The notes beneath the pieces were generated by a model. That model saw nothing but the letters and a program-made list of their open reading frames with translations, had not been told where the DNA came from and ran no database searches. This document shows, one piece after another, positions 1 to 57,178 of a stretch of 57,178 nucleotides of DNA (its first letter is position 1; the number at the start of each line of letters is the position of its first letter). Location of the stretch: assembly GCA_018064925.1 (NCBI GenBank), contig JAGHUH010000033.1, forward strand, positions 1-57,178. The letters are read 5' to 3'. The DNA comes from Candidatus Cacconaster stercorequi (lineage in GTDB: Bacteria > Bacillota > Clostridia > Oscillospirales > Oscillospiraceae). Position numbers and translations under genes: made by a program.

Positions 1-69
1 GCGCATCTCGCCATTATCCTGCTTAAAGCGTCCTTTTGCCCAACCGAGTACAATGTAATTATCGTTCAT
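1..69 (-). CDS. 5' end of an unidentified protein (truncated by window edge)
   Basis: Only the first 23 codons are visible, reading leftwards from an ATG and starting MNDNYIVLGWAKG. An AGGAAGG ribosome binding site lies about 8 bases upstream of that ATG. The peptide is too short for me to recognise a family. It is divergently oriented from the DUF512-der operon, so the roughly 180-base gap between them should hold both promoters. I call it a gene because of the Shine-Dalgarno sequence and an open frame to the window edge. The function is unknown. Confidence 0.5.
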   Translation of the reverse strand, partial: MNDNYIVLGWAKGRFKQDNGEMR

Positions 70-175
70 ATAGAACCTTCCTTTCTGCGGTCTATGCCGC
101 TACACAAAGTACAGATTTACAACCTGTCCAAATTTAATATAAAACTTACCTTTGCTTTTTTCCGCCTCCAAATAC

Positions 176-204
176 TTGCAAATCTCCGCAATTCCCTTTA
201 TAAT
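176..204 (+). promoter_or_regulatory. sigma-A type promoter for the DUF512-der-plsY operon
   Basis: TTGCAA (176-181) and TATAAT (199-204) are separated by exactly 17 bases. They lie about 50 bases upstream of the DUF512 gene start. Confidence 0.7.
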
Positions 205-252
205 GAATTGATTAAACTGCTATTTGATACGCTGTAAGCGAGGATATAAACC

Positions 253-1548
253 ATGAGTACCGTGATTACTTCCATTGACCCCCATTCTCCCGCCCTCCGC
301 GCCGGCATACAGGTGGGCGAAAAGCTTCTTACCATCAACGGCCACGAGGTTTTAGATGTTCTGGATTACCGCTTTTACGGGTATGATCCCGTTGCGCAGC
401 TTACGCTGCTGACACCTGCCGGTGAAACACGCGCTCTCACCATCCACAAGATGGAGGGGCAGGATCTGGGACTGAATTTCGACACCTATCTGATGGACGA
501 GATGCGCCAATGTGCCAACCACTGCGTTTTCTGCTTTGTGGATCAGATGCCGCCCAATATGCGCTCCACCCTGTATGTAAAGGATGACGACGCGCGATTG
601 AGCTTCCTGCTGGGGAACTACACCACACTGACCAACATCTCCCCCCGCGAGGCGCAGCGGATCATCGACCTGCACATCAGCCCCATCAATGTGTCCGTCC
701 ACGCCACCGATCCCCAACTGCGATGCACCATGCTGGGCAACAAAAATGCCATGCAATCGTTGGATTATATGCGCGCCTTCGGCGAGCACGGCATCGTGAT
801 GAACGGACAGATCGTGGTCTGTCCCGGCTGGAACGACGGCGATCAGCTGCGCCGCACCATGCACGATCTGCTGAAGATGAATTTTGCCAGCTGCTCCATT
901 GTGCCCGTGGGCATCACCAAATATCGTCAGGGACTGGCCAAGCTCCGGCCCGTGGACGCGCAAAGCGCCGGTGAGATTATCGACATTGTGGACGAGGTGG
1001 GAGAGAAATGCCTGCGTGAAAAGGGCACTCGGGTATTCTTCTGCGCCGATGAGCTGTACCTCAAGGCGGGGCGTCCCCTGCCGGAGGATGACTATTATGA
1101 GGAATACCGCCAATTGGAAAACGGCGTGGGACTTCTCCGCCTTCTGGAGCAGGAGTTCATGGCCGCGCTGCGCTTTGCCGACGCACCCGAGTCCCCTACC
1201 CCCTTCACCATTGCCACCGGTACCTCTGCCGCGCCGTATCTGTCGAAGCTGGTGGAACAGGCCAAGGCGCAGTTTCCCGAAGTTCGCGGTCAGGTGATTG
1301 GAATCGAGAATGATTTCTTCGGCCGTACCATTGATGTGGCGGGCCTTGTCACCGGTCAGGATCTGGCTGCACAACTAAAGGGCCGTGATCTGGGTGAGCG
1401 GGTACTGATCCCCATCAGTATGCTGCGCCACGGCGAAAATGTTTTTCTTGATGACTACACCGTACCTCAGCTTGCGCAGGAACTGGGCTGCCGCGTGGAG
1501 GTCATCAGCGGCGACGGCGGCGATCTGGCCGATGCCATGCTCTCCTAA
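253..1548 (+). CDS. DUF512 family protein (PDZ plus radical-SAM-like)
   Basis: 431 residues. The N-terminal 60 residues form a PDZ-like domain. They are followed by a cysteine motif C87-x3-C91-x2-C94 (CANHCVFC) of the kind that holds a 4Fe-4S cluster in radical SAM enzymes, and then by the DUF512 C-terminal region. This family is widely conserved in Firmicutes directly upstream of der. Its biochemical role is not established to my knowledge. The start is supported by a GAGGA ribosome binding site before ATG. It is the first gene of an operon with der (36-base gap) and plsY. The call on family is firm; substrate and reaction are unknown. Confidence 0.9.
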   Translation: MSTVITSIDPHSPALRAGIQVGEKLLTINGHEVLDVLDYRFYGYDPVAQLTLLTPAGETRALTIHKMEGQDLGLNFDTYLMDEMRQCANHCVFCFVDQMPPNMRSTLYVKDDDARLSFLLGNYTTLTNISPREAQRIIDLHISPINVSVHATDPQLRCTMLGNKNAMQSLDYMRAFGEHGIVMNGQIVVCPGWNDGDQLRRTMHDLLKMNFASCSIVPVGITKYRQGLAKLRPVDAQSAGEIIDIVDEVGEKCLREKGTRVFFCADELYLKAGRPLPEDDYYEEYRQLENGVGLLRLLEQEFMAALRFADAPESPTPFTIATGTSAAPYLSKLVEQAKAQFPEVRGQVIGIENDFFGRTIDVAGLVTGQDLAAQLKGRDLGERVLIPISMLRHGENVFLDDYTVPQLAQELGCRVEVISGDGGDLADAMLS

Positions 1549-1583
1549 CGAAAATACTACCGAAACAGGAGGTTTCTTAAAAT

Positions 1584-2909
1584 ATGTCGAAACCCATTAT
1601 TGCCATTGTAGGACGCCCCAATGTGGGCAAGTCCATGCTGTTTAACAAGATCATCGGCCGGCGCCTGAGCATCGTGGAGGACACCCCCGGTGTCACCCGC
1701 GACCGTATCTACGGCGAAGCCGACTGGAACGGCCGCAAGTTTACGCTGGTGGATACCGGCGGTATTGAGCCCACCACCGATAACCAGATTCTCTCCTTTA
1801 TGCGGGATCAGGCGGAGATCGCCATTGAGAACGCCACTGTCATCGTGCTGGTGGTGGATATCAAGACCGGCATGACCGCCGCCGATCAGGAAGTGGCCGG
1901 GATGCTGCAGCGCTCCAAAAAGCCCATCGTGCTGGCTGTCAACAAGATGGACTCCACCGGTTCCGTTGATCCGGATTTCTATGAGTTCTACAATCTGGGG
2001 CTGGGCGATCCCATTGCCGTTTCCGCCGTACACGGCCACGGCACCGGCGATCTTTTGGATGCCTGCTTCCAGTACTTTCCTCCCGAAACCGAGGATGAGG
2101 ACGATTCTGATGTCATTCAGGTGGCCATCATCGGCAAGCCCAATGTGGGCAAGTCCTCCCTGACCAACCGTATTTTGGGGCAGCAGCGCGTCATCGTCAG
2201 CAATGTGGCCGGCACCACCCGCGATGCCATCGACTCCTACTTTGAAAACGAAATCGGCAAGTATAACTTCATCGACACCGCCGGGATGCGCAAAAAGTCC
2301 AAGGTGGACGACAATATCGAAAAATACAGCGTGCTCCGCGCCACCATGGCCATCGAGCGCAGCGATGTGTGCCTGATCATGATCGACGCACAGGACGGCG
2401 TGACCGAACAGGACACCAAGGTGGCCGGTCTTGCCCACGATGCCGGTAAGGCCTGCATCATCGTGGTCAACAAGTGGGATCTGGTGGAAAAGGACGGCAA
2501 GACCATGGATCGAATGCGTGAGGATATCCGCCGGGATCTCAGCTATATGACCTACGCCCCCATTCTGTTTATTTCCGCCATGACCGGTCAGCGAGTCAAT
2601 CGCCTGTTTCAGCTGATCAACTATGTCAACGAACAGTCCACTATGCGCATCACCACCGGTATGCTCAACAGCGTCCTGGCCGATGCACAGACCCGTGTGC
2701 AGCCGCCCACGGATAAGGGCCGTCGCCTGAAGATCTACTATATGACGCAGGTGGGCGTCAAGCCGCCGCACTTTGTCGCCTTCTGCAATGATAAGAAGCT
2801 GTTCCACTTTTCCTACCGCCGTTATCTGGAAAACCAGATCCGCAGTGTGTTTGGACTGGAAGGTACTCCCATCATTATGACCATTCGCCAAAAGGGCGAG
2901 GAGGAATAA
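1584..2909 (+). CDS. der: ribosome biogenesis GTPase Der (EngA)
   Basis: 441 residues, the normal length for the family. Two tandem GTPase domains are visible. The first P-loop is GRPNVGKS (10-17) with DTGG (57-60) and NKMD (120-123). The second P-loop is GKPNVGKS (184-191). A KH-like C-terminal domain follows. Der assists late assembly of the 50S ribosomal subunit in the cytoplasm. A strong AGGAGG site precedes the ATG. It lies between the DUF512 gene and plsY, an arrangement common in Firmicutes. All key nucleotide-binding motifs are present. Confidence 0.98.
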   Translation: MSKPIIAIVGRPNVGKSMLFNKIIGRRLSIVEDTPGVTRDRIYGEADWNGRKFTLVDTGGIEPTTDNQILSFMRDQAEIAIENATVIVLVVDIKTGMTAADQEVAGMLQRSKKPIVLAVNKMDSTGSVDPDFYEFYNLGLGDPIAVSAVHGHGTGDLLDACFQYFPPETEDEDDSDVIQVAIIGKPNVGKSSLTNRILGQQRVIVSNVAGTTRDAIDSYFENEIGKYNFIDTAGMRKKSKVDDNIEKYSVLRATMAIERSDVCLIMIDAQDGVTEQDTKVAGLAHDAGKACIIVVNKWDLVEKDGKTMDRMREDIRRDLSYMTYAPILFISAMTGQRVNRLFQLINYVNEQSTMRITTGMLNSVLADAQTRVQPPTDKGRRLKIYYMTQVGVKPPHFVAFCNDKKLFHFSYRRYLENQIRSVFGLEGTPIIMTIRQKGEEE

Positions 2910-2916
2910 GCAAACC

Positions 2917-3555
2917 ATGTTCAAAACCATTTCAGTTATACTGATCGTGCTGGTGTCCTACTTCATGGGCTGTTTCAACGGTTCGGTCATAACCTCCTGC
3001 TTCCTTATCCATGATGATGTCCGCAATCACGGCAGCGGCAACGCCGGTCTGACCAACTTCTACCGCACCTACGGCGCCAAATACGCCCTGCTGGTCATTG
3101 GCTGTGATATGCTCAAGACCGTCATTGCCTGCCTCATCAGCGGCTATATGTTCCGGTATATCTTTAGCGATTGGACATTGGGCGTTCTGGTGGGCGGCCT
3201 GAGCTGCGAGTTGGGTCATATCTTCCCCGTATTCTTCGGCTTCAAGGGCGGTAAGGGCATCCTCTCCGGCGGCATTATTGTGATGATGCTGGGCTTGCGT
3301 GTGGCACTGATCGCCTGGGCCCTGTTCCTGGTTTTGGCGTGCAGCACCCGTTATATTTCGCTGGGCTCCATCGCCGCTGCTGTCAGCCTGCCACTCTCCG
3401 TCTTTTTCATATACCATGGCAATTTGCTTTATACCGCGCTGTGTGTGGTGATCTCTGTTCTGGTGATCTGGTGTCACCGCGGCAATATCCAGCGCCTGCT
3501 CCGCGGTGATGAAAAGAAATTCCATTGGCATATCACCTCTACTACCGGACAATAA
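2917..3555 (+). CDS. plsY: acyl-phosphate:glycerol-3-phosphate acyltransferase PlsY
   Basis: 212 residues, a polytopic membrane protein with about five to six hydrophobic segments. It carries the PlsY loop signatures GSGNAGLTNFYRTYG and the glycine-rich GFKGGKG. PlsY transfers an acyl group from acyl-phosphate to glycerol-3-phosphate, the first step of membrane phospholipid synthesis, and works with PlsX. It begins 7 bases after der ends, so it is co-transcribed. The C-terminus is slightly longer than average but otherwise unremarkable. Confidence 0.95.
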   Translation: MFKTISVILIVLVSYFMGCFNGSVITSCFLIHDDVRNHGSGNAGLTNFYRTYGAKYALLVIGCDMLKTVIACLISGYMFRYIFSDWTLGVLVGGLSCELGHIFPVFFGFKGGKGILSGGIIVMMLGLRVALIAWALFLVLACSTRYISLGSIAAAVSLPLSVFFIYHGNLLYTALCVVISVLVIWCHRGNIQRLLRGDEKKFHWHITSTTGQ

Positions 3556-3557
3556 AA

Positions 3558-4469
3558 ATGAACTCTAAAATCAGACAAATCCTTTTTCCGCTGCTGGCGG
3601 CATTGATCTGGGGTACTGCATTCGTAGCACAGAGCATCAGTACCGACTATATCGAACCCATGACCTTCAATGCCATCCGCTCCGTAGTGGCCTTTGTAGT
3701 GTTGCTGCTCATTCTGCGCCTGTTCCGTCGGGTACAAGCGGCGAAAAGTCCAAGCACCCCTCTTCCCTCTCTCGGCACGCGGCGCGATCTGATCCTTGCC
3801 TCCCTCTGCTGCGGCGCAGCGCTGGCGCTGGCCTCAAATCTGCAGCAGGCGGGCATTGCCTACACCTCGGTGGGCAAGGCGGGTTTCATTACCGCGTTGT
3901 ATATTGTGTTGGTCCCCGTTTTCGGTCTTTTCTTCAAAAAGAAGGTGGCGCTCCCCATCTGGATCAGCGTGCTGCTGGCGGTGGGTGGCTTATACTGCCT
4001 GTGCATCTCCGAGCATTTCACCATTACCCGGGGCGATTTTCTGGTGCTTCTTTGCTCGGTTTTGTTCGCTGTGCATATCCTCCTGATCGATCATTTCACC
4101 CAGAAGGTCAACGGCATCGCCTTGAGCTGCGGACAGTTTCTGGTAGCTGCTATCCTGTCCGGCATCGGAATGCTGATCTTTGAGCATCCCTCTCTCTCCG
4201 CCATTCTCACCTGCGTCGGTCCGATTCTCTATGTGGGTATCTTTTCCAGCGGCGTGGCCTACACGCTGCAGATTCTGGCGCAGAAGGACGGCAACCCAAC
4301 CGTGGTCTGTCTGCTGCTGAGCATGGAATCCGTGTTCTCCACCCTCTCCGGCGCCATCATCCTCCACGAAGTGCTGTCCGGTCGGGAATACTTCGGCTGT
4401 GTTCTGATGCTGACAGCCGTTATTCTGTCACAGATTCCCTTCCCCACCCGAAGGAAAACCACAGTTTAA
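3558..4469 (+). CDS. DMT/EamA family transporter
   Basis: About 303 residues with ten predicted hydrophobic helices in two five-helix repeats, typical of the drug/metabolite transporter superfamily. A start 33 bases upstream (3525) is possible but would overlap plsY; the ATG at 3558, right after the plsY stop, gives a normal N-terminus (MNSKIRQILFPLLAALIWG). The substrate cannot be read from the sequence; relatives export amino acids or metabolites. It is the last gene of the operon and is followed by a strong bidirectional terminator. Confidence 0.88.
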   Translation: MNSKIRQILFPLLAALIWGTAFVAQSISTDYIEPMTFNAIRSVVAFVVLLLILRLFRRVQAAKSPSTPLPSLGTRRDLILASLCCGAALALASNLQQAGIAYTSVGKAGFITALYIVLVPVFGLFFKKKVALPIWISVLLAVGGLYCLCISEHFTITRGDFLVLLCSVLFAVHILLIDHFTQKVNGIALSCGQFLVAAILSGIGMLIFEHPSLSAILTCVGPILYVGIFSSGVAYTLQILAQKDGNPTVVCLLLSMESVFSTLSGAIILHEVLSGREYFGCVLMLTAVILSQIPFPTRRKTTV

Positions 4470-4485
4470 ATGCATCCCGCATAAT

Positions 4486-4519
4486 AAAGCACGATCGACA
4501 ACACTGTCGATCGTGCTTT
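4486..4519. terminator. bidirectional intrinsic terminator between convergent operons
   Basis: A 15-base perfect stem (AAAGCACGATCGACA and its complement) with a 4-base loop. It has a T-rich tail on the plus strand and an A-rich flank serving the minus strand. It ends both the der operon and the selenium-type operon. Confidence 0.9.
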
Positions 4520-4537
4520 TCTTTCCATAAAAATGCA

Positions 4538-4768
4538 TCAGCATATCAGCTCGTAGAAACTATCCACATCCAAGTCGGCCGTGATGGTCTCCAACGCACG
4601 GCGCTGCTCAAGCTCTGCACGCCACGCCATGCCGCAGTCGGCGGTAATGCTGCGGGGCACCGGAATCAGCCGTCCGGGCACGCCCTGCGCCTTGCAGCGC
4701 TTCTCCATGGCCATAGCGCCTGCCGTGGTATGAAAGGTCACCAACAGCCGCAGCTTCCGTTCTATCAC
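4538..4768 (-). CDS. DUF3343 protein, putative Se/S carrier-like
   Basis: 76 residues. Matches the small DUF3343 family, described as Se/S carrier-like. Two cysteines, C25 and C45 (the latter in ITADCGMAW), could carry persulfide or selenide. It overlaps the upstream cysteine desulfurase gene by 4 bases (ATGA-type), so translation is probably coupled. Role by context: accept sulfur or selenium released by the desulfurase. This is inferred from the operon and family, not from a catalytic motif. Confidence 0.8.
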   Translation of the reverse strand: MIERKLRLLVTFHTTAGAMAMEKRCKAQGVPGRLIPVPRSITADCGMAWRAELEQRRALETITADLDVDSFYELIC

Positions 4769-5886
4769 TTTGCCACCTCCCGAATGGCCGCAATGGCGGT
4801 GTCTACCTCCGATTCTGTGTTGAAATGGCTGAAGCTGAAGCGTACCGCACCCTGCTCCACTGTGCCCAGCGCACGATGAAGACGCGGCGCACAGTGGGCA
4901 CCGGGCCGAGTGGCAATGCCATACTCCTGCGCCAGCACATCGCTGACCTCCGAGGAATCATAATCCAGGACATTCAGCGACACGATGGGGGCGCGGTCTG
5001 TCGTGGAAAAATCACCGTAAACCGTCACGCCGTCGATTCCCGCCACGCCTTCATAAAAGCGGCGAGCCAGCATCTGCTCCTGCTGACGGATAGAGTCAAT
5101 CCCCACCTCCGCAATATAATCCAGCGCAGCGGACAGCCCGGCAATGCCGTGGCCGTTCAGTGTACCGGCCTCCAGGCGGGTGGGATACTGCTCCGGCTGA
5201 TGCTCCAGATAGGTCTGTACGCCGGTACCGCCCACCTTCCAAGGACGAAGTTCCACGCCTTCCGCCACGCACAGTCCGCCGGTGCCCTGTGGCCCAAGCA
5301 GGCTCTTGTGCCCGGTAAAGCACAGCACATCAATGTGCATCCGTTCCATGTCGACGGGGAATACCCCCGCCGTCTGGCTGGCATCCACAATGAACAGCAG
5401 GCCGTTTGCATGGGCAATCTGCCCGATGCGGGCAATATCCAGCACATTGCCTGTCAGGTTCGATGCGTGGGTACATACAATGGCACGAGTATTTGATTTA
5501 ATAAGCTCTGTAAAGCTATTATAGTTTACAGTTCCATCTTTTCCTGCCGGCACAAAATCGACATTTCCATGGCGATACAGCGGGCGCAGAACGGAGTTAT
5601 GCTCGCAGTCGGTGGAGATCACATGGTCTCCCTCGGACAGCGCACCGGCGATGGCAATGTTCAGCGCCTCGGTGGAGTTAGCGGTAAAAATCACATGATC
5701 GGGGCGGGCGCACCGGAACAGACGCGCCAGCTTTTCCCGGGTATCAAAAATCACACGGGATGCCGTCAGCGCTTCCTCATGTGCGCTGCGGCCGCTGTTG
5801 CCCATGGACTGCATAGCCTGCACCACCGCCTGAATGACGCACTCCGGTTTGTGCAGGGTCGTGGCCGCGTTATCCAGATAAATCAC
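4765..5886 (-). CDS. cysteine desulfurase family aminotransferase (class V)
   Basis: 373 residues, a PLP-dependent class V fold. K194 in the FTGHKSLLGPQG motif is the Schiff-base lysine. H97 (DCEHNS) stacks on PLP, and C332 in RPGAHCAP is the likely persulfide cysteine. It resembles the desulfurase subfamily linked to selenium-dependent hydroxylase loci (TIGR01977 type) more than IscS/SufS. It sits between yedF and the DUF3343 gene with 4-base overlaps on both sides. Likely role: mobilise sulfur or selenium from cysteine or selenocysteine. Confidence 0.9.
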   Translation of the reverse strand: MIYLDNAATTLHKPECVIQAVVQAMQSMGNSGRSAHEEALTASRVIFDTREKLARLFRCARPDHVIFTANSTEALNIAIAGALSEGDHVISTDCEHNSVLRPLYRHGNVDFVPAGKDGTVNYNSFTELIKSNTRAIVCTHASNLTGNVLDIARIGQIAHANGLLFIVDASQTAGVFPVDMERMHIDVLCFTGHKSLLGPQGTGGLCVAEGVELRPWKVGGTGVQTYLEHQPEQYPTRLEAGTLNGHGIAGLSAALDYIAEVGIDSIRQQEQMLARRFYEGVAGIDGVTVYGDFSTTDRAPIVSLNVLDYDSSEVSDVLAQEYGIATRPGAHCAPRLHRALGTVEQGAVRFSFSHFNTESEVDTAIAAIREVAK

Positions 5887-6491
5887 GGTTTGATCACCTT
5901 GCCTGCCTGCGCCAGCTTCTCCACAATGGTATACATATTGGTCACGCTGCCTACAGCCAGCTTTTCCGTCAGGCCGTAATAGTTCAGGCAGGTACCGCAG
6001 GTGAGAATTTCCACACCCTGCGCCGCCATATTCTTCAAATCCTCCAGCGAGTCGGAACCCTCTACCGTCAGACGGGCACCGCCGTTATAAAACAGCACTG
6101 TTTTGGGCAGTACCTCCAACTGAGACAGAGCAAACAGAAAGCCCTTCATCAGCGTTTTTCCCAGCTCCTCGCTGCCGCGGCCCATGATATCGGTATCCAC
6201 CGCCACCACAAAATTGCCGTCTGCGGGAGCACAGGACACGCACTCGATTTCTTCCGTGCCTGCCTCCACCGGGCCGCTGACAGAGATGGTAACCACAAAG
6301 TCCTTTTCTCCTGCCTGCTTTGCCTCGACACGCAGTCCCTTCTGGTCAGCCATGCGCTTCAAATTTTCCACAGCCACCGCATTGTCGACCCGCACCTCCA
6401 GCACACCTTCGGTCATGCCAGCCAGTGCTTGCGTTGCCTTTACCACCGGCATGGGGCATGCCATGCCGCGTGCATCCAAAGCTTTATTCAT
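5883..6491 (-). CDS. yedF: sulfurtransferase-like selenium metabolism protein YedF
   Basis: 202 residues from ATG at 6491. That start is chosen because GGGGAGG lies 8 bases upstream; the frame stays open further but without homology. An N-terminal TusA-like domain carries the CPMP motif (C12). A DsrE-like second domain ends with LTCGTCLNYYG. The two-domain form is the one called selenium metabolism protein YedF. It is the first gene of a tightly overlapping operon with a cysteine desulfurase and a DUF3343 carrier. No selD, selA or selB is visible in the window. Confidence 0.88.
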   Translation of the reverse strand: MNKALDARGMACPMPVVKATQALAGMTEGVLEVRVDNAVAVENLKRMADQKGLRVEAKQAGEKDFVVTISVSGPVEAGTEEIECVSCAPADGNFVVAVDTDIMGRGSEELGKTLMKGFLFALSQLEVLPKTVLFYNGGARLTVEGSDSLEDLKNMAAQGVEILTCGTCLNYYGLTEKLAVGSVTNMYTIVEKLAQAGKVIKP

Positions 6492-6525
6492 CGAGATAAC
6501 CTCCCCGTTATTCTTGTTGGAGAAT

Positions 6526-6553
6526 ATTGTACCATATCTTTTTGAAAATACAA
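6526..6553 (-). promoter_or_regulatory. promoter for the yedF operon
   Basis: Read on the minus strand: TTGTAT (6553-6548), a 16-base spacer and TACAAT (6531-6526). It lies about 35 bases upstream of yedF and just after the ysxC terminator. Confidence 0.55.
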
Positions 6554-6564
6554 CGCTTTTGCGC

Positions 6565-6596
6565 AAAAAAACAGAGCCCAAATGGGCTCTGTTTTC
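6565..6596 (-). terminator. intrinsic terminator after ysxC
   Basis: Stem ACAGAGCCCA / TGGGCTCTGT with a very short AA loop, followed on the minus strand by a run of seven T. It separates ysxC from the yedF operon. Confidence 0.9.
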
Positions 6597-6604
6597 CGTT
6601 TCAT

Positions 6605-7192
6605 TCAACAATTTTTGGAAATGGCTGCCAGAAGCTCCGTTTTGCCAATCCCCTTCTCCGCAGAAAATGGGATCAGGATATCGTCCTCGCCCAGCTCCAA
6701 CACATCCCAGATGGTCTGCAGGTTCGGCTCGATTTCCTTTTTCTTCAGCTTATCCAGCTTATTGGCCACCACGATCAAGGGGCATCCGGTGCCCTTGAAC
6801 CAGTTGCACATGGTCACATCGTCCGCCGTGGGCTTATGTCGCGCATCCACAATCAGCACACCCAGCGTGATGAGTCCCTCCTCGGCAAAGTAGTTCTCCA
6901 TCAGCCGACCCCAGCGGTCACGCTCCTCCTTGGATACCTTGGCATAGCCGTAACCGGGCAAATCGGTAAAGTAGATCTTGTCGTCGATCCGAAAATAATT
7001 AATCTGAGTGGTCTTGCCGGGGGTGGCACCTACCCGGGCAAAGTTCTTGCGATTGAGCAGACGGTTAATCACCGAGGACTTGCCCACATTGGATCGGCCG
7101 GCAAAGGTAACCTGCGGCCGACCGTCACGGATAAAGGTACTTTGCTTTACAGCTGATAGCACAAATTCCGCCTTATTAAAGTTAATGGTCAT
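6605..7192 (-). CDS. ysxC: ribosome biogenesis GTP-binding protein YsxC/YihA
   Basis: 195 residues, family-typical length. The P-loop GRSNVGKS is at 32-39. The G3 motif is DLPGYGYAKV and the G4 motif NKLDK. It assists 50S subunit maturation. In Firmicutes it usually follows lon; here too it starts 19 bases after lon ends, consistent with co-transcription. A strong terminator follows. Confidence 0.97.
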   Translation of the reverse strand: MTINFNKAEFVLSAVKQSTFIRDGRPQVTFAGRSNVGKSSVINRLLNRKNFARVGATPGKTTQINYFRIDDKIYFTDLPGYGYAKVSKEERDRWGRLMENYFAEEGLITLGVLIVDARHKPTADDVTMCNWFKGTGCPLIVVANKLDKLKKKEIEPNLQTIWDVLELGEDDILIPFSAEKGIGKTELLAAISKNC

Positions 7193-7210
7193 GCCGTTTC
7201 TCCTCTCTTT

Positions 7211-9604
7211 TTACGCCCGAAGTGCAGCAGAAGTATCCACCGCTTCCACCGGCAGTGTCGTCATATGCTCCACGGCAGTGGATGCCGCCTTAGGATACAC
7301 CAGCGCCGAAGCAAACACGGCATCCACCGTTTCCACGGGGACAAAATGTAGCTTGCCGCGCACCGTCTGGTCAATCTCCTCCAGATCCTTTTCGTTCTCC
7401 TTCGGGATGATCACCGTCTTAACGCCGTTGCGCAGAGCAGCCATGGTCTTTTCCTTCAAGCCACCGATGGCCAACACACGGCCACGCAAGGTCACCTCGC
7501 CGGTCATAGCCACATCGCCCCGCACCTTGCAGCCGGTAAGTGCCGACAGCATGGCAGTGGTAATAGCGATACCGGCAGACGGGCCATCCTTCGGCACAGC
7601 CGCCTCCGGGAAGTGAATATGGATGTCCTTGGTCTTATAAAAATCCTTCTCCAGACCCAGCGTGTCGGTGCGGCTGCGCAGGCAGCTCAACGCCGCCTTG
7701 GCGCTCTCCTGCATAACGGTGCCCAAATTGCCGGTCAGCTCCAGTTTTCCAGAGCCGTCCATGACATTGACCTCAACTTCCAGAATTTCGCCGCCCACCT
7801 CCGTCCATGCCAGGCCGTTGACCACACCGATCTCGTCCTTTGTGATATGTACCGAATCGGTGTAGCGCACCACGCCCAGATAATCGTAGAGGTTATTCTC
7901 TGTAATGTCAATGCGCTTTACATCGATTGTAACAAGCTGCATTGCCGTCTTGCGGCACAGCTTACCCAACTGGCGCTCCAGCACGCGGACGCCGGATTCG
8001 CGGGTATAGCCGGAAATCACCTTGCGGATGGCATCATCGGAAATTCGCAGTTGGTTTTTCCGCAGGCCGTGCTCCTTCAACTGCTTGGGCAGCAGATGGT
8101 GCTTGGCGATCTCCAGCTTTTCCTCATCGGTATAGCTGCTCAGCTCGATGACCTCCATGCGGTCCAACAGCGGTCTGGGGATGGTATCCAGCGTATTGGC
8201 GGTGGTAATGAACATGACTTTGCTTAAGTCCACGGGAATTTCCAGGAAATGATCACGGAATGCGTAGTTCTGCTCGCTATCCAGTACCTCCAGCAACGCC
8301 GAGGCGGGATCGCCCCGCATATCACTGGACAGCTTGTCGATCTCGTCCAGCACCATCAGGGGATTCATGGAACCGCTGCGGACGATGCCGTCAATGATGC
8401 GACCGGGCATGGCGCCGATATAGGTCTTGCGGTGGCCGCGGATATCAGCCTCATCCCGCACGCCGCCCAGACTCAACCGACACAGCTTGCGATTCATGGC
8501 TCTGGCCACCGAAATAGCAATGGAGGTCTTACCCACACCCGGAGGGCCTACCAGACAGAGAATCTTGCCCTTGGCATCAGGGTTGATCTGTCGCACGGCG
8601 ATAAACTCCAGAATGCGTTCTTTCACCTTTTCCAAGCCGAAGTGGTCATGATCCAGCATCTTGCGGGCGCGCTCCACATCCGCCCGATCGCGGGTGGTCT
8701 TGCTCCACGGCATCTCCAGACATACATCCAGATAGTTGCGGATCACAGATGCCTCCGCGCTGCCAAAAGGCTGCTTTGCCAGACGATCCACTTCCTTCGT
8801 CAGCTTCTTACGGATCTCGTCGGACACCTTCAGCGCCTCGACCTTGGCGGTATACTCGGCGATCTCCTCATCGCCGTCGTCGCCCAGCTCATGCTGCAGC
8901 ACCTTTACCTGCTCACGCAGGATCATATCCTTCTGCACCTGCCCCACGCGCTCACGCACCTTGCGCTCCATCTGGAGCTCCAGCGCAATCACATCCACCT
9001 CGTGCGCCAGAATCTCATTGACGAGCTGCAGGCGCTTCACCGGATTCAGTTCTTCCAACGCACGCTGACGATCCTCATGGCGCAGGGTGATATTCTGGGC
9101 GATGAAATCCGCCAGAGAACCGAGATCGCGATTATCCAGAATAGCCGAGGAAATTTCGTCGGAAATATTGCTCACCAGCTCCTGATATCGACCGAAAATG
9201 GCATAAGTCTGTCGCAGCAATGCCTCGGTACGCTTGGTGGGTTTTCCCGGGAAATCCTCCTCCAGCAGTTCGATATTGGCCTGCAAAAACGGCTTCGTCT
9301 GCCACAAACGGTGCAGGCGGGCACGCTGCTGACCCTCCACCACCACGCGAACCGTGCTGTCGGAGGTTTTGACAATCTGCAGAATATGGCAAACCGTACC
9401 GATGGTATAAAGATCCTCCTCGCCGGGTGTCTGGGTGGAGATCTCCCGTTGGGTCACCAGAAAGATATCTCTGCCGGACTCCATGGCGCAATCCAGCGCA
9501 AAAATGGAGATCTCGCGCTCCACATCAAAGCCAGTGGTCAGATTGGGGAATACCGTCAAACCCCGCAGGGCCAGTACGGGAATGTTCAAAGTTGTTGTTT
9601 CCAT
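7211..9604 (-). CDS. lon: ATP-dependent protease La (Lon)
   Basis: 797 residues from the ATG at 9604, which has an AAAGGAGAG site upstream. The open frame continues upstream through the clpX terminator but that part has no Lon homology. It has an N-terminal substrate-binding LAN domain and a coiled coil around 180-260. The AAA+ module has Walker A GPPGVGKT (353-360) and Walker B MVLDEIDKL. The proteolytic domain has Ser677 in PKDGPSAG and a Lys near 719 (GGLKEK), giving a complete Ser-Lys dyad. Lon degrades misfolded and regulatory proteins in the cytosol. It lies downstream of clpP-clpX, the usual protease cluster. Confidence 0.98.
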   Translation of the reverse strand: METTTLNIPVLALRGLTVFPNLTTGFDVEREISIFALDCAMESGRDIFLVTQREISTQTPGEEDLYTIGTVCHILQIVKTSDSTVRVVVEGQQRARLHRLWQTKPFLQANIELLEEDFPGKPTKRTEALLRQTYAIFGRYQELVSNISDEISSAILDNRDLGSLADFIAQNITLRHEDRQRALEELNPVKRLQLVNEILAHEVDVIALELQMERKVRERVGQVQKDMILREQVKVLQHELGDDGDEEIAEYTAKVEALKVSDEIRKKLTKEVDRLAKQPFGSAEASVIRNYLDVCLEMPWSKTTRDRADVERARKMLDHDHFGLEKVKERILEFIAVRQINPDAKGKILCLVGPPGVGKTSIAISVARAMNRKLCRLSLGGVRDEADIRGHRKTYIGAMPGRIIDGIVRSGSMNPLMVLDEIDKLSSDMRGDPASALLEVLDSEQNYAFRDHFLEIPVDLSKVMFITTANTLDTIPRPLLDRMEVIELSSYTDEEKLEIAKHHLLPKQLKEHGLRKNQLRISDDAIRKVISGYTRESGVRVLERQLGKLCRKTAMQLVTIDVKRIDITENNLYDYLGVVRYTDSVHITKDEIGVVNGLAWTEVGGEILEVEVNVMDGSGKLELTGNLGTVMQESAKAALSCLRSRTDTLGLEKDFYKTKDIHIHFPEAAVPKDGPSAGIAITTAMLSALTGCKVRGDVAMTGEVTLRGRVLAIGGLKEKTMAALRNGVKTVIIPKENEKDLEEIDQTVRGKLHFVPVETVDAVFASALVYPKAASTAVEHMTTLPVEAVDTSAALRA

Positions 9605-9628
9605 GGGTTCTCTCCTTTTAGGGGAAAA

Positions 9629-9650
9629 GGGAGAGACCGTGGCCTCTCCC
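9629..9650 (-). terminator. hairpin between clpX and lon
   Basis: GGGAGAG and CTCTCCC form a 7-base stem around an 8-base loop, followed on the minus strand by TTTTCCCC. It probably reduces read-through from clpX into lon. Confidence 0.65.
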
Positions 9651-9681
9651 AATATATATTCATCTTCGCCTGTCGGCAAAG

Positions 9682-10980
9682 TCAGGAGGCCGGGACCGAG
9701 GGCTTTTCCTCTGCCTTGCCGGTCTTCAGTTTTGCGCGGCGCGTTGTCTTTTCCGGATCCCGCTGGATCAGGGGCTCTGCGCCGTTTTTCACACAATCCT
9801 CCGTGATCGTCACCTGCACGATGGTGGGATCGGAGGGAATATCATACATGATTTTGGTCAGCAGACCTTCCATCACGGCACGCAAACCGCGGGCACCGAT
9901 GTTACGCTCGATGGCACGGTCGGCAACGGCCTCCAGCGCCTTCTCCTCGAACACCAGCTCCACATCGTCATACTCAAACAGCTTGCGATACTGCTTGACC
10001 AGAGCGTTCTTGGGTGCGGTCAAAATCTGCACCAGATCGTCACGGCCCAAACCGTTCAGCGCGGCAATCACCGGCAGACGCCCCACCAGCTCGGGAATGA
10101 TACCAAACTTCAGCAGATCATGGGGCTGTACTTCCTGCAGCAGCTCGCCGCTGCGGCGCTCCGCCTTGCTCTCCACCACGGCATCAAAGCCGATGCCCTT
10201 GCGATCGGTACGCTTCTCGATGATCTTCTCCAGACCGTCGAATGCACCGCCGCAGATGAAGAGGATATTATGGGTATCCACCTGGATGAACTCCTGATGG
10301 GGATGCTTGCGGCCACCCTGAGGCGGCACATTGGCCACCGTACCCTCCAGAATTTTCAGCAGTGCCTGCTGCACACCCTCGCCGGATACATCGCGGGTGA
10401 TGGAGGTATTCTCGCTTTTGCGGGCGATCTTATCGATCTCATCCACATAGATGATGCCGTGCTCGGCCAGCTCCACATCGAAATCCGCCGCCTGCAGCAG
10501 GCGCAGCAGGATATTCTCCACATCATCGCCCACATAGCCGGCTTCCGTCAGCGTGGTGGCATCGGCAATGGCAAAGGGCACCTTCAGCACCCGGGCCAGC
10601 GTCTGGGCAAACAGCGTTTTGCCGCTGCCGGTGGGGCCGATCATCAGAATGTTGCTCTTCTGCAGCTCCACATCCTCGTCACCGCCAAAATAGATGCGCT
10701 TATAGTGGTTATACACCGACACGGACAGCGCCACCTTGGCCGCCTCCTGTCCGATGACATATTGATCCAGCACTTCCTTGATCTCCCGGGGGGTGGGCAG
10801 CTGATCCACGCTGTCATACCCTGCCTCGGGACCGGCGATATAGCCGTCGTCCAAAATGGACATACAAAGCTGCACACATTCATCGCAGATGCGCACACCG
10901 GGTCCCTGGATCATGCGATGCACCTGATTCTCATGCTTGCCGCAAAATGAGCAGCGCAGAGACTTCTTTTCTTCAGCCAT
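9682..10980 (-). CDS. clpX: ATP-dependent Clp protease ATP-binding subunit ClpX
   Basis: 432 residues. The N-terminal zinc-binding domain has C10, C13, C32 and C35. Walker A is GPTGSGKT (115-122), with Walker B IYVDEIDK and the pore loop GYVGDD. ClpX unfolds substrates and feeds them to ClpP. It starts 7 bases after clpP ends, so the two are made together. The C-terminal 20 residues are lysine-rich and variable. Confidence 0.98.
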
Positions 10981-10986
10981 GCCGCC

Positions 10987-11568
10987 TTACCTCTTATAAA
11001 TAACCTTATCCACCAGACCGTATTCCTTGGCCTCCTCCGCAGTCAGCCAATGGTCGCGCTCGGAATCCAGCTTGACCTGCTCGGGCGTCTTACCGGTGTT
11101 TTCGGCCAAAATCTTATTCAGGCGCTGCTTGATCTTCAGGAAATGCTCCACATCGATCTCCATATCCGTTACCTTACCCTTGGTACCGGCAGAGGGCTGG
11201 TGGATCATGACCTCCGCATTGGGCAGCGCGATACGCTTGCCCTTGGCTCCGGAGGACAGCAGAAATGCACCCATGCTGGCCGCCATACCAATGCAGATGG
11301 TGCTGACATCGCACTTGATATACTGCATGGTATCGTAGATGGCCATACCCGCGGTGACAGAGCCGCCGGGGCTGTTGATGTACATCTGAATGTCCTTGTC
11401 CGGATCCTGTGCTTCCAGATACAGAAGCTGAGCAACCACCAGGCTGGCGGTGGTATCATTGACCTCTTCGCCCAGGAAGATGATGCGGTCGTTCAACAGC
11501 CGGGAGAAAATATCATAGGATCTCTCACCGCGGTTGGTCTGCTCCACAACATAAGGGACTAAACTCAT
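10987..11568 (-). CDS. clpP: ATP-dependent Clp protease proteolytic subunit ClpP
   Basis: 193 residues. The catalytic triad is S98 (GMAASMG), H123 (MIHQP) and D172 (LDSERD). It forms the tetradecameric serine protease chamber for ClpX. The ATG is preceded by an AGGAGG site. Trigger factor lies upstream on the same strand, as in many Firmicutes. Confidence 0.98.
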
Positions 11569-11606
11569 CGTAAATAAACCTCCTGTTCAAATAGACACAT
11601 TTACGG

Positions 11607-11640
11607 TAACCCCAAGGGCGGAAATGCGCCCTTGGGGTTA
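11607..11640. other. perfect hairpin between tig and clpP
   Basis: A 14-base inverted repeat TAACCCCAAGGGCG around GAAATG. The minus-strand side lacks a T tract, so it may be a processing or weak termination signal between tig and clpP rather than a full terminator. Confidence 0.5.
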
Positions 11641-11696
11641 TTTCGCTTATACCAAAGTATACCCGCCCGTCTGACATTTAAGCAGTCTTTCCTGCT

Positions 11697-12989
11697 TTAT
11701 TTCTCTTCCTCAGCGGGAGCGGTGACAGTAGCGCTGTCAGCCACGACCTTGATGATCTTCTCGCGAATGACCTGCTCCTTCACCTGATCGGCGGGCAGAT
11801 ACTTCTTCACGGTTTCCAGATCCATGCCATACTTCTCGGACAGGTTCTTCAGCTCTTCCTCGATCTCCTCCTCGGAGACCTCCAGCTTCTCGGCGTCAAC
11901 GATGGCGTTCATGGCCAAATCCATGCGCACCTGCTCCAGAGCGGGCTCCTTGGCCTCGTTCAGGACGGCTTCCTCGGTCATCTTGGTGATCTGCAGGTAC
12001 TGATCGAAGGGGATGCCCTGAGTAGCCAACTGCTGCTTCAGGTTCTCCAGCATCTGCTGGGCCTGGATCTCCACCATGGCATCGGGAATGTCGCAGGTAA
12101 TGCCGTCGGCGACCTTCTTCATCAGAACATCCTCGAAAGCGTGCTGGGCACTTTCCTTGCGCTCGGCGGTGATCTTCTTCTTCAGATCGGCCTTCAGCTC
12201 CTTCAGGGTGTCGAACTCGCTGACATCCTTGGCGAACTCATCGTCAATAGCGGGTACTTCCTTGGCCTTAACTTCGTTGACCTTTACATGGAAGACCACG
12301 GGCTTGCCGGCCAGTTCGGGGGTATAATCCTCGGGGAAGGTAATGTCAATATCTTTCTCCTCGTCGGCCTTCATGCCGATAATCTGATCCTCGAAACCGG
12401 GAACAAAGCTGCCGGAGCCGATCTCCAGATCGAAGCTCTCGCCCTTGCAGCCCTCGAAAGCAACGCCATTGTCGAAGCCCTCGAAGTCGATGTTGGCGGT
12501 ATCGCCCTTCTTCACGGCGCGCTCCACGCTGATAAGGCGGCTGTTGCGATCAGCCATTTCCTTCAGGCGGGCGTTGACATCGGCTGCCATGACCTTAACC
12601 TCGGCGCGGGGTGCCTCCAGGCCCTTGTACTGACCCAGAGCAACCTCGGGATACACAGCAACGGTGGCCTTAATGGTGCAGCCGTTCTTGCCGACCTCTT
12701 CCAGCTCGATCTCGGGATAACCCACGACGCGCAGCTCCTGCTCCTTGACAGCTGCTTCGTAAGCATCGGGCAGAACGATATTCACTGCCTCTTCATAAAA
12801 GACCTCTGCGCCGTACATGCCCTCGATGATCTTGCGGGGGGCCTTGCCGGGACGGAAGCCGGGGATGTTCAGCTTGCCGCGCATCTGCTTGTATGCCTTG
12901 TTGACAGCGGCCTCGAACTCTTCTGCGCCGACTTCGATGGTCAGTGCGACCATGCTCTTTTCCAGTTTTTCACAGGATTTTACACTCAT
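11697..12989 (-). CDS. tig: trigger factor
   Basis: 430 residues from ATG at 12989, which is preceded by CGGAGGAAAA. An upstream start adds only 11 poor residues. The N-terminal ribosome-binding loop is GFRPGKAPRK. A central FKBP-type prolyl isomerase domain lies around 155-245, followed by a long helical C-terminal chaperone arm. Tig binds nascent chains at the ribosome exit. It is immediately upstream of clpP-clpX, a classical arrangement. Confidence 0.97.
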   Translation of the reverse strand: MSVKSCEKLEKSMVALTIEVGAEEFEAAVNKAYKQMRGKLNIPGFRPGKAPRKIIEGMYGAEVFYEEAVNIVLPDAYEAAVKEQELRVVGYPEIELEEVGKNGCTIKATVAVYPEVALGQYKGLEAPRAEVKVMAADVNARLKEMADRNSRLISVERAVKKGDTANIDFEGFDNGVAFEGCKGESFDLEIGSGSFVPGFEDQIIGMKADEEKDIDITFPEDYTPELAGKPVVFHVKVNEVKAKEVPAIDDEFAKDVSEFDTLKELKADLKKKITAERKESAQHAFEDVLMKKVADGITCDIPDAMVEIQAQQMLENLKQQLATQGIPFDQYLQITKMTEEAVLNEAKEPALEQVRMDLAMNAIVDAEKLEVSEEEIEEELKNLSEKYGMDLETVKKYLPADQVKEQVIREKIIKVVADSATVTAPAEEEK

Positions 12990-13078
12990 TTTGTTTTTTC
13001 CTCCGTTCAGCATTAAGTACAATCAATGCAATTTAATATAATACCAGAAAACTATTTCAATTTCCACACTTTTTTGCG

Positions 13079-13768
13079 TTAATCGCAAATTTTTTTAGGA
13101 ATAAATTCGAGATAATCCGCAGCTACCAGCGAAAACTGCGTTCCGTACCGCTCTCCTTCAATGGCGCGGCGGTGCGAAGCACCGTGCAGATGCCCGTAAT
13201 AGCAGGCTCTCACCCCATATTTCTGCAAAAGCTGTAAAATCTCCGGACACTGATAGCCCTGATAGAGCGGCGGATAATGCAAAAAGCACAGCTTTTCCCG
13301 CTCCCCTGCCAGCTTCAGCGAGGTCTCAAGCCGTCCCGCCTCCCGCAGCAACATCTTTTCGTTGTGCGTACCGGCATTGTCCAGCTCATAAAACCAGCCA
13401 CGGGTACCGCAGATGGCCTTGTCGCCGTAGCTGAGGCAGTTATTGTGCAGGATCTCCATGGTGTGGAGTTCATGCTCCTGAAAGAACTTCTGCATCTTGG
13501 ATGCCGTGTTCCACCAGTAGTCATGATTGCCCTTGAGCAGGATCTTTTTCCCCGGCAGCGCGTCGATAAACCGGAAATCCTCCAGCGACTCCTCCAGACT
13601 CATGCCCCAGCTCAAATCGCCGCACAGCACCGTTACATCGTCATCATTCAGTTGTGAAAAGGCGGCTTCGATCCGCCGGACATAATCCCGCCACCCGCTG
13701 CCGAATACATCCATGGGTTTGTTGGATGAAAGGGACAGGTGCAGATCACCCATCGCATACAGTGCCAT
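13079..13768 (-). CDS. metallophosphoesterase
   Basis: 229 residues of the calcineurin-like phosphoesterase fold. Metal-binding motifs in order are GDLH near the N-terminus, GDLSWG, GNHDYWW and GHLHGA. The enzyme probably hydrolyses a phosphate mono- or diester, but the substrate cannot be read. It follows the dipeptidase gene by 13 bases and is likely the last gene of the rplS-rbgA-rnhB-yraN run. Confidence 0.88.
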   Translation of the reverse strand: MALYAMGDLHLSLSSNKPMDVFGSGWRDYVRRIEAAFSQLNDDDVTVLCGDLSWGMSLEESLEDFRFIDALPGKKILLKGNHDYWWNTASKMQKFFQEHELHTMEILHNNCLSYGDKAICGTRGWFYELDNAGTHNEKMLLREAGRLETSLKLAGEREKLCFLHYPPLYQGYQCPEILQLLQKYGVRACYYGHLHGASHRRAIEGERYGTQFSLVAADYLEFIPKKICD

Positions 13769-13781
13769 ACCGTCTCCTTGT

Positions 13782-14702
13782 TCAGAATAGTCGCATCAGG
13801 TTGTTCCAGAAAAGATCCGCCAGCAGGTCATTGGAATACCCCCGCGCTGCCAGCGCCGCATACAGGCTCGATACATCCTCCAGCCCCCGCATCCCGGCGG
13901 CCAGCTCCTGACAGCCGTCCAGATCGCCGCCCATACACAGCGTCTTTTCACCGCCCAGCGCCAAAAAATGCTCCACATGGCGCACCAGATCGTCCATGGT
14001 ATCGCCGCCCACAAAGGGACGGTAGAGGTTCAGGCCCACCACGCCGCCGCTGTCACGGATGGCGCGGAACTGATCATCTGTCAGGTTCCGCCGGTGAGGA
14101 CAAACGGCGCGGCTGTTGGAATGGGATGCCACAATGGGTCGCTGTGCCATGGCTGCCAGATCCCAAAATCCCGCATCGGACAGGTGGGACACATCGGCGT
14201 AGATGCCGCAGCGCTCCAACTGACGGATAAAGTCCCGACCACGCGGAGACAATCCGCGCTCCGGTTCCTCGCAGTTGGTGCCGGACAGGCTGTTCGCCCG
14301 ATTCCACACCGGGTTGCACAGCTTCACGCCCCACGCCGCCGCCATCACCACCAAATCAGGGTCACACAGGAGCAAGTCGGCTCCTTCGATGCTCAAAAGC
14401 GCCGCAATCTTCCCCTGCGCCGTGGTCTGCCGGATCTCCTGCGCCGTGCGGCACTGGGTAATCAGATCGGCGTTTTCCGCCATCTGCTGCCGGAAAAAAG
14501 AATACATCCGCCGGCATTGCGCCAGTAATCCGTCCGCCGGTGCCTCCGCCGCATCATAGTACAGGGCAAAAACCTGTGCGTAGCGATCAAACACGCCGCC
14601 TCGCCGCAGATCAATATGTCCGCTGTTCTCCCGCAGACCTTGATGGGTTTCCTCCATACAGCGCCAGACCGTATCGCAGTGCGCATCAAAATAAGAAATC
14701 AT
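13782..14702 (-). CDS. membrane dipeptidase (peptidase family M19)
   Basis: 306 residues from ATG at 14702, chosen for the GAGGTGG site just upstream. The renal-dipeptidase-like motif DAHCDT is at residues 6-11, and further metal ligands include SHSNSRAVCPHRRN. M19 enzymes are zinc hydrolases of dipeptides. No signal peptide is seen, so it is probably cytoplasmic. It starts just beyond the yraN stop codon. Confidence 0.88.
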   Translation of the reverse strand: MISYFDAHCDTVWRCMEETHQGLRENSGHIDLRRGGVFDRYAQVFALYYDAAEAPADGLLAQCRRMYSFFRQQMAENADLITQCRTAQEIRQTTAQGKIAALLSIEGADLLLCDPDLVVMAAAWGVKLCNPVWNRANSLSGTNCEEPERGLSPRGRDFIRQLERCGIYADVSHLSDAGFWDLAAMAQRPIVASHSNSRAVCPHRRNLTDDQFRAIRDSGGVVGLNLYRPFVGGDTMDDLVRHVEHFLALGGEKTLCMGGDLDGCQELAAGMRGLEDVSSLYAALAARGYSNDLLADLFWNNLMRLF

Positions 14703-14710
14703 GCTCCACC

Positions 14711-15067
14711 TCAAAATGCGTTTTCCAGATACTCTATGCGGGTCGACGCGGGATTGTGCGCCTTATCGGTATATACCTCCGCCACATCAAATCGGACGGG
14801 TGCGTCCAATTCGTTGACACTGAGGTAAAAGGCCGCCGTCATGCGCAGCTTCTCCTGTTTCCGCGCCGTTACCGCCTCGCGAGGCAGACCGTGGGCCGTA
14901 TCGGATCGGGTCTTGACCTCCACAAAGCAGAGCATTTTTCCCCTTGCCGCAATCAGGTCGATCTCCCCAAAGCGGCACTGATAGCCGTGAGCCACGATCC
15001 GATAGCCGCGCTTGCGGAGGTAAGTTGCCACCTGCGCCTCGCCCCACAGTCCGGTTGCTCGGCTCAT
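14711..15067 (-). CDS. yraN: YraN family protein (UPF0102, predicted endonuclease)
   Basis: 118 residues from the ATG at 15067, which overlaps the rnhB stop (ATGA). The restriction-endonuclease-like core motif is GEIDLIA...FVEVKTR. The family is widely conserved beside rnhB; its function is not firmly known but a nuclease fold is clear. Confidence 0.9.
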   Translation of the reverse strand: MSRATGLWGEAQVATYLRKRGYRIVAHGYQCRFGEIDLIAARGKMLCFVEVKTRSDTAHGLPREAVTARKQEKLRMTAAFYLSVNELDAPVRFDVAEVYTDKAHNPASTRIEYLENAF

Positions 15068-15690
15068 TTCCGCTTCGCCTCCCACTTCACCAAAAAGGAG
15101 CGGCGATGCTCTTTGCAGGGACCGTACTTGTCCAGCATCTCATAGTGCAGCTTGGTGCCGTAGCCCTTGTGTCTGGCAAACTGATACTGGGGATACGCCT
15201 TGTCCAGCACCTCCGTCACATAGCGGTCACGGCTGACCTTGGCCAGAATGGACGCCGCCGCAATGCTGGCACTCTTGCCGTCACCGCCCACGAGCGTGAT
15301 ATGAGGCGTGGTAATGGCGGCAAATTTCCCGTGGTCACGGTTGCCGTCGATCAGCGCGAAATCCGCCTTTATCGACAGCGCATCAATGGCCAACTGCATG
15401 GCCTTCATTCGGGCGCTTAAAATATCGGTATCATCGATCTCCGCCGCCTCGACCCGTGCCACAGACCATGCAACAGCCGTGTCGGTGATAACTCCGTACA
15501 GTGCCTCGCGCTTTTTTTCCGTCAGCTTCTTGGAGTCGTTGAGGCCGGGGATATCGCAATCCGGCGGCAAAATCACCGCCGCGGCATACACCGGGCCCAT
15601 CAGAGGCCCTGCGCCGGCCTCGTCACAGCCGCAGACCACCGGAAAGCCGGCGTCACCGTACTGCCGCTCCAGCTCCAGTCCCACGCTCAT
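15064..15690 (-). CDS. rnhB: ribonuclease HII
   Basis: 208 residues. Removes single ribonucleotides and RNA from RNA-DNA hybrids. The first acidic pair is in GCDEAGAGPLMGP. The usual glycine-arginine-glycine of RNase HII is replaced by GAG here. Other conserved parts (AAVILP, NDSKKLTEKKRE, DG in LIDGNRD, SIAAASILAKVSRD) are present. It overlaps rbgA upstream and yraN downstream by 4 bases each. Likely active, but see the finding on the missing arginine. Confidence 0.95.
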   Translation of the reverse strand: MSVGLELERQYGDAGFPVVCGCDEAGAGPLMGPVYAAAVILPPDCDIPGLNDSKKLTEKKREALYGVITDTAVAWSVARVEAAEIDDTDILSARMKAMQLAIDALSIKADFALIDGNRDHGKFAAITTPHITLVGGDGKSASIAAASILAKVSRDRYVTEVLDKAYPQYQFARHKGYGTKLHYEMLDKYGPCKEHRRSFLVKWEAKRK

Positions 15691-16556
15691 TCCTTCACAT
15701 CCTCCACGGTCTCCAGCGTGAAACGCCCCAGCTTGCCGCCACGAAACTCGTCCAGCAGGATGCGGGCCATGCGCTCGGTGTCCACCTCCGCGCCCCGCAT
15801 CAGGAAGCCGCGCTTGCGTCCCGCCTTCTGCAGCAGGTCATAGCCGCTGTCCGCTTCGTCAACTTCGATCTTATACCGCTCCGTCAGCACAGAGGCGTAA
15901 TGCCTGCCCAGATACTCCATCAGGTAGCAGGCCAACTCCTCGATATCCACCACATCGTCCTTGATGGCACCGGTAAAGGCCAGACGGATGCCCACATTGG
16001 TATCGTCAAACTTGGGCCACAGAATGCCCGGCGTGTCCAGCATCTCCAGCGTGGCATCCACCGGCACCCACTGCTTGGTGCGGGTCACGCCCGGCCGATC
16101 CTCCGCCTTGGCGGTCTTGCGGCGGGCCACCTTGTTGATAAAGGTGGATTTGCCCACATTGGGAATGCCCAGCACCATCACGCGCACCTTGCGGCCTACC
16201 TGCCCCTTGGCGGCGTAGGCCTCCAGCTTTTCGTGCAGCAGCCCACGCACGGCGGCAGCAAACTGATTGGTACCGCTACCACCCTTGGCGTTGGCCTCCA
16301 GCACCGCATAGCCCTTGCCGCGGAAATAGGCCGCCCAACGCTTGGTCTCACGGGGATCCGCCTGATCCACCCGATTCAGCACGATCATGCGGGGCTTGTC
16401 CCCCACCATCTCATCTACATCCGGATTGCGGCTGGACAGCGGGATGCGGGCATCCACGATCTCGCACACGGCATCCATGTTGCCGATTTCCGAAACGATC
16501 ATGCGCTTCGTCTTTGTCATATGGCCGGGAAACCAGCTTAAACTTTCCACTTGCAT
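15687..16556 (-). CDS. ylqF: ribosome biogenesis GTPase RbgA (YlqF)
   Basis: 289 residues of a circularly permuted GTPase. The order is G4 LNRVDQAD, then the P-loop GIPNVGKS, then DTPGILWP, followed by a C-terminal helical domain. It is required for late 50S assembly. It lies just downstream of rplS, the standard Firmicute neighbourhood, and overlaps rnhB. Confidence 0.97.
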   Translation of the reverse strand: MQVESLSWFPGHMTKTKRMIVSEIGNMDAVCEIVDARIPLSSRNPDVDEMVGDKPRMIVLNRVDQADPRETKRWAAYFRGKGYAVLEANAKGGSGTNQFAAAVRGLLHEKLEAYAAKGQVGRKVRVMVLGIPNVGKSTFINKVARRKTAKAEDRPGVTRTKQWVPVDATLEMLDTPGILWPKFDDTNVGIRLAFTGAIKDDVVDIEELACYLMEYLGRHYASVLTERYKIEVDEADSGYDLLQKAGRKRGFLMRGAEVDTERMARILLDEFRGGKLGRFTLETVEDVKE

Positions 16557-16656
16557 GGTAATTCACATCCCTTCCGAAACTTTGCATATTGAAAATAGTA
16601 TATCATACCTGTGTTAAATTGGGAATAGCTTTTTGCGCCATGACACACACGGCAAA

Positions 16657-16687
16657 GAAAAAACCGCCCACATCCGTGGGCGGTTTT
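16657..16687 (-). terminator. intrinsic terminator after rplS
   Basis: Stem ACCGCCCAC / GTGGGCGGT with a short loop and a TTTTTT tail on the minus strand. Confidence 0.9.
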
Positions 16688-16707
16688 CGGATCCTCTTTG
16701 AGATTGC

Positions 16708-17049
16708 TTACAGCTTCTCTCTGACCTTGGCAGCCTTACCAACGCGGTCACGCAGGTAATACAGCTTTGCGCGGCGCACGAAACCGTGACGAACAGTCTC
16801 GATGTCCACGATAGAGGGAGAATGAACAGGGAACACCTTCTCCACGCCGACGCCATAGGACAGACGACGAACGGTGATGGTCTCCTCGATGCCGCCGTGC
16901 TTCTTGGCGATGACGGTGCCTTCAAAGACCTGAACGCGCTCACGGGCGCCTTCCTTGATCTTCACATGCACGCGGACGGTGTCACCCACCTGTACCTGAG
17001 GCACTTCGGCCTTCATCTGCTTTTCATTCAATGCCTTGATGAGATCCAT
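16708..17049 (-). CDS. rplS: 50S ribosomal protein L19
   Basis: 113 residues, typical length. The conserved core is [20 protein letters not shown], and the C-terminus is rich in basic residues. L19 sits at the subunit interface. An AGGAGG site precedes the ATG, and a structured leader lies upstream. Confidence 0.98.
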
Positions 17050-17150
17050 GGATATTTCCTCCTAATTTTATAGGTGTTCGTGCCGCCATGTATACGGTGG
17101 CTGACTCGTTTTCAGCCCACCGGCGACAGAGGACCGCCCTTTTTCGCCAT
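17050..17150 (-). promoter_or_regulatory. structured 5' leader of rplS (L19 leader-like)
   Basis: Between the radical-SAM genes and rplS, the minus strand forms a strong hairpin. CGGTGGGCTGA (17122-17112) pairs with TCAGCCACCG (17104-17095), and further GC-rich segments flank it. Firmicutes often carry an autoregulatory L19 leader at this position. The match to that family is by position and hairpin only. Confidence 0.5.
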
Positions 17151-17210
17151 GATAGAATACCACAAATTGCCCACTATTGCAAGCATTATTTTCATTTTTC
17201 TGACATAATT

Positions 17211-17873
17211 TCAGCGAAAATCTTCCCCGTTTGCGTCCAGCATCCGCTTGCGCCGCACTCGGACGAAATTCGGCGCACATTCCGGCAGATATTTAATAAT
17301 GGCCTTCTCCAGCAGAGCCGGATTTAATCCGGGATTTTGCGCCTGCACGGTCACATCTGCGCAGATCACGCCCTCTTTCTCTGTAAAGGATATTTCCTTT
17401 ATCATTGGCGCAATATCTACATCTGCCAGTTCTTTGCGTTTGGTGCGCTTCTGGATGATGAGTGCATCGCGTGCAAACAGCTCCCGCAGTTTTTCTGCGG
17501 CTCCCTCCGGCACGCCACTGTCATATTCCATCTCCAGCTCGGCCTGCAAAAAGGCCAGTTCCTTCACCGGGCGCTTTGCCTCGTAGCAGTCCAGCACGCG
17601 CAGTCCGCAGGGCATCCCCACATTTAGCTTGTCCGCGATGCCGCGGCCGTCTGTCTCCTGCGTCACCTCAAAGTCCAACAGCTCGCAATCGCTGCTCTGC
17701 CCTACCGGCAGCGGCAGAACGATGGAGATAATGGGATGCGGATGGTAACCCTGAGAGTGGCTGATGTTCAGCCCCGCACGGGGAAAGGCACGCTGAATGG
17801 TGCGCAGCAAATCCAGATGGGAGATATAGGACGCCTGCGCCTCCTTGACAAACAACAACCTTAATTTAGACAT
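17211..17873 (-). CDS. TIGR03936 family radical-SAM-associated protein (DUF2344)
   Basis: 220 residues. Contains the LRTIQRAFPRAGL segment near the N-terminus and a DUF2344 body. The partner radical SAM protein is encoded immediately upstream with an 8-base overlap. The pair is conserved in Clostridia, usually near ribosomal genes; in some lineages they are fused. Its function is unknown, possibly RNA or cofactor modification. Confidence 0.88.
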   Translation of the reverse strand: MSKLRLLFVKEAQASYISHLDLLRTIQRAFPRAGLNISHSQGYHPHPIISIVLPLPVGQSSDCELLDFEVTQETDGRGIADKLNVGMPCGLRVLDCYEAKRPVKELAFLQAELEMEYDSGVPEGAAEKLRELFARDALIIQKRTKRKELADVDIAPMIKEISFTEKEGVICADVTVQAQNPGLNPALLEKAIIKYLPECAPNFVRVRRKRMLDANGEDFR

Positions 17874-19698
17874 CGCACTTCCCCCCTACCATTTTGTTGG
17901 CACCGCAGCCATTGCAGTGGGTACGGCAGTCCGGCGTAGTTATGCCCTCGTATGCCTTTTCATGCTCCCGCCACAGATATTCCTCCGTCACGCCGCTGGA
18001 AATCATGCTCCAGGGCATGAGCTCGTCCTTTTCGCGGACACGGTTGGCGTAGAAATGGGGGTCAAGGCCGCATTCTTCAAACGCCTCCAGCCAGCGATCC
18101 AGCGAGAAATATTCCTCCCAAGCGTCAAGCTTTGCACCTTTACGCCACGCTGTTTCCATGACTTTGCAAAGACGACGATCGCCGCGTGCCAACACAGCCT
18201 CCAGAAAACTGGTATCGGAGTCGTGCCAGTTATAGGTCACGGTCTTGGTGGTGATGGCCTCCCGCAGCAGCTTCACTCGGCGCTCATATTCCTCCTTGGA
18301 GATCTGAGGTTCCCATTGGAACGCCGTGTGGGGCTTGGGGACAAACCACGAGGTGGACACGGTGATGCGCACGCCGCGATTCTTATTGGTGGCGCTTTCC
18401 CGCCAGGTGTGCATCACACGGGCGGCAATATCGGCAATGCCCAGCACATCCTCATCGGTTTCGGTGGGCAGACCCAACATGAAATACAGCTTCACGGCGC
18501 TGTAACCGCCGGCAAAGGCCGTGCGGCAGGATTCCAGCAGATCATCCAGCGTGACATTTTTGTTGATGACATCCCTCAGGCGCTGGGTGCCCGCCTCCGG
18601 GGCAAAAGTCAGGCCGGACTTGCGACCCTTGGCCAGCCGCTGCATCAAATTCATGGAGAAGTTGTCTGCCCGCAGGGACGGCAGGGACAAATTCACATGG
18701 CGCGCCGCGCAAAATTCCTCCAGATCGTCGCACAGGTCGGTCAGGGGTGGATAGTCGCTGGTGCTCAAAGACGACAGTGTGACCTCCTGATAGCCGGAGT
18801 CATCACAGGAGGCGATGCAATACTTTGCGCACAGCTCACGGCTGCGGTTGCGCACGGGGCGGTAGACATAGCCCGCCTGACAGAAGCGGCAACCGCGGAT
18901 ACAGCCGCGGAACAGCTCCAGCGTCACGCGATCCTGCACGATCTCGGTGGAGGGCACGATGGTCTTGACGGGGAAATACGCCTTGTCCATATCCTGAACG
19001 ATGCGCTTGGTCACCACCTTGGGCGCACCATCGCGGGCAACAATTTCTTTCACGGTGCCATCGTCGTTGTAGCTCACATCATACAGGCTCGGCACATACA
19101 CACCCGGGAGTTTGGCCGCTTCACGCAAAAACTCCTGCTTCGTCCAACCCTCGCGCCGGGCCTTGCGGTGCAGCTCCACGATCTCTACCGTCAAGTCCTC
19201 GCCCTCGCCCAGACTCACCAGATCAAGGAAGTCGGCCATGGGCTCGGCATTGTACATGGCGGTGCCGCCGGCAAACACCAGCGGCGTCAAGGCGGTGCGC
19301 TCCGCGCTGTGCAGAGGGATGCCCGCCAAGTCCAACATATTCAAAATGGCAGGAAACGCCATTTCGTAGCCCACGGAAAAGGCCACCATATCGAAATTCG
19401 TGATAGGCTCGCCGGATTCCAGCGCAAACAGCGGCATTCCCGCCTTGCGCATCTCCTCCTCCATGTCACCCCACGGGGCAAACACCCGCTCACACCACAC
19501 CCCGGGGATATTGTTCATCACGCCGTACAAGATCCGCATCCCCAGATTGGACATACCGATCTCATAGGTGTCCGGAAAACAAAAGGCGATCCGGGTATCC
19601 ACCTCGTCCTTATTCTTCATCACTGCGTTGTATTCGCCGCCTACATAGCGCGCCGGCTTCTGTACGCGGGGCAGGATTCGTTCCAATCTCTTATCCAC
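17866..19698 (-). CDS. TIGR03960 family B12-binding radical SAM protein
   Basis: 610 residues. An N-terminal cobalamin-binding-like domain is followed by the radical SAM cluster motif CIRGCRFC (CX3CX2C). A cysteine-rich tail carries CRTHCNGCG. It works with the DUF2344 partner encoded directly downstream. The reaction is unknown. The long antisense frame opposite this gene is a composition artefact. Confidence 0.92.
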   Translation of the reverse strand: MDKRLERILPRVQKPARYVGGEYNAVMKNKDEVDTRIAFCFPDTYEIGMSNLGMRILYGVMNNIPGVWCERVFAPWGDMEEEMRKAGMPLFALESGEPITNFDMVAFSVGYEMAFPAILNMLDLAGIPLHSAERTALTPLVFAGGTAMYNAEPMADFLDLVSLGEGEDLTVEIVELHRKARREGWTKQEFLREAAKLPGVYVPSLYDVSYNDDGTVKEIVARDGAPKVVTKRIVQDMDKAYFPVKTIVPSTEIVQDRVTLELFRGCIRGCRFCQAGYVYRPVRNRSRELCAKYCIASCDDSGYQEVTLSSLSTSDYPPLTDLCDDLEEFCAARHVNLSLPSLRADNFSMNLMQRLAKGRKSGLTFAPEAGTQRLRDVINKNVTLDDLLESCRTAFAGGYSAVKLYFMLGLPTETDEDVLGIADIAARVMHTWRESATNKNRGVRITVSTSWFVPKPHTAFQWEPQISKEEYERRVKLLREAITTKTVTYNWHDSDTSFLEAVLARGDRRLCKVMETAWRKGAKLDAWEEYFSLDRWLEAFEECGLDPHFYANRVREKDELMPWSMISSGVTEEYLWREHEKAYEGITTPDCRTHCNGCGANKMVGGKCDV

Positions 19699-19738
19699 AG
19701 CATTTCTCCTGTTGTAAAATTCATTCTAACAGCTTATT

Positions 19739-20350
19739 TTACCCTTTGCGCGCTCTTTTGACAAGTCCTTTTTCCGCAGCTGAATAAAACAATAGCCCCG
19801 CCGCACTCATCAGCAGAAACGGACTGCCGCCGACACGCCACAGATACACCGCCGCCCCCAGCAAAGCCGCACCCACGCCCTTGTTGACGATGCGGCTGAT
19901 TCGGTCTGCCAGAAACGGATCGGTGAAGCGTGCCGTTATCAGCCACAGTAGTGTACCGCCGTCCAGCGGACGCACAGGGAGTAGGTTGAATACGCCCAGC
20001 ACCAGCTGTGCACCGGCAAACAGGTACAGCACCGGGCAGTATCGCCCCACTGCCGCAAGGATGGGGGCCAATATCAGGTTGACCGCAGGGCCTGCCGCTA
20101 CCGCCAGCATCTCGCCGCCGTAGGATAAGCCGCGGCCGGCCATTTTCATCTCCGCACCCATTACGCTGATGCGCACCTCCGACACGCGGACGCCTAACCG
20201 CCGCAATGCGGCATAATGGCCCAGCTCATGGCACAACGCCGCCAGCAGAAGTGATGCCAGCAACGCCGCCGAGGTGAGCCAGATAAACGCCGCCAGCAGC
20301 ACCACCGCCGCCGGAGAGATGTTGATTTTTGTCGGTTTAGAGTGATACAT
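19739..20350 (-). CDS. site-2 protease family protein (SpoIVFB-like, M50)
   Basis: 203 residues, polytopic membrane protein. The zinc motif HELGH is in the segment ALCHELGHYAALRRLG, and the second metal motif resembles NLLPVRPLDGG. SpoIVFB cleaves pro-sigma-K in the forespore outer membrane. Here it overlaps an M23-domain protein by 14 bases, mirroring the spoIVFA-spoIVFB operon. The assignment as SpoIVFB is likely but not certain, since related S2P proteins have other roles. Confidence 0.82.
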   Translation of the reverse strand: MYHSKPTKINISPAAVVLLAAFIWLTSAALLASLLLAALCHELGHYAALRRLGVRVSEVRISVMGAEMKMAGRGLSYGGEMLAVAAGPAVNLILAPILAAVGRYCPVLYLFAGAQLVLGVFNLLPVRPLDGGTLLWLITARFTDPFLADRISRIVNKGVGAALLGAAVYLWRVGGSPFLLMSAAGLLFYSAAEKGLVKRARKG

Positions 20351-21293
20351 AGTAGATTGGATTTAAGTAAGTCGTGTTCTGATGAAGTTCAAAGTGCAGA
20401 TGCGGCCCGGTGGCCCGGCCGGTTTCGCCCACCTCCGCAATGGGATCGCCGCATTTTACCGTCTGGCCGGAGGATGCTGTGACCCGGCTGCAATGGGCGT
20501 AGAGCGTGGTATAGCCCCCATCGTGAGATACCATCACATAGTTGCCCAGCTCCGAGCTCTCCCCCACTGCCGTTACCAGACCGTCGGCAAAGGAGGAAAT
20601 CACCGTCCCCTGATCGGCACCGATATCCAACCCATAGTGAAACTTTTCGTTCCCGTCCACGGGATGCTGACGATAGCCGAAGCAGGAGGTCAGTTTTCCC
20701 TTTAGCGGATCGGCATAGGCAAAGCCCAGCACCTGTTGGGTCATACACACATCCTGCGGCAGGTTTTCGGCAGAATAGACCACCTGCTCCGCCTTCTCCT
20801 TTTTCGCCGGGGCTTTGGTATCCTGCTTCTTTTTTTCGTCAGCCTGTCCACTCTCACCGGATTTTTCCGGTGCCGGCTCCGTTTTTTCAGATGTCTTTTC
20901 CACTTGTTCCGTTTCACTGGGGCCGAATACTTCCTGATATGCCTCACCGATGGCATCCCCCCATCCGCCGTCCTCCACGGCACGGCCCACCGCGGAAAAC
21001 GCCGATACGAAATCCGTTTCCTCATTCATCCAACCCAGTATCTTGTCGCGGTATTGATTCACCACATCCGGTGCCGCCAGCTTGACGCCGATTACCGTTA
21101 TCAGCAGCATGGCGCTGATGAGCATCTGCCAAAGCCGACGCCTCTCCCGGCGTGCAGACACCTGCTCTCGTTTGCCGCGCTTCTGCCCTGCTACCCGTCG
21201 TCCCGGCTGACTGACACGATAGGCACTCTGCCGCTCCGACGCCGTGTCAACGCGTCTGCCCGTTCGATATGCCGCCTCCCGCGTGTATGGCAT
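20337..21293 (-). CDS. M23 family metallopeptidase (SpoIVFA/SpoIIQ-like)
   Basis: 318 residues. A basic cytoplasmic N-terminus is followed by one transmembrane helix (about 55-75), a low-complexity Glu/Lys/Pro linker and a C-terminal LytM/M23 domain. The zinc ligands appear complete: HYGLD (H and D) and HLHFEL (HxH). It is the upstream partner of the site-2 protease, suggesting an inhibitor or anchor role, but with an apparently intact catalytic site. GGGGAGG precedes the ATG. Confidence 0.82.
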   Translation of the reverse strand: MPYTREAAYRTGRRVDTASERQSAYRVSQPGRRVAGQKRGKREQVSARRERRRLWQMLISAMLLITVIGVKLAAPDVVNQYRDKILGWMNEETDFVSAFSAVGRAVEDGGWGDAIGEAYQEVFGPSETEQVEKTSEKTEPAPEKSGESGQADEKKKQDTKAPAKKEKAEQVVYSAENLPQDVCMTQQVLGFAYADPLKGKLTSCFGYRQHPVDGNEKFHYGLDIGADQGTVISSFADGLVTAVGESSELGNYVMVSHDGGYTTLYAHCSRVTASSGQTVKCGDPIAEVGETGRATGPHLHFELHQNTTYLNPIYYVSL

Positions 21294-21357
21294 TTGCCTC
21301 CCCCCTTTGCATCCAGTCTATGCATCAAGAAAGAGCGGTAGACTTATTATTTTCTAC

Positions 21358-21386
21358 TTGACAGTCCGCCCGAAAGCAAATATAAT
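21358..21386 (+). promoter_or_regulatory. consensus promoter of tRNA-Pro
   Basis: TTGACA and TATAAT with a 17-base spacer, starting 40 bases before the tRNA. It matches the sigma-A consensus exactly. Confidence 0.9.
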
Positions 21387-21397
21387 AGTAGGGCTGA

Positions 21398-21473
21398 CGG
21401 GGAGTAGCGCAGTCGGTAGCGCGCTTGGTTCGGGACCAAGAGGCCGGGAGTTCAAGTCTCCTCTCTCCGACCA
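21398..21473 (+). tRNA. tRNA-Pro(CGG)
   Basis: 76 bases with encoded CCA. The acceptor CGGGGAG pairs with CTCTCCG (one G-U). The D arm is GCGC/GCGC, the anticodon stem CTTGG/CCAAG with loop TTCGGGA (anticodon CGG), and the T arm loop TTCAAGT. It is the integration site of the downstream element: the last 45 bases are repeated at 27501-27545. Confidence 0.95.
21429..21473 (+). repeat. attL: left 45-base copy of tRNA-Pro 3' end
   Basis: Begins TTCGGGACCAAGAGGCC and ends at CCGACCA. It matches 27501-27545 except for one base (G here, T there) at tRNA position 49. Confidence 0.95.
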
Positions 21474-21482
21474 TCAAAAAAT

Positions 21483-21516
21483 CCTGTAATCGCAATGGTT
21501 ACAGGGTTTTTTCTTT
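21483..21516 (+). terminator. element-supplied terminator for tRNA-Pro
   Basis: CCTGTAA and TTACAGG form a 7-base stem with a 9-base loop followed by GTTTTTTCTTTTT. It lies just inside the element, so it replaces the host terminator pushed to 27551. Confidence 0.85.
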
Positions 21517-21541
21517 TTGCTCTGATATGGTCAAAAACAGA

Positions 21542-21567
21542 AAGTGTCAACAAAAAGTGTCAACAAA
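21542..21567 (+). repeat. left arm-type integrase sites (2 x AAGTGTCAACAAA)
   Basis: Two tandem 13-base copies. The same AGTGTCAACAA motif occurs three times at the other end of the element (27362-27394) in the same orientation. This is the pattern expected of arm-type sites for a tyrosine recombinase. Confidence 0.7.
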
Positions 21568-21599
21568 TTTTCATTTTTTCAAAAAAATTTCCGTCAGAA

Positions 21600-21849
21600 C
21601 ACAGGAAAAGACCGCCCAGCTATTGCCGGACGCCGCAATTTGACGGATGAGCAGAAAACCTATTTGCTGGGAAAGCTGTTTGAGGCAAGGAAGAACACGC
21701 GAGGAGCGCAGATTGGGAACGAAAACGCATCAAAACAAAGGTACCAAAATGGTACTTTGAAAAAACAAAAAGGCAAAACCGCCGACATAATCGCAAAAAA
21801 ACAATGTACCCAAACTGGGAACATTGAAACCAATATACGAAAGTGGTAA
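21600..21849 (+). pseudogene. remnant of a phage/plasmid ParB-like DNA-binding protein
   Basis: The frame contains NLTDEQKTYLLGKLFEARK followed by a segment ending GKTADIIAKKQ. This resembles ParB-like proteins of phages and plasmids. It lacks any proper 5' end, running into the arm sites, and after GKTADIIAKKQ it drifts to a stop, so only an internal fragment survives. It is the only plus-strand coding trace in the element. Family recognition is from memory of the motif. Confidence 0.45.
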
Positions 21850-22006
21850 ATACCCAAAGTGGTGATTTACCAAAAAGATACACACAGGAAAAGACCGCCC
21901 GACATCAGCCGGACGGCCTCATCCCGAAAGGAAGTGAGCATATCACTCACGCCCGAATGTGGGCGCGGTGTCGCAATGTAAGTGCGCCGTGTGGCGCGTT
22001 TATCGG
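21850..22006. other. non-coding stretch with a short repeat at the left end of the element
   Basis: I see no gene. A 19-base sequence beginning ACACAGGAAAAGACC at 21887 repeats the one at 21599. Small hairpins (GTGAGCATATCAC, and GCGCC/GGCGC near 21985) may end the leftward operon. Confidence 0.4.
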
Positions 22007-22201
22007 TCAGTTGGTGTCTGTGTCGCAGTTATCATTCTGGCCGTCTGTGGTGCGTTCTATGGCCTTACAGCGGCGTTCCCAGACCGGTTTCCACGCATCA
22101 ACAGGGAACAGCTGCCCGGTTTCAAAGAAGCACCGCCACCGGGCAAGGTAGTATTGTTTCATCAGCTTTCGCCGCTGGTAGGCTTCTCTGCTGTATGCCA
22201 T
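22007..22201 (-). CDS. small hypothetical protein of the element
   Basis: 64 residues, basic and aromatic-rich in the N-terminal half (AYQRRKLMKQYYLARWRCFF). No family is recognised. It overlaps the upstream gene by the ATGA arrangement, which supports it being translated. It is the last gene of the leftward run. Confidence 0.5.
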   Translation of the reverse strand: MAYSREAYQRRKLMKQYYLARWRCFFETGQLFPVDAWKPVWERRCKAIERTTDGQNDNCDTDTN

Positions 22202-22380
22202 CAGTCACCCTCCAGTCCATCAAAGTCAACGGAAATGCCCTTGCGTGGCTCATCTGCTCTGCGTGGGCGCTTGTAAACGGTAGGCTCATCTGGCCATGTT
22301 GAAAAGTCAATCACGGTAACAATTTCGCCGTCATCGCGGAGGACTTCCAGACGGTCAAGGCGCTGTTTAATGCTGGTCAT
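22201..22380 (-). CDS. small hypothetical protein of the element
   Basis: About 59 residues starting MTSIKQRLDRLEVLRDDGE. The chosen start at 22380 overlaps the preceding reading frame's stop, so translation would be coupled. It has an acidic C-terminus (DFDGLEGD). No known domain is seen. Confidence 0.55.
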   Translation of the reverse strand: MTSIKQRLDRLEVLRDDGEIVTVIDFSTWPDEPTVYKRPRRADEPRKGISVDFDGLEGD

Positions 22381-23042
22381 CAAAACGCCTCCGCAGCCGG
22401 AGCGCCCAACTGTTCCCACTTGCCGTTCATCGCCAGCGTATAGCCGCGATCACCACGGCCGTGGCTCTGGCCGCTGCAAATATCGGCGGTGTTGACAAGT
22501 TCGCCCCACGCCGTCATAATGCCGCTGTCAGCGTTTCTCGCCTGTGCTGCAAGGACAATCAGCGCAGACTGTTCTGCCCGGTCTGTGGCCGTCTGTGCTG
22601 CGTCAGAGGCCGCTTTTGCGATCAAGCGTGTCATAGTCGCGTTACCATCAAAACGGCTCAGTAGTGCCTCAAAATCCTTTGCAGATCAAATGCCGCTCCG
22701 CAAAATTTCAGTGGTTGCGCCGTCCACGCTATCAGGATTTACGGTATTATCAGCAGCGACAGCCGCGCGGAGTTCAGCTGTAAGACGGGATTTTTCGCGG
22801 TCATATTCACGCCATACCGTATCGGCTACGCGGTCAAAATTTGCTTTCGCTTCGAGGTATGCGGCTTGTGCTTTCGCCCTTTCGATTTCGCGCTGGCCGA
22901 CAAGCTTTTCCTCGTGCCATGCGTTAGCCTTGTCCCTTGCTTTTTCTGCCTTTTCAAGGGCAGCGGCGGCCTCGGCATATGTAGCACGGTCTTTCAAAAA
23001 TTCCCGTTCAAGTGATTTTGCGTATTCACGGTATTTACTCAT
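22380..23042 (-). pseudogene. coiled-coil protein interrupted by an in-frame TGA
   Basis: An upstream part (23042-22689, about 118 residues, alanine/glutamate/lysine-rich coiled coil) and a downstream part (to 22380) lie in the same frame, separated only by one TGA at 22686-22688. The downstream peptide continues sensibly across the stop (SAKDFEALLSRFDGNATMTRLIAKAA) before its first ATG at 22634. This looks like one gene of about 220 residues with a nonsense mutation. Alternatively the two halves are now separate, or the stop is read through. Function unknown. Confidence 0.6.
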
Positions 23043-23313
23043 TGTCAATAGTTCCTTTCAGTTCAAAATTTTTGTTGTCAAGCTCTGCGGCGATCTGCTG
23101 CAAAGTCAGTTCGCTTTCGTCCAGCTCACCCAACCGGAGAAGATAGCCACGCAAAACGCTGTTGCGTTCATCAAGTGCGCTGCCGTGGTAGGCTGCGCGA
23201 TCCATCGGTGTGAGCATCTGCCAAAGTTCGGAAAATTCCGCAAAAGACGGTGGCCTTTTGATAGAAAATCGGTATTCAAGTTCTGCTAAGCGTTTGCGGA
23301 TATTATCGGTCAT
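23035..23313 (-). CDS. hypothetical protein of the element
   Basis: 92 residues, largely helical and acidic (AELEYRFSIKRPPSFAEFSELW near the start). It overlaps the genes on both sides by a few bases, as expected for a compact phage-like operon. No family is recognised. Confidence 0.6.
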   Translation of the reverse strand: MTDNIRKRLAELEYRFSIKRPPSFAEFSELWQMLTPMDRAAYHGSALDERNSVLRGYLLRLGELDESELTLQQIAAELDNKNFELKGTIDNE

Positions 23314-23416
23314 GCCTGCGCCTCCAGCGGATAATTTCGACAGTTCCCCAAATAACTGCCATCAGAGTAGCACCGTTCATGGCGGCAATCAGGTATAAAA
23401 TTTCCATCTTCGTCAT
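23303..23416 (-). CDS. single-helix membrane peptide
   Basis: 37 residues from the ATG at 23416, chosen for the GGAGGG site upstream. A hydrophobic segment ILYLIAAMNGATLMAVIWG is followed by a basic tail (RWRRRHDR), so it should insert with the C-terminus inside. It could be holin-like or a small regulator; there is no direct evidence. Confidence 0.55.
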   Translation of the reverse strand: MTKMEILYLIAAMNGATLMAVIWGTVEIIRWRRRHDR

Positions 23417-23435
23417 GAGTTTTTTCCCTCCAAAA

Positions 23436-23816
23436 TCAAGAAATATTTTCATTCTGCGCCTGTTCCAGCGCGTCCAGACGGCGCATGATATTTGCACTTT
23501 CAAGGTAGCGGTTACAGTGCCGGAGAAGTGCATCACTGGCCGAAATTCTCACGGATGCAGCCGCGTTTGTGTCACGAATGACTTCCAGCAGCGCCGCCAC
23601 AGCCTCGGACAAGCCATCACACATCTGTGCCGCCGTCGAGGACAGCAAAACACCCTGCATATCGTCAAAGCGCTGCCGAAAATCCGGGTCGGCCAGTCGC
23701 TTGTAAATCGCGGCTCTGGTTAGTCCGATACAGTCAGCGGTTTTCCCAACGCTGCCAAAAGTGAGTAGCGCTGACAGCAATTTTTCATCCGAAATCTTTT
23801 TAGGCACGGTTGTCAC
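23436..23816 (-). CDS. HTH protein resembling small terminase subunits
   Basis: 126 residues. An N-terminal helix-turn-helix (VGKTADCIGLTRAAIYKRL) is followed by a helical region with VRISASDALLRH near residue 95. That layout is common in small-terminase-like HTH proteins of phages and related elements. In satellites such a protein can redirect packaging. No large terminase is present. The family assignment is by motif resemblance only. Confidence 0.55.
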   Translation of the reverse strand: MTTVPKKISDEKLLSALLTFGSVGKTADCIGLTRAAIYKRLADPDFRQRFDDMQGVLLSSTAAQMCDGLSEAVAALLEVIRDTNAAASVRISASDALLRHCNRYLESANIMRRLDALEQAQNENIS

Positions 23817-23976
23817 CCCCTAATTTGTTATAATTATGTAAACCGTTATTTTCCACTTTGACGGCCTCGGCTTTTCGCTGCCAGTAGCGATCTCGGTAGA
23901 CCTTGAGTTTGTCTTTATTGGTTTCTCTCCAGCGGCGCATATACTCGCGCTGTGCGCTGCGTGCTTCTTCTGTCAT
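23800..23976 (-). CDS. small basic hypothetical protein
   Basis: 58 residues from ATG at 23976, with a charged helix (REYMRRWRETNKDKLKVYRD). Similar short proteins often precede small-terminase-like genes in phage-type elements. It overlaps that gene by 17 bases. Function unknown. Confidence 0.55.
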   Translation of the reverse strand: MTEEARSAQREYMRRWRETNKDKLKVYRDRYWQRKAEAVKVENNGLHNYNKLGGDNRA

Positions 23977-24010
23977 GGTAAACCCCTCCAATCATAGCAT
24001 TTTTTGTGTG

Positions 24011-24166
24011 GTGCATAAAAGTTGATAGTCTTTGTTAGGCGTAAAAAACATCAACTTTATCAACCTTATCTACCCTTATAAAAAAGTAGATAAAACGATA
24101 TTTTTCTAAAAAGTTGATGAAGTTGATAAAACTCACTCCTAACAGAAAACATCAACTTTCATGCAC
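24011..24166. repeat. two-armed iteron/inverted-repeat region, candidate replication origin
   Basis: A segmented palindrome flanks an AT-rich centre (24074-24085). GTGCATAAAAGTTGAT (24011-24026) mirrors ATCAACTTTCATGCAC (24151-24166). CATCAACTTTATCAAC (24049-24064) mirrors GTTGATGAAGTTGAT (24113-24127). TTATCTAC (24066-24073) mirrors GTAGATAA (24086-24093). The GTTGAT core occurs about six times. It lies directly downstream of the RepA-like ATPase, where satellite-type elements have their origin. Confidence 0.65.
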
Positions 24167-24173
24167 CTTTCAG

Positions 24174-25385
24174 TTAATCCGGCAAATCTTCTGCCAGTTC
24201 CTCGACGGTTTCAGCCCTGTAAATGCTAAATCCGTTTACTGCGCGGCCATTGTATTTCACGCGCTTTCCCGTCTGAATTGTGATACCGTTTTGCAGCAGT
24301 TCACTTTTGACGGTATCAAGCGCTTTTTTTGGCTGAACGCTGCCGAATGCGTCCACACCGTACTCATCGCGGATTGCATCATAGGCAATATTCACAACCT
24401 TGCCGGGAATGGTTTTCGCTGTGATAGCCTCGACAAGCAGCCAGTTTCGCTCTTCTACTTCGTCCTGTGTTTGCAGCACCTCATACGGTGTCTTTCGCCA
24501 TCTGGCGGCATTCTCAAGCGTCTGACGGGTGATCTCTGAAAATCCCGCCCATTCGCATCCACCGTCAGTGGTAATGCGAAACTTGATAGAACGACCAGCA
24601 GCGGCATAATTGCTTTTTGTGTGTACCACAATTCTTGTGCCCTTTTCTGTCGGGTCATCATTAAAAATAACCCTCATGGCAGACCGTGCCGCGTTGATAA
24701 AGTCTGTGGATCCTGTGGCGGCATGGTTTGCGTTTTCGGCCTGTGACCTTTTGTTTACATGGCTGACAAGTATCATTCCGCAATTGCAATCCTTTGCCAG
24801 ATTTGCAAGTCGCTGAAATACTGGACGCACAGCATTGACGCGGTTTATATCCACATCAGCACCAAGGAAAGCGTGCCAAGGGTCAATTATTACAAGTCGC
24901 GGATTATATCTCTGTATTGTCTGCTTGAAAATATCATAGCCGTCTGTGAAGTTCATGCCCTCGCTGTCCATGCAGTCAAGCAAGAACACCCGGTCAAGGT
25001 CAGCACCAGAGGCATCAAGCCGCTTCTTGAGTAGTTCGCCGCGATCTTCTGCGCTGATAATCAACACATTTTGCGGTTCAAAGTCTTGCGCCCTATCATC
25101 ACCCGGTAAACGCTGCCCTCGGCTCACAGCCGCAGCAATACCACAGCAGAAAATAGTTTTTCCTGTGCCACCATCAGCCATTAGTACGGTATAATCTCCA
25201 ACAGGTATATGCGGACGCCATACAAAGTCGGTATCATCCTCGCCAAACTGTGCCGCCGTCTTTGCCGTGAAGCTTTTATCTGTGTTATTAAATTCGGTGT
25301 CTCCGGTTTTGTAGATACTCAACAGCGCCGCCGCGATTTCGTTATCCGTCAAGCCGTCATTTTTCATGCGCTCATATTCCGTCAA
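24174..25385 (-). CDS. AAA family ATPase, RepA-like replicative helicase
   Basis: 403 residues. Walker A is GGTGKT (72-77) and Walker B resembles RLVIIDPWHAF, a RecA-type core as in hexameric RepA helicases of small plasmids and integrated elements. A C-terminal winged-helix-like part (DTVKSELLQNGITIQTG) may bind DNA. It follows the excisionase-like gene by 14 bases and precedes the iteron region, suggesting it drives replication of the excised element. Confidence 0.82.
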   Translation of the reverse strand: MTEYERMKNDGLTDNEIAAALLSIYKTGDTEFNNTDKSFTAKTAAQFGEDDTDFVWRPHIPVGDYTVLMADGGTGKTIFCCGIAAAVSRGQRLPGDDRAQDFEPQNVLIISAEDRGELLKKRLDASGADLDRVFLLDCMDSEGMNFTDGYDIFKQTIQRYNPRLVIIDPWHAFLGADVDINRVNAVRPVFQRLANLAKDCNCGMILVSHVNKRSQAENANHAATGSTDFINAARSAMRVIFNDDPTEKGTRIVVHTKSNYAAAGRSIKFRITTDGGCEWAGFSEITRQTLENAARWRKTPYEVLQTQDEVEERNWLLVEAITAKTIPGKVVNIAYDAIRDEYGVDAFGSVQPKKALDTVKSELLQNGITIQTGKRVKYNGRAVNGFSIYRAETVEELAEDLPD

Positions 25386-25399
25386 TCAGCGTCACCGCC

Positions 25400-25585
25400 T
25401 TACTGCTCGTTCAGCCATGCAATGAACTTGTCGTAGTTGAACATCTGCCGATTTCCGACAGGTATCGCCCTTATCGTTCCGTTTTTAATCAGCGTGCGGA
25501 GCGCATGTTCGGGCAGCGGCCCCAGTTTGGCTCCTTGCCGTATTGTCACAATTCGCGGTGCTGTGATAGTTTTGATCTCATCCAT
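25400..25585 (-). CDS. excisionase-like HTH protein
   Basis: 61 residues from ATG at 25585, with AAAGGA upstream at a somewhat long spacing. A single winged helix-turn-helix (LPEHALRTLIKNGTIRAIPVGNRQ) of the helix-turn-helix 17/Xis type is visible. It probably binds near the attachment or regulatory sites and controls excision or the ATPase gene downstream. It could equally be a small transcription regulator. Confidence 0.7.
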   Translation of the reverse strand: MDEIKTITAPRIVTIRQGAKLGPLPEHALRTLIKNGTIRAIPVGNRQMFNYDKFIAWLNEQ

Positions 25586-25622
25586 TAGCTGGTCAATCCT
25601 TTCTATAAGTAATTTTTTGAAT

Positions 25623-25937
25623 AAAAAAAGAGTGACACACATTTGTGTGTCACTCTCGAAGTGACGGACAGGACACACAAACGCACATAACGCGGCCTAT
25701 AAAACCAAACCACGCCCTATGCTATTGTGTCGCCCTGTCCAATAACCGCCTATTGGAAAGTTTTCTTTCCTCATCGGGTTTCCTTTTACATCGGCTCACC
25801 AGTTTTTTCGCGAGAGCGTTTCCTCGCGCCCATGTACTGCAAAAATGGGTTTCGACCTGCGCCTTGCCAGCAGGTCGCCTTTGTTTACTGCTGTGTGGTC
25901 AGCCTCGGCAACGATGCACTACATCTTTTTTCTTACT
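25623..25937 (-). ncRNA. candidate structured non-coding RNA of the element
   Basis: A promoter on one side and an intrinsic terminator on the other bracket about 315 bases with no long open frame. The RNA would hold several stems: CGACCTGC/GCAGGTCG, CGCGAG/CTCGCG, CCCAT/ATGGG, GGAAAG/CTTTCC and CCAATA/TATTGG. A 25-codon frame (25774-25697, MRKENFPIGGYWTG) with AAAGGA upstream lies inside, so a leader peptide or tiny protein is an alternative. No known RNA family is recognised. Confidence 0.55.
25630..25655 (-). terminator. intrinsic terminator of the candidate RNA
   Basis: An 11-base stem GAGTGACACAC / GTGTGTCACTC with an ATTT loop, followed on the minus strand by seven T. It stops transcription just before the excisionase-like gene. 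Confidence 0.9.
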
Positions 25938-25943
25938 GTTTTT

Positions 25944-25971
25944 ATTATACATCGTTATTTCAAAAATGCAA
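25944..25971 (-). promoter_or_regulatory. promoter of the candidate RNA
   Basis: On the minus strand TTGCAT (25971-25966), a 16-base spacer and TATAAT (25949-25944). Confidence 0.7.
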
Positions 25972-26005
25972 GTACAAAATTTCATCATATAGTTGCAAAA
26001 ACATC

Positions 26006-26023
26006 TCGTTTTGTACAAAATGA
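26006..26023. promoter_or_regulatory. operator-like palindrome
   Basis: A perfect 12-base palindrome TTTTGTACAAAA with matching outer bases, about 35 bases upstream of the RNA promoter. A regulator site is plausible; no dedicated repressor gene is visible in the element. Confidence 0.4.
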
Positions 26024-26042
26024 CATATTTATTAAGGAATAA

Positions 26043-26082
26043 TGTTGCGTTATGTTGTACTCTGTTGTACTCTGTTGCGCAA
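26043..26082 (+). repeat. four phased 10-base repeats (TGTTG core)
   Basis: TGTTGCGTTA, TGTTGTACTC, TGTTGTACTC and TGTTGCGCAA follow without gaps, one helical turn each. An inverted pair TTGCGCAATT / AATTGCGA overlaps the end. It lies between int and the RNA unit, so it probably binds Xis or another regulator. Confidence 0.6.
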
Positions 26083-26132
26083 TTTCAAACCAATTGCGAC
26101 ATCGTAGAAAAATTTTTGTGCATATTGCCAAT

Positions 26133-27344
26133 TTACACGATCAAACTTTCTATCCCGTCAACAGTCCGGCGCTTTGCCTCCTCTGTCACTCCGGCATAAA
26201 ATGCCATCGTTGTTGACGGGTCAGCGTGGCCCAGAAGCTCTTGTACCTCTTTCAGGTTTGCACCCGCCTCAAGTGCCAGCGTTGCCGCCGTGTGCCTCAG
26301 ATCGTGCGGTGATACATTCGGCAAGCTGTTCCGCTTCACAAATTTACGCTGCCAGCGTGTCGGCTCCGTTGGATATAGCGGACGATATGGGTCCGCCGGC
26401 GCACAGAACACAAATGCAGATGGAAGCAAAACACCATATGCGCCGTCATGCTGGTGCTTTAGGGCCATGAGCATGGCATGAAGCCGCTGGGAAATCGGTA
26501 CGGTTCTTTCCTCGCCTGTTTTGGTGGTGCCGATATGCAGCTTGCTTTCCGCCTCACGGTCCATCGTCACATTACGCACTACTGACAAGGAAAGGTTTTC
26601 CCCGTCAATATCACCCCATTGCAGGCCGACAGCTTCCCCCCTGCGGAGGCCGGTGGTAATCAATACATTCATCAGGCATTGCCAATATAGCGGTTCATTG
26701 CTCAGGCATTGCATGAAGCGTTGAGCATCCGCCGGTGAAAGGAAGTCAACACGCTTCTTGTCGCGGTGTGGCTTCTCTTTTGCGCTCAAATCCTGACACG
26801 GGTCAGTCTGGATATAATGAAACCGGCGGGCGTACTCCATGATATTCCGCAATGTTCCAAAATGATGCTGGACCGTTGCCGCGCTGTATGGCTTGCCGGT
26901 TTTCGTTGTTGCCTCTGTACGCAAATATTTGACATACCTTTTTACGGCCTCGCCGTCAATCTTTGCAAGCTGCTTCTTCTTTCCGAAATATCCGATAATG
27001 TCATCACTCATGTATCGGAAAAACTGGACGCTGGTTGGCTTGTGTTCTCCATCAAGTACATGATCCGGCCACCAATGATTTTCTATGAAATTGGCAAGCG
27101 TTATTTTCTGCCGGTCCTCTTTTGACTTGCTGCGGCCATAGTCTGCCTTTTGCGCCCGTTCCCATTCATCGGCAAGGCGCTCGACCTCTTTACGCTCCTT
27201 TGCCGGTGTCAGACCATCAGGGCGGTTTATTGTCTTTGTCCGGAATACCTGCTTGTATGTGTTCTCATCACGACCCACACAACAGCGGAGGCGATAACTT
27301 ATCACCTCACCGGATGAATTATAATTAGCCTTGATCGTTGCCAT
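26133..27344 (-). CDS. tyrosine recombinase (integrase)
   Basis: 403 residues from the ATG at 27344, chosen for GGAGGT 7 bases upstream. An N-terminal arm-binding domain and a SAM-like core-binding domain (about 75-170) precede the catalytic domain. Catalytic signatures are TGLRRGEAVGL (Arg), HDLRHTAATL (HxxR), LLGHAD (His) and the nucleophile tyrosine in TTMAFYAGV. It integrates the element into tRNA-Pro. The arm-type repeats abut its 5' end. Confidence 0.97.
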   Translation of the reverse strand: MATIKANYNSSGEVISYRLRCCVGRDENTYKQVFRTKTINRPDGLTPAKERKEVERLADEWERAQKADYGRSKSKEDRQKITLANFIENHWWPDHVLDGEHKPTSVQFFRYMSDDIIGYFGKKKQLAKIDGEAVKRYVKYLRTEATTKTGKPYSAATVQHHFGTLRNIMEYARRFHYIQTDPCQDLSAKEKPHRDKKRVDFLSPADAQRFMQCLSNEPLYWQCLMNVLITTGLRRGEAVGLQWGDIDGENLSLSVVRNVTMDREAESKLHIGTTKTGEERTVPISQRLHAMLMALKHQHDGAYGVLLPSAFVFCAPADPYRPLYPTEPTRWQRKFVKRNSLPNVSPHDLRHTAATLALEAGANLKEVQELLGHADPSTTMAFYAGVTEEAKRRTVDGIESLIV

Positions 27345-27361
27345 GCCCAGCACCTCCAAAA

Positions 27362-27394
27362 AGTGTCAACAAAGTGTCAACAAAGTGTCAACAA
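27362..27394 (+). repeat. right arm-type integrase sites (3 x AGTGTCAACAA)
   Basis: Three head-to-tail 11-base copies just upstream of int, in the same orientation as the two copies at the left end. They may also affect int expression, since the reverse strand reads TTGTTGACACT and so contains TTGACA. Confidence 0.75.
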
Positions 27395-27500
27395 ACTTAC
27401 AAAACGGTGTTTCTTCTTATAACACAATAATACACGCAAACCATTGAAAAATCAAGACTTTTTGCATTTTATTAAACGATATAAAAAGTTACTTCTTTAA

Positions 27501-27545
27501 TTCGGGACCAAGAGGCCTGGAGTTCAAGTCTCCTCTCTCCGACCA
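27501..27545 (+). repeat. attR: tRNA-Pro 3' fragment
   Basis: A 45-base copy of the tRNA 3' end, cut off from its 5' half. One base differs from attL (T at the position equivalent to tRNA base 49), which would weaken the T stem, consistent with loss of selection on this copy. Confidence 0.95.
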
Positions 27546-27550
27546 GAATA

Positions 27551-27589
27551 GAAGCCCTTGAAAACGCAATGTTTTCAAGGGCTTCTTTA
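27551..27589 (+). terminator. original host terminator of tRNA-Pro, displaced
   Basis: GAAGCCCTTGAAAAC and GTTTTCAAGGGCTTC form a 15-base stem, followed by TTTATTTTT. It directly follows the tRNA fragment, so before integration it ended the tRNA-Pro transcript. Confidence 0.85.
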
Positions 27590-27658
27590 TTTTTGCACAT
27601 TTATTTTAAAGGATGCGGAAAGCAGCGTTCACGCAAGTATCTTCTACTTTGCTCTCAA

Positions 27659-27691
27659 CCCCCGACTCTGCCATCGCGGCAGAGTCGGGGG
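27659..27691. terminator. hairpin downstream of the GH3 gene
   Basis: A 14-base stem CCCCCGACTCTGCC / GGCAGAGTCGGGGG with a 5-base loop. The minus-strand tail is only weakly T-rich. Confidence 0.6.
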
Positions 27692-27700
27692 ATTCGCAAA

Positions 27701-30226
27701 TCAGCGCTTCCCCTTCTTATACGCAATCATGTACACCACACCGATCAGCACAATCACACTCATGCTCGCATACAGGGCAATCGGCGTTGTGTCTCCAGTG
27801 GGCACCGATGATACATCGCCTCCTGCCTTTTTTTCGGTACCCTTATCGGTCTTTTGGGCGTCGTCATCGTCATCCACAGGATCCACAGAAGCGCTGCTCA
27901 CTTTTTCCAATGCGTCCACGGCCGCCTGCAGCGCATCGTATGCCGCGGAGACCTCACTCCGGGAGGCATCCGGATTCTGCAGCACCGTCCTGGCGGTATC
28001 CAGTGCTTCGCTCAAAGCAGCCACGCTTTTATCGGTATAGCAATCAGTGTCAATGGTTTCCGCTTTACGCACCATCGCCCGCAATGCATCCATGTTCACC
28101 CGCTGCATCAATCCATCCATCGCATCAAGCAGCTCCTGCACTGCCGCATCAACGCTCTCCTGATCGGCGTCCGGATCATCATACACGCTGTTGGCACGCT
28201 CCAGTGCCTCGGTTAGGGCACGCCATGTGTCGGAGGTATATGCCGCCTCGTCCAGATCCTTTGCCTCGGCAATGGTGTTCTCCAGCTCCGACTTATCCGT
28301 GGTGTCAGGGATGGCAGCATCATATGTCAGGCCATAACCACGCTGATACAAAATCTCATCGCCGTAGGTGTAAGTCTCACGATCCAGTACCGGAATGTTG
28401 ATCGGCAGCTTTCCATAAGCGCCAAAAACGCCAAATGCAACCTCAACACCTGCCGTAATATTGGGGCCGCAGGCATCCTCACTCTCCGTTCTGCCGCCAA
28501 TGAGCGCTTCCGTGGGATCCACGCTGGATCCCTTGCAGCCGTAAACTGCCAACACGGCATCGGCCTCGGGATATACCTGCACATCGTAGGGCTTATCCAC
28601 CGATATAACCACCACGGTCTTATCATTCTGCACCGCATATTCCAAAAATGCTCTGGGGCCGGCATAGTCCCAATCGTTGTCTCGAATTGTAGAGGCAGAG
28701 CTGATCTCCGAATTGATCAAGAGCGTATCGGCCCAGTCGATATCCGTCTGATAGGCGAAAAGCTCCGCGCTGTTAAAGCGCACGATGCGAATCTCCGCAC
28801 CATCGGGAATCAAACCGGCCTCCTTGGCGCGGTTCCAGCCCATGGCCAATTGACCGCATTCGTTGTTATACGGCGTCAGCATCAGCACTTTGCTGCTCTC
28901 CGTCAGCTTCAGCGGAAGCGTATTATCGTTGTTCTGGATCACCGTTACGGCGTCTGCCGCCATCTGGCGCTCCATCGCGCGATTTTCCTCACAGCCCACC
29001 ACGGACAGAGCCTCGTCCAGAGAATAGGCATCGGCATCGTAATCCAGAATGCCGTGGTTTTCCTTTACCGTCAAAATTCTGCGGCACGCATCGTCCAGCC
29101 GGGACTCATCAATTTCCCCGCTATTCACAGCAGCGACAACACCGTCAATAATGGCGTCCAGCTTGCTCAGATCGGCTTTGCACTCCACATGGGTCGGCAT
29201 ACAGATCAGATCTGCGCCGGCCTGAATGGCATTTTTCACCGCCTGCACCTCGTCCCAATTGTCAGAGATACCGGACATGTTCATGGCATCCGTACAGATG
29301 ATACCGTCAAAGCTCAGGTCCTCCTTCAAAAGACCGGTGAGGATATCATCAGACATGGTTGCGGGCAACTTTTCCTCCTTGCCCGTCTTATCGGAATGAA
29401 TGGTATCGCTCTCCAACTGCGGATACAGGATATGCGCGGTCATGATCATTTCCACGCCTTGGGAAATAGCGATCTGATACGGCAGCAGTTCGTTATCCAT
29501 CAATACATCCAGGGGTTTATCCACCACAGGCAGGTCATAATGGCTGTCCGTGCCGGTATCGCCGTGACCCGGGAAGTGCTTGGCACAGCCAATGGTCTGA
29601 TACTCCGCCATGCCCTCAATGCACTTGGATGCCATATTACCCACGATCTGCGCGTCATCACTGTAAGCGCGCAGACCGATGACCGGGTTATTAGCATTGT
29701 TATTCACATCGACCACCGGAGCCAGCGCTGCATTGATGCCCAAACAGCTCAGCTCGTTGCCAATGATACGGCCCGCCTCATAGGCGTAGTCCTCATTGCC
29801 GGTGGCACCCAGCGCCATATTGCCGGGCAAAGCGGTACCGGAACCCAGACGATAGACGCTGCCGCCCTCCTGATCGGTGGCGATCAGCATCGGAATACCG
29901 CCATTCCGGGTGGCGGCCTCCTGCATGGCCTGCGTCAGGTGAAAGGTATCCTCGGTGATTTTGATATTATTGGCAAAATAGATTACCGCACCGAAATTGT
30001 ACTGCTCAATAATTTCCCGGACATCGTCGTTCATTACCGTAAAGTCCTCTGTTCCCGCGCCGTCACCATTCCAGACGCGGAAATCCATCATCAGCATCTG
30101 GGTCACTTTTTCCTCCACGGACATATTGCTGATGTACTCATCTACCCTGGTTGATGCTCCTGCCGGCGCAACCACAAGCGTAAGCAGCAGTGCGGTGAGC
30201 ACCACAAGCAACAGTAATCTTTTCAT
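27701..30226 (-). CDS. glycoside hydrolase family 3, NagZ-like, with surface-anchor tail
   Basis: 841 residues from ATG at 30226. A signal peptide (about 1-26) leads into a GH3 catalytic domain with the N-acetylglucosaminidase motif KHFPGHGDT and the nucleophile Asp in CTDAMNMSG. After the GH3 C-domain come two FIVAR-like helical repeats (each about 60 residues, ending LDAMDGLMQR and LQAAVDALEK). Then a linker, SVPTGDT, one transmembrane helix and a basic KKGKR end. It probably removes N-acetylglucosamine from peptidoglycan or host glycans at the cell surface. It is 5 bases after the MATE gene. Confidence 0.9.
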   Translation of the reverse strand: MKRLLLLVVLTALLLTLVVAPAGASTRVDEYISNMSVEEKVTQMLMMDFRVWNGDGAGTEDFTVMNDDVREIIEQYNFGAVIYFANNIKITEDTFHLTQAMQEAATRNGGIPMLIATDQEGGSVYRLGSGTALPGNMALGATGNEDYAYEAGRIIGNELSCLGINAALAPVVDVNNNANNPVIGLRAYSDDAQIVGNMASKCIEGMAEYQTIGCAKHFPGHGDTGTDSHYDLPVVDKPLDVLMDNELLPYQIAISQGVEMIMTAHILYPQLESDTIHSDKTGKEEKLPATMSDDILTGLLKEDLSFDGIICTDAMNMSGISDNWDEVQAVKNAIQAGADLICMPTHVECKADLSKLDAIIDGVVAAVNSGEIDESRLDDACRRILTVKENHGILDYDADAYSLDEALSVVGCEENRAMERQMAADAVTVIQNNDNTLPLKLTESSKVLMLTPYNNECGQLAMGWNRAKEAGLIPDGAEIRIVRFNSAELFAYQTDIDWADTLLINSEISSASTIRDNDWDYAGPRAFLEYAVQNDKTVVVISVDKPYDVQVYPEADAVLAVYGCKGSSVDPTEALIGGRTESEDACGPNITAGVEVAFGVFGAYGKLPINIPVLDRETYTYGDEILYQRGYGLTYDAAIPDTTDKSELENTIAEAKDLDEAAYTSDTWRALTEALERANSVYDDPDADQESVDAAVQELLDAMDGLMQRVNMDALRAMVRKAETIDTDCYTDKSVAALSEALDTARTVLQNPDASRSEVSAAYDALQAAVDALEKVSSASVDPVDDDDDAQKTDKGTEKKAGGDVSSVPTGDTTPIALYASMSVIVLIGVVYMIAYKKGKR

Positions 30227-30230
30227 CACC

Positions 30231-31646
30231 TTATTGCTCTCCTTTCATTGCATCATTCTTATCTACCGAACGCAGTTCGTTCTGTGCTTCCCGTTCATCC
30301 ACGCGGTGGAACAATTGTCGCAGCACTAAAACGGCGGCTGCTGCCAGCACCACCTCAGCGCAGAGCTGCGAGTAGCTCAAACCGTAAAGCGGCCAGAGCT
30401 TATTCAGAATATACAGCGCAGGGATCTCCAGCGCCACCTTACGCAGCACGGCAAAGAGGAAGGACTCCTTCCCCATTCCCACGGCCTGAAAAATGCCCAC
30501 AGCCAGAAAATCCACGCACAAAAACGGCAGACCCAAGCAGAACCCCCGCAGAAAACGGGTACCATAGGCCACGATGGCAGCCTTCTTCATAAAAAGCGTA
30601 ATCAGCGGCCCGGCGCAGAAGTAATACGCCACGGTGGCGGCCAGAATGAAGCCCACCGCGATCTTTGCCGTAAAGGTAATAGACTTCTTCATGCGCTGCC
30701 CATTTCCGCTGGCATAGTTGTAGCCCACCAATGGCATGATGCCCTGCCCAAGCCCCATGGAGAAATACATGGGCACCATGTTGATCTTATGGGTAATGCC
30801 CATGGCCGCTACGGCATCCGTGCCAAAGGCAGAGGTGAAATTATTCAGCACCGTCATACCGGTGACATTCAGCAAATTCTGCACGGCGGCAGGAATACCC
30901 ACCGCGGCTACAGCCAGTACGATTTCCTTCTGCGGCTTACATTTCCGGGGATCCAGACTGACATAGGTCTTGCCCCGCTTGCGGATCAGAAACACGAAAA
31001 AATACGCACAGGCCACACAGTTGGAGATAAAGGTGGCGCAGCCTGCGCCGGCGGCACCCATATCCAGACCCCATGACATGATAAACACCGGGTCCAGCAG
31101 AATATTCAGAAAGCAGCCGCTCATAGTGCCCACGCTGGCGTGGAGAGACTCCCCCTCGGAGCGGATCAGGTTTGCCAGAATGACATTTAAAATCGACGGT
31201 GCGGCGCCCAGCGACACCGTCCAGAACAGGTAATCCGAGGTTGCCGCCTCCGTGCGGGCATCGGCGCCCAGCAGATGGAGCAGGCCAGAGTGGAACACCA
31301 CACAGCACAGGGAAAAGAGCAGCGAGCACAGCAACGCACAATAAAACCCGTAGGCGGAGGTATGGCGCACCGTGTCATAATCCTTTTTGCCCAGCGCACG
31401 GCTCATGTAACTGCCGGTACCCACGCCAAACAGGTTGATGATGGCGTTGAATGCCAGCAGCACCGGGGCCGCCAGCGTCACCGCGGCGCTCTCCACCGGG
31501 TCATTCAGCGTGCCCACAAAAAAAGTATCCGCCAGATTATAGATGACCATCACCAGCGAGCTGAGGATCGTGGGAACGGCCAGTTTGGCCACCGCCTTGG
31601 GAATGGGCAGCGTCTCAAATAATTCGATTTTCTTTTCGTTGGTCAT
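30231..31646 (-). CDS. MATE family efflux transporter
   Basis: 471 residues from the ATG at 31646 (GGGGAGAAAG upstream). Twelve hydrophobic helices form two MATE repeats; the N-terminal half begins with PTILSSLVMVIYNLADTFFVG, typical of the family. It exports cationic drugs or metabolites using Na+ or H+. The substrate is unknown. It is the first gene of a short unit with the GH3 gene. Confidence 0.93.
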   Translation of the reverse strand: MTNEKKIELFETLPIPKAVAKLAVPTILSSLVMVIYNLADTFFVGTLNDPVESAAVTLAAPVLLAFNAIINLFGVGTGSYMSRALGKKDYDTVRHTSAYGFYCALLCSLLFSLCCVVFHSGLLHLLGADARTEAATSDYLFWTVSLGAAPSILNVILANLIRSEGESLHASVGTMSGCFLNILLDPVFIMSWGLDMGAAGAGCATFISNCVACAYFFVFLIRKRGKTYVSLDPRKCKPQKEIVLAVAAVGIPAAVQNLLNVTGMTVLNNFTSAFGTDAVAAMGITHKINMVPMYFSMGLGQGIMPLVGYNYASGNGQRMKKSITFTAKIAVGFILAATVAYYFCAGPLITLFMKKAAIVAYGTRFLRGFCLGLPFLCVDFLAVGIFQAVGMGKESFLFAVLRKVALEIPALYILNKLWPLYGLSYSQLCAEVVLAAAAVLVLRQLFHRVDEREAQNELRSVDKNDAMKGEQ

Positions 31647-31785
31647 ATTCTTCGCACTTTCTCCCCGTGGAATACTATCAAAAACAGCGCTCTCCGCCCT
31701 TTGTTTTGGCCATCGCGGAAGCATTTAATCCTAACACTTTTCCCACAATTTTGCAAGGAAAAAGGCCCTTTTCTCCGACAACACA

Positions 31786-31813
31786 GATCCCCTGCCGAAT
31801 GGGGCAGGGGATC
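31786..31813. terminator. hairpin after the ROK kinase gene
   Basis: GATCCCCTGCC / GGCAGGGGATC, 11-base stem with a 6-base loop, 8 bases past the stop. The T tract on the minus strand is weak. Confidence 0.55.
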
Positions 31814-31820
31814 ATCTTCT

Positions 31821-32753
31821 CTATTTTGCCAGCAGGGCGGCACCAATGACGCCCGCCTGATAGCCCAGCGTACAACCCACAATCCTCGGGTGCTTCACGG
31901 TATAGGCGGCGCCGTATTCCAAGGCGCTGACCTCCTGACGCAGCGGCGCAAGCAGCCGCTCCCCCTGTTTGGCCACGCCGCCGGAAATGGCGATCACCTC
32001 CGGGAAAAACAGGTTGACAATATTGGCCACGCCTACGGCCAGATAGTGGATATACTGCCGCACCACGGCATCGCCGGCAGCATCACCCGCCGCCTGCGCA
32101 TCGAACGCCACGCGGCCATCCACCGCGCCGTAATCCGCAGCGAGACGGTGCATTTGACTCTCCGGGTGCTGCGCCATGGCTTCCCGCGTCATGCGGCTCA
32201 ACGCTTCGGCCGAGGCATACGCCTCAAAGCAGCCCATGCGGCCGCAGCCGCATTTCCGGCCGCCATCGACAATGACCATATGCCCCAGCTCGCTGGCCGC
32301 ACCGGTATAGCCCTGCAGCAGCTTGCCGTCAATGACCACACCGCCGCCCACGCCGGTGCCCAGCGTCAGGATCACGGCGCTCTGCGCACCCTTTGCGGCA
32401 CCCACCAGTGCCTCACCCAGCGCGGCGACATTGGCATCGTTGCCCAGCTTCACCGTGTACCCGGTGCGTTCTTTCAGCTTTTCCCGCAGCGGATAGTGGA
32501 TCCAGTTCAAATTGCAGGAATAGATCACCTCGCCGCGCTCATCGTCCACAGTGCCGGGACAGCCCACGCCGACACCCACGATCTCCTCGCCGCAGGTCAA
32601 GTCCAAAATCAGTGTGCTGATAGCATCCGCCACCGCGTCCGCGCCGCGATCGGCATGGGTGGGGCAGGACGCCTCCTTCAAAATCTCGCCGTTTTCCGTG
32701 ACGACGGCACCCTTCAAATTTGTTCCGCCAACATCAATTCCCAAATATCTCAC
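31821..32753 (-). CDS. ROK family glucokinase
   Basis: 310 residues starting at a GTG (32753) with AGGAGA 7 bases upstream; longer frames overlap the phospholipase gene. The ATP-binding motif is LGIDVGGTNLKG. The ROK zinc motif is CGCGRMGCFEA, with GHM upstream. Likely phosphorylates glucose or a related sugar using ATP. It starts 11 bases after the phospholipase-D gene ends. Confidence 0.92.
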   Translation of the reverse strand: MRYLGIDVGGTNLKGAVVTENGEILKEASCPTHADRGADAVADAISTLILDLTCGEEIVGVGVGCPGTVDDERGEVIYSCNLNWIHYPLREKLKERTGYTVKLGNDANVAALGEALVGAAKGAQSAVILTLGTGVGGGVVIDGKLLQGYTGAASELGHMVIVDGGRKCGCGRMGCFEAYASAEALSRMTREAMAQHPESQMHRLAADYGAVDGRVAFDAQAAGDAAGDAVVRQYIHYLAVGVANIVNLFFPEVIAISGGVAKQGERLLAPLRQEVSALEYGAAYTVKHPRIVGCTLGYQAGVIGAALLAK

Positions 32754-32763
32754 GCTTATTCTC

Positions 32764-33879
32764 CTATGAAAACAGGTTTTCCAATCTGGCCCATACGGGA
32801 TGATAGCGCAGCTCGTCGCTGCTGCGGCACTGCCGGGCCTGCGCCATGTTCGTCTCCACATCGGCTCTGACTGCCTGTACCACTGCAGGCAGAGTCGTGG
32901 TCATGTTCAGTTCATCCAGCTCATAAAACGACTTTTTCGTGATGTTGCCGGAACCGAAGGACACCCGGTCATCGCTGATGATCAACTTGGTATGCAGCAT
33001 CAGCGGCGAGAGATACACCTCGATTTTGCCGCCGCTTTTCTGCATCAGCAGACTTGCCGCCCACTTATTTTTATTGTCCTGATAGTTGGCACGAGCCGAC
33101 AACAGGATCCGCACCCTCACACCGCGCTCCGCCGCCTCCAGGATGGCTTGCATCACCGCCGGCATCGGCGCGAAATACGCCATCACGACCGTCAGCTCCC
33201 GGTGGCTTTGCCGGATCATGGTCAGATAGTGCTCCTCCAATTCAAAGGAAGCATGAGGTTGCTTTTTGTTCATCACAAACTGCACCGTCGGCAGCACATC
33301 CCGCCGATTCTCCCGCTTTTCCCGGAAGGCCGCCACATATTCTTTTCCCTGCAGCTTCACCATGTAGTCCTGATAGACCACACCCCGGGCGTCACAGCCG
33401 TTCTCCTTATCCTCGATATTGACGCCGCCCATCACCAGCGTTTCTTCGTCAAATACATAGAACTTGGAGTGGTCGGCCTTCTTTACATCCTTCTCAATAA
33501 CGATATTCTGATGGTGTATCAGTCGCTCGTACAGTCCCGGGTCGCATTCCTCCGATGCCTCCCGAGACATCAGGTCGGGATAGCCCACAGAGAGCGCCGT
33601 AACCTGTACCCGTTCCCACAGGGACAGGTGCTTGTGAAAGAGGGACTTGCCGCTCTCCTCCGCATATTCCAGTACGGCCCCCACGCGATCCACGGAAATG
33701 TGAACACGCACGCCGCGGTCTGCCGCCTCCAGAATGGCGCGAGCCATACGGTTGCCGATGGCATCCTGACGCCAGATGAACATATTGATTTCAATAGATT
33801 TGCGCGCCCCGGCAATGCACGATAGCAGCTCCGTAAACGCCGCATGGCCGTATGTCAGCAGCGTGATACCGTCTTTCAT
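32764..33879 (-). CDS. phospholipase D / cardiolipin synthase family protein
   Basis: 371 residues from ATG at 33879, which has AGGGAG 8 bases upstream. Two HKD half-sites are seen: HSKFYVFD with GGVN following, and HTKLIISD with GSGN following. There is no N-terminal membrane helix, unlike typical bacterial cardiolipin synthases. It could be a cytoplasmic or peripheral phosphatidyltransferase; the substrate is uncertain. Co-transcribed with the ROK kinase. Confidence 0.88.
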   Translation of the reverse strand: MKDGITLLTYGHAAFTELLSCIAGARKSIEINMFIWRQDAIGNRMARAILEAADRGVRVHISVDRVGAVLEYAEESGKSLFHKHLSLWERVQVTALSVGYPDLMSREASEECDPGLYERLIHHQNIVIEKDVKKADHSKFYVFDEETLVMGGVNIEDKENGCDARGVVYQDYMVKLQGKEYVAAFREKRENRRDVLPTVQFVMNKKQPHASFELEEHYLTMIRQSHRELTVVMAYFAPMPAVMQAILEAAERGVRVRILLSARANYQDNKNKWAASLLMQKSGGKIEVYLSPLMLHTKLIISDDRVSFGSGNITKKSFYELDELNMTTTLPAVVQAVRADVETNMAQARQCRSSDELRYHPVWARLENLFS

Positions 33880-34030
33880 CCTGTGTTCTCCCTTCTCGGA
33901 TTGCATACATTTCCCTGTTATTATAATGGACGCAGGCAACGAGCGCAAGGAAAAAGCAGAAAATCCCCCACGCACTGCGCGGCGCATTGCCGCATATACT
34001 GAATATCATACGGTAAATGGAGGACTTTTC

Positions 34031-34552
34031 ATGGCTTCAAACAATTGCTCCGCTGACCGGAGTCAGCATTTCCTTTCCCTGCTGCAGCAATGTCCCACAG
34101 CCGCCGCCTGCCTATCCGGCGGTGAGCAATGTCCGTCTCTGCGCGGCGAGGTAAAATTTTATCAGACCAATTCCGGCGTTCTGGTGGCCGCGCAGGTCTG
34201 CGGTCTGCCTTCGCCATCGGAGAACTGCTGCGGCACACCGTTCTTTGCCCTTCATATCCACGAGGGCAACTCCTGTGACGGTGACTGCGGCGACAGCTTT
34301 TCCGGAGCAAAGGGACACTACAATCCCTGCCGCTGCCAGCATCCCCACCACGCCGGCGATCTGCCGCCTCTGTTGGGCAGCAACGGCTACGCCTTTTCCG
34401 TGTTTCTCACCGATCGCTTTTCCGTGCAGGACATCATTGGCAAAACCGTGATCATCCATCGTGATCCTGATGACTTTACCACGCAGCCTGCCGGCAATGC
34501 CGGAGAAAAAATCGCTTGTGGCGTCATCCGATGCCGCTGCCGTGCCCAATAA
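34031..34552 (+). CDS. Cu/Zn superoxide dismutase-like protein, cysteine-rich
   Basis: 173 residues with GGAGG before ATG. The copper/zinc ligand pattern is intact: HIH (75, 77), H96 in GHYNP, H104-H107 and D110 in HPHHAGDLP, and H143 in VIIHRDPDDF. GNAGEKIACGVI is the usual end motif. Unlike secreted SodC it has no signal peptide, and it holds 14 cysteines, some paired as CC or CxC. It may be a cytoplasmic metal-handling relative rather than a classical dismutase. Confidence 0.85.
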   Translation: MASNNCSADRSQHFLSLLQQCPTAAACLSGGEQCPSLRGEVKFYQTNSGVLVAAQVCGLPSPSENCCGTPFFALHIHEGNSCDGDCGDSFSGAKGHYNPCRCQHPHHAGDLPPLLGSNGYAFSVFLTDRFSVQDIIGKTVIIHRDPDDFTTQPAGNAGEKIACGVIRCRCRAQ

Positions 34553-34561
34553 GCAGAAAAC

Positions 34562-34593
34562 CACTGCCGCAGAGCCAGAAGTCTGCGGCAGTG
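34562..34593 (+). terminator. hairpin after the SOD-like gene
   Basis: CACTGCCGCAGA / TCTGCGGCAGTG, a 12-base stem with an 8-base loop. The tail is only moderately T-rich. Confidence 0.6.
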
Positions 34594-34711
34594 ATTGGAT
34601 TTCTCCATTCGTGTCGGGCATCCATTCTCTCACTTCCTTTTCTGATTGTATTTGTCAATCAACGCGCTAAAGCCAATCCGAGAAGGCTGTAAAAGAATTA
34701 CGAACAACCTC

Positions 34712-34742
34712 TTGACTCTCACGCAGCGTCATGGTTTATAAT
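34712..34742 (+). promoter_or_regulatory. MerR-type promoter/operator with 19-base spacer
   Basis: TTGACT and TATAAT are separated by 19 bases, and TGAC/GTCA half-sites lie symmetrically in the spacer. This long spacer is the hallmark of MerR-activated promoters, so the regulator probably controls itself. Confidence 0.75.
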
Positions 34743-34765
34743 AGGATCACACGGGAGGGATGAAC

Positions 34766-35494
34766 ATGAAAACCGTACACGAGGTCAGCAAGATTTCCGG
34801 TGTAAGTGTGCGCACCTTACACCACTATGACGCCATCGGCCTGTTGAAGCCAACAGCCACCACGCAGGCAGGATATCGCCTGTACGATGATGATTCCCTG
34901 CGGCGCCTGCAAACCATTTTGCTGTTTCGTGAGCTGCAATTCCCGCTGAAGGAGATCAAGCACATCATCGAACATCCGGAATTCGATCAGGCGGAGGCAT
35001 TGCGGCAGCAAATCAAATTGTTGCAGTTACAGCGCGATCAACTGGATCACCTCATCGCTCTGGCCCGTGAACAATTGGTACAAGGAGTGAATACGATGGA
35101 TTTTTCTGCATTCGATAAGAGTGATATGTCTCGCTACGCCAACGAAGTCAAGGAACGCTGGGGCAATACCGCCGCCTATCAGGAAAGTCAGAAACGAAAT
35201 GCCGAAGATCAACATGATGCCACCTCCGGCCTAATGGAAATTTTCGCACGCTTTGGTGAAATTCGTGACACCGATCCTGCTTCCCCCCCGGTGCAGGCGT
35301 TGGTAAAGGAGTTACAGGACTATATTACCGCCTATTACTACACCTGCACCCCGGAAATTCTATGCGGTCTGGGCACCATGTATACGGAAGATGAACGCTT
35401 CCGCAGCAATATTGACAAAGCAGGCGGCAACGGTACCGCGGCATTTGCCGCAAAAGCTATTGCACAGTTCTGCACATTGGAGAAGAAAGCGTAA
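34766..35494 (+). CDS. MerR family regulator with TipAS drug-binding domain
   Basis: 242 residues from the second ATG, 7 bases after GGGAGG. The N-terminal winged helix is TVHEVSKISGVSVRTLHHYD, with a dimerisation coiled coil around 80-110. The C-terminal half (WGNTAAYQESQKR) is a TipAS domain that binds thiopeptide or other peptide antibiotics. Likely activates genes upon drug binding. It has its own MerR-type promoter and a terminator behind it. Confidence 0.92.
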   Translation: MKTVHEVSKISGVSVRTLHHYDAIGLLKPTATTQAGYRLYDDDSLRRLQTILLFRELQFPLKEIKHIIEHPEFDQAEALRQQIKLLQLQRDQLDHLIALAREQLVQGVNTMDFSAFDKSDMSRYANEVKERWGNTAAYQESQKRNAEDQHDATSGLMEIFARFGEIRDTDPASPPVQALVKELQDYITAYYYTCTPEILCGLGTMYTEDERFRSNIDKAGGNGTAAFAAKAIAQFCTLEKKA

Positions 35495-35509
35495 CATATC
35501 ATACAGCAG

Positions 35510-35538
35510 CAACGGGACGGATGGTATCCGCCCCGTTG
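35510..35538 (+). terminator. intrinsic terminator after the MerR gene
   Basis: CAACGGG with inner CGGAT pairs with ATCCG and CCCGTTG, followed by TTTTAT. Confidence 0.75.
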
Positions 35539-35582
35539 TTTTATCATGTGGTCAGTTTTCCGGCACACTCAACTGCATAAAA

Positions 35583-35612
35583 ATAACCGCCGTGCATTTG
35601 CACAGCGGTTAT
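35583..35612 (-). terminator. intrinsic terminator after rplL
   Basis: ATAACCGC, inner GTGCA, then TGCAC and GCGGTTAT, with TTTTT following on the minus strand. It ends the ribosomal operon here, with no rpoB beyond it. Confidence 0.85.
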
Positions 35613-35633
35613 TATGTGTATTATGAAGATAAC

Positions 35634-36005
35634 TTACTTCAGCTCGACCTTGCCGCCGACCTCTTCGATCTTCTTCTTCAGCTCTTCGGCCTCGTCCTTG
35701 CCCAGGGCTTCCTTCAGAGTGGTGGGAGCGCCTTCGACAGCAGCCTTGGCCTCAGCCAGACCCAGACCCATGATCTCACGGACAGCCTTGATGACCTTGA
35801 TCTTGCCAGCAGCATCGAAACCGGTCAGAACGACATCAAACTCGGTCTTCTCTTCAGCAGCGGGAGCAGCACCGCCAGCAGCGGGAGCAGCCATAGCAGC
35901 GGCGGAAACGCCGAACTCTTCTTCCAGAGCGTGAACCAGCTCAGACAGTTCCAGAACAGTCAGGCCCTTGATTTCTTCGATCATAGCAGTAATCTTCTCA
36001 GACAT
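35634..36005 (-). CDS. rplL: 50S ribosomal protein L7/L12
   Basis: 123 residues. An N-terminal dimerisation helix, an alanine/glycine hinge ([17 protein letters not shown]) and the C-terminal factor-binding domain ([11 protein letters not shown]) are all visible. It forms the L10-L12 stalk that recruits translation factors. It follows rplJ by 56 bases. Confidence 0.98.
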
Positions 36006-36061
36006 TGTAATAGCCTCCTAATTGTAAGATTGTTTTTTATTAAGTGATAGTTTGCAGCTGA

Positions 36062-36589
36062 TTATTCAGCAGCAGCTTCTTCCTCGGCAGGAGCGCCGTT
36101 CTTCTCGGCGATCTGCTTCAGGACGCAAGCCAGACCGGAAATGGGAGCCAGCATGGTACCCAGAACCTGAGCCTGCAGCACGGGCAGTGCGGGAATGGCA
36201 GCCAGAGCATTCACGGTATCCATGGAAATAACCTTACCATCCATGAAACCGCCCTTGATCTCGAACTTGCCATTGAGCTTCTTTGCGTAGTCAGCAATCA
36301 CGCGAGCGGGAGCCACGGGATCGTCAGCGCAGATAGCCAGAGAAGTGGTACCGTTGAGCTGATCGTCCAGTTCGTTCAGGCCGCAGTTGTTGAATGCAAA
36401 GCGCAGCAGGGTGTTCTTGATGACGGAATACTCGATGTTGTTGTTGCGGCACTCAGCGCGCAGAGCGGTGTCCTCTGCCACGGTGATGCCCTTGTAGTCA
36501 ACGATCAGGCCAGCAGCTGCGTTCTGCAGCTTTTCGGTCAGAGCCGCCACGATTGCCTGCTTTTCAGACAGAACTTTTGCGTTGGGCAT
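36062..36589 (-). CDS. rplJ: 50S ribosomal protein L10
   Basis: 175 residues, typical length. N-terminal KVLSEKQAIVAALTEKL; C-terminal helix for L12 binding. L10 with L12 binds the upstream leader RNA to repress synthesis. AGGTG precedes the ATG, and a clear L10 leader is upstream. Confidence 0.97.
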   Translation of the reverse strand: MPNAKVLSEKQAIVAALTEKLQNAAAGLIVDYKGITVAEDTALRAECRNNNIEYSVIKNTLLRFAFNNCGLNELDDQLNGTTSLAICADDPVAPARVIADYAKKLNGKFEIKGGFMDGKVISMDTVNALAAIPALPVLQAQVLGTMLAPISGLACVLKQIAEKNGAPAEEEAAAE

Positions 36590-36770
36590 TCTTTGTTTTC
36601 ACCTCCATGAGATTTTGCGATACGCATCCGCGTATCAAGGGGAAGGTGCGTTCAAAAATGGAAACTGTCCTCATGCCAAAAGACATGAGGACAGTAAAAA
36701 GCAATGTAAATTGCCATCCTCGGCAGGATTTACGGCCTTGCGGCCACCTGCTGTCTTTGGAACGCATCTG
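36590..36770 (-). promoter_or_regulatory. L10 leader (ribosomal protein autoregulatory RNA)
   Basis: On the minus strand the core reads GACAGCAGGTGGCC then GGCCGTAAATCCTGCC (about 36750-36717), the known L10 leader signature. A downstream hairpin ACTGTCCTCATG / CATGAGGACAGT (36695-36664) followed by TTCCATTTTTG is the attenuator. Confidence 0.88.
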
Positions 36771-36772
36771 AT

Positions 36773-36801
36773 ATTATATCGAAAGTCTAACTAATTGTCA
36801 A
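36773..36801 (-). promoter_or_regulatory. consensus promoter of rplJ-rplL
   Basis: On the minus strand TTGACA (36801-36796), 17 bases and TATAAT (36778-36773), directly before the L10 leader. Confidence 0.88.
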
Positions 36802-36836
36802 TACTTCTGATATACAAATGAGCACTTTTTTCAGCC

Positions 36837-37529
36837 TTACAGCTGCTTCTGGGCGTTCATCTTGACGCCGGGGCCCATGGTGGCAGCAGCCACGCAGGAC
36901 TTGATATACTGGCCCTTTGCTGCGGCGGGCTTGGCCTTGATGATGGCACCGATGAGAGCGGTATAGTTCTCATACAGCTTGTCAGCACCGAAGGAAACCT
37001 TGCCGATGGGGCAGTGGATGATATTGGTCTTGTCCAGACGATACTCGACCTTACCAGCCTTAGCTTCCTTCACAGCCTTGGCTGCGTCGGGAGTGACGGT
37101 GCCGGACTTGGGAGAAGGCATCAGACCCTTGGGGCCCAGCAGCTTACCCAGACGACCGACGGTACCCATCATGTCGGGAGTAGCGACGACGACATCGAAA
37201 TCAAACCAGTTTTCCTTCTGGATCTTTTCCACCAGATCCATATCGCCCACATAGTCAGCGCCGGCAGCGCGGGCAGCCTCGGCCTTGTCGCCCTTGGCGA
37301 ACACCAGAACGCGAACGCTCTTGCCGGTGCCGTTGGGCAGAACGATGGCGCCACGAACCTGCTGGTCAGCATGACGGGAGTCAACACCCAGCTTGACATG
37401 CAGCTCGACGGTCTCATCGAACTTGGCGGATGCGGTCTTGCAGATCAGCTCCAGACCCTCCTTGGGGTCATACAGCATGGCCTTGTCGATCTGCTTGGCA
37501 CTTTCCTGATACTTCTTACCTCTAAACAT
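36837..37529 (-). CDS. rplA: 50S ribosomal protein L1
   Basis: 230 residues, normal size, with the conserved [20 protein letters not shown] and [11 protein letters not shown] segments. It forms the L1 stalk and is translated 12 bases after rplK ends. Confidence 0.98.
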
Positions 37530-37541
37530 CGTAACCCCTCC

Positions 37542-37967
37542 TTATTCGCCGACGACAACGCCCATGGAGCGTGCGGTACCTGCGATCATGCTCATAGCAG
37601 CTTCCAGAGATGCAGCGTTCAGATCACGCATCTTCATCTCAGCAATCTTCTGAACGGAGGCCTTGGAGATGGTAGCGACCTTTTCCTTGTTGGGAACGCC
37701 GGAACCGGACTCAATGTTGCACTCCTTCTTGATCAGAACAGCTGCAGGGGGAGTCTTGGTGATAAAGGAGAAAGAACGGTCAGCATAGACGGTGATCACC
37801 ACGGGGATGATCAAGCCCATGTCGTTCTTGGTACGCTCATTAAACTCTTTGGTGAATGCGGAAATGTTAATACCGTGCTGACCCAGAGCGGGGCCAACGG
37901 GGGGTGCGGGGGTTGCTTTACCTGCAGGAATCTGCAGCTTGACATAACCAACAACTTTCTGTGCCAT
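37542..37967 (-). CDS. rplK: 50S ribosomal protein L11
   Basis: 141 residues from the ATG at 37967 (AGGAGGTGCC upstream). Proline-rich N-terminal domain [20 protein letters not shown] and RNA-binding C-terminal domain. L11 is part of the GTPase-associated centre. Confidence 0.98.
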
Positions 37968-38107
37968 GATAGGCACCTCCTTCATAAAAATGTGGTAGCG
38001 GCAAACGCCATAATGTTAGCCGCTTTTGGCGAGATGGCATTCCATCTCTCCCACTTGACCCGAAGTGGTATTGCTTCGGGGGCGTGCTGCGCAGATACTG
38101 CTGCGCG

Positions 38108-38632
38108 TCAGGACAGAACTTCCACCTGATCGAGCTCCAGCTCGACGGGGGTTTCTCTGCCGAACATGGAGACCACCACGCGAACCTTGTTCTTGTCCGC
38201 TTCGATCTCCTCCACCGTGCCTGTAAAGCTGGCCAGCGGGCCGTCCGTAATGGTCACGGTATCGCCCACATTGTACAGCACCACGATCTCGCGGCGCTCC
38301 ACGCCCAGCGCGGCAACCTCGTCCTCCGTCAGGGGGATAGCCTTGTTGGCGGAGCCGACAAAACCGGTGACGCCGCGGATGTTGCGAATCAGATGCCAGG
38401 TATCATCGGTCAGGATCATCTTGATGAGGACATAACCGGGAAATACCTTGCGCTCCACTTCCTTCATGGTACCGTTCTCGGTTACTTCCGTCACGGTTTC
38501 CAAAGGAATTTCCATCTTGAGGACCATGTCCTCCAGGCCACGGTTGGCTACAGACTTTTCAATAGCGGCCTTGACCGCATTTTCGTAGCCGGAATAGGTA
38601 TGGATCACATACCACTTTGCGTTTTCAGCCAT
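38108..38632 (-). CDS. nusG: transcription termination/antitermination protein NusG
   Basis: 174 residues. The NGN domain (WYVIHTYSGYENAVKAAIE) is followed by a KOW domain (VGDTVTITDGPLASFTGTVEEI). NusG binds RNA polymerase and affects pausing. It follows secE by 11 bases, as expected. Confidence 0.97.
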   Translation of the reverse strand: MAENAKWYVIHTYSGYENAVKAAIEKSVANRGLEDMVLKMEIPLETVTEVTENGTMKEVERKVFPGYVLIKMILTDDTWHLIRNIRGVTGFVGSANKAIPLTEDEVAALGVERREIVVLYNVGDTVTITDGPLASFTGTVEEIEADKNKVRVVVSMFGRETPVELELDQVEVLS

Positions 38633-38643
38633 TTTGCACCCTC

Positions 38644-38859
38644 TTAGCCCGCAAACAGGCTGATCAGGGTCTTGACAGCCAACACCGCCACTGCATCAAA
38701 GATCCAGATGCAGGCGCCAACGCCCAGAGAACATGCCAGCACCGTGCCGGTGTTCTTCATGGTGGTCTTGCCGTCAGGCCAAACGACTTTCTTGAGCTCG
38801 CTTCTCATTTCGCGGAACCACTTGCCGCGATCTTTGCTGACCTTTTTAGCTTCTGCCAT
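38644..38859 (-). CDS. secE: preprotein translocase subunit SecE
   Basis: 71 residues. An amphipathic cytoplasmic part (GKWFREMRSELKKVVWPDGKT) is followed by a single C-terminal transmembrane helix. SecE stabilises SecY. It lies between rpmG and nusG. Confidence 0.95.
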   Translation of the reverse strand: MAEAKKVSKDRGKWFREMRSELKKVVWPDGKTTMKNTGTVLACSLGVGACIWIFDAVAVLAVKTLISLFAG

Positions 38860-38877
38860 AGATTCCTATCCCTCCAA

Positions 38878-39027
38878 TTACTTGGTTTCGGTGTGGACCG
38901 TATGCTTTCTGCAGAAGGGGCAATACTTGTTCATGGTAAGCTTGTCCGGGGTATTCTTCTTGTTCTTCATCGTGTTGTAGTTTCTCTGCTTGCACTCATT
39001 GCAGCGAAGAGTAATTTTCACGCGCAT
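38878..39027 (-). CDS. rpmG: 50S ribosomal protein L33 (zinc-binding type)
   Basis: 49 residues from the ATG at 39027, preceded by AGGAGGTGCC. Both zinc pairs are intact (CNEC near residue 9 and CPFC near residue 36), so it is the C+ form. First gene of the secE-nusG operon. Confidence 0.95.
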
Positions 39028-39257
39028 CTTTAACGGCACCTCCTTATTAGAATTGGTATTCCTCTGGCAAAGCCGGGAATACCGACTGCCTCCCTGTTGC
39101 CATTGTGCCCATCTTTTCTGCCCGTTCGAAGCGAAAAAACGCGCAAAAAGAAAGCACCTACTCACAGGTAAGGTTCACTATACCACACTTTCCCTGTCCG
39201 GTCAACAACTTTTTGCGAAAAAAGTTCGGATTTAGGATGCATTTTTCCCTGTTTTTG

Positions 39258-39286
39258 TTGCCTCGTGGAATAAAATCGTGTATGAT
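39258..39286 (+). promoter_or_regulatory. promoter of ruvX
   Basis: TTGCCT and TATGAT with a 17-base spacer, 35 bases before the ruvX start. Confidence 0.6.
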
Positions 39287-39320
39287 GGAGAAAATCCAAT
39301 TTCAAAACGAGGTATCCCCT

Positions 39321-39746
39321 ATGAAGATCATGGCAATCGACTATGGCGACGCCCATACCGGCATCGCCATTTCCGACTATACCGGCACGCTGGCCGGGTA
39401 CTCCACCGTCATCAACTCCCGCAAGCAGGAGGTGGTGGTACAGGAGATCCGGCGGATCATCGCCGAGCACGGCGTAACCGAGCTGGTGCTGGGTTATCCC
39501 AAGAACATGGACGGCACGCTGGGTCCCCGCGCCGAAAAATGCGAGGCGCTGTCCCATGTGCTGGAGGATGTCACCGGCCTTTCCGTAACACTTTGGGACG
39601 AACGGCGCAGTACCGTGGAGGCGCACGCCATTCTATTTAATAATGGAAAGAACGGCCGCCAGCGCAAGAAAGTGGTGGACGCCGTGGCCGCCAGCCTGAT
39701 GCTGGAGGGATACTTAACACGGAAAAAGCTGGAGGAAAAGCGATGA
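39321..39746 (+). CDS. ruvX: Holliday junction resolvase-like RuvX (YqgF)
   Basis: 141 residues from ATG at 39321, which has GAGGT upstream; earlier in-frame starts lack homology. RNase H-like fold: AIDYGDAHTGIA near the start and LWDERRSTVEA with the catalytic Asp/Glu. Probably acts on rRNA ends or recombination junctions. Overlaps the next gene by ATGA. Confidence 0.95.
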   Translation: MKIMAIDYGDAHTGIAISDYTGTLAGYSTVINSRKQEVVVQEIRRIIAEHGVTELVLGYPKNMDGTLGPRAEKCEALSHVLEDVTGLSVTLWDERRSTVEAHAILFNNGKNGRQRKKVVDAVAASLMLEGYLTRKKLEEKR

Positions 39747-40936
39747 AAGTATGCATCATCGGCGGTGGTGCCAGCGGTATGGCCGCGGCATTATCCGCCG
39801 CGGAAAGCGGACATCATGTTCTGCTCTTGGAGCGGCAGGCACGGGTGGGGCGCAAACTGCTCTCTACCGGCAACGGCCGGTGCAATCTCACCAATCTCCA
39901 CGCTTCTCCCGCCCATTATCACGGCCGTCAGCCGGAATTCTGCCGCAGCGCACTGGAGCGTTTTCCCGTGCGCGATACGCTGGCATTCTTTGCCTCGCTT
40001 GGTCTTGTTACTACAGCTGAGGACAGCGGACGGGTATATCCATACAGCAACATGGCCGGCAGCGTGCTGGATGTGCTGCGCTTTGCGCTGGAGCAGCCCA
40101 ATATTGACCTGCGCACAGCGCAGGTGGTCACCTCCGTCAAGCGCCGGGCAGACGGCTTCACCATCCGCACGGAGAGCGACACCTTTACCGCCGATCGCGT
40201 CATTCTGGCTGCAGGCGGCTGCGCAGGCAGCAAACTGGGCGGCGTGATGGACGGCTATCAGATCGCCAAATCTCTGGGACACCATCGCACGGCGCTCTAC
40301 CCCTCCCTGGTACAGATCAAAACCGACTCTCCCTATCCCCGTTCCCTCAAGGGCATCAAGGCCGATGCACAGATCCGAGTAATGCGGGGCGACACGGTGC
40401 TGGCGGAAAATCAGGGTGAAGTGCTGTTTACCGAATACGGTATCAGCGGCCCCGCCGTGTTTGAAATCTCCCGGGCGGTGTCTACCGGTGGCGACGGACT
40501 GCGGCTGGTGCTGGATTTCTGGTCTGACGCATCGGATACCATGGCATGGCTGCGCCAACGGCAGGCGGCGTCCGGAAACCGTGCAGGCGGTACGCTCCTC
40601 ACCGGAATCGTACATACCCGTCTGGGGCAGATGCTGTGCAAATCCGCCGGCATCACCAATCAGCCGGCCAATACGCTGACCGATGCGCATCTGAACGCCA
40701 TCTGGCTGGCGCTGCGGAGCTTCACCCTGCCGGTGCTCGGCGTGTGCGGTTTCGATCAGGCACAGGTCACGGCAGGCGGTCTGCGCACGGATGAGTTTGA
40801 TCCGGACACGCTGCAAAGCCGCATCATGCCGGGCTTTTATGCCTGCGGCGAGGTGCTGGATATTGACGGTGACTGCGGCGGCTTTAATCTGCAGTGGGCC
40901 TGGTCCAGCGGACGATTGGCAGGGAAATTAAACTGA
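39743..40936 (+). CDS. NAD(P)/FAD-dependent oxidoreductase (HI0933/BaiN-like)
   Basis: 397 residues. The FAD-binding GGGASGMAAALSAA lies at the N-terminus, with GRKLLSTGNGRCNLTN following, and GGFNLQWAWSSGRLAG is the family C-terminal signature. The reaction is not known for most members; BaiN in some gut clostridia reduces bile acid intermediates, but this gene is not in a bai cluster. Coupled to ruvX. Confidence 0.88.
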   Translation: MKVCIIGGGASGMAAALSAAESGHHVLLLERQARVGRKLLSTGNGRCNLTNLHASPAHYHGRQPEFCRSALERFPVRDTLAFFASLGLVTTAEDSGRVYPYSNMAGSVLDVLRFALEQPNIDLRTAQVVTSVKRRADGFTIRTESDTFTADRVILAAGGCAGSKLGGVMDGYQIAKSLGHHRTALYPSLVQIKTDSPYPRSLKGIKADAQIRVMRGDTVLAENQGEVLFTEYGISGPAVFEISRAVSTGGDGLRLVLDFWSDASDTMAWLRQRQAASGNRAGGTLLTGIVHTRLGQMLCKSAGITNQPANTLTDAHLNAIWLALRSFTLPVLGVCGFDQAQVTAGGLRTDEFDPDTLQSRIMPGFYACGEVLDIDGDCGGFNLQWAWSSGRLAGKLN

Positions 40937-40966
40937 AAAAACAGGTGGCAAAGCCACCTGTTTTTT
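40936..40966. terminator. bidirectional terminator
   Basis: AAAAAACAGGTGGC / GCCACCTGTTTTTT with a 3-base loop, serving the flavoprotein gene and the DUF421 gene. Confidence 0.9.
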
Positions 40967-41675
40967 ATTTGTCTGTCAGATCCCGCGCTTCTTTTTTCGT
41001 CTGCATAGGATACAGGGAAAGCTGACTCACTCCGTCCCACAGTGCCAGAAATATCGCAGAGGCGTTGTGATACCCCTTCTCCTGCAGCTGCCGCTCCAGC
41101 CACACACGGTCACGCCCCACCTTTTTTAGATTCCCCGGCATCACTTGCCCGTCCAGAATGACGGGTGTCTGCAGCAGCTCCTGATTGGGCTGGATGGAAA
41201 AATCCGCCGGAGTCGCCGGGCGCTGCATGGCGGCAGGCAGGAAGGTCACGGTACCGTTGTGCTCCAACAGCGCCGTCTGGATCTGGTTTAAATCAAAGTA
41301 GCCACCGATGCGGCAATACATCAGGAATTCGCTGAGATCCATTTTGGCGCGCTTCAGATTCTCCCGGTAGATAACGCCGCCGTCCATTAAGATCAGCGGC
41401 TTCCCCGTCAGCAGACGCCGCGCCGTCAATGACTTGTCGGTGGCCAGCGAAATCAGCACCGCCAGCAGCGCATACACTACCATGGCTGCCGCCGGATGCC
41501 ATGGTGTTTCCAACTCCGTTGCCATCTCTGCAGCGATGGAACCGATGGTAATGCCCACGATATAATCAAACATATTCATCTGGGATACCTGCTTGTTTCC
41601 CATGAGCTTCGTCAGCAAAAACAGCACCGCCAGCGAGACGAACGCCGTCGTGACCACCTGCAAAATATCCGGCAT
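40965..41675 (-). CDS. DUF421 (YetF-type) membrane protein
   Basis: 236 residues from ATG at 41675. Three N-terminal transmembrane helices (including FVSLAVLFLLTKLMGNKQVSQM) are followed by a DUF421 soluble domain (QNQELLQTPVILDGQ-like region). Homologues in Bacillus are linked to spore membrane proteins and stress, but the function is not firmly known. Confidence 0.85.
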   Translation of the reverse strand: MPDILQVVTTAFVSLAVLFLLTKLMGNKQVSQMNMFDYIVGITIGSIAAEMATELETPWHPAAAMVVYALLAVLISLATDKSLTARRLLTGKPLILMDGGVIYRENLKRAKMDLSEFLMYCRIGGYFDLNQIQTALLEHNGTVTFLPAAMQRPATPADFSIQPNQELLQTPVILDGQVMPGNLKKVGRDRVWLERQLQEKGYHNASAIFLALWDGVSQLSLYPMQTKKEARDLTDK

Positions 41676-41731
41676 AAAAAAACAGCCTCCTTGCAACATA
41701 CTTTTCACAGTATGCCCAGGGAGACCGTTTA

Positions 41732-43006
41732 TTATCGGGTATGGACCTTAATGAATTCCGCGCGGAGCTTGGAATACATGATCGTTTGGCTGCTGTACAG
41801 GCCGCTGTAGCCGGAGATCAGATAGCTGACAGCACAGGCCATGGCGAAATACAGCATATCTCCCGAGCCAAACAACTCCACGCTGAGGATCACCGAAGCG
41901 ATAGGGCAGTTCACCGCACCGCAGAACACCGCGATCAAGCCGATGGCTGCGCTGAATCCGGTGGGCAATCCCAAAAACGCACCTGCCACACAGCCGAATG
42001 TGGCGCCGATAAAGAAAGAGGGCACCACCTCACCGCCCTTAAACCCGCAGCCAATGGTAACGGCGGTAAAGACAATCTTCAGCAGCCACGCCCATGAATC
42101 CGCCTGACCGGCCACCGCCCGCTCAATGATGTCCATGCCGGCCCCGTTATAATCTGTGGTGCCCACCAGCAGCGTCAGACCGATGACGACCGCGCCGCCT
42201 AATACCGCACGCAGATAAGCATTTTTTACCCAACGGCTCACGGAACGCTCCAGCCATTGCATCCCGCGGCAGAAAAACAGACTGACTATCGCGCACAGGA
42301 TGGCCAGAATGACCACCAGCAGCATCGTCCACGCGTCCAGCGTGGGCATCGCCACCGCAAAGCGGGTGGGTTCCACCCCCATGACTCGGGAAATCAGATA
42401 TCCTGTCATGGCGGCCGTGATGCAGGGAATCAGTCCCGCATAATACAACACGCCTACACTGATAACCTCCAGCGCAAAAATCGTAGCCGTCAGTGGTGTG
42501 CCGAACAGCGCCGAGAACACAGCACTCATGCCGCACAATGTTGCCAACGGAAGATCCTTTTCATCCAGGCCAATGACTCTTCCCGTTTTATAGCCAATAC
42601 CGCCGCCGATCTGCAGCGCCGCGCCCTCGCGGCCAGCACTGCCGCCGAACAGGTGCGTGATCACCGTGGCTATAAAAATCATCGGCACCAGCACGATGGG
42701 CACCTCGGAGCCGAATTGCACTGACTCGATGATGGCATTGGTACCTTTCCCCTCCACCTTGCTGGTTTTATAGAGCCATACGATCACCAAACCACCCAAC
42801 GGCAGCAGGTACAAAATCCACGGATGCCCCGTGCGGAAGATCGTTGCCTGATTGACGCCGATATGGAACGCACCGCCTACCGCACCGCCCACCAGGCCGA
42901 TAGTGCCGCCAATGGTCATCCATTTCAGCATTACAATAAAATACTGGCTGATATGCAGAAGACGCGCCTTCACGCGTTTTAAAATCTCATCTTTTTTTAA
43001 TTTCAC
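41732..43006 (-). CDS. ClC family chloride channel/antiporter
   Basis: 424 residues with about ten to twelve hydrophobic helices. Family motifs include SAGREGAALQIGGG with the gating glutamate and GGEVVPSFFIGATFG. It moves chloride or another halide; fluoride-specific members also exist, and the ion cannot be decided from sequence here. The upstream region shows no fluoride riboswitch signature. Confidence 0.88.
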   Translation of the reverse strand: MKLKKDEILKRVKARLLHISQYFIVMLKWMTIGGTIGLVGGAVGGAFHIGVNQATIFRTGHPWILYLLPLGGLVIVWLYKTSKVEGKGTNAIIESVQFGSEVPIVLVPMIFIATVITHLFGGSAGREGAALQIGGGIGYKTGRVIGLDEKDLPLATLCGMSAVFSALFGTPLTATIFALEVISVGVLYYAGLIPCITAAMTGYLISRVMGVEPTRFAVAMPTLDAWTMLLVVILAILCAIVSLFFCRGMQWLERSVSRWVKNAYLRAVLGGAVVIGLTLLVGTTDYNGAGMDIIERAVAGQADSWAWLLKIVFTAVTIGCGFKGGEVVPSFFIGATFGCVAGAFLGLPTGFSAAIGLIAVFCGAVNCPIASVILSVELFGSGDMLYFAMACAVSYLISGYSGLYSSQTIMYSKLRAEFIKVHTR

Positions 43007-43151
43007 GCTATCACCTGCTTTTTTCCTGTCATTTTTGTTATATCATGTTCTTTTTTTTCTGTCAATTCCGAGGAATTTTTCCCCACTTATTTCGTGTGCA
43101 GAAATTTTTTCAGTATGCCATACTTTTTTTCATTCTTTTTTGTTTTTATGG

Positions 43152-43193
43152 TTGATTATCCCGTGATTTTACCGTATACTATAAAATATACGG
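43152..43193 (+). promoter_or_regulatory. promoter of serC with overlapping palindrome
   Basis: TTGATT and TATACT are 17 bases apart. CCGTATA and TATACGG form a palindrome (43172-43193) across the -10 region, a possible repressor site. Confidence 0.6.
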
Positions 43194-43247
43194 ATGTAAG
43201 TCATTATGTAAATTGAACAACATAATAAAAAACAGGAGGAAACAAAG

Positions 43248-44333
43248 ATGAAGTACGATCGTTCTTTTAACTTTTCCGCAGGTCCCGCTATGATGCCGGA
43301 ACCCGTACTGGAGGAAATCCGTGACGAGATGATGAACTACCGCGGCAGCGGCACCTCTGTCATGGAGATGAGCCATCGCTCCAAGGCCTTCCAGCAAATT
43401 GCAGCAGACGCCGAGGCCGATCTGCGCAAGCTGATGAACATTCCCGACAATTACAAAGTTCTGTTCATCCAGGGCGGCGGCACCGTGCAGTTTGCCATGG
43501 TTCCCATGAACCTGATGAAGAACGGCAAGGCTGTCTACATCGAGACCGGTGCATGGTCCAAGAAGGCCATTGCCGAGGCCAAGAAGTATGGTGAGGTCAT
43601 TGTCGCCGCTTCTTCCAAGGACAAGAACTTCTCCTATGTTCCCGATTGCTCCGATCTGGATATTCCCGAGGATGCCGACTATGTCTACATCTGCGAGAAC
43701 GAGACCATTCACGGTCTGACCTACAATAAGCTGCCCAACACCAAGGGTCACATTCTGGTATCCGACCAGTCCTCCATGTTCCTGTCCCGTCCCTGCAATG
43801 TTGCCGATTACGGTCTGATCTGGGCCGGTGTCCAGAAGAATGTTGGCCCCGCCGGTATGGCCGTGGTCATCATCCGCGAGGATCTGCTGCGTGACGATCT
43901 GGCTCCCTATGTTCCCGCTTACATGAGCTACAAGACCCACGCCGACAACGATTCCATGTACAACACCCCCAACTGCTGGGCCATCTACTGCTGCGGCAAG
44001 GTCTTCCGCTATCTGCTGGACAACGGCGGCGTGGAAGCCATGGAGCAGCGCAACATCGAAAAGGCCAAGATCCTGTATGACTTCCTGGATAACTCCAAGA
44101 TGTTCCAGGGCACCGTTGAGAAGGCTGACCGCAGCCTGATGAATGTTCCCTTCGTCACCGCCAGCAAGGAATCCGACGATGCCGTTGTTGCCGCCACCAA
44201 GGCAGCCGGCTTCGACAACCTGAAGGGTCACCGCAGCGTGGGCGGCCTGCGTGCTTCCATCTACAACGCCATGCCCAAGGAAGGCGTTGAGGCACTGGTT
44301 GCGTTCCTGAAGGACTACGAGGCAAAGAACTAA
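43248..44333 (+). CDS. serC: phosphoserine aminotransferase
   Basis: 361 residues. FNFSAGPAMMPEPVLEE at the start and AGVQKNVGPAGM with the PLP lysine are family marks. Converts 3-phosphohydroxypyruvate to phosphoserine in serine synthesis. AGGAGG precedes the ATG. serA follows, so both pathway steps are co-located. Confidence 0.97.
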   Translation: MKYDRSFNFSAGPAMMPEPVLEEIRDEMMNYRGSGTSVMEMSHRSKAFQQIAADAEADLRKLMNIPDNYKVLFIQGGGTVQFAMVPMNLMKNGKAVYIETGAWSKKAIAEAKKYGEVIVAASSKDKNFSYVPDCSDLDIPEDADYVYICENETIHGLTYNKLPNTKGHILVSDQSSMFLSRPCNVADYGLIWAGVQKNVGPAGMAVVIIREDLLRDDLAPYVPAYMSYKTHADNDSMYNTPNCWAIYCCGKVFRYLLDNGGVEAMEQRNIEKAKILYDFLDNSKMFQGTVEKADRSLMNVPFVTASKESDDAVVAATKAAGFDNLKGHRSVGGLRASIYNAMPKEGVEALVAFLKDYEAKN

Positions 44334-44350
44334 TCGCAGGAAACAAACAG

Positions 44351-44376
44351 GCGGGGCGCTCTGCCGCCCCGCCGCT
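44351..44376 (+). other. strong GC hairpin between serC and serA
   Basis: GGCGGGGCG and CGCCCCGCC enclose a short loop, without a T tract. It may protect mRNA ends or attenuate serA. Confidence 0.45.
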
Positions 44377-44409
44377 TCCCAATATAAAAAGAAAAGGAGA
44401 TTTTCTACT

Positions 44410-45315
44410 ATGCGTATTCTGGTTACCGACGGTATGGATAAGTCCGCCATCGCCAAGCTGCAGGAGATGGGTCACGAGGTCGTGGAGCAGTTCTATGAGC
44501 CCGACCAGCTGGGCGCCGCTTTGAAGGATTTTGACGCCTGCGTCGTCCGTTCCAAGACCAAGGTTCGTGCCAATCACATCGACATCGCCAAGGAAGGCAA
44601 GCTGAAGCTGATCATCCGCGGCGGCGTGGGCGTGGACAACATTGATGTCAAGTACGCCGAAGAGTGCGGTCTGACCGTCCGCAATACCCCGGGTGCCTCC
44701 TCTCAGTCTGTGGCTGAGCTGGCCATGGGTCATATGTTCGCCTGCGCACGCTACATCTCCATCGCCGGCCACTCCATGCGTGAGGGCAAGTGGGAGAAGA
44801 AAACCTACGGCAAGGGCATCGAGCTGCAGGGCAAGACCCTGGGTATCATCGGCTTTGGCCGCATTGGTCAGCATCTGGCCGCTATGGCCAAGGGCATCGG
44901 CATGGATGTCATCGCTTACAGCCGCACCAAGCGCCCCGAGGTCGAGGCTGCTACCGGCGTGCCCTATGTGGAGCTGGATGAACTGCTGGCAAAGGCTGAC
45001 TTTATCAGCCTGCACTCTCCCGCCGCCACCTCCGGCCCCATCATCAACGCTGACACCATCGCCAAGATGAAGGACGGCGTTTGCATCATCAACACCTCTC
45101 GCGGCAACAACATCGACGACGATGCTCTGCTGGCCGCTCTGGAGTCCGGCAAGGTTCGCGCCGCCGGTCTGGATGTGTATCCCGAGGAGCCCGCTACCAA
45201 CGCCGCTCTGTACGGTCACGCCATGGTTTCCTGCACGCCCCATATTGGCGCTGCCACCAAGGAAGCACAGAAGCGTATCGGTGCCGAGGTCGTTGAGATC
45301 ATTAAGAACTTCTAA
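44410..45315 (+). CDS. serA: D-3-phosphoglycerate dehydrogenase (short form)
   Basis: 301 residues, lacking the C-terminal ACT regulatory domain. Substrate and NAD motifs: RGGVGVDNID, GFGRIGQHLA, NTSRGNN, and the catalytic histidine in HIGAATKEAQ. Makes 3-phosphohydroxypyruvate for SerC. Absence of ACT implies no serine feedback by that route. AAAGGAG precedes the ATG. Its last 24 codons and terminator are duplicated downstream. Confidence 0.93.
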   Translation: MRILVTDGMDKSAIAKLQEMGHEVVEQFYEPDQLGAALKDFDACVVRSKTKVRANHIDIAKEGKLKLIIRGGVGVDNIDVKYAEECGLTVRNTPGASSQSVAELAMGHMFACARYISIAGHSMREGKWEKKTYGKGIELQGKTLGIIGFGRIGQHLAAMAKGIGMDVIAYSRTKRPEVEAATGVPYVELDELLAKADFISLHSPAATSGPIINADTIAKMKDGVCIINTSRGNNIDDDALLAALESGKVRAAGLDVYPEEPATNAALYGHAMVSCTPHIGAATKEAQKRIGAEVVEIIKNF

Positions 45316-45385
45316 TTCCTTTTACCGCTTAACAGCCCCCTGCTTTTTGCAGGGGGCTGTTCCAATTTGGAGGCCGGCTCGGCAT
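45241..45385 (+). repeat. first copy of the serA 3' end plus terminator
   Basis: Covers the last 24 codons of serA, the terminator and the start of a GC inverted repeat. It is about 145 bases long and matches 45442-45584 with about five differences. Confidence 0.9.
45331..45362 (+). terminator. serA terminator, copy 1
   Basis: AACAGCCCCCTGC and GCAGGGGGCTGTT with a T-rich loop. An identical hairpin is at 45532-45562. Confidence 0.85.
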
Positions 45386-45430
45386 AGCCGAGCCGGTCGA
45401 TGGCTAAAAATGTGCCACCGGCACATTTTT
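45372..45430 (+). repeat. two small inverted repeats between the serA copies
   Basis: GGCTCGGC ATA GCCGAGCC, then AAAAATGTGC around GCACATTTTT. They sit exactly between the duplicated segments and may be an inserted small repeat. Confidence 0.55.
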
Positions 45431-45441
45431 TTACGCCTCGA

Positions 45442-45516
45442 CACATTGGCGCTGCCACCAAGGAAGCGCAGAAGCGTATCGGTGCCGAGGTCGTTGAGAT
45501 CATCAAGAACTTCTAA
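45442..45516 (+). pseudogene. serA C-terminal fragment, duplicated
   Basis: Encodes HIGAATKEAQKRIGAEVVEI and the rest of the SerA end, including its stop, but has no start. Third-position changes only (for example GCA to GCG), suggesting a fairly recent duplication or gene conversion. Confidence 0.85.
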
Positions 45517-45531
45517 TTCCTTTTACCACTT

Positions 45532-45562
45532 AACAGCCCCCTGCTTTTTGCAGGGGGCTGTT
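45532..45562 (+). terminator. serA terminator, copy 2
   Basis: Same stem as the first copy, following the duplicated fragment. Confidence 0.8.
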
Positions 45563-45588
45563 CCAATTTGGGGCCGGCTCGGCACAAA

Positions 45589-45633
45589 AATACTCCCTGA
45601 TGCGGTATTTCTTTTCCTGCATCAGGGAGTATT
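45589..45633. terminator. terminator after the PBP1A gene
   Basis: A 15-base stem AATACTCCCTGATGC / GCATCAGGGAGTATT with a 15-base loop, 62 bases past the PBP stop on the minus strand and facing serA on the plus. Confidence 0.7.
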
Positions 45634-45695
45634 CTATCTATTGTTCGTTTTCACAATCCACGATTTAGCGTTCGGAACAGACTTGTTCCCTTCTC

Positions 45696-48359
45696 TTATT
45701 CCGCAACATCATCCGTCTCCGGCAAGACCGGATCCATACCTGAAGTGGTATCTTTGCCTTGATTTGTCACCCCACCGTCTGTTTTCTCATTGGTATTGGT
45801 TTGTTCGCCGTTATTGGGTACTATATCCTCACCCTTGCCGGGATCTTTCTTCCCATTGATCAGATTGTCAATCAAGTCGGGCAAAGTTGCAGCTTTCTTG
45901 TGAGCCGGGCAAAGATCACCCTTGGAAAAGTTGTCCACACTATACTGCATATCACTGGCACTGACACCGGAAATCACATCGCGGTCCAGTCTCAGCGCAG
46001 AAACTGTTTTTACGGAATCCTTCGGACAGTACTCTGTTGCAACATGCTTGCCTTCAGTACAGTACTTAATGCTCTCGTGGCAATTACAGCTGGAATCCGG
46101 TGCCGTATCAGCTGCCACCGTCACCGTACGGACACGGCTGCCGCGCACATCGTGGCTGCAGGCATCAGTTGCCAGACGGCCGCTGTCCATACAGACCGAC
46201 ACAGTCGTCAGGCCATCGCAATCGTGGAAGCCGGGATCATCCAGTTTTTCGTGAACCTTACTCATGACCTGCTCCCATAAATCGGCACAGGGGTTGCCGG
46301 AGGCCTCAATAATCTCATTGGATTGATAGCCGCACCAGACCGCCGCGCTGTAATACGGCGTAAAGCCCACAAAGTAACGGTCGCGTTCTTCATCCGTGGT
46401 ACCGGTCTTGCCGCCCATGGACATACCGGAAAAATATGCCTCATAGCCGGTACCCTGCGTGATAACATCACTCAGAATATCGCGCATCAAATATGCGGTG
46501 GTTTCCTTGATGGCGGTATGGCTCTCCGTCTTATTTTCCAAAATCACATTGCCGTCGGCATCTTCCACCCGTACAAAAGTACGCGGAGCCGTATAGACGC
46601 CGTCATTGACAAAGATTCCGTAGGCTGCTGCCATTTCCTCGGTGGTAACGCCGTAGGTCAGACCGCCCAGTGCCATATTACCCACCTGCTGAGAATCTGT
46701 TTCCGTCAGCGTGGTGAAGCCCAGCTTATCAGTCATAAAGTTATAGGATCTTGTGACACCGTAGTCCAGATTCACACGCACGGCGCAGGTATTCAGCGAT
46801 TCGATGACAGCCGTCTGCACTGTGGTCATCCCTCGGTATCCGCCGTGGGAATTGCTGGGGTATGCGCTGCCGTTCATCATAATGGGATAGTCGTCGATGG
46901 AAGACGCCGCGGAAATGGTACCGTCATCCATTGCCGGCGCATAGGTAGAGATAGGCTTGATGGCAGAACCGCACTGGCGGGCAGAGGTAGCCCAGTTCCA
47001 ACCGCGATCCACTTCCTTGGTACCGGTGCCGCCCACCATGGCCAACACATCGCCGGTATGGGGATCCATCAGCGTGATGGCCGCCTGCAGCGGCTGTCCT
47101 GACGAGTCTGTTAGATTTGCATAATCCGTACTGGCAAATACTTTTTCCGCAATGGACTGGTAATTGGGATTCTGCGTGGTATAGATCTTATAACCGCCGC
47201 TGTAAACCAGATCAGCGCCCTTTTCCTTGGCAGTACGACCGTTTTCGGTTCCCTCCGGGTCATCGGTCAGGCCATTCAGCTTCACCAGTGCTTCAGCCAC
47301 ATCATCAATCACCTGATCGGTGAAATAAGAGTTGCTGCATGCCTTATTCTTGTTCTTATTCTTCTTGCTGGATTTCTTTACCTTGACCTTGTTGCCCAGG
47401 TTGGTATAGCCATTGGTAAACACGACCTCCTCGGCAACGGCAGCATCGTGGGTCTCCTGATCGATCATGCCCTGATTCAGCATGGCGTCCAGCACATCCA
47501 CCTGTCGGCCGCGGTTCTGCTCAAGTGTCCAATCGTCGTACAGAGGGTCATAGCGGGACGGGTTGTTGGTAATGGCAATCAGACAGGCGCTCTCCGCCAG
47601 TGTCAGATTCTTGGCGTGCTTATTAAAGTACATATCCGACGCCGTCTCCACACCATAGCAGGAGTTGCCCAGATAGATGGCGTTCAGGTAGAAATCCAGA
47701 ATCTCATCCTTATCATATCGCTTTTCCAGCTCCAGCGCGCGATAGATCTCTGTGATCTTTCTCTTGACGGTTTCATCCTTGTCGCCCGTTACATTCTTGA
47801 TCATCTGCTGGGTAATGGTGGAGCCACCTTCGGTTCCTCTGCCCAGCAGCGTACTGGCAATGGCACGCATGGTACCGTGCCAATCCACACCATGGTGCGT
47901 ATTGAATCGTTTGTCTTCAATGGCGATGGCCGCCTGACGCAGATAGTCGGAAATCTCCTTCCCGCTTACCAAACGGCGGTTTTCACTGGCGTACAGTGTC
48001 TGGTACATCACCCATTTATCATTCTTCGGGTTTTGATAATACAGCTCCGTGGATACAGACATATCGTATTCCGACATATCCACCTCCACATTCCCCTTCA
48101 GACTGTGGTTGATGTAAAACATAAAAATGCCTGCAAAAATGGCGATGGTCAACACAGCCACCAGACAAATTGTTCCCACCCAGAAGCCAATCTTTCTGCG
48201 GCGGTTTCTCTTCTGTCGAGGGGTCAGTTCATTCTTTTCCCGTTGGGCGTTTCCCTCGGTTCCGCGGGCGGATGTTCGTGTCTCCTTCTCGTTGGGAGCA
48301 AACATCTTAACGCGATCGGAAAAACCTTTACTGCTCTTCCGATTTTTTTTCTGATCCAT
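45696..48359 (-). CDS. class A penicillin-binding protein (PBP1A-like)
   Basis: 887 residues. A basic cytoplasmic tail is followed by a transmembrane helix (57-82). The GT51 glycosyltransferase has E148 in AIEDKRF. The transpeptidase has SAIK (S465, K468), SLN (521) and KTG (651). The C-terminus has paired cysteines (CNCHESIKYC) and an acidic, threonine-rich tail. It polymerises and cross-links peptidoglycan. AGGAGG precedes the ATG. Confidence 0.96.
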   Translation of the reverse strand: MDQKKNRKSSKGFSDRVKMFAPNEKETRTSARGTEGNAQREKNELTPRQKRNRRRKIGFWVGTICLVAVLTIAIFAGIFMFYINHSLKGNVEVDMSEYDMSVSTELYYQNPKNDKWVMYQTLYASENRRLVSGKEISDYLRQAAIAIEDKRFNTHHGVDWHGTMRAIASTLLGRGTEGGSTITQQMIKNVTGDKDETVKRKITEIYRALELEKRYDKDEILDFYLNAIYLGNSCYGVETASDMYFNKHAKNLTLAESACLIAITNNPSRYDPLYDDWTLEQNRGRQVDVLDAMLNQGMIDQETHDAAVAEEVVFTNGYTNLGNKVKVKKSSKKNKNKNKACSNSYFTDQVIDDVAEALVKLNGLTDDPEGTENGRTAKEKGADLVYSGGYKIYTTQNPNYQSIAEKVFASTDYANLTDSSGQPLQAAITLMDPHTGDVLAMVGGTGTKEVDRGWNWATSARQCGSAIKPISTYAPAMDDGTISAASSIDDYPIMMNGSAYPSNSHGGYRGMTTVQTAVIESLNTCAVRVNLDYGVTRSYNFMTDKLGFTTLTETDSQQVGNMALGGLTYGVTTEEMAAAYGIFVNDGVYTAPRTFVRVEDADGNVILENKTESHTAIKETTAYLMRDILSDVITQGTGYEAYFSGMSMGGKTGTTDEERDRYFVGFTPYYSAAVWCGYQSNEIIEASGNPCADLWEQVMSKVHEKLDDPGFHDCDGLTTVSVCMDSGRLATDACSHDVRGSRVRTVTVAADTAPDSSCNCHESIKYCTEGKHVATEYCPKDSVKTVSALRLDRDVISGVSASDMQYSVDNFSKGDLCPAHKKAATLPDLIDNLINGKKDPGKGEDIVPNNGEQTNTNEKTDGGVTNQGKDTTSGMDPVLPETDDVAE

Positions 48360-48606
48360 GACAGGGCACCTCCTTTTCCGTGCTCGTACCTTTGTGTACT
48401 TATATCATAAGTCGGTCCTGTAAAAGGACTTTTCACTGTATTCTGATATAATAACCCAGTATCGTAACCATTTTATCACATCTGTCAACTGTAAAAAGCG
48501 TCTATTTCTTCCAAAAAACGGTCAATATTGTTCAATTATAGTGGCTATTCTCATATAATCTATCAGAAAAAGTTTCCATTTTCCGAAAAAGAGCATTTGG
48601 ATGCTC

Positions 48607-48635
48607 TTGCTTTTTCTCTCCAAATCGGATATAAT
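48607..48635 (+). promoter_or_regulatory. promoter of the DUF1292 gene
   Basis: TTGCTT and TATAAT with a 17-base spacer, about 30 bases before the start codon. The rest of 48360-48606 is AT-rich, with a small GTCCT/AGGAC hairpin and no gene seen. Confidence 0.75.
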
Positions 48636-48665
48636 CTTTATATCATTACAAAGGAGGTCCCTCCC

Positions 48666-48962
48666 ATGAGCGACGAATTCGGTCCCAATTTTATTACCCT
48701 GACCGATGAGGACGGCAACAATATTGAACTGGAATATGTCGATGCCCTGGAGCACAACGGCCAGACCTATATGGCTTTCTTCCCCACGGTGGAGGATGAG
48801 GCGGACGAAGCTGCCGCTGAAGATTTCGGTCTGGTCATCCTGAAAAGCGTGATGGTGGACGGTGAAGAGCTGCTCTCCACACTGGACAGCGACGAGGAAG
48901 TAAACGAGATCTACGATCTGTTTATGGAACAGATCCTGGCAGACGAAGAGGAAAATTCCTGA
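48666..48962 (+). CDS. DUF1292 family protein (YrzB-like)
   Basis: 98 residues from an ATG with a near-perfect AAAGGAGGT site. An acidic protein with the DUF1292 core ITLTDEDGNNIELEYVDALE and a LDSDEEVNEIYDLFMEQ end. Conserved in Firmicutes next to ruvX and alaS in many genomes; its function is unknown. Confidence 0.92.
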   Translation: MSDEFGPNFITLTDEDGNNIELEYVDALEHNGQTYMAFFPTVEDEADEAAAEDFGLVILKSVMVDGEELLSTLDSDEEVNEIYDLFMEQILADEEENS

Positions 48963-49084
48963 AGAAACTTCGCAAAACCCCTTTTATTTTTCTTCCGTTT
49001 CTGCTACACTGTGTTTACCACCCAAAGGTGGCACCTGCGCGGTGCGTGACGAGTCTTTTTTATCCTCACATTATGTTATAGGGG

Positions 49085-49258
49085 ATGTCGGATCAGTATG
49101 TGGTTCGCAGGCCTCCCGGCTGCATTTTGCGGCCGGAAGTTGGAAGCGATAAAGCACGCTGGAGACAACCCACCTGCTGAAACGGTGCAGGTTATAACTT
49201 GGCTCGCACGACCCGGCGCAGGGAACGCGCGGCAGTATTCTGCCGCCGCGCCGCTTTT
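49085..49258 (+). ncRNA. ssrS: 6S RNA
   Basis: About 170 bases. The 5' side reads GTGGTTCGCAGGCC and the 3' side CACCTGCTGAAACGGTGCAG then GGCTCGCACGACC, matching the conserved 6S layout (compare GTTCGC at the 5' side and a hairpin followed by GGTTA towards the 3' side in E. coli 6S). Internal stems are CCGGC/GCCGG and ACCTGC/GCAGGT. It ends in GCGGCAG/CTGCCGC with TTTTT. 6S RNA binds the housekeeping RNA polymerase. Exact ends are estimated. Confidence 0.8.
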
Positions 49259-49261
49259 TCA

Positions 49262-49295
49262 AACCCGGATCGGTCATCCCGATTCGGGTTTTTAT
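49262..49295 (+). terminator. second hairpin after the 6S RNA
   Basis: AACCCGGATCGG pairs with CGATTCGGGTT and is followed by TTTTT. Confidence 0.75.
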
Positions 49296-49336
49296 TGCCT
49301 TTGCCCGCTAATTCCCTCAATTGTGGGTATTTCCCC

Positions 49337-49365
49337 TTGCGGAAAGCTACTTCTTCCTGTATAAT
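49337..49365 (+). promoter_or_regulatory. promoter of the PpiC-type foldase gene
   Basis: TTGCGG and TATAAT separated by 17 bases, about 60 bases before the start. Confidence 0.65.
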
Positions 49366-49423
49366 ATTTTGGTAATTTATAAATTGGTATGATTACCTGT
49401 TTTTTTAGAGAGGACTGATACAA

Positions 49424-50992
49424 ATGAGCGCATCAAAAGTAAAGAAAAACCGTCAGGAGCGCATCGCCAGCGGTATCGCTGATCCCAAGACCCTCCGCGA
49501 AAAAGAGGAGCAGCTGAAAGAGCGCCGCACCAATCGGCAGTATATTGCCGTTGCCATTACCTTTGTCGTTGTGGCTCTGGCGTTAGTGATCTGGAACTCC
49601 GGCATCATCCAGCGCGGTGCCACCGCTGTAACCATTGACGGTGAAAAGTATACCGCCGGCACTGTGGATTACTACTACACCAGCAGCTTGAATTCCATTC
49701 AGCAATCCGGCTACCAGAACTATATCGGTCTGGATACCAAGACATCACTGAAAACGCAGAATCTGAACGATATGGCTAAGATGCTGCTGGGCGTCACCGA
49801 GGATATGTCCTGGGACACCTATCTCAAGCAAAAAGCCATTGACAGCCTGAAGGAAGTCGCCATGACCGTCAAGGCCGCCAATGATGCCGGCTTTGCCTTT
49901 ACCGATGAGATGCAGGCCGAAGCGGACGAAACTCTGGATTCTCTGGCCACTTATGCCAAGCAGAACGGCTACTCCACCAGCGCCTATCTCAAGGCAATCT
50001 ACGGCAATAACCTCACCATGTCCGCTTTCAAGGAACTGCTGCACAACAGCATTCTGGCCTCCCACTTCCAGCAGGATTACCGCGATAATCTGACCTATAC
50101 GGATAAGGAAATCGCCAACTACTACAAGGATAACACCGCTTCCTTTAATGTGGCCAGCTATGACTACATCTACTTCAAGGGCACCGTTGACCCCACCACT
50201 GATGCCGACGGCAACACCGTGGAAGCAACTGACGAGGAGAATGCCGCCGCTTCCGCCGAAGCCAAAAAGGCCGCCAATGCCGCTGTGAAGCGCGTAAAGG
50301 CCGGTGAGGATATGGAAACCGTGGCCAAGGACTACGAAATCGCCTCCTACGCCAGCGAGAACGACAGTGCCAACTCCGGCGATACCCTGAGCACCTGGGC
50401 ATTTGACAGCGCCCGTCAGGCCGGCGATACCGCCGTTCTGGACGACGGCAGCAACTACTATGTGGCTGTGTTCCACAGCAGCGGCCGCAACGAGTACAGT
50501 ACCGTTAATGTCCGCCACATCCTGTTTATGGTGGATTCCTCGGCGCTGGACAGCGAGTCCGAGACCTATGAGGCAGAACTGCAGAAGCTGAAGGACGAGG
50601 CCAAAGCCAAGGCAGAGGACGCCCTTGCCAAGTGGAAGGCCGGCGACGCTACCGAGGACAGCTTTGCCGCGCTGGCCAATGAGCTCAGCGAGGACGGCGG
50701 CTCCAACACCAACGGCGGTCTGTATGAGAAGATCTACAAGGGTCAGATGGTCAGCAACTTCAACGACTGGATCTTTGACGAAAGCCGTCAAAGCGGCGAC
50801 ACCGGCATCGTGTACAACGAGGGCAGCTACACCGGCTACCATGTCATCTACTTCGTGGGCAACGATCTTCCCTATTGGAAGGTGCAGGTGACCAACGCCA
50901 TGCAGTCCAACGACTTCTCCTCCTGGAGTCAGTCTCTGGTGGCAGATGTCACCGCTGACGAAGGCACCGGCATGAAGTATGTCGGCCGATAA
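49424..50992 (+). CDS. PpiC/SurA-type peptidyl-prolyl isomerase, membrane-anchored
   Basis: 522 residues. A charged cytoplasmic segment is followed by one transmembrane helix (about 40-60, ITFVVVALALVIWNSGII), an N-terminal chaperone-like region and a parvulin domain around VNVRHILFMVD. It probably folds secreted proteins outside the membrane, like PrsA, but is anchored by a helix rather than a lipid. It has an alanine/glutamate-rich coiled stretch near 270-290. Confidence 0.88.
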   Translation: MSASKVKKNRQERIASGIADPKTLREKEEQLKERRTNRQYIAVAITFVVVALALVIWNSGIIQRGATAVTIDGEKYTAGTVDYYYTSSLNSIQQSGYQNYIGLDTKTSLKTQNLNDMAKMLLGVTEDMSWDTYLKQKAIDSLKEVAMTVKAANDAGFAFTDEMQAEADETLDSLATYAKQNGYSTSAYLKAIYGNNLTMSAFKELLHNSILASHFQQDYRDNLTYTDKEIANYYKDNTASFNVASYDYIYFKGTVDPTTDADGNTVEATDEENAAASAEAKKAANAAVKRVKAGEDMETVAKDYEIASYASENDSANSGDTLSTWAFDSARQAGDTAVLDDGSNYYVAVFHSSGRNEYSTVNVRHILFMVDSSALDSESETYEAELQKLKDEAKAKAEDALAKWKAGDATEDSFAALANELSEDGGSNTNGGLYEKIYKGQMVSNFNDWIFDESRQSGDTGIVYNEGSYTGYHVIYFVGNDLPYWKVQVTNAMQSNDFSSWSQSLVADVTADEGTGMKYVGR

Positions 50993-51009
50993 GCACAATG
51001 GATAAAACG

Positions 51010-51040
51010 AAAAGGGCCGGCGCAATGCCGGCTCTTTTTT
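51010..51040 (+). terminator. intrinsic terminator after the foldase gene
   Basis: GGCCGGC and GCCGGCTC around GCAAT, with TTTTTT. Confidence 0.85.
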
Positions 51041-51051
51041 GAGGTATCACC

Positions 51052-51786
51052 ATGAAAAATGAAACATTTATCCGTACACAGATGATTTTAGGCGATGATG
51101 CCGTGGACAAACTGTCCGATACCCATGTGATCGTATTCGGTCTGGGCGGAGTAGGCAGCTATGCCGCCGAAATTCTGGCCCGCGCCGGAATCGGCGAGCT
51201 GACGCTGGTGGATCAGGACACCATCAGCATCTCCAACATCAACCGCCAACTCTATGCTCTGCACTCCACGGTGGGGCAACCCAAGGCAGAAGTAGCGGCA
51301 CGGCGGTGTCTGGACATCAATCCGGCGCTGACCGTGCACCCCATGTGCGCCACCTACGATGCCGCCCACCGCGAGGAATTCTTTACCGCCCGCTACGACT
51401 ACATCGTGGACGCCATTGATCTGGTAAGTTGTAAGCTGGATCTCATAGAGCAGGCGCAGACGCGGAATATCCCCATCATCAGCGCTTTGGGTACCGGCAA
51501 CAAACTGCAGCCGGAGCTTCTGACCATCACTGACATTTCCAAAACTTCCGGCTGCCCGCTGGCGCGTGTCATGCGCAAGGAGCTGCGCCAACGCGGCATC
51601 AAACACCTGAAGGTGGTGTTCTCCCCGGAGGAGGCACACGACATCAGCCAGCCGGAGGCGCCGCCTCCCGGACGCCGCAGTGTACCGGCCAGCGTGCCAT
51701 GGGTTCCATCTGTCGCCGGAATTTTGATGGCCGGTGCCGTCATCGCCGACTTGACGGAGCAGGCGTGTAAGGAGATGGAACTATGA
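51052..51786 (+). CDS. tcdA: tRNA threonylcarbamoyladenosine dehydratase
   Basis: 244 residues of the ThiF/E1-like fold. The nucleotide-binding motif is GLGGVGSYAAEILARAG, with VDQDTISISNINRQ following. Catalyses the ATP-driven cyclisation of t6A37 in tRNA. In Bacillus its equivalent (yrvM) lies beside a 6S RNA gene, as here. Ends overlapping the DUF554 gene by 4 bases. Confidence 0.94.
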   Translation: MKNETFIRTQMILGDDAVDKLSDTHVIVFGLGGVGSYAAEILARAGIGELTLVDQDTISISNINRQLYALHSTVGQPKAEVAARRCLDINPALTVHPMCATYDAAHREEFFTARYDYIVDAIDLVSCKLDLIEQAQTRNIPIISALGTGNKLQPELLTITDISKTSGCPLARVMRKELRQRGIKHLKVVFSPEEAHDISQPEAPPPGRRSVPASVPWVPSVAGILMAGAVIADLTEQACKEMEL

Positions 51787-52463
51787 TTTTGTGGGGTTCT
51801 CTGGTCAACGGTGGTGCGATCATGGCAGGTACTCTGGTAGGGATACTTGCCGGGAAGCTGCTGAACGAACGCATCAAGGACACGCTGATCGCCGTCATGG
51901 CGCTGATCACCATCGGCATTGCCATTCCCGGATTGATCGATAGCCAAAACGCTCTGGTGCCCATCGTGTCGTTGGTGTCGGGCTCCGTTCTGGGAGAAGT
52001 GCTGAACATTGACGGTAAGGTAACAGCATTGGGCGATTCCTTACAGCACCGCTTCCAAAATCACGGCTCCGTTACCGAGGGCTTTGTCACCGGCTCGCTG
52101 GTGTTCGCCGTGGGCGCCATGGCCATCATGGGTGCGCTGGACAGCGGCCTGCGCAACAACCATTCGGTACTGTATGCCAAGTCGCTGATTGATGCGGTCT
52201 ATTCCGTGGTGTTCGCCTCCACCATGGGAATTGGCGTGGCATTCTCCGGCCTGACGGTGTTTTTGGTGGAGGGGTTACTGGCTGTTCTGGCGTCGCTGGT
52301 TGCGCCGCTGCTGAGCAGTTATGTCATTGCCGAGATCACCTATGTCGGCTCCCTGCTGATTATCGCCATCAGCCTGAATATGCTGGGCGTGACCAAGCTG
52401 CGCATTTTGAATATGGCACCTGCGGTTCTGTTTCCCATCCTGCTGTGCCAGTTTATGAAATAA
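51783..52463 (+). CDS. DUF554 family membrane protein
   Basis: 226 residues with about six to seven hydrophobic helices. N-terminal GSLVNGGAIMAGTLVGILAG is typical of DUF554. The function is unknown; transport is likely. Coupled to tcdA. Confidence 0.88.
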   Translation: MILWGSLVNGGAIMAGTLVGILAGKLLNERIKDTLIAVMALITIGIAIPGLIDSQNALVPIVSLVSGSVLGEVLNIDGKVTALGDSLQHRFQNHGSVTEGFVTGSLVFAVGAMAIMGALDSGLRNNHSVLYAKSLIDAVYSVVFASTMGIGVAFSGLTVFLVEGLLAVLASLVAPLLSSYVIAEITYVGSLLIIAISLNMLGVTKLRILNMAPAVLFPILLCQFMK

Positions 52464-52496
52464 AGAATGACCGGACTCTCGTCCGGTCATTCTTTA
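52463..52496. terminator. bidirectional terminator
   Basis: AAAGAATGACCGGAC / GTCCGGTCATTCTTT with a TCTC loop, shared by the convergent DUF554 and NUDIX genes. Confidence 0.9.
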
Positions 52497-53054
52497 TTTC
52501 ATATAGGGTTGTGCCCGCTTTACCAGCTTGCGGTAGACTCGTTCCACCATCCACGGCTCCGTGGAGGATGCCAACGCCTCCTCCGGTGTCATCCAGCGTA
52601 CGCCGCTGTTTTCATCCGGCTTCTGCCGCAGCTGCTCCGACTCTGCCTGCACCAGATAGGTGACATTCATGTGGATGTGGCCGGGGACATACACGCCGCG
52701 CTTGATGTGCCCCTCTACCGTCAGGTTTTCCAACGAAAAGATGCCCGGGTACAGCAGATGGGTGCGCAGACCCGTTTCCTCCTCCACCTCGCGTATGGCT
52801 GCCGCCGCCAGATCCCGCTCTCCGTCGGCATGGCCGCCGGTCCACGACCAGCTTTGATAGAGATTGTGGTAGCACATGACCACATGGCGTTTATCCGGGC
52901 TGATAACCCATGCCGAGGCGGTCATATGTGCCGTCAGATTTTCTCGGTCAAAGGCATCGTCATGTGCCGCCAAAAAGCGCAGCATGGCCACCTGATCTCT
53001 CTCCTCCTGCTCACAGCCGGGGATAAATGCTTTGATCTCGTCAATAATACTCAT
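52494..53054 (-). CDS. NUDIX hydrolase
   Basis: 186 residues from the ATG at 53054, which overlaps the stop of the preceding gene (ATGA). The Nudix box core REVEEETGL is intact, with GGHADGERD before it; the first acidic residue is shifted by one relative to the standard spacing. Hydrolyses a nucleoside diphosphate-linked substrate, not identifiable here. Confidence 0.9.
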   Translation of the reverse strand: MSIIDEIKAFIPGCEQEERDQVAMLRFLAAHDDAFDRENLTAHMTASAWVISPDKRHVVMCYHNLYQSWSWTGGHADGERDLAAAAIREVEEETGLRTHLLYPGIFSLENLTVEGHIKRGVYVPGHIHMNVTYLVQAESEQLRQKPDENSGVRWMTPEEALASSTEPWMVERVYRKLVKRAQPYMK

Positions 53055-53803
53055 TTCTTCAGGTAAATGCCCCAATAAAACGCGCCCACGCCGCAGCCGC
53101 CGATGATGTTGCCCAGCGTGACCGGCAGCAGATTTCTCACCAGCATACCGTATACCGTCAGGCCGTCTGCCGCCGCATTAAATCTTGCAGCCTCCATCAG
53201 GCCTGCAGGGATGTAAAACATATTGGCAATGGAGTGCTCAAAGCCGCAGACCACGAACACGAACACCGGGAAAAAGAGACCCGCAATCTTACCACCCACG
53301 CTCTTAGCGGCAAAGGACATCCACACGCCCAGACACACCAGCACATTGCACAGGATGCCGCGCAGCAGCGCCGAGGCAAAGGGCAGCGTTGCCTTGGTGG
53401 CCGCCGTGGCAATCACCGCGTCATACACGCCGTCAAAGGTGCCGCCGAACACCGCCATAGCCGTAACCAGCAGACCGCCCACCATATTGCCGAGATACAC
53501 AATCAGCCAGTTGCGCAGCATCTGTGCCGCGGTGATCTCCTTTTCCAGCAGGGGGATGATCAGCAGGCAGTTGCCGGTAAACAGCTCGCTGCCGGCGATC
53601 AGCACCATGGCCAGACCGGCCGGAAAGATCGCCGCGCCCACAACCTTGTTGACATAGACATTGCCGAAGGTAGCCGCCATGCCCGCCATGGCGATAAACA
53701 TGCCGGCCAAGATCGCTAACAGGAACATTTTCCCCGTGGTCTGATTGGCTTTCCCCTTACCGATATTGATGTAATTCTTTGCGACTTCTGCAGGACTAAA
53801 CAC
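53051..53803 (-). CDS. formate/nitrite transporter family protein
   Basis: 250 residues with six transmembrane helices. FNT marks include GAAIFPAGLAMVLIAGSELFTGN and NIIGGCGVGAFYWG. It probably channels formate or nitrite, consistent with fermentative life. Coupled to the NUDIX gene. Confidence 0.93.
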   Translation of the reverse strand: MFSPAEVAKNYINIGKGKANQTTGKMFLLAILAGMFIAMAGMAATFGNVYVNKVVGAAIFPAGLAMVLIAGSELFTGNCLLIIPLLEKEITAAQMLRNWLIVYLGNMVGGLLVTAMAVFGGTFDGVYDAVIATAATKATLPFASALLRGILCNVLVCLGVWMSFAAKSVGGKIAGLFFPVFVFVVCGFEHSIANMFYIPAGLMEAARFNAAADGLTVYGMLVRNLLPVTLGNIIGGCGVGAFYWGIYLKK

Positions 53804-53958
53804 AGACCTCGCCCCTTTCTCTTTTCATTGCTATTATGGTAGCAAGTTTCGACCAAAACCGCAATTTCTATTTTCGACAAATAATTGGGTATTGCGCCCG
53901 GCGTTTTGTTGGGATAAGATAAAGAAAGAAAATTCGATAAGGAAGGGAGATTTCTTCT

Positions 53959-54756
53959 ATGACATACGGTTTTATCGGTACCGGCAACATGGGTGGCGCA
54001 TTGGCCCGGGCGGCAGCACAGGCTGTGGAGCCAAAAAGCATCCTTCTGGCCAATCGCACAGTCGACAAGTCTGTGGTACTATCCGAGGCCATCGGTGCCT
54101 GCGTGGCAGATAACGAGTCCGTCGCCAAAAGCTGCGACTGCATTTTTCTGGGTGTCAAGCCGCAGATGATGGCGGGACTTCTTCAATCGCTGCAGCCCAT
54201 TCTGGCGGCGCGTGACTCTCAGCCGCTGCTGATCTCCATGGCCGCCGGATTGAACATCGCCGACATTCAGCGCATGGCAGGTCACGACTACCCCACCATC
54301 CGCATCATGCCCAACACTCCCTGTGCCATCGGCGAGGGATTGACGCTGTACGCCTGCTCCGACAATGTGACGCCCGCACAGAAGGAAGCGTTCCTGCACG
54401 CCATGTCCTGCTCCGGCATCATGGAACCGCTGGATGAACACCTCATTGATGTAGGCAGCGCTGTGGCCGGCTGCGGCGGGGCGTATGTTTGCCTGTTTTT
54501 AGAGTCTCTGGCCGACGGCGCCGTTGCCTGCGGCCTGCCCCGCGACAAGGCGCGCCGCTACGCCGCCCAGATGCTCAAGGGCAATGCTCAGCTGGCATTG
54601 CAGTCCGGCGAGCACACCGGTGCCATGAAAGACGCCATCTGCTCCCCCGGCGGCACCACCATCGCCGGTGTTCGGGCGCTGGAGGAGGGCGGTTTCCGTG
54701 CCGCTGTCATGAACGCAGTGATCGCCGCCTACGAGCGCACAAAGGAACTGAAATAA
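53959..54756 (+). CDS. proC: pyrroline-5-carboxylate reductase
   Basis: 265 residues. The NAD(P)-binding motif is GFIGTGNMGGALARAA and the C-terminal signature SPGGTTIAGVRALEEGGFRA. Final step of proline synthesis. AAGGAAGGGAG is upstream of ATG. Confidence 0.97.
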   Translation: MTYGFIGTGNMGGALARAAAQAVEPKSILLANRTVDKSVVLSEAIGACVADNESVAKSCDCIFLGVKPQMMAGLLQSLQPILAARDSQPLLISMAAGLNIADIQRMAGHDYPTIRIMPNTPCAIGEGLTLYACSDNVTPAQKEAFLHAMSCSGIMEPLDEHLIDVGSAVAGCGGAYVCLFLESLADGAVACGLPRDKARRYAAQMLKGNAQLALQSGEHTGAMKDAICSPGGTTIAGVRALEEGGFRAAVMNAVIAAYERTKELK

Positions 54757-54821
54757 CCCCTTGCAAAGCATCGAAAACTGTGGGAAAATGGGGGAAAGTA
54801 CAAGTTAAGGAAGTGGACGCT

Positions 54822-55523
54822 ATGAGTGACTCTACCGCAAAAAGCTGGAAGAAAAAAGCCGCTGTGGGTGCCGTATGTGCTGCGGCCTCTGCCGGTGTAC
54901 TGGTAGGCGGCGTGTTTGATAACCCCGCCGATCTGCTGAATGACAGCTCCGCCGCGGCCGTCACCGTGCAGATGCACTGCGACGGTGATGATGCCGGACA
55001 GGCCTCCGACGAGGACAAGGCTCGCAAGTCCGGCTCCCTGCGGCAATGGTTTTTACAGCTTCCCGTAGGCGTCCGCGCGCTGATTGGCGTCCCTCTGTGG
55101 GGGGTTGGTTGGTGTATTCTTTCCGCACTGGGACTTTTATGGCAGGGACTTCTAACACCGTTGGGCAGTAAGATTTTGGGTTGGCTGCTGGCCGCCGCCG
55201 TGAGTTTGGGCGTATTTGCCGTCACCGCCAAGGCCATGTTCCCCAATCTGCCGTTGAAAAAAATCCTGAGTCGGCGCAATATTCTGCTGGTGGTGGGCGG
55301 TGTGTTGCTGCTGGGCGCCGCAGACACGATCCTGCCCCTTGTATGGGACAAATATCCCCCCATCAGTCTGGCACTGCGGCTGGGCGGAAGTGCCGTACTG
55401 ATCCTCTGCGCCGTGCTCTCTGTCCGCAAGCTGCATCCCCACCAAAAGGACTGTGGCAAAACTGTGGTGCAGCAGGCCATGGAGCTGGCCGACACCGTGT
55501 GTGCCCCCCTCTATCACGAATGA
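54822..55523 (+). CDS. membrane protein of unknown function
   Basis: 233 residues starting at ATG 54822 (TTAAGGAAG upstream). There is a basic N-terminus, a helix with AAVGAVCAAASAGVLVGG, then an acidic stretch (DGDDAGQASDEDK) and about three further helices between 75 and 190. No family is recognised. It lies behind proC by 65 bases. Confidence 0.75.
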   Translation: MSDSTAKSWKKKAAVGAVCAAASAGVLVGGVFDNPADLLNDSSAAAVTVQMHCDGDDAGQASDEDKARKSGSLRQWFLQLPVGVRALIGVPLWGVGWCILSALGLLWQGLLTPLGSKILGWLLAAAVSLGVFAVTAKAMFPNLPLKKILSRRNILLVVGGVLLLGAADTILPLVWDKYPPISLALRLGGSAVLILCAVLSVRKLHPHQKDCGKTVVQQAMELADTVCAPLYHE

Positions 55524-55553
55524 AAAAAGCGACCCTCAAGGGCCGCTTTTTTA
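55523..55553. terminator. bidirectional terminator
   Basis: AAAAAAGCG and CGCTTTTTT with inner CCCT/AGGG, shared by convergent genes. Confidence 0.9.
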
Positions 55554-56144
55554 TTTCACCTTTTTAATATACAGGCCGTGTTTATTGCAATAGTAGTAGA
55601 TAAACTCCGTCTGTCGGATCTTGAACCGCGCTTCTGCGGGGCCTTCGGGATAGAGCTTTACCAACTCCACCCGGCTCCCTGTCACCGCCGCCATAAATGT
55701 AATATAATGGCTCTTTTCCATGGGGTGGTTGATGCTGACATAGTATTCGTCCTCGACCTCCTCCAGCTTCAGCGGATAGGGGCAGTGCTCACCCGGTGTT
55801 TCGGCCTCAAGGGGCGGCAGAACGATGCCACAGCAGCTGATCACCACTTCCCCGGCCGCAAAGATGATATTGCCGCAGATGGGGCAGACATAAACCTTCG
55901 TTTTCTTCATATCGAAGGACATATTGCGGTTCGTGACGCTCTCGCCCGACAGCAGTTCAATGGTCGAAACACCCAGTGCTCCGGCAAGGGGCTCGATCAG
56001 GGTAATATCCGGATAACTTCTACCGGTCTCCCACTTGGAGACCGCCTTGTCGCTGACACCCAGCATCTGGGCAAGCTCCGCCTGGGTGATCTTTTTCGCC
56101 TCACGGCATGCTTTTATCATATTTCCTGTTACATACTGATTCAT
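55551..56144 (-). CDS. XRE regulator fused to desulfoferrodoxin
   Basis: 197 residues from ATG at 56144 (AGGAGG 7 bases upstream). A helix-turn-helix domain (1-65, AELAQMLGVSDKAVSKWE) is joined to a full desulfoferrodoxin. The rubredoxin-like iron site has C87, C90, C104 and C105 (CPICG and SCCG). The superoxide-reductase site has H120, H140, H146, C186 and H189 (NHPMEKSHYI and YCNKHG). All known metal ligands are present. Likely a superoxide- or redox-sensing repressor, perhaps also a reductase. Confidence 0.88.
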   Translation of the reverse strand: MNQYVTGNMIKACREAKKITQAELAQMLGVSDKAVSKWETGRSYPDITLIEPLAGALGVSTIELLSGESVTNRNMSFDMKKTKVYVCPICGNIIFAAGEVVISCCGIVLPPLEAETPGEHCPYPLKLEEVEDEYYVSINHPMEKSHYITFMAAVTGSRVELVKLYPEGPAEARFKIRQTEFIYYYCNKHGLYIKKVK

Positions 56145-56258
56145 TATCATTCCTCCTGATTGGCGGAAAAGCTTTTCCATGCTCCAAGCATAACACAGTT
56201 TCACAGGAATTTGTACCTACTCGCGGTAGATATGATCCGCCTCGCAGATACGGATCGG

Positions 56259-56342
56259 TCAGCTATCCAGCACATCGATGATCATAATCAGGAATTTCGT
56301 CAGCGCAGCCACGCTTACCAGCACAAAAAAAGATGTTGTCAT
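56259..56342 (-). CDS. 27-residue membrane peptide
   Basis: MTTSFFVLVSVAALTKFLIM and IIDVLDS, one hydrophobic helix. The AAGGAGG site is 7 bases before the ATG. Size and composition recall small membrane peptides such as type I toxins, but no antisense RNA was identified. It is too short for homology judgement. Confidence 0.6.
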   Translation of the reverse strand: MTTSFFVLVSVAALTKFLIMIIDVLDS

Positions 56343-56370
56343 AAGTCATACCTCCTTCATTTGGGGATGT

Positions 56371-57014
56371 TGAATGCAGAAGTGAACATCACCCCGCCAA
56401 TGCGGTTGTCCGGTCACTTCCTGCTTTGCCGTGTTGCTTACTTCTTATTGAGCAGACGAGGCGAACTGTTCCACCACGGTTGCCGCCATGCCATCTCGCA
56501 TCAGGAAAATCAGCATCAAGTTCTGCTCTACGAACAGAAGCGTCAGCATCCACTTTCCCTTTTCTCGTACACCATGTACCGTATGGCGGCTTTGCCAGGA
56601 TGGGGCACGGATGTGTGTCATATGCCTTACATATTGTCTGGCAATCTATCTCCTGACATGTCATACATCTGTGGTGGCAACCTTCTTTGCTGCAAAGACC
56701 AACTCTCTTGCATCCGGATGATAAGCGGCAGTCCTTGCCGCAGGGATGATATCCCGCTATAAGGGTGCGGTTTCGTTTGATTTCCTCTGACACATACCTG
56801 GGGCTCTTTTGAATCTTCTTTGCTATCTCGCTCAAACTGAGTTTGCCGTAAATGCCGGCTTCAATTCGGATCCTATCCGATAAAGTCATTCGACTCATAT
56901 TTACCTGCTTTCCGCAGGAGTGACCATCTACATTATAGTGTGCTTATTGCAAAAGTGAACATCCGGTCTAAACCCATTTTTTACCCTTAAAATATGACCT
57001 TCACTTTTGCAATT
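56371..57014. mobile_element. IS30-family remnant with degenerate ends
   Basis: The left end carries ATGCAGAAGTGAACAT and the right end carries the inverted TTCACTTTTGCAAT. A third copy, TTGCAAAAGTGAACAT, lies at 56946. The piece holds a shortened transposase gene, so it cannot move by itself. Confidence 0.55.
56389..56898 (-). pseudogene. IS30-family transposase, deleted and frameshifted
   Basis: The start is intact: an HTH with YGKLSLSEIAKKIQKSPRYV and a cysteine-rich region (CRLSSGCKRVGLCSKEGC). Past about residue 112 the true coding frame shifts: a neighbouring frame shows NLMLIFLMRDGMAATVVEQF, the start of the IS30 catalytic core. The rest of the roughly 340-residue protein is missing. 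Confidence 0.75.
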
Positions 57015-57084
57015 AACCCTTCATTTGAGGATAGCTTATCACACGATCTGTCCTGAAAAGCGGACTTACATCTGACGAATCATG

Positions 57085-57154
57085 ACCACCAGTAAACTGG
57101 TGGTTTGACCAGCCCCTAAAAGGGGCTAATACGACCGTAGCCCCTAAAAGGGGC
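57085..57154 (+). repeat. array of three small hairpins at the window edge
   Basis: ACCACCAG/CTGGTGGT, then two copies of AGCCCCTAAAAGGGGC (57111 and 57139). GGTTTGAC occurs at 57102 and 57161. The layout resembles IS200/IS605-type ends or the RNA of a TnpB unit, but the protein would be outside the window. Confidence 0.45.
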
Positions 57155-57178
57155 GCTGAAGGTTTGACACCGCATTAC

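Follow-up and report, generated by a model that had tools for sequence, protein, structure and literature searches.

The window, a stretch of 57,178 nucleotides from Candidatus Cacconaster stercorequi (contig JAGHUH010000033.1), contains a 6,072 bp element inserted at the 3' end of a tRNA-Pro(cgg) gene, its size being measured start-to-start of a 45-bp repeat. All element genes lie on one strand. The features recognized were:

21398..21473, + strand: tRNA-Pro(cgg), target gene; its 3' 45 bp (21429-21473) are attL
21474..22006: left end without assignable gene; 34-bp motif duplicated (21599-21632 and 21882-21915, 82% identical)
21541..21565, + strand: two AAAGTGTCAACA copies at the tRNA end, putative integrase arm-type sites
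22007..22201, - strand: small protein, 64 aa, unknown
22201..22380, - strand: small protein, 59 aa, N-terminal RLxxLE motif
22380..23042, - strand: p215, conserved helical gene of ~215 aa, here with an in-frame TGA (stretches of 118 and 101 residues)
23035..23313, - strand: small protein, 92 aa, RLxxLE type; relative (52%) in L117
23436..23816, - strand: TerS (small terminase) homologue, 126 aa, predicted
23800..23976, - strand: p63, small basic protein, 58 aa from its ATG; phrog_14214 (unknown), in many relatives
24010..24167: putative replication origin
24174..25385, - strand: RepA-like AAA_25 / DnaB-like ATPase, 403 aa
25400..25585, - strand: Xis/AlpA-like HTH protein, 61 aa; weak match, same place between int and repA in relatives
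26133..27344, - strand: tyrosine integrase, 403 aa
27360..27393, + strand: three AAAGTGTCAACA copies between int and attR, putative integrase arm-type sites
27501..27545, + strand: attR, 45-bp copy of the tRNA-Pro 3' end, 44/45 identical

An element of about 6.1 kb in tRNA-Pro, as proposed in an earlier note on this DNA, was thus confirmed. The att copies (21429-21473 and 27501-27545) differ by one mismatch, and the next best ungapped match to the repeat on the + strand of the window was 25/45. The 12-mer AAAGTGTCAACA occurred five times on that strand, twice at the tRNA end and three times at the opposite end.

The integrase matched Phage_integrase (E 5e-27) and the RepA-like protein AAA_25 (E 3e-30). 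The Xis-like protein gave a weak HTH_17-like match (E 0.0086, under the Pfam cut-off), so that the int, Xis and RepA-like calls of the earlier note hold, weakly for Xis. The TerS-like protein matched phrog_2538 (E 8e-4); ORF 21544-21849 at the left end had no PHROG match at E≤0.01. Capsid, portal, tail, relaxase and secretion families were not found among the ten element proteins scanned (E≤0.1), in agreement with the earlier description of an element devoid of structural and conjugation functions.

The earlier gene list needs one correction: p120 and p84 form a single uninterrupted gene (p215) in relatives and are split here by the TGA. The window copy appears damaged, and its p215 is probably broken. 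Together with small proteins, the ~215-aa helical protein makes up a 3' block that is conserved. Head-scaffolding families were matched weakly by the first half of p215 (phrog_15003, E 0.0011; phrog_1793, E 0.051), but not by four full-length p215 relatives. In L117 an all-helical p215 fold was predicted (pLDDT 93). Fold searches with p215 against viral and PDB structures gave nothing informative and exclude no family, and coiled-coil proteins (E ≥0.08) were all that its profile retrieved in a PDB sequence search.

Putative origin and TerS assignment

Behind RepA, six GTTGAT/ATCAAC iterons are arranged three per arm with an AT-rich centre and the boxes TGTTAGG and CCTAACA. The two-armed repeat noted earlier is real, its repeat count being reached by none of 300 mononucleotide shuffles, and we regard it as a putative, origin-like module. 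The same frame behind RepA recurs in relatives, with iterons that differ from element to element; in three of 11 origin regions (L114, L122, L127) the iteron counts were not above mononucleotide shuffles.

The earlier proposal of a small-terminase-like HTH protein gained strength, and TerS is now its predicted function, because of homologues adjacent to TerL, in a tailed phage and in Streptococcus satellites, plus a fold ranking with weak E-values. Profile-profile comparison of the window TerS family with TerS proteins taken beside TerL gave 99.8% (E 1.3e-27). The TerS stop lay -31 to +15 bp from the TerL start in 35 of the 44 viral loci with a satellite-type TerL (32/41 fetched by TerL alone and three fetched by TerS), and the two genes overlap in L082, L087 and L107. 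The window TerS also matched a protein one small gene upstream of the large terminase in the complete tailed phage PQ006093 (30.7 kb; E 6e-14), and one Streptococcus satellite, Javan176 (E 9e-4). Among the records matched by the TerS of L078, 19 of 21 were Streptococcus satellite phages; for that of L084, 38 of 42 record names begin with Streptococcus, and all 22 of those among the matches listed were satellites.

The first 11 PDB rows of a Foldseek search (chains of four entries) were small terminases or phBC6A51, weakly at E 0.12-0.32. In VIA-align, unrelated folds rank close behind, which counts against a satellite reading. The best row of a PDB sequence search with the TerS profile was a small terminase (E 0.014, weak).

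Relatives, circular contigs and unoccupied sites

Both ends could be mapped in ten relatives that carry TerS; these are tRNA-gene islands of 5,250-9,905 bp, with different integrases and tRNAs. The satellite-like layout described earlier is supported by sequence. The case that all close relatives are parts of larger prophages or conjugative elements, named in the earlier note as speaking against its idea, does not hold because of these ten islands, even with the TerS-p215 block of one contig beside tail genes. In that virome contig (L229, MT837364) a sigma-TerS-p215 block immediately precedes a set of tail genes, a tape measure among them, so the TerS-p215 block is not limited to stand-alone satellites. 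Among 25 genome loci found with a repA relative, six had a TerS; some of the other loci end early. The element of Oscillibacter sp. PC13 (L123), apparently an isolate, lacks TerS.

Relatives also occurred as closed contigs in which no structural gene was recognised. L107, circular and ~11.3 kb long (11,458 bp including a 124-bp terminal overlap), has one tRNA-derived att core and encodes int, an Xis-like protein, a primase/helicase-type protein, TerS, TerL and p215. It was deposited as phage DNA from human stool, and its apparent source study used DNase-treated VLPs. Pfam listed 22 families for the 66 proteins scanned in eight circular relatives, and none of these families is structural. L002-L005, four phage records from faeces whose repA is distant (34-36%), were dropped as circles, the terminal overlap being absent. 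VLPs of gut Oscillospiraceae and Ruminococcaceae contain packaged chromosomal DNA, according to the available text of PMC12946183, and virome presence alone is therefore no proof of packaging.

IMG/VR scans with int, TerL and L084-type TerS alignments found relatives, and none came from scans that used an alignment of RepA, the single RepA sequence of the window or a window-type TerS alignment; small IMG/VR contigs may be fragments. A satellite-type TerL was present in eight family genomes, with its surroundings read in one (G020, element L087). This TerL has relatives at 42-48% in phage-sized records, which counts against the satellite reading.

Unoccupied sites were surveyed at the radical-SAM/M23 locus of 28 other genomes of the same genus. 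The radical-SAM neighbour served as anchor, flank DNA and the GH3 neighbour having failed, and the att core was recognised at ≥34/45. A recognisable core was found in 14 of the 28 genomes, once in each. Queries with int, repA, TerS, TerL and p215 (E≤1e-8) matched at none of the nine judgeable sites, over >7.6 kb beyond the core, and one of these sites without a related element (L201) had a 45/45 core. Five genomes had too little sequence past the core and 14 had no recognisable core.

A probable minimal phage satellite and its alternatives

SaPIs carry int at one end, an Xis or regulator, and a Rep with adjacent iteron origin. This arrangement, without structural genes, is shared by the window element and by SaPIs and the Streptococcus satellites Javan245 and Javan176; as in Gram-positive PICIs, its later part holds a TerS-family gene with small genes after it. 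The window family also shares TerS homologues with the Streptococcus satellites (Javan records). The regulatory module of PICIs has an Stl-like repressor or AlpA, with divergent transcription. In the window element we found a weakly matching Xis/AlpA-like HTH protein, genes on one strand only and no repressor among the ORFs read. Unlike Gram-positive PICIs, neither this copy nor its sibling L080 had a repressor or divergent regulatory switch that we could find, the element genes all share one strand, and the host belongs to the Oscillospiraceae-type Clostridia. The missing master repressor remarked on earlier thus applies to these two copies but not to most other relatives read, where an HTH regulator adjoins int (by eye). 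The window family further differs from the three Javan records read in having p215, which was not recognised in those records by eye or by p215 search, and in that some relatives carry their own TerL.

Compared with the defining features of PICIs, the element has an integrase between direct att repeats, a replication gene with its own putative origin (AAA_25 ATPase and iteron module), a predicted TerS as packaging module, and no capsid, portal or tail gene among its ten proteins. At 6,072 bp it is below the 7-20 kb by which S. thermophilus islands are defined in the available text of PMC13376191; that range is one study's working range and not a mechanism. The accessible part of PMC10803314 gives an average PICI size of 9.5 kb, and describes PICMIs as Vibrionaceae elements that adjoin fis, with no terS homologue identified. 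The window element resembles PICMIs, as portrayed there, in size (6,110 bp for PICMI115 vs 6,072 bp), in its minimal int-alpA-prim logic and in lacking structural genes; it differs in having a TerS and a tRNA-Pro site, and has neither the Vibrionaceae fis site nor the absence of terS. The expectation that it would be among the smallest satellites known is fair, but the size is not special next to PICMI115, Javan245 (6,450 bp) and the smallest mapped relative, L119 (5,250 bp). From what is given in PMC10111431 on helper-embedded PICIs, L229 is possibly alike, with its block upstream of tail genes; those islands sit in a late gene, unlike the window element in its tRNA.

Together, the sequence data support a satellite reading at the family level, and we give a probability of roughly three in four that a minimal, PICI-like phage satellite is what the element represents, or represented until very recently. 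Mobilisation by a phage, which we infer, would begin with the phage triggering expression of the element genes. The Xis-like protein and integrase would then cut out a circle of ~6.07 kb, and RepA would open the iteron array for replication into concatemers. The satellite TerS would recruit the helper TerL to satellite DNA, to be packaged in helper particles, either multiple copies in a full head or a single copy in a small one; after entry, the circle would re-integrate at tRNA-Pro. In the least certain step, p215 and the RLxxLE proteins would probably be the helper-facing part, in packaging or head assembly.

The strongest alternative, plausible though distinctly less probable, is a mobile family of which the window copy is a decaying resident, unpackaged or packaged only with help. 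The in-frame TGA in the conserved p215, the geneless ~530 bp with a duplicated motif at the left end and the single-base difference between the att repeats all fit such decay. Against it, the ORFs of int, xis, repA and TerS are all full-length and the element has its iteron array; the lone stop codon could also be an artefact of sequencing or assembly, the genome being a draft MAG.

Int, Xis, Rep and an iteron origin are equally typical of IMEs. An IME without recognised relaxase, moved by a conjugative helper and with the HTH protein as regulator rather than TerS, would fit this gene set as well, and TerS is absent from many relatives sharing repA. We consider it unlikely: no relaxase family appeared among the Pfam and NCBIfam matches, the TerS homologues adjoin TerL in dozens of contigs, and blastn of the element DNA against a plasmid collection gave no match, which excludes close DNA relatives only.

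Origin as a remnant, through loss of the structural genes from a larger prophage, could explain the TerS family in a 30.7-kb tailed phage and beside the L229 tail genes, yet is very improbable, being contradicted by the recurrence of the compact 5.3-9.9 kb layout with tRNA att repeats in ten TerS-bearing relatives and by closed-contig relatives lacking recognised structural genes. Equally improbable is a small phage with unrecognised capsid genes: p215, with weak head-scaffolding matches in its first half, and several small proteins have no known function, but int and repA leave only ~3.6 kb, encoding proteins of at most ~215 aa, the p215 fold predicted for L117 is all-helical, and the circular relatives yielded no structural family.

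Wider family and possible helper

Satellites have been described in Gram-positive cocci, Enterobacterales and Vibrio, as far as the accessible literature goes. PMC7667829 has, in its available text, one mention each of "phage-inducible chromosomal island" and "Clostridiales". We found no pairing of "phage satellite" with "Oscillospiraceae", and no titles on this element family, in a literature search for which subscription papers and preprints were mostly outside the scope.

The relatives are a probable wide family of small phage parasites. More tentatively, at odds a little short of even, the family in gut and rumen Clostridia may be a large, little-described satellite superfamily, defined by a packaging block of TerS and p215 and by an iteron origin that can be exchanged. 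Its members would range from repressor-less tRNA islands of 5-6 kb that borrow the helper TerL, through elements of 7-11 kb encoding both TerS and TerL, to circular, plasmid-like satellites of 11-14 kb that carry ParA. If so, satellites with a complete terminase of their own would need only the empty heads of a helper, with no TerL reprogramming. Satellites shape gene transfer and phage-host conflict. With elements of 5-6 kb, close to the lower end of satellite sizes, and with some members apparently circular in viral collections, this family from gut Clostridia of the Oscillospiraceae type is a compact system in which to study the minimal requirements of a satellite. The iterons, specific to each element within a recurring frame, would provide a testable rule as to which origin each Rep activates, and comparing TerS-only with TerS-TerL members would test directly how satellites redirect packaging.

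TerL was absent from the window element, and a bin search with one satellite TerL found none (single query, weak). A search of the same genome for the HK97-type capsid PF05065 was likewise negative. Contig C24 of this genome bin carries another major head protein, together with TerS, TerL and portal in a podophage-like structural cassette, and is a possible helper of the window element.

Element ends, apparent integration hotspot and gene content

The element that the earlier note had placed in tRNA-Pro is real, the tRNA and a pair of att repeats both being confirmed. The tRNA-Pro(cgg) was located at 21398-21473 by ARAGORN and Rfam, and its last 45 bp are repeated at 27501-27545 with one mismatch; the runner-up ungapped match to this repeat on the window plus strand was 25/45. 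The element measures 6,072 bp from repeat start to repeat start and has a G + C content of 48.5%, vs 55.3% in the remaining window. The 12-mer AAAGTGTCAACA has five copies on the window plus strand, two just inside attL and three between int and attR. These positions are usual for integrase arm-type sites, and the copies are putatively such sites. In five of the loci fetched for comparison (L080, L117, L078, L079 and L119), the two ends likewise have short repeats in common, with sequences differing from those of the window; they are 9-mers, so some sharing by chance is expected.

The site was tracked across the genus by its neighbourhood: a radical-SAM gene, M50 and M23 peptidase genes, and tRNA-Pro. 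The radical-SAM gene is present in 29 of 32 genus genomes, the own one counted, and its upstream side was compared in the 28 others. A single att core was recognizable (≥34/45) in 14 of these, nine of which had >7.6 kb of sequence past it. The nine sites gave no int, repA, TerS (small terminase), TerL (large terminase) or p215 match (E ≤ 1e-8), queries to which unrelated insertions are invisible. In L201 the core was identical (45/45). Several same-genus contigs stop just past tRNA-Pro. In two other genera (L091, L096), by eye, radical-SAM- and M23-like ORFs lie on either side of a tRNA-Pro that holds another element, the integrases being ~40% identical to that of the window. The tRNA-Pro(cgg) beside radical-SAM/M50/M23 looks like an integration hotspot, occupied in three genera (those of the window, L091 and L096) by different elements of 6-8 kb whose integrases are related.

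Ten proteins of the window element were scanned against families including Pfam and PHROG. Matches were strong for the integrase and the AAA_25 ATPase (RepA), and weak for the Xis-like protein (Pfam HTH_17, E 0.0086; phrog_66, E 0.007); for the TerS-like protein the match was phrog_2538 (E 8e-4). In agreement with the absence of capsid, portal, tail and conjugation functions noted earlier, none of the ten had a capsid, portal, tail, relaxase or secretion family. The reported lack of a master repressor also stood: none was recognized in the window copy, nor among the ORFs read in its sibling L080. An HTH-type protein adjoins int, by eye, in L065, L066, L078, L079, L081, L083 and L084.

ORFs of 120 and 84 aa form a single ~215-aa gene, p215, in relatives; an in-frame TGA splits the window copy, which on this reading is broken. 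Its first half had weak head-scaffolding matches (phrog_15003, E 0.0011; phrog_1793, E 0.051). These are a hint at most, because full-length relatives do not show such a match: of four compared with PHROG, three had none and one matched a holin (E 0.043). By eye, small proteins (window 22201-22380 and 23035-23313, and small genes of L078, L079, L080 and L117) carry an N-terminal RLxxLE coiled-coil-like motif similar to the TerS C-terminus. These proteins might form hetero-oligomers with TerS.

Integrated relatives and a putative replication origin

RepA relatives were found in 36 of 200 family genomes and TerS in 17 of 300, the own genome counted in both, and 25 RepA loci came from the GTDB-based collection. 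A second att copy was present in 14 of the 19 tRNA-bearing loci tested, including the window. In a second locus set a pair was found in 4/9; this set overlaps the first (L116 is L080, L123 is L065), and L120 and L138 gave just a within-cluster or 15-base match. The gene order of the window, sought in relatives, recurs in L080 as int-xis-repA-TerS-p215 in tRNA-Pro(ggg), with identities of 65% (int), 63% (repA) and 36% (TerS). The suggestion that the element, if mobilised by a phage, would be among the smallest known is fair, but its size is no record: the TerS-bearing L119 is smaller.

TerS-bearing relatives with both ends
L119: 5,250 bp (second att copy at contig end)
L080: 5,685 bp
L078: 5,810 bp
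L079: 6,163 bp
L081: 6,838 bp
L117: 6,922 bp
L082: 7,333 bp
L084: 9,108 bp
L087: 9,543 bp
L088: 9,905 bp

TerS adjoins repA in 6 of the 25 GTDB-collection loci. Of the remaining loci, several carry a sigma-like gene or one for a ~110-aa nuclease-like protein, tentatively labelled VRR-NUC, or end early. Integrated elements lacking TerS also exist, e.g., L089 (8.2 kb) and L065 (12 kb).

Directly behind repA lies a frame of box TGTTAGGRTATRKTTTT, inner iterons, spacer, inverted inner iterons, box TACGCCTAACAAAAA and outer iterons. Both boxes were found in the window (24010-24167), behind repA in L115-L119, L122, L127 and L128, and in L131. Among 19 loci with repA ≥50% identical (window counted), 12 had box 1 and 10 had box 2 with ≤3 mismatches, the consensus being derived from the very loci scored and L131 being scored on a wrong segment. 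Box 1 had four mismatches in L120, L121 and L129, box 2 of L114 and L123 was no better than shuffles, and neither box was detected in L124, L125 and L130. In 8/11 regions, at most 5 of 300 mononucleotide shuffles reached the observed repeat count; the counts of L114, L122 and L127 were not above the shuffles.

Iterons behind repA
Window: GTTGAT
L116-L119: AATCTATA/TTGATT
L120, L123: GTACAT
L128: TAAAC
L127: GCAACC/GTCAAC

Element-specific iterons in a shared architecture fit the expectation for a presumed specificity of each RepA for the origin of its own element, and the frame looks like a swappable replication-specificity code. Distant repA genes (~30%) have other sequences downstream, several with repeat arrays (by eye). 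In L118 (5103-9173), by eye, a repA relative and the same frame lie beside a serine-recombinase-like gene, in place of the tyrosine integrase.

Circular and TerL-bearing relatives

MT836267 (L107; human faeces, Mexico) has 11,458 bp, termini that overlap by 124 bp, and a single att core. This core, the 3' part of tRNA-Thr, is 37/45 identical to that of L078, and the two integrases are 51% identical. The record encodes int, an HTH-type regulator, an Xis relative, a primase/helicase-type gene, a nuclease-like gene, TerS, TerL and p215. It appears to belong to a study of VLPs treated with DNase and chloroform (PMC8361208), whose main text does not carry the accession. Presence in viromes is weak evidence, because VLPs of these host families commonly carry packaged chromosomal DNA, as described in PMC12946183; the circular form carries more weight.

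IMG/VR held 41 TerL relatives, 40 of them in contigs ≤16 kb, which can be fragments. TerS and TerL were adjacent in 32 of 41 viral loci found by TerL and in 3/3 found by TerS. Terminal overlaps of 37-127 bp occurred in seven contigs among 50 viral loci (41 of them whole). A scan of these seven plus L107 took in 102 of their 115 listed ORFs, and the best 25 of 126 families included integrase (8 proteins), TerL (7) and ParA (6); L181 had no TerL. For 66 less obvious proteins of the eight contigs, capsid, portal and tail were absent from the complete Pfam list (22 families) and from the best 25 of 58 PHROG families. Several of the circular 11-14 kb contigs resemble plasmid-like satellites that encode a terminase of their own. 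L144, L145, L149, L152, L153 and L183 are circular IMG/VR contigs of this size with TerL and TerS; the ParA match, in 6/102 proteins, was individually confirmed for L183 only. Relatives of the satellite-type TerL at 42-48% occur in phage-sized records. In family genomes, TerL relatives were found in 8/200, and the surroundings were read for one, L087.

Classification and candidate helper

The window element likely works like a phage-inducible chromosomal island (PICI): judged by its sequence, it has int, att, Rep with a putative origin and TerS, and no capsid, portal or tail genes. It differs in size, lying below the PICI range used by one study. On the regulatory side it shows a weak Xis-like match, no recognized repressor, and element genes that all lie on one strand. 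Identity with PICMI, a small Vibrio satellite, was rejected. The interest lies in the satellite family more than in the window copy itself.

Counter-evidence comes from L229 (MT837364.1, 7 kb), with a helicase, a sigma-like gene, TerS, two small genes and p215 in order; behind them come two phage proteins, matching phrog_11299 and phrog_706, and then a tape measure protein. Its block at 1248-6736 places sigma-like gene, TerS and p215 immediately upstream of tail genes. L229 is possibly a helper-embedded satellite, a gene capture, or a phage sharing the block.

For the PICI-like reading, C24, a 25-kb contig of the same genome bin (L190, L191), is a candidate helper only by its presence. At 88% completeness of the MAG, the bin may lack further phages. 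C24 encodes TerS, TerL, a portal, a peptidase, a major head protein, an internal virion protein and an endolysin, and its TerS matches PHROG families other than those of the window TerS. The set resembles podophage head, packaging and lysis genes, together with a replication initiator match (phrog_3584).
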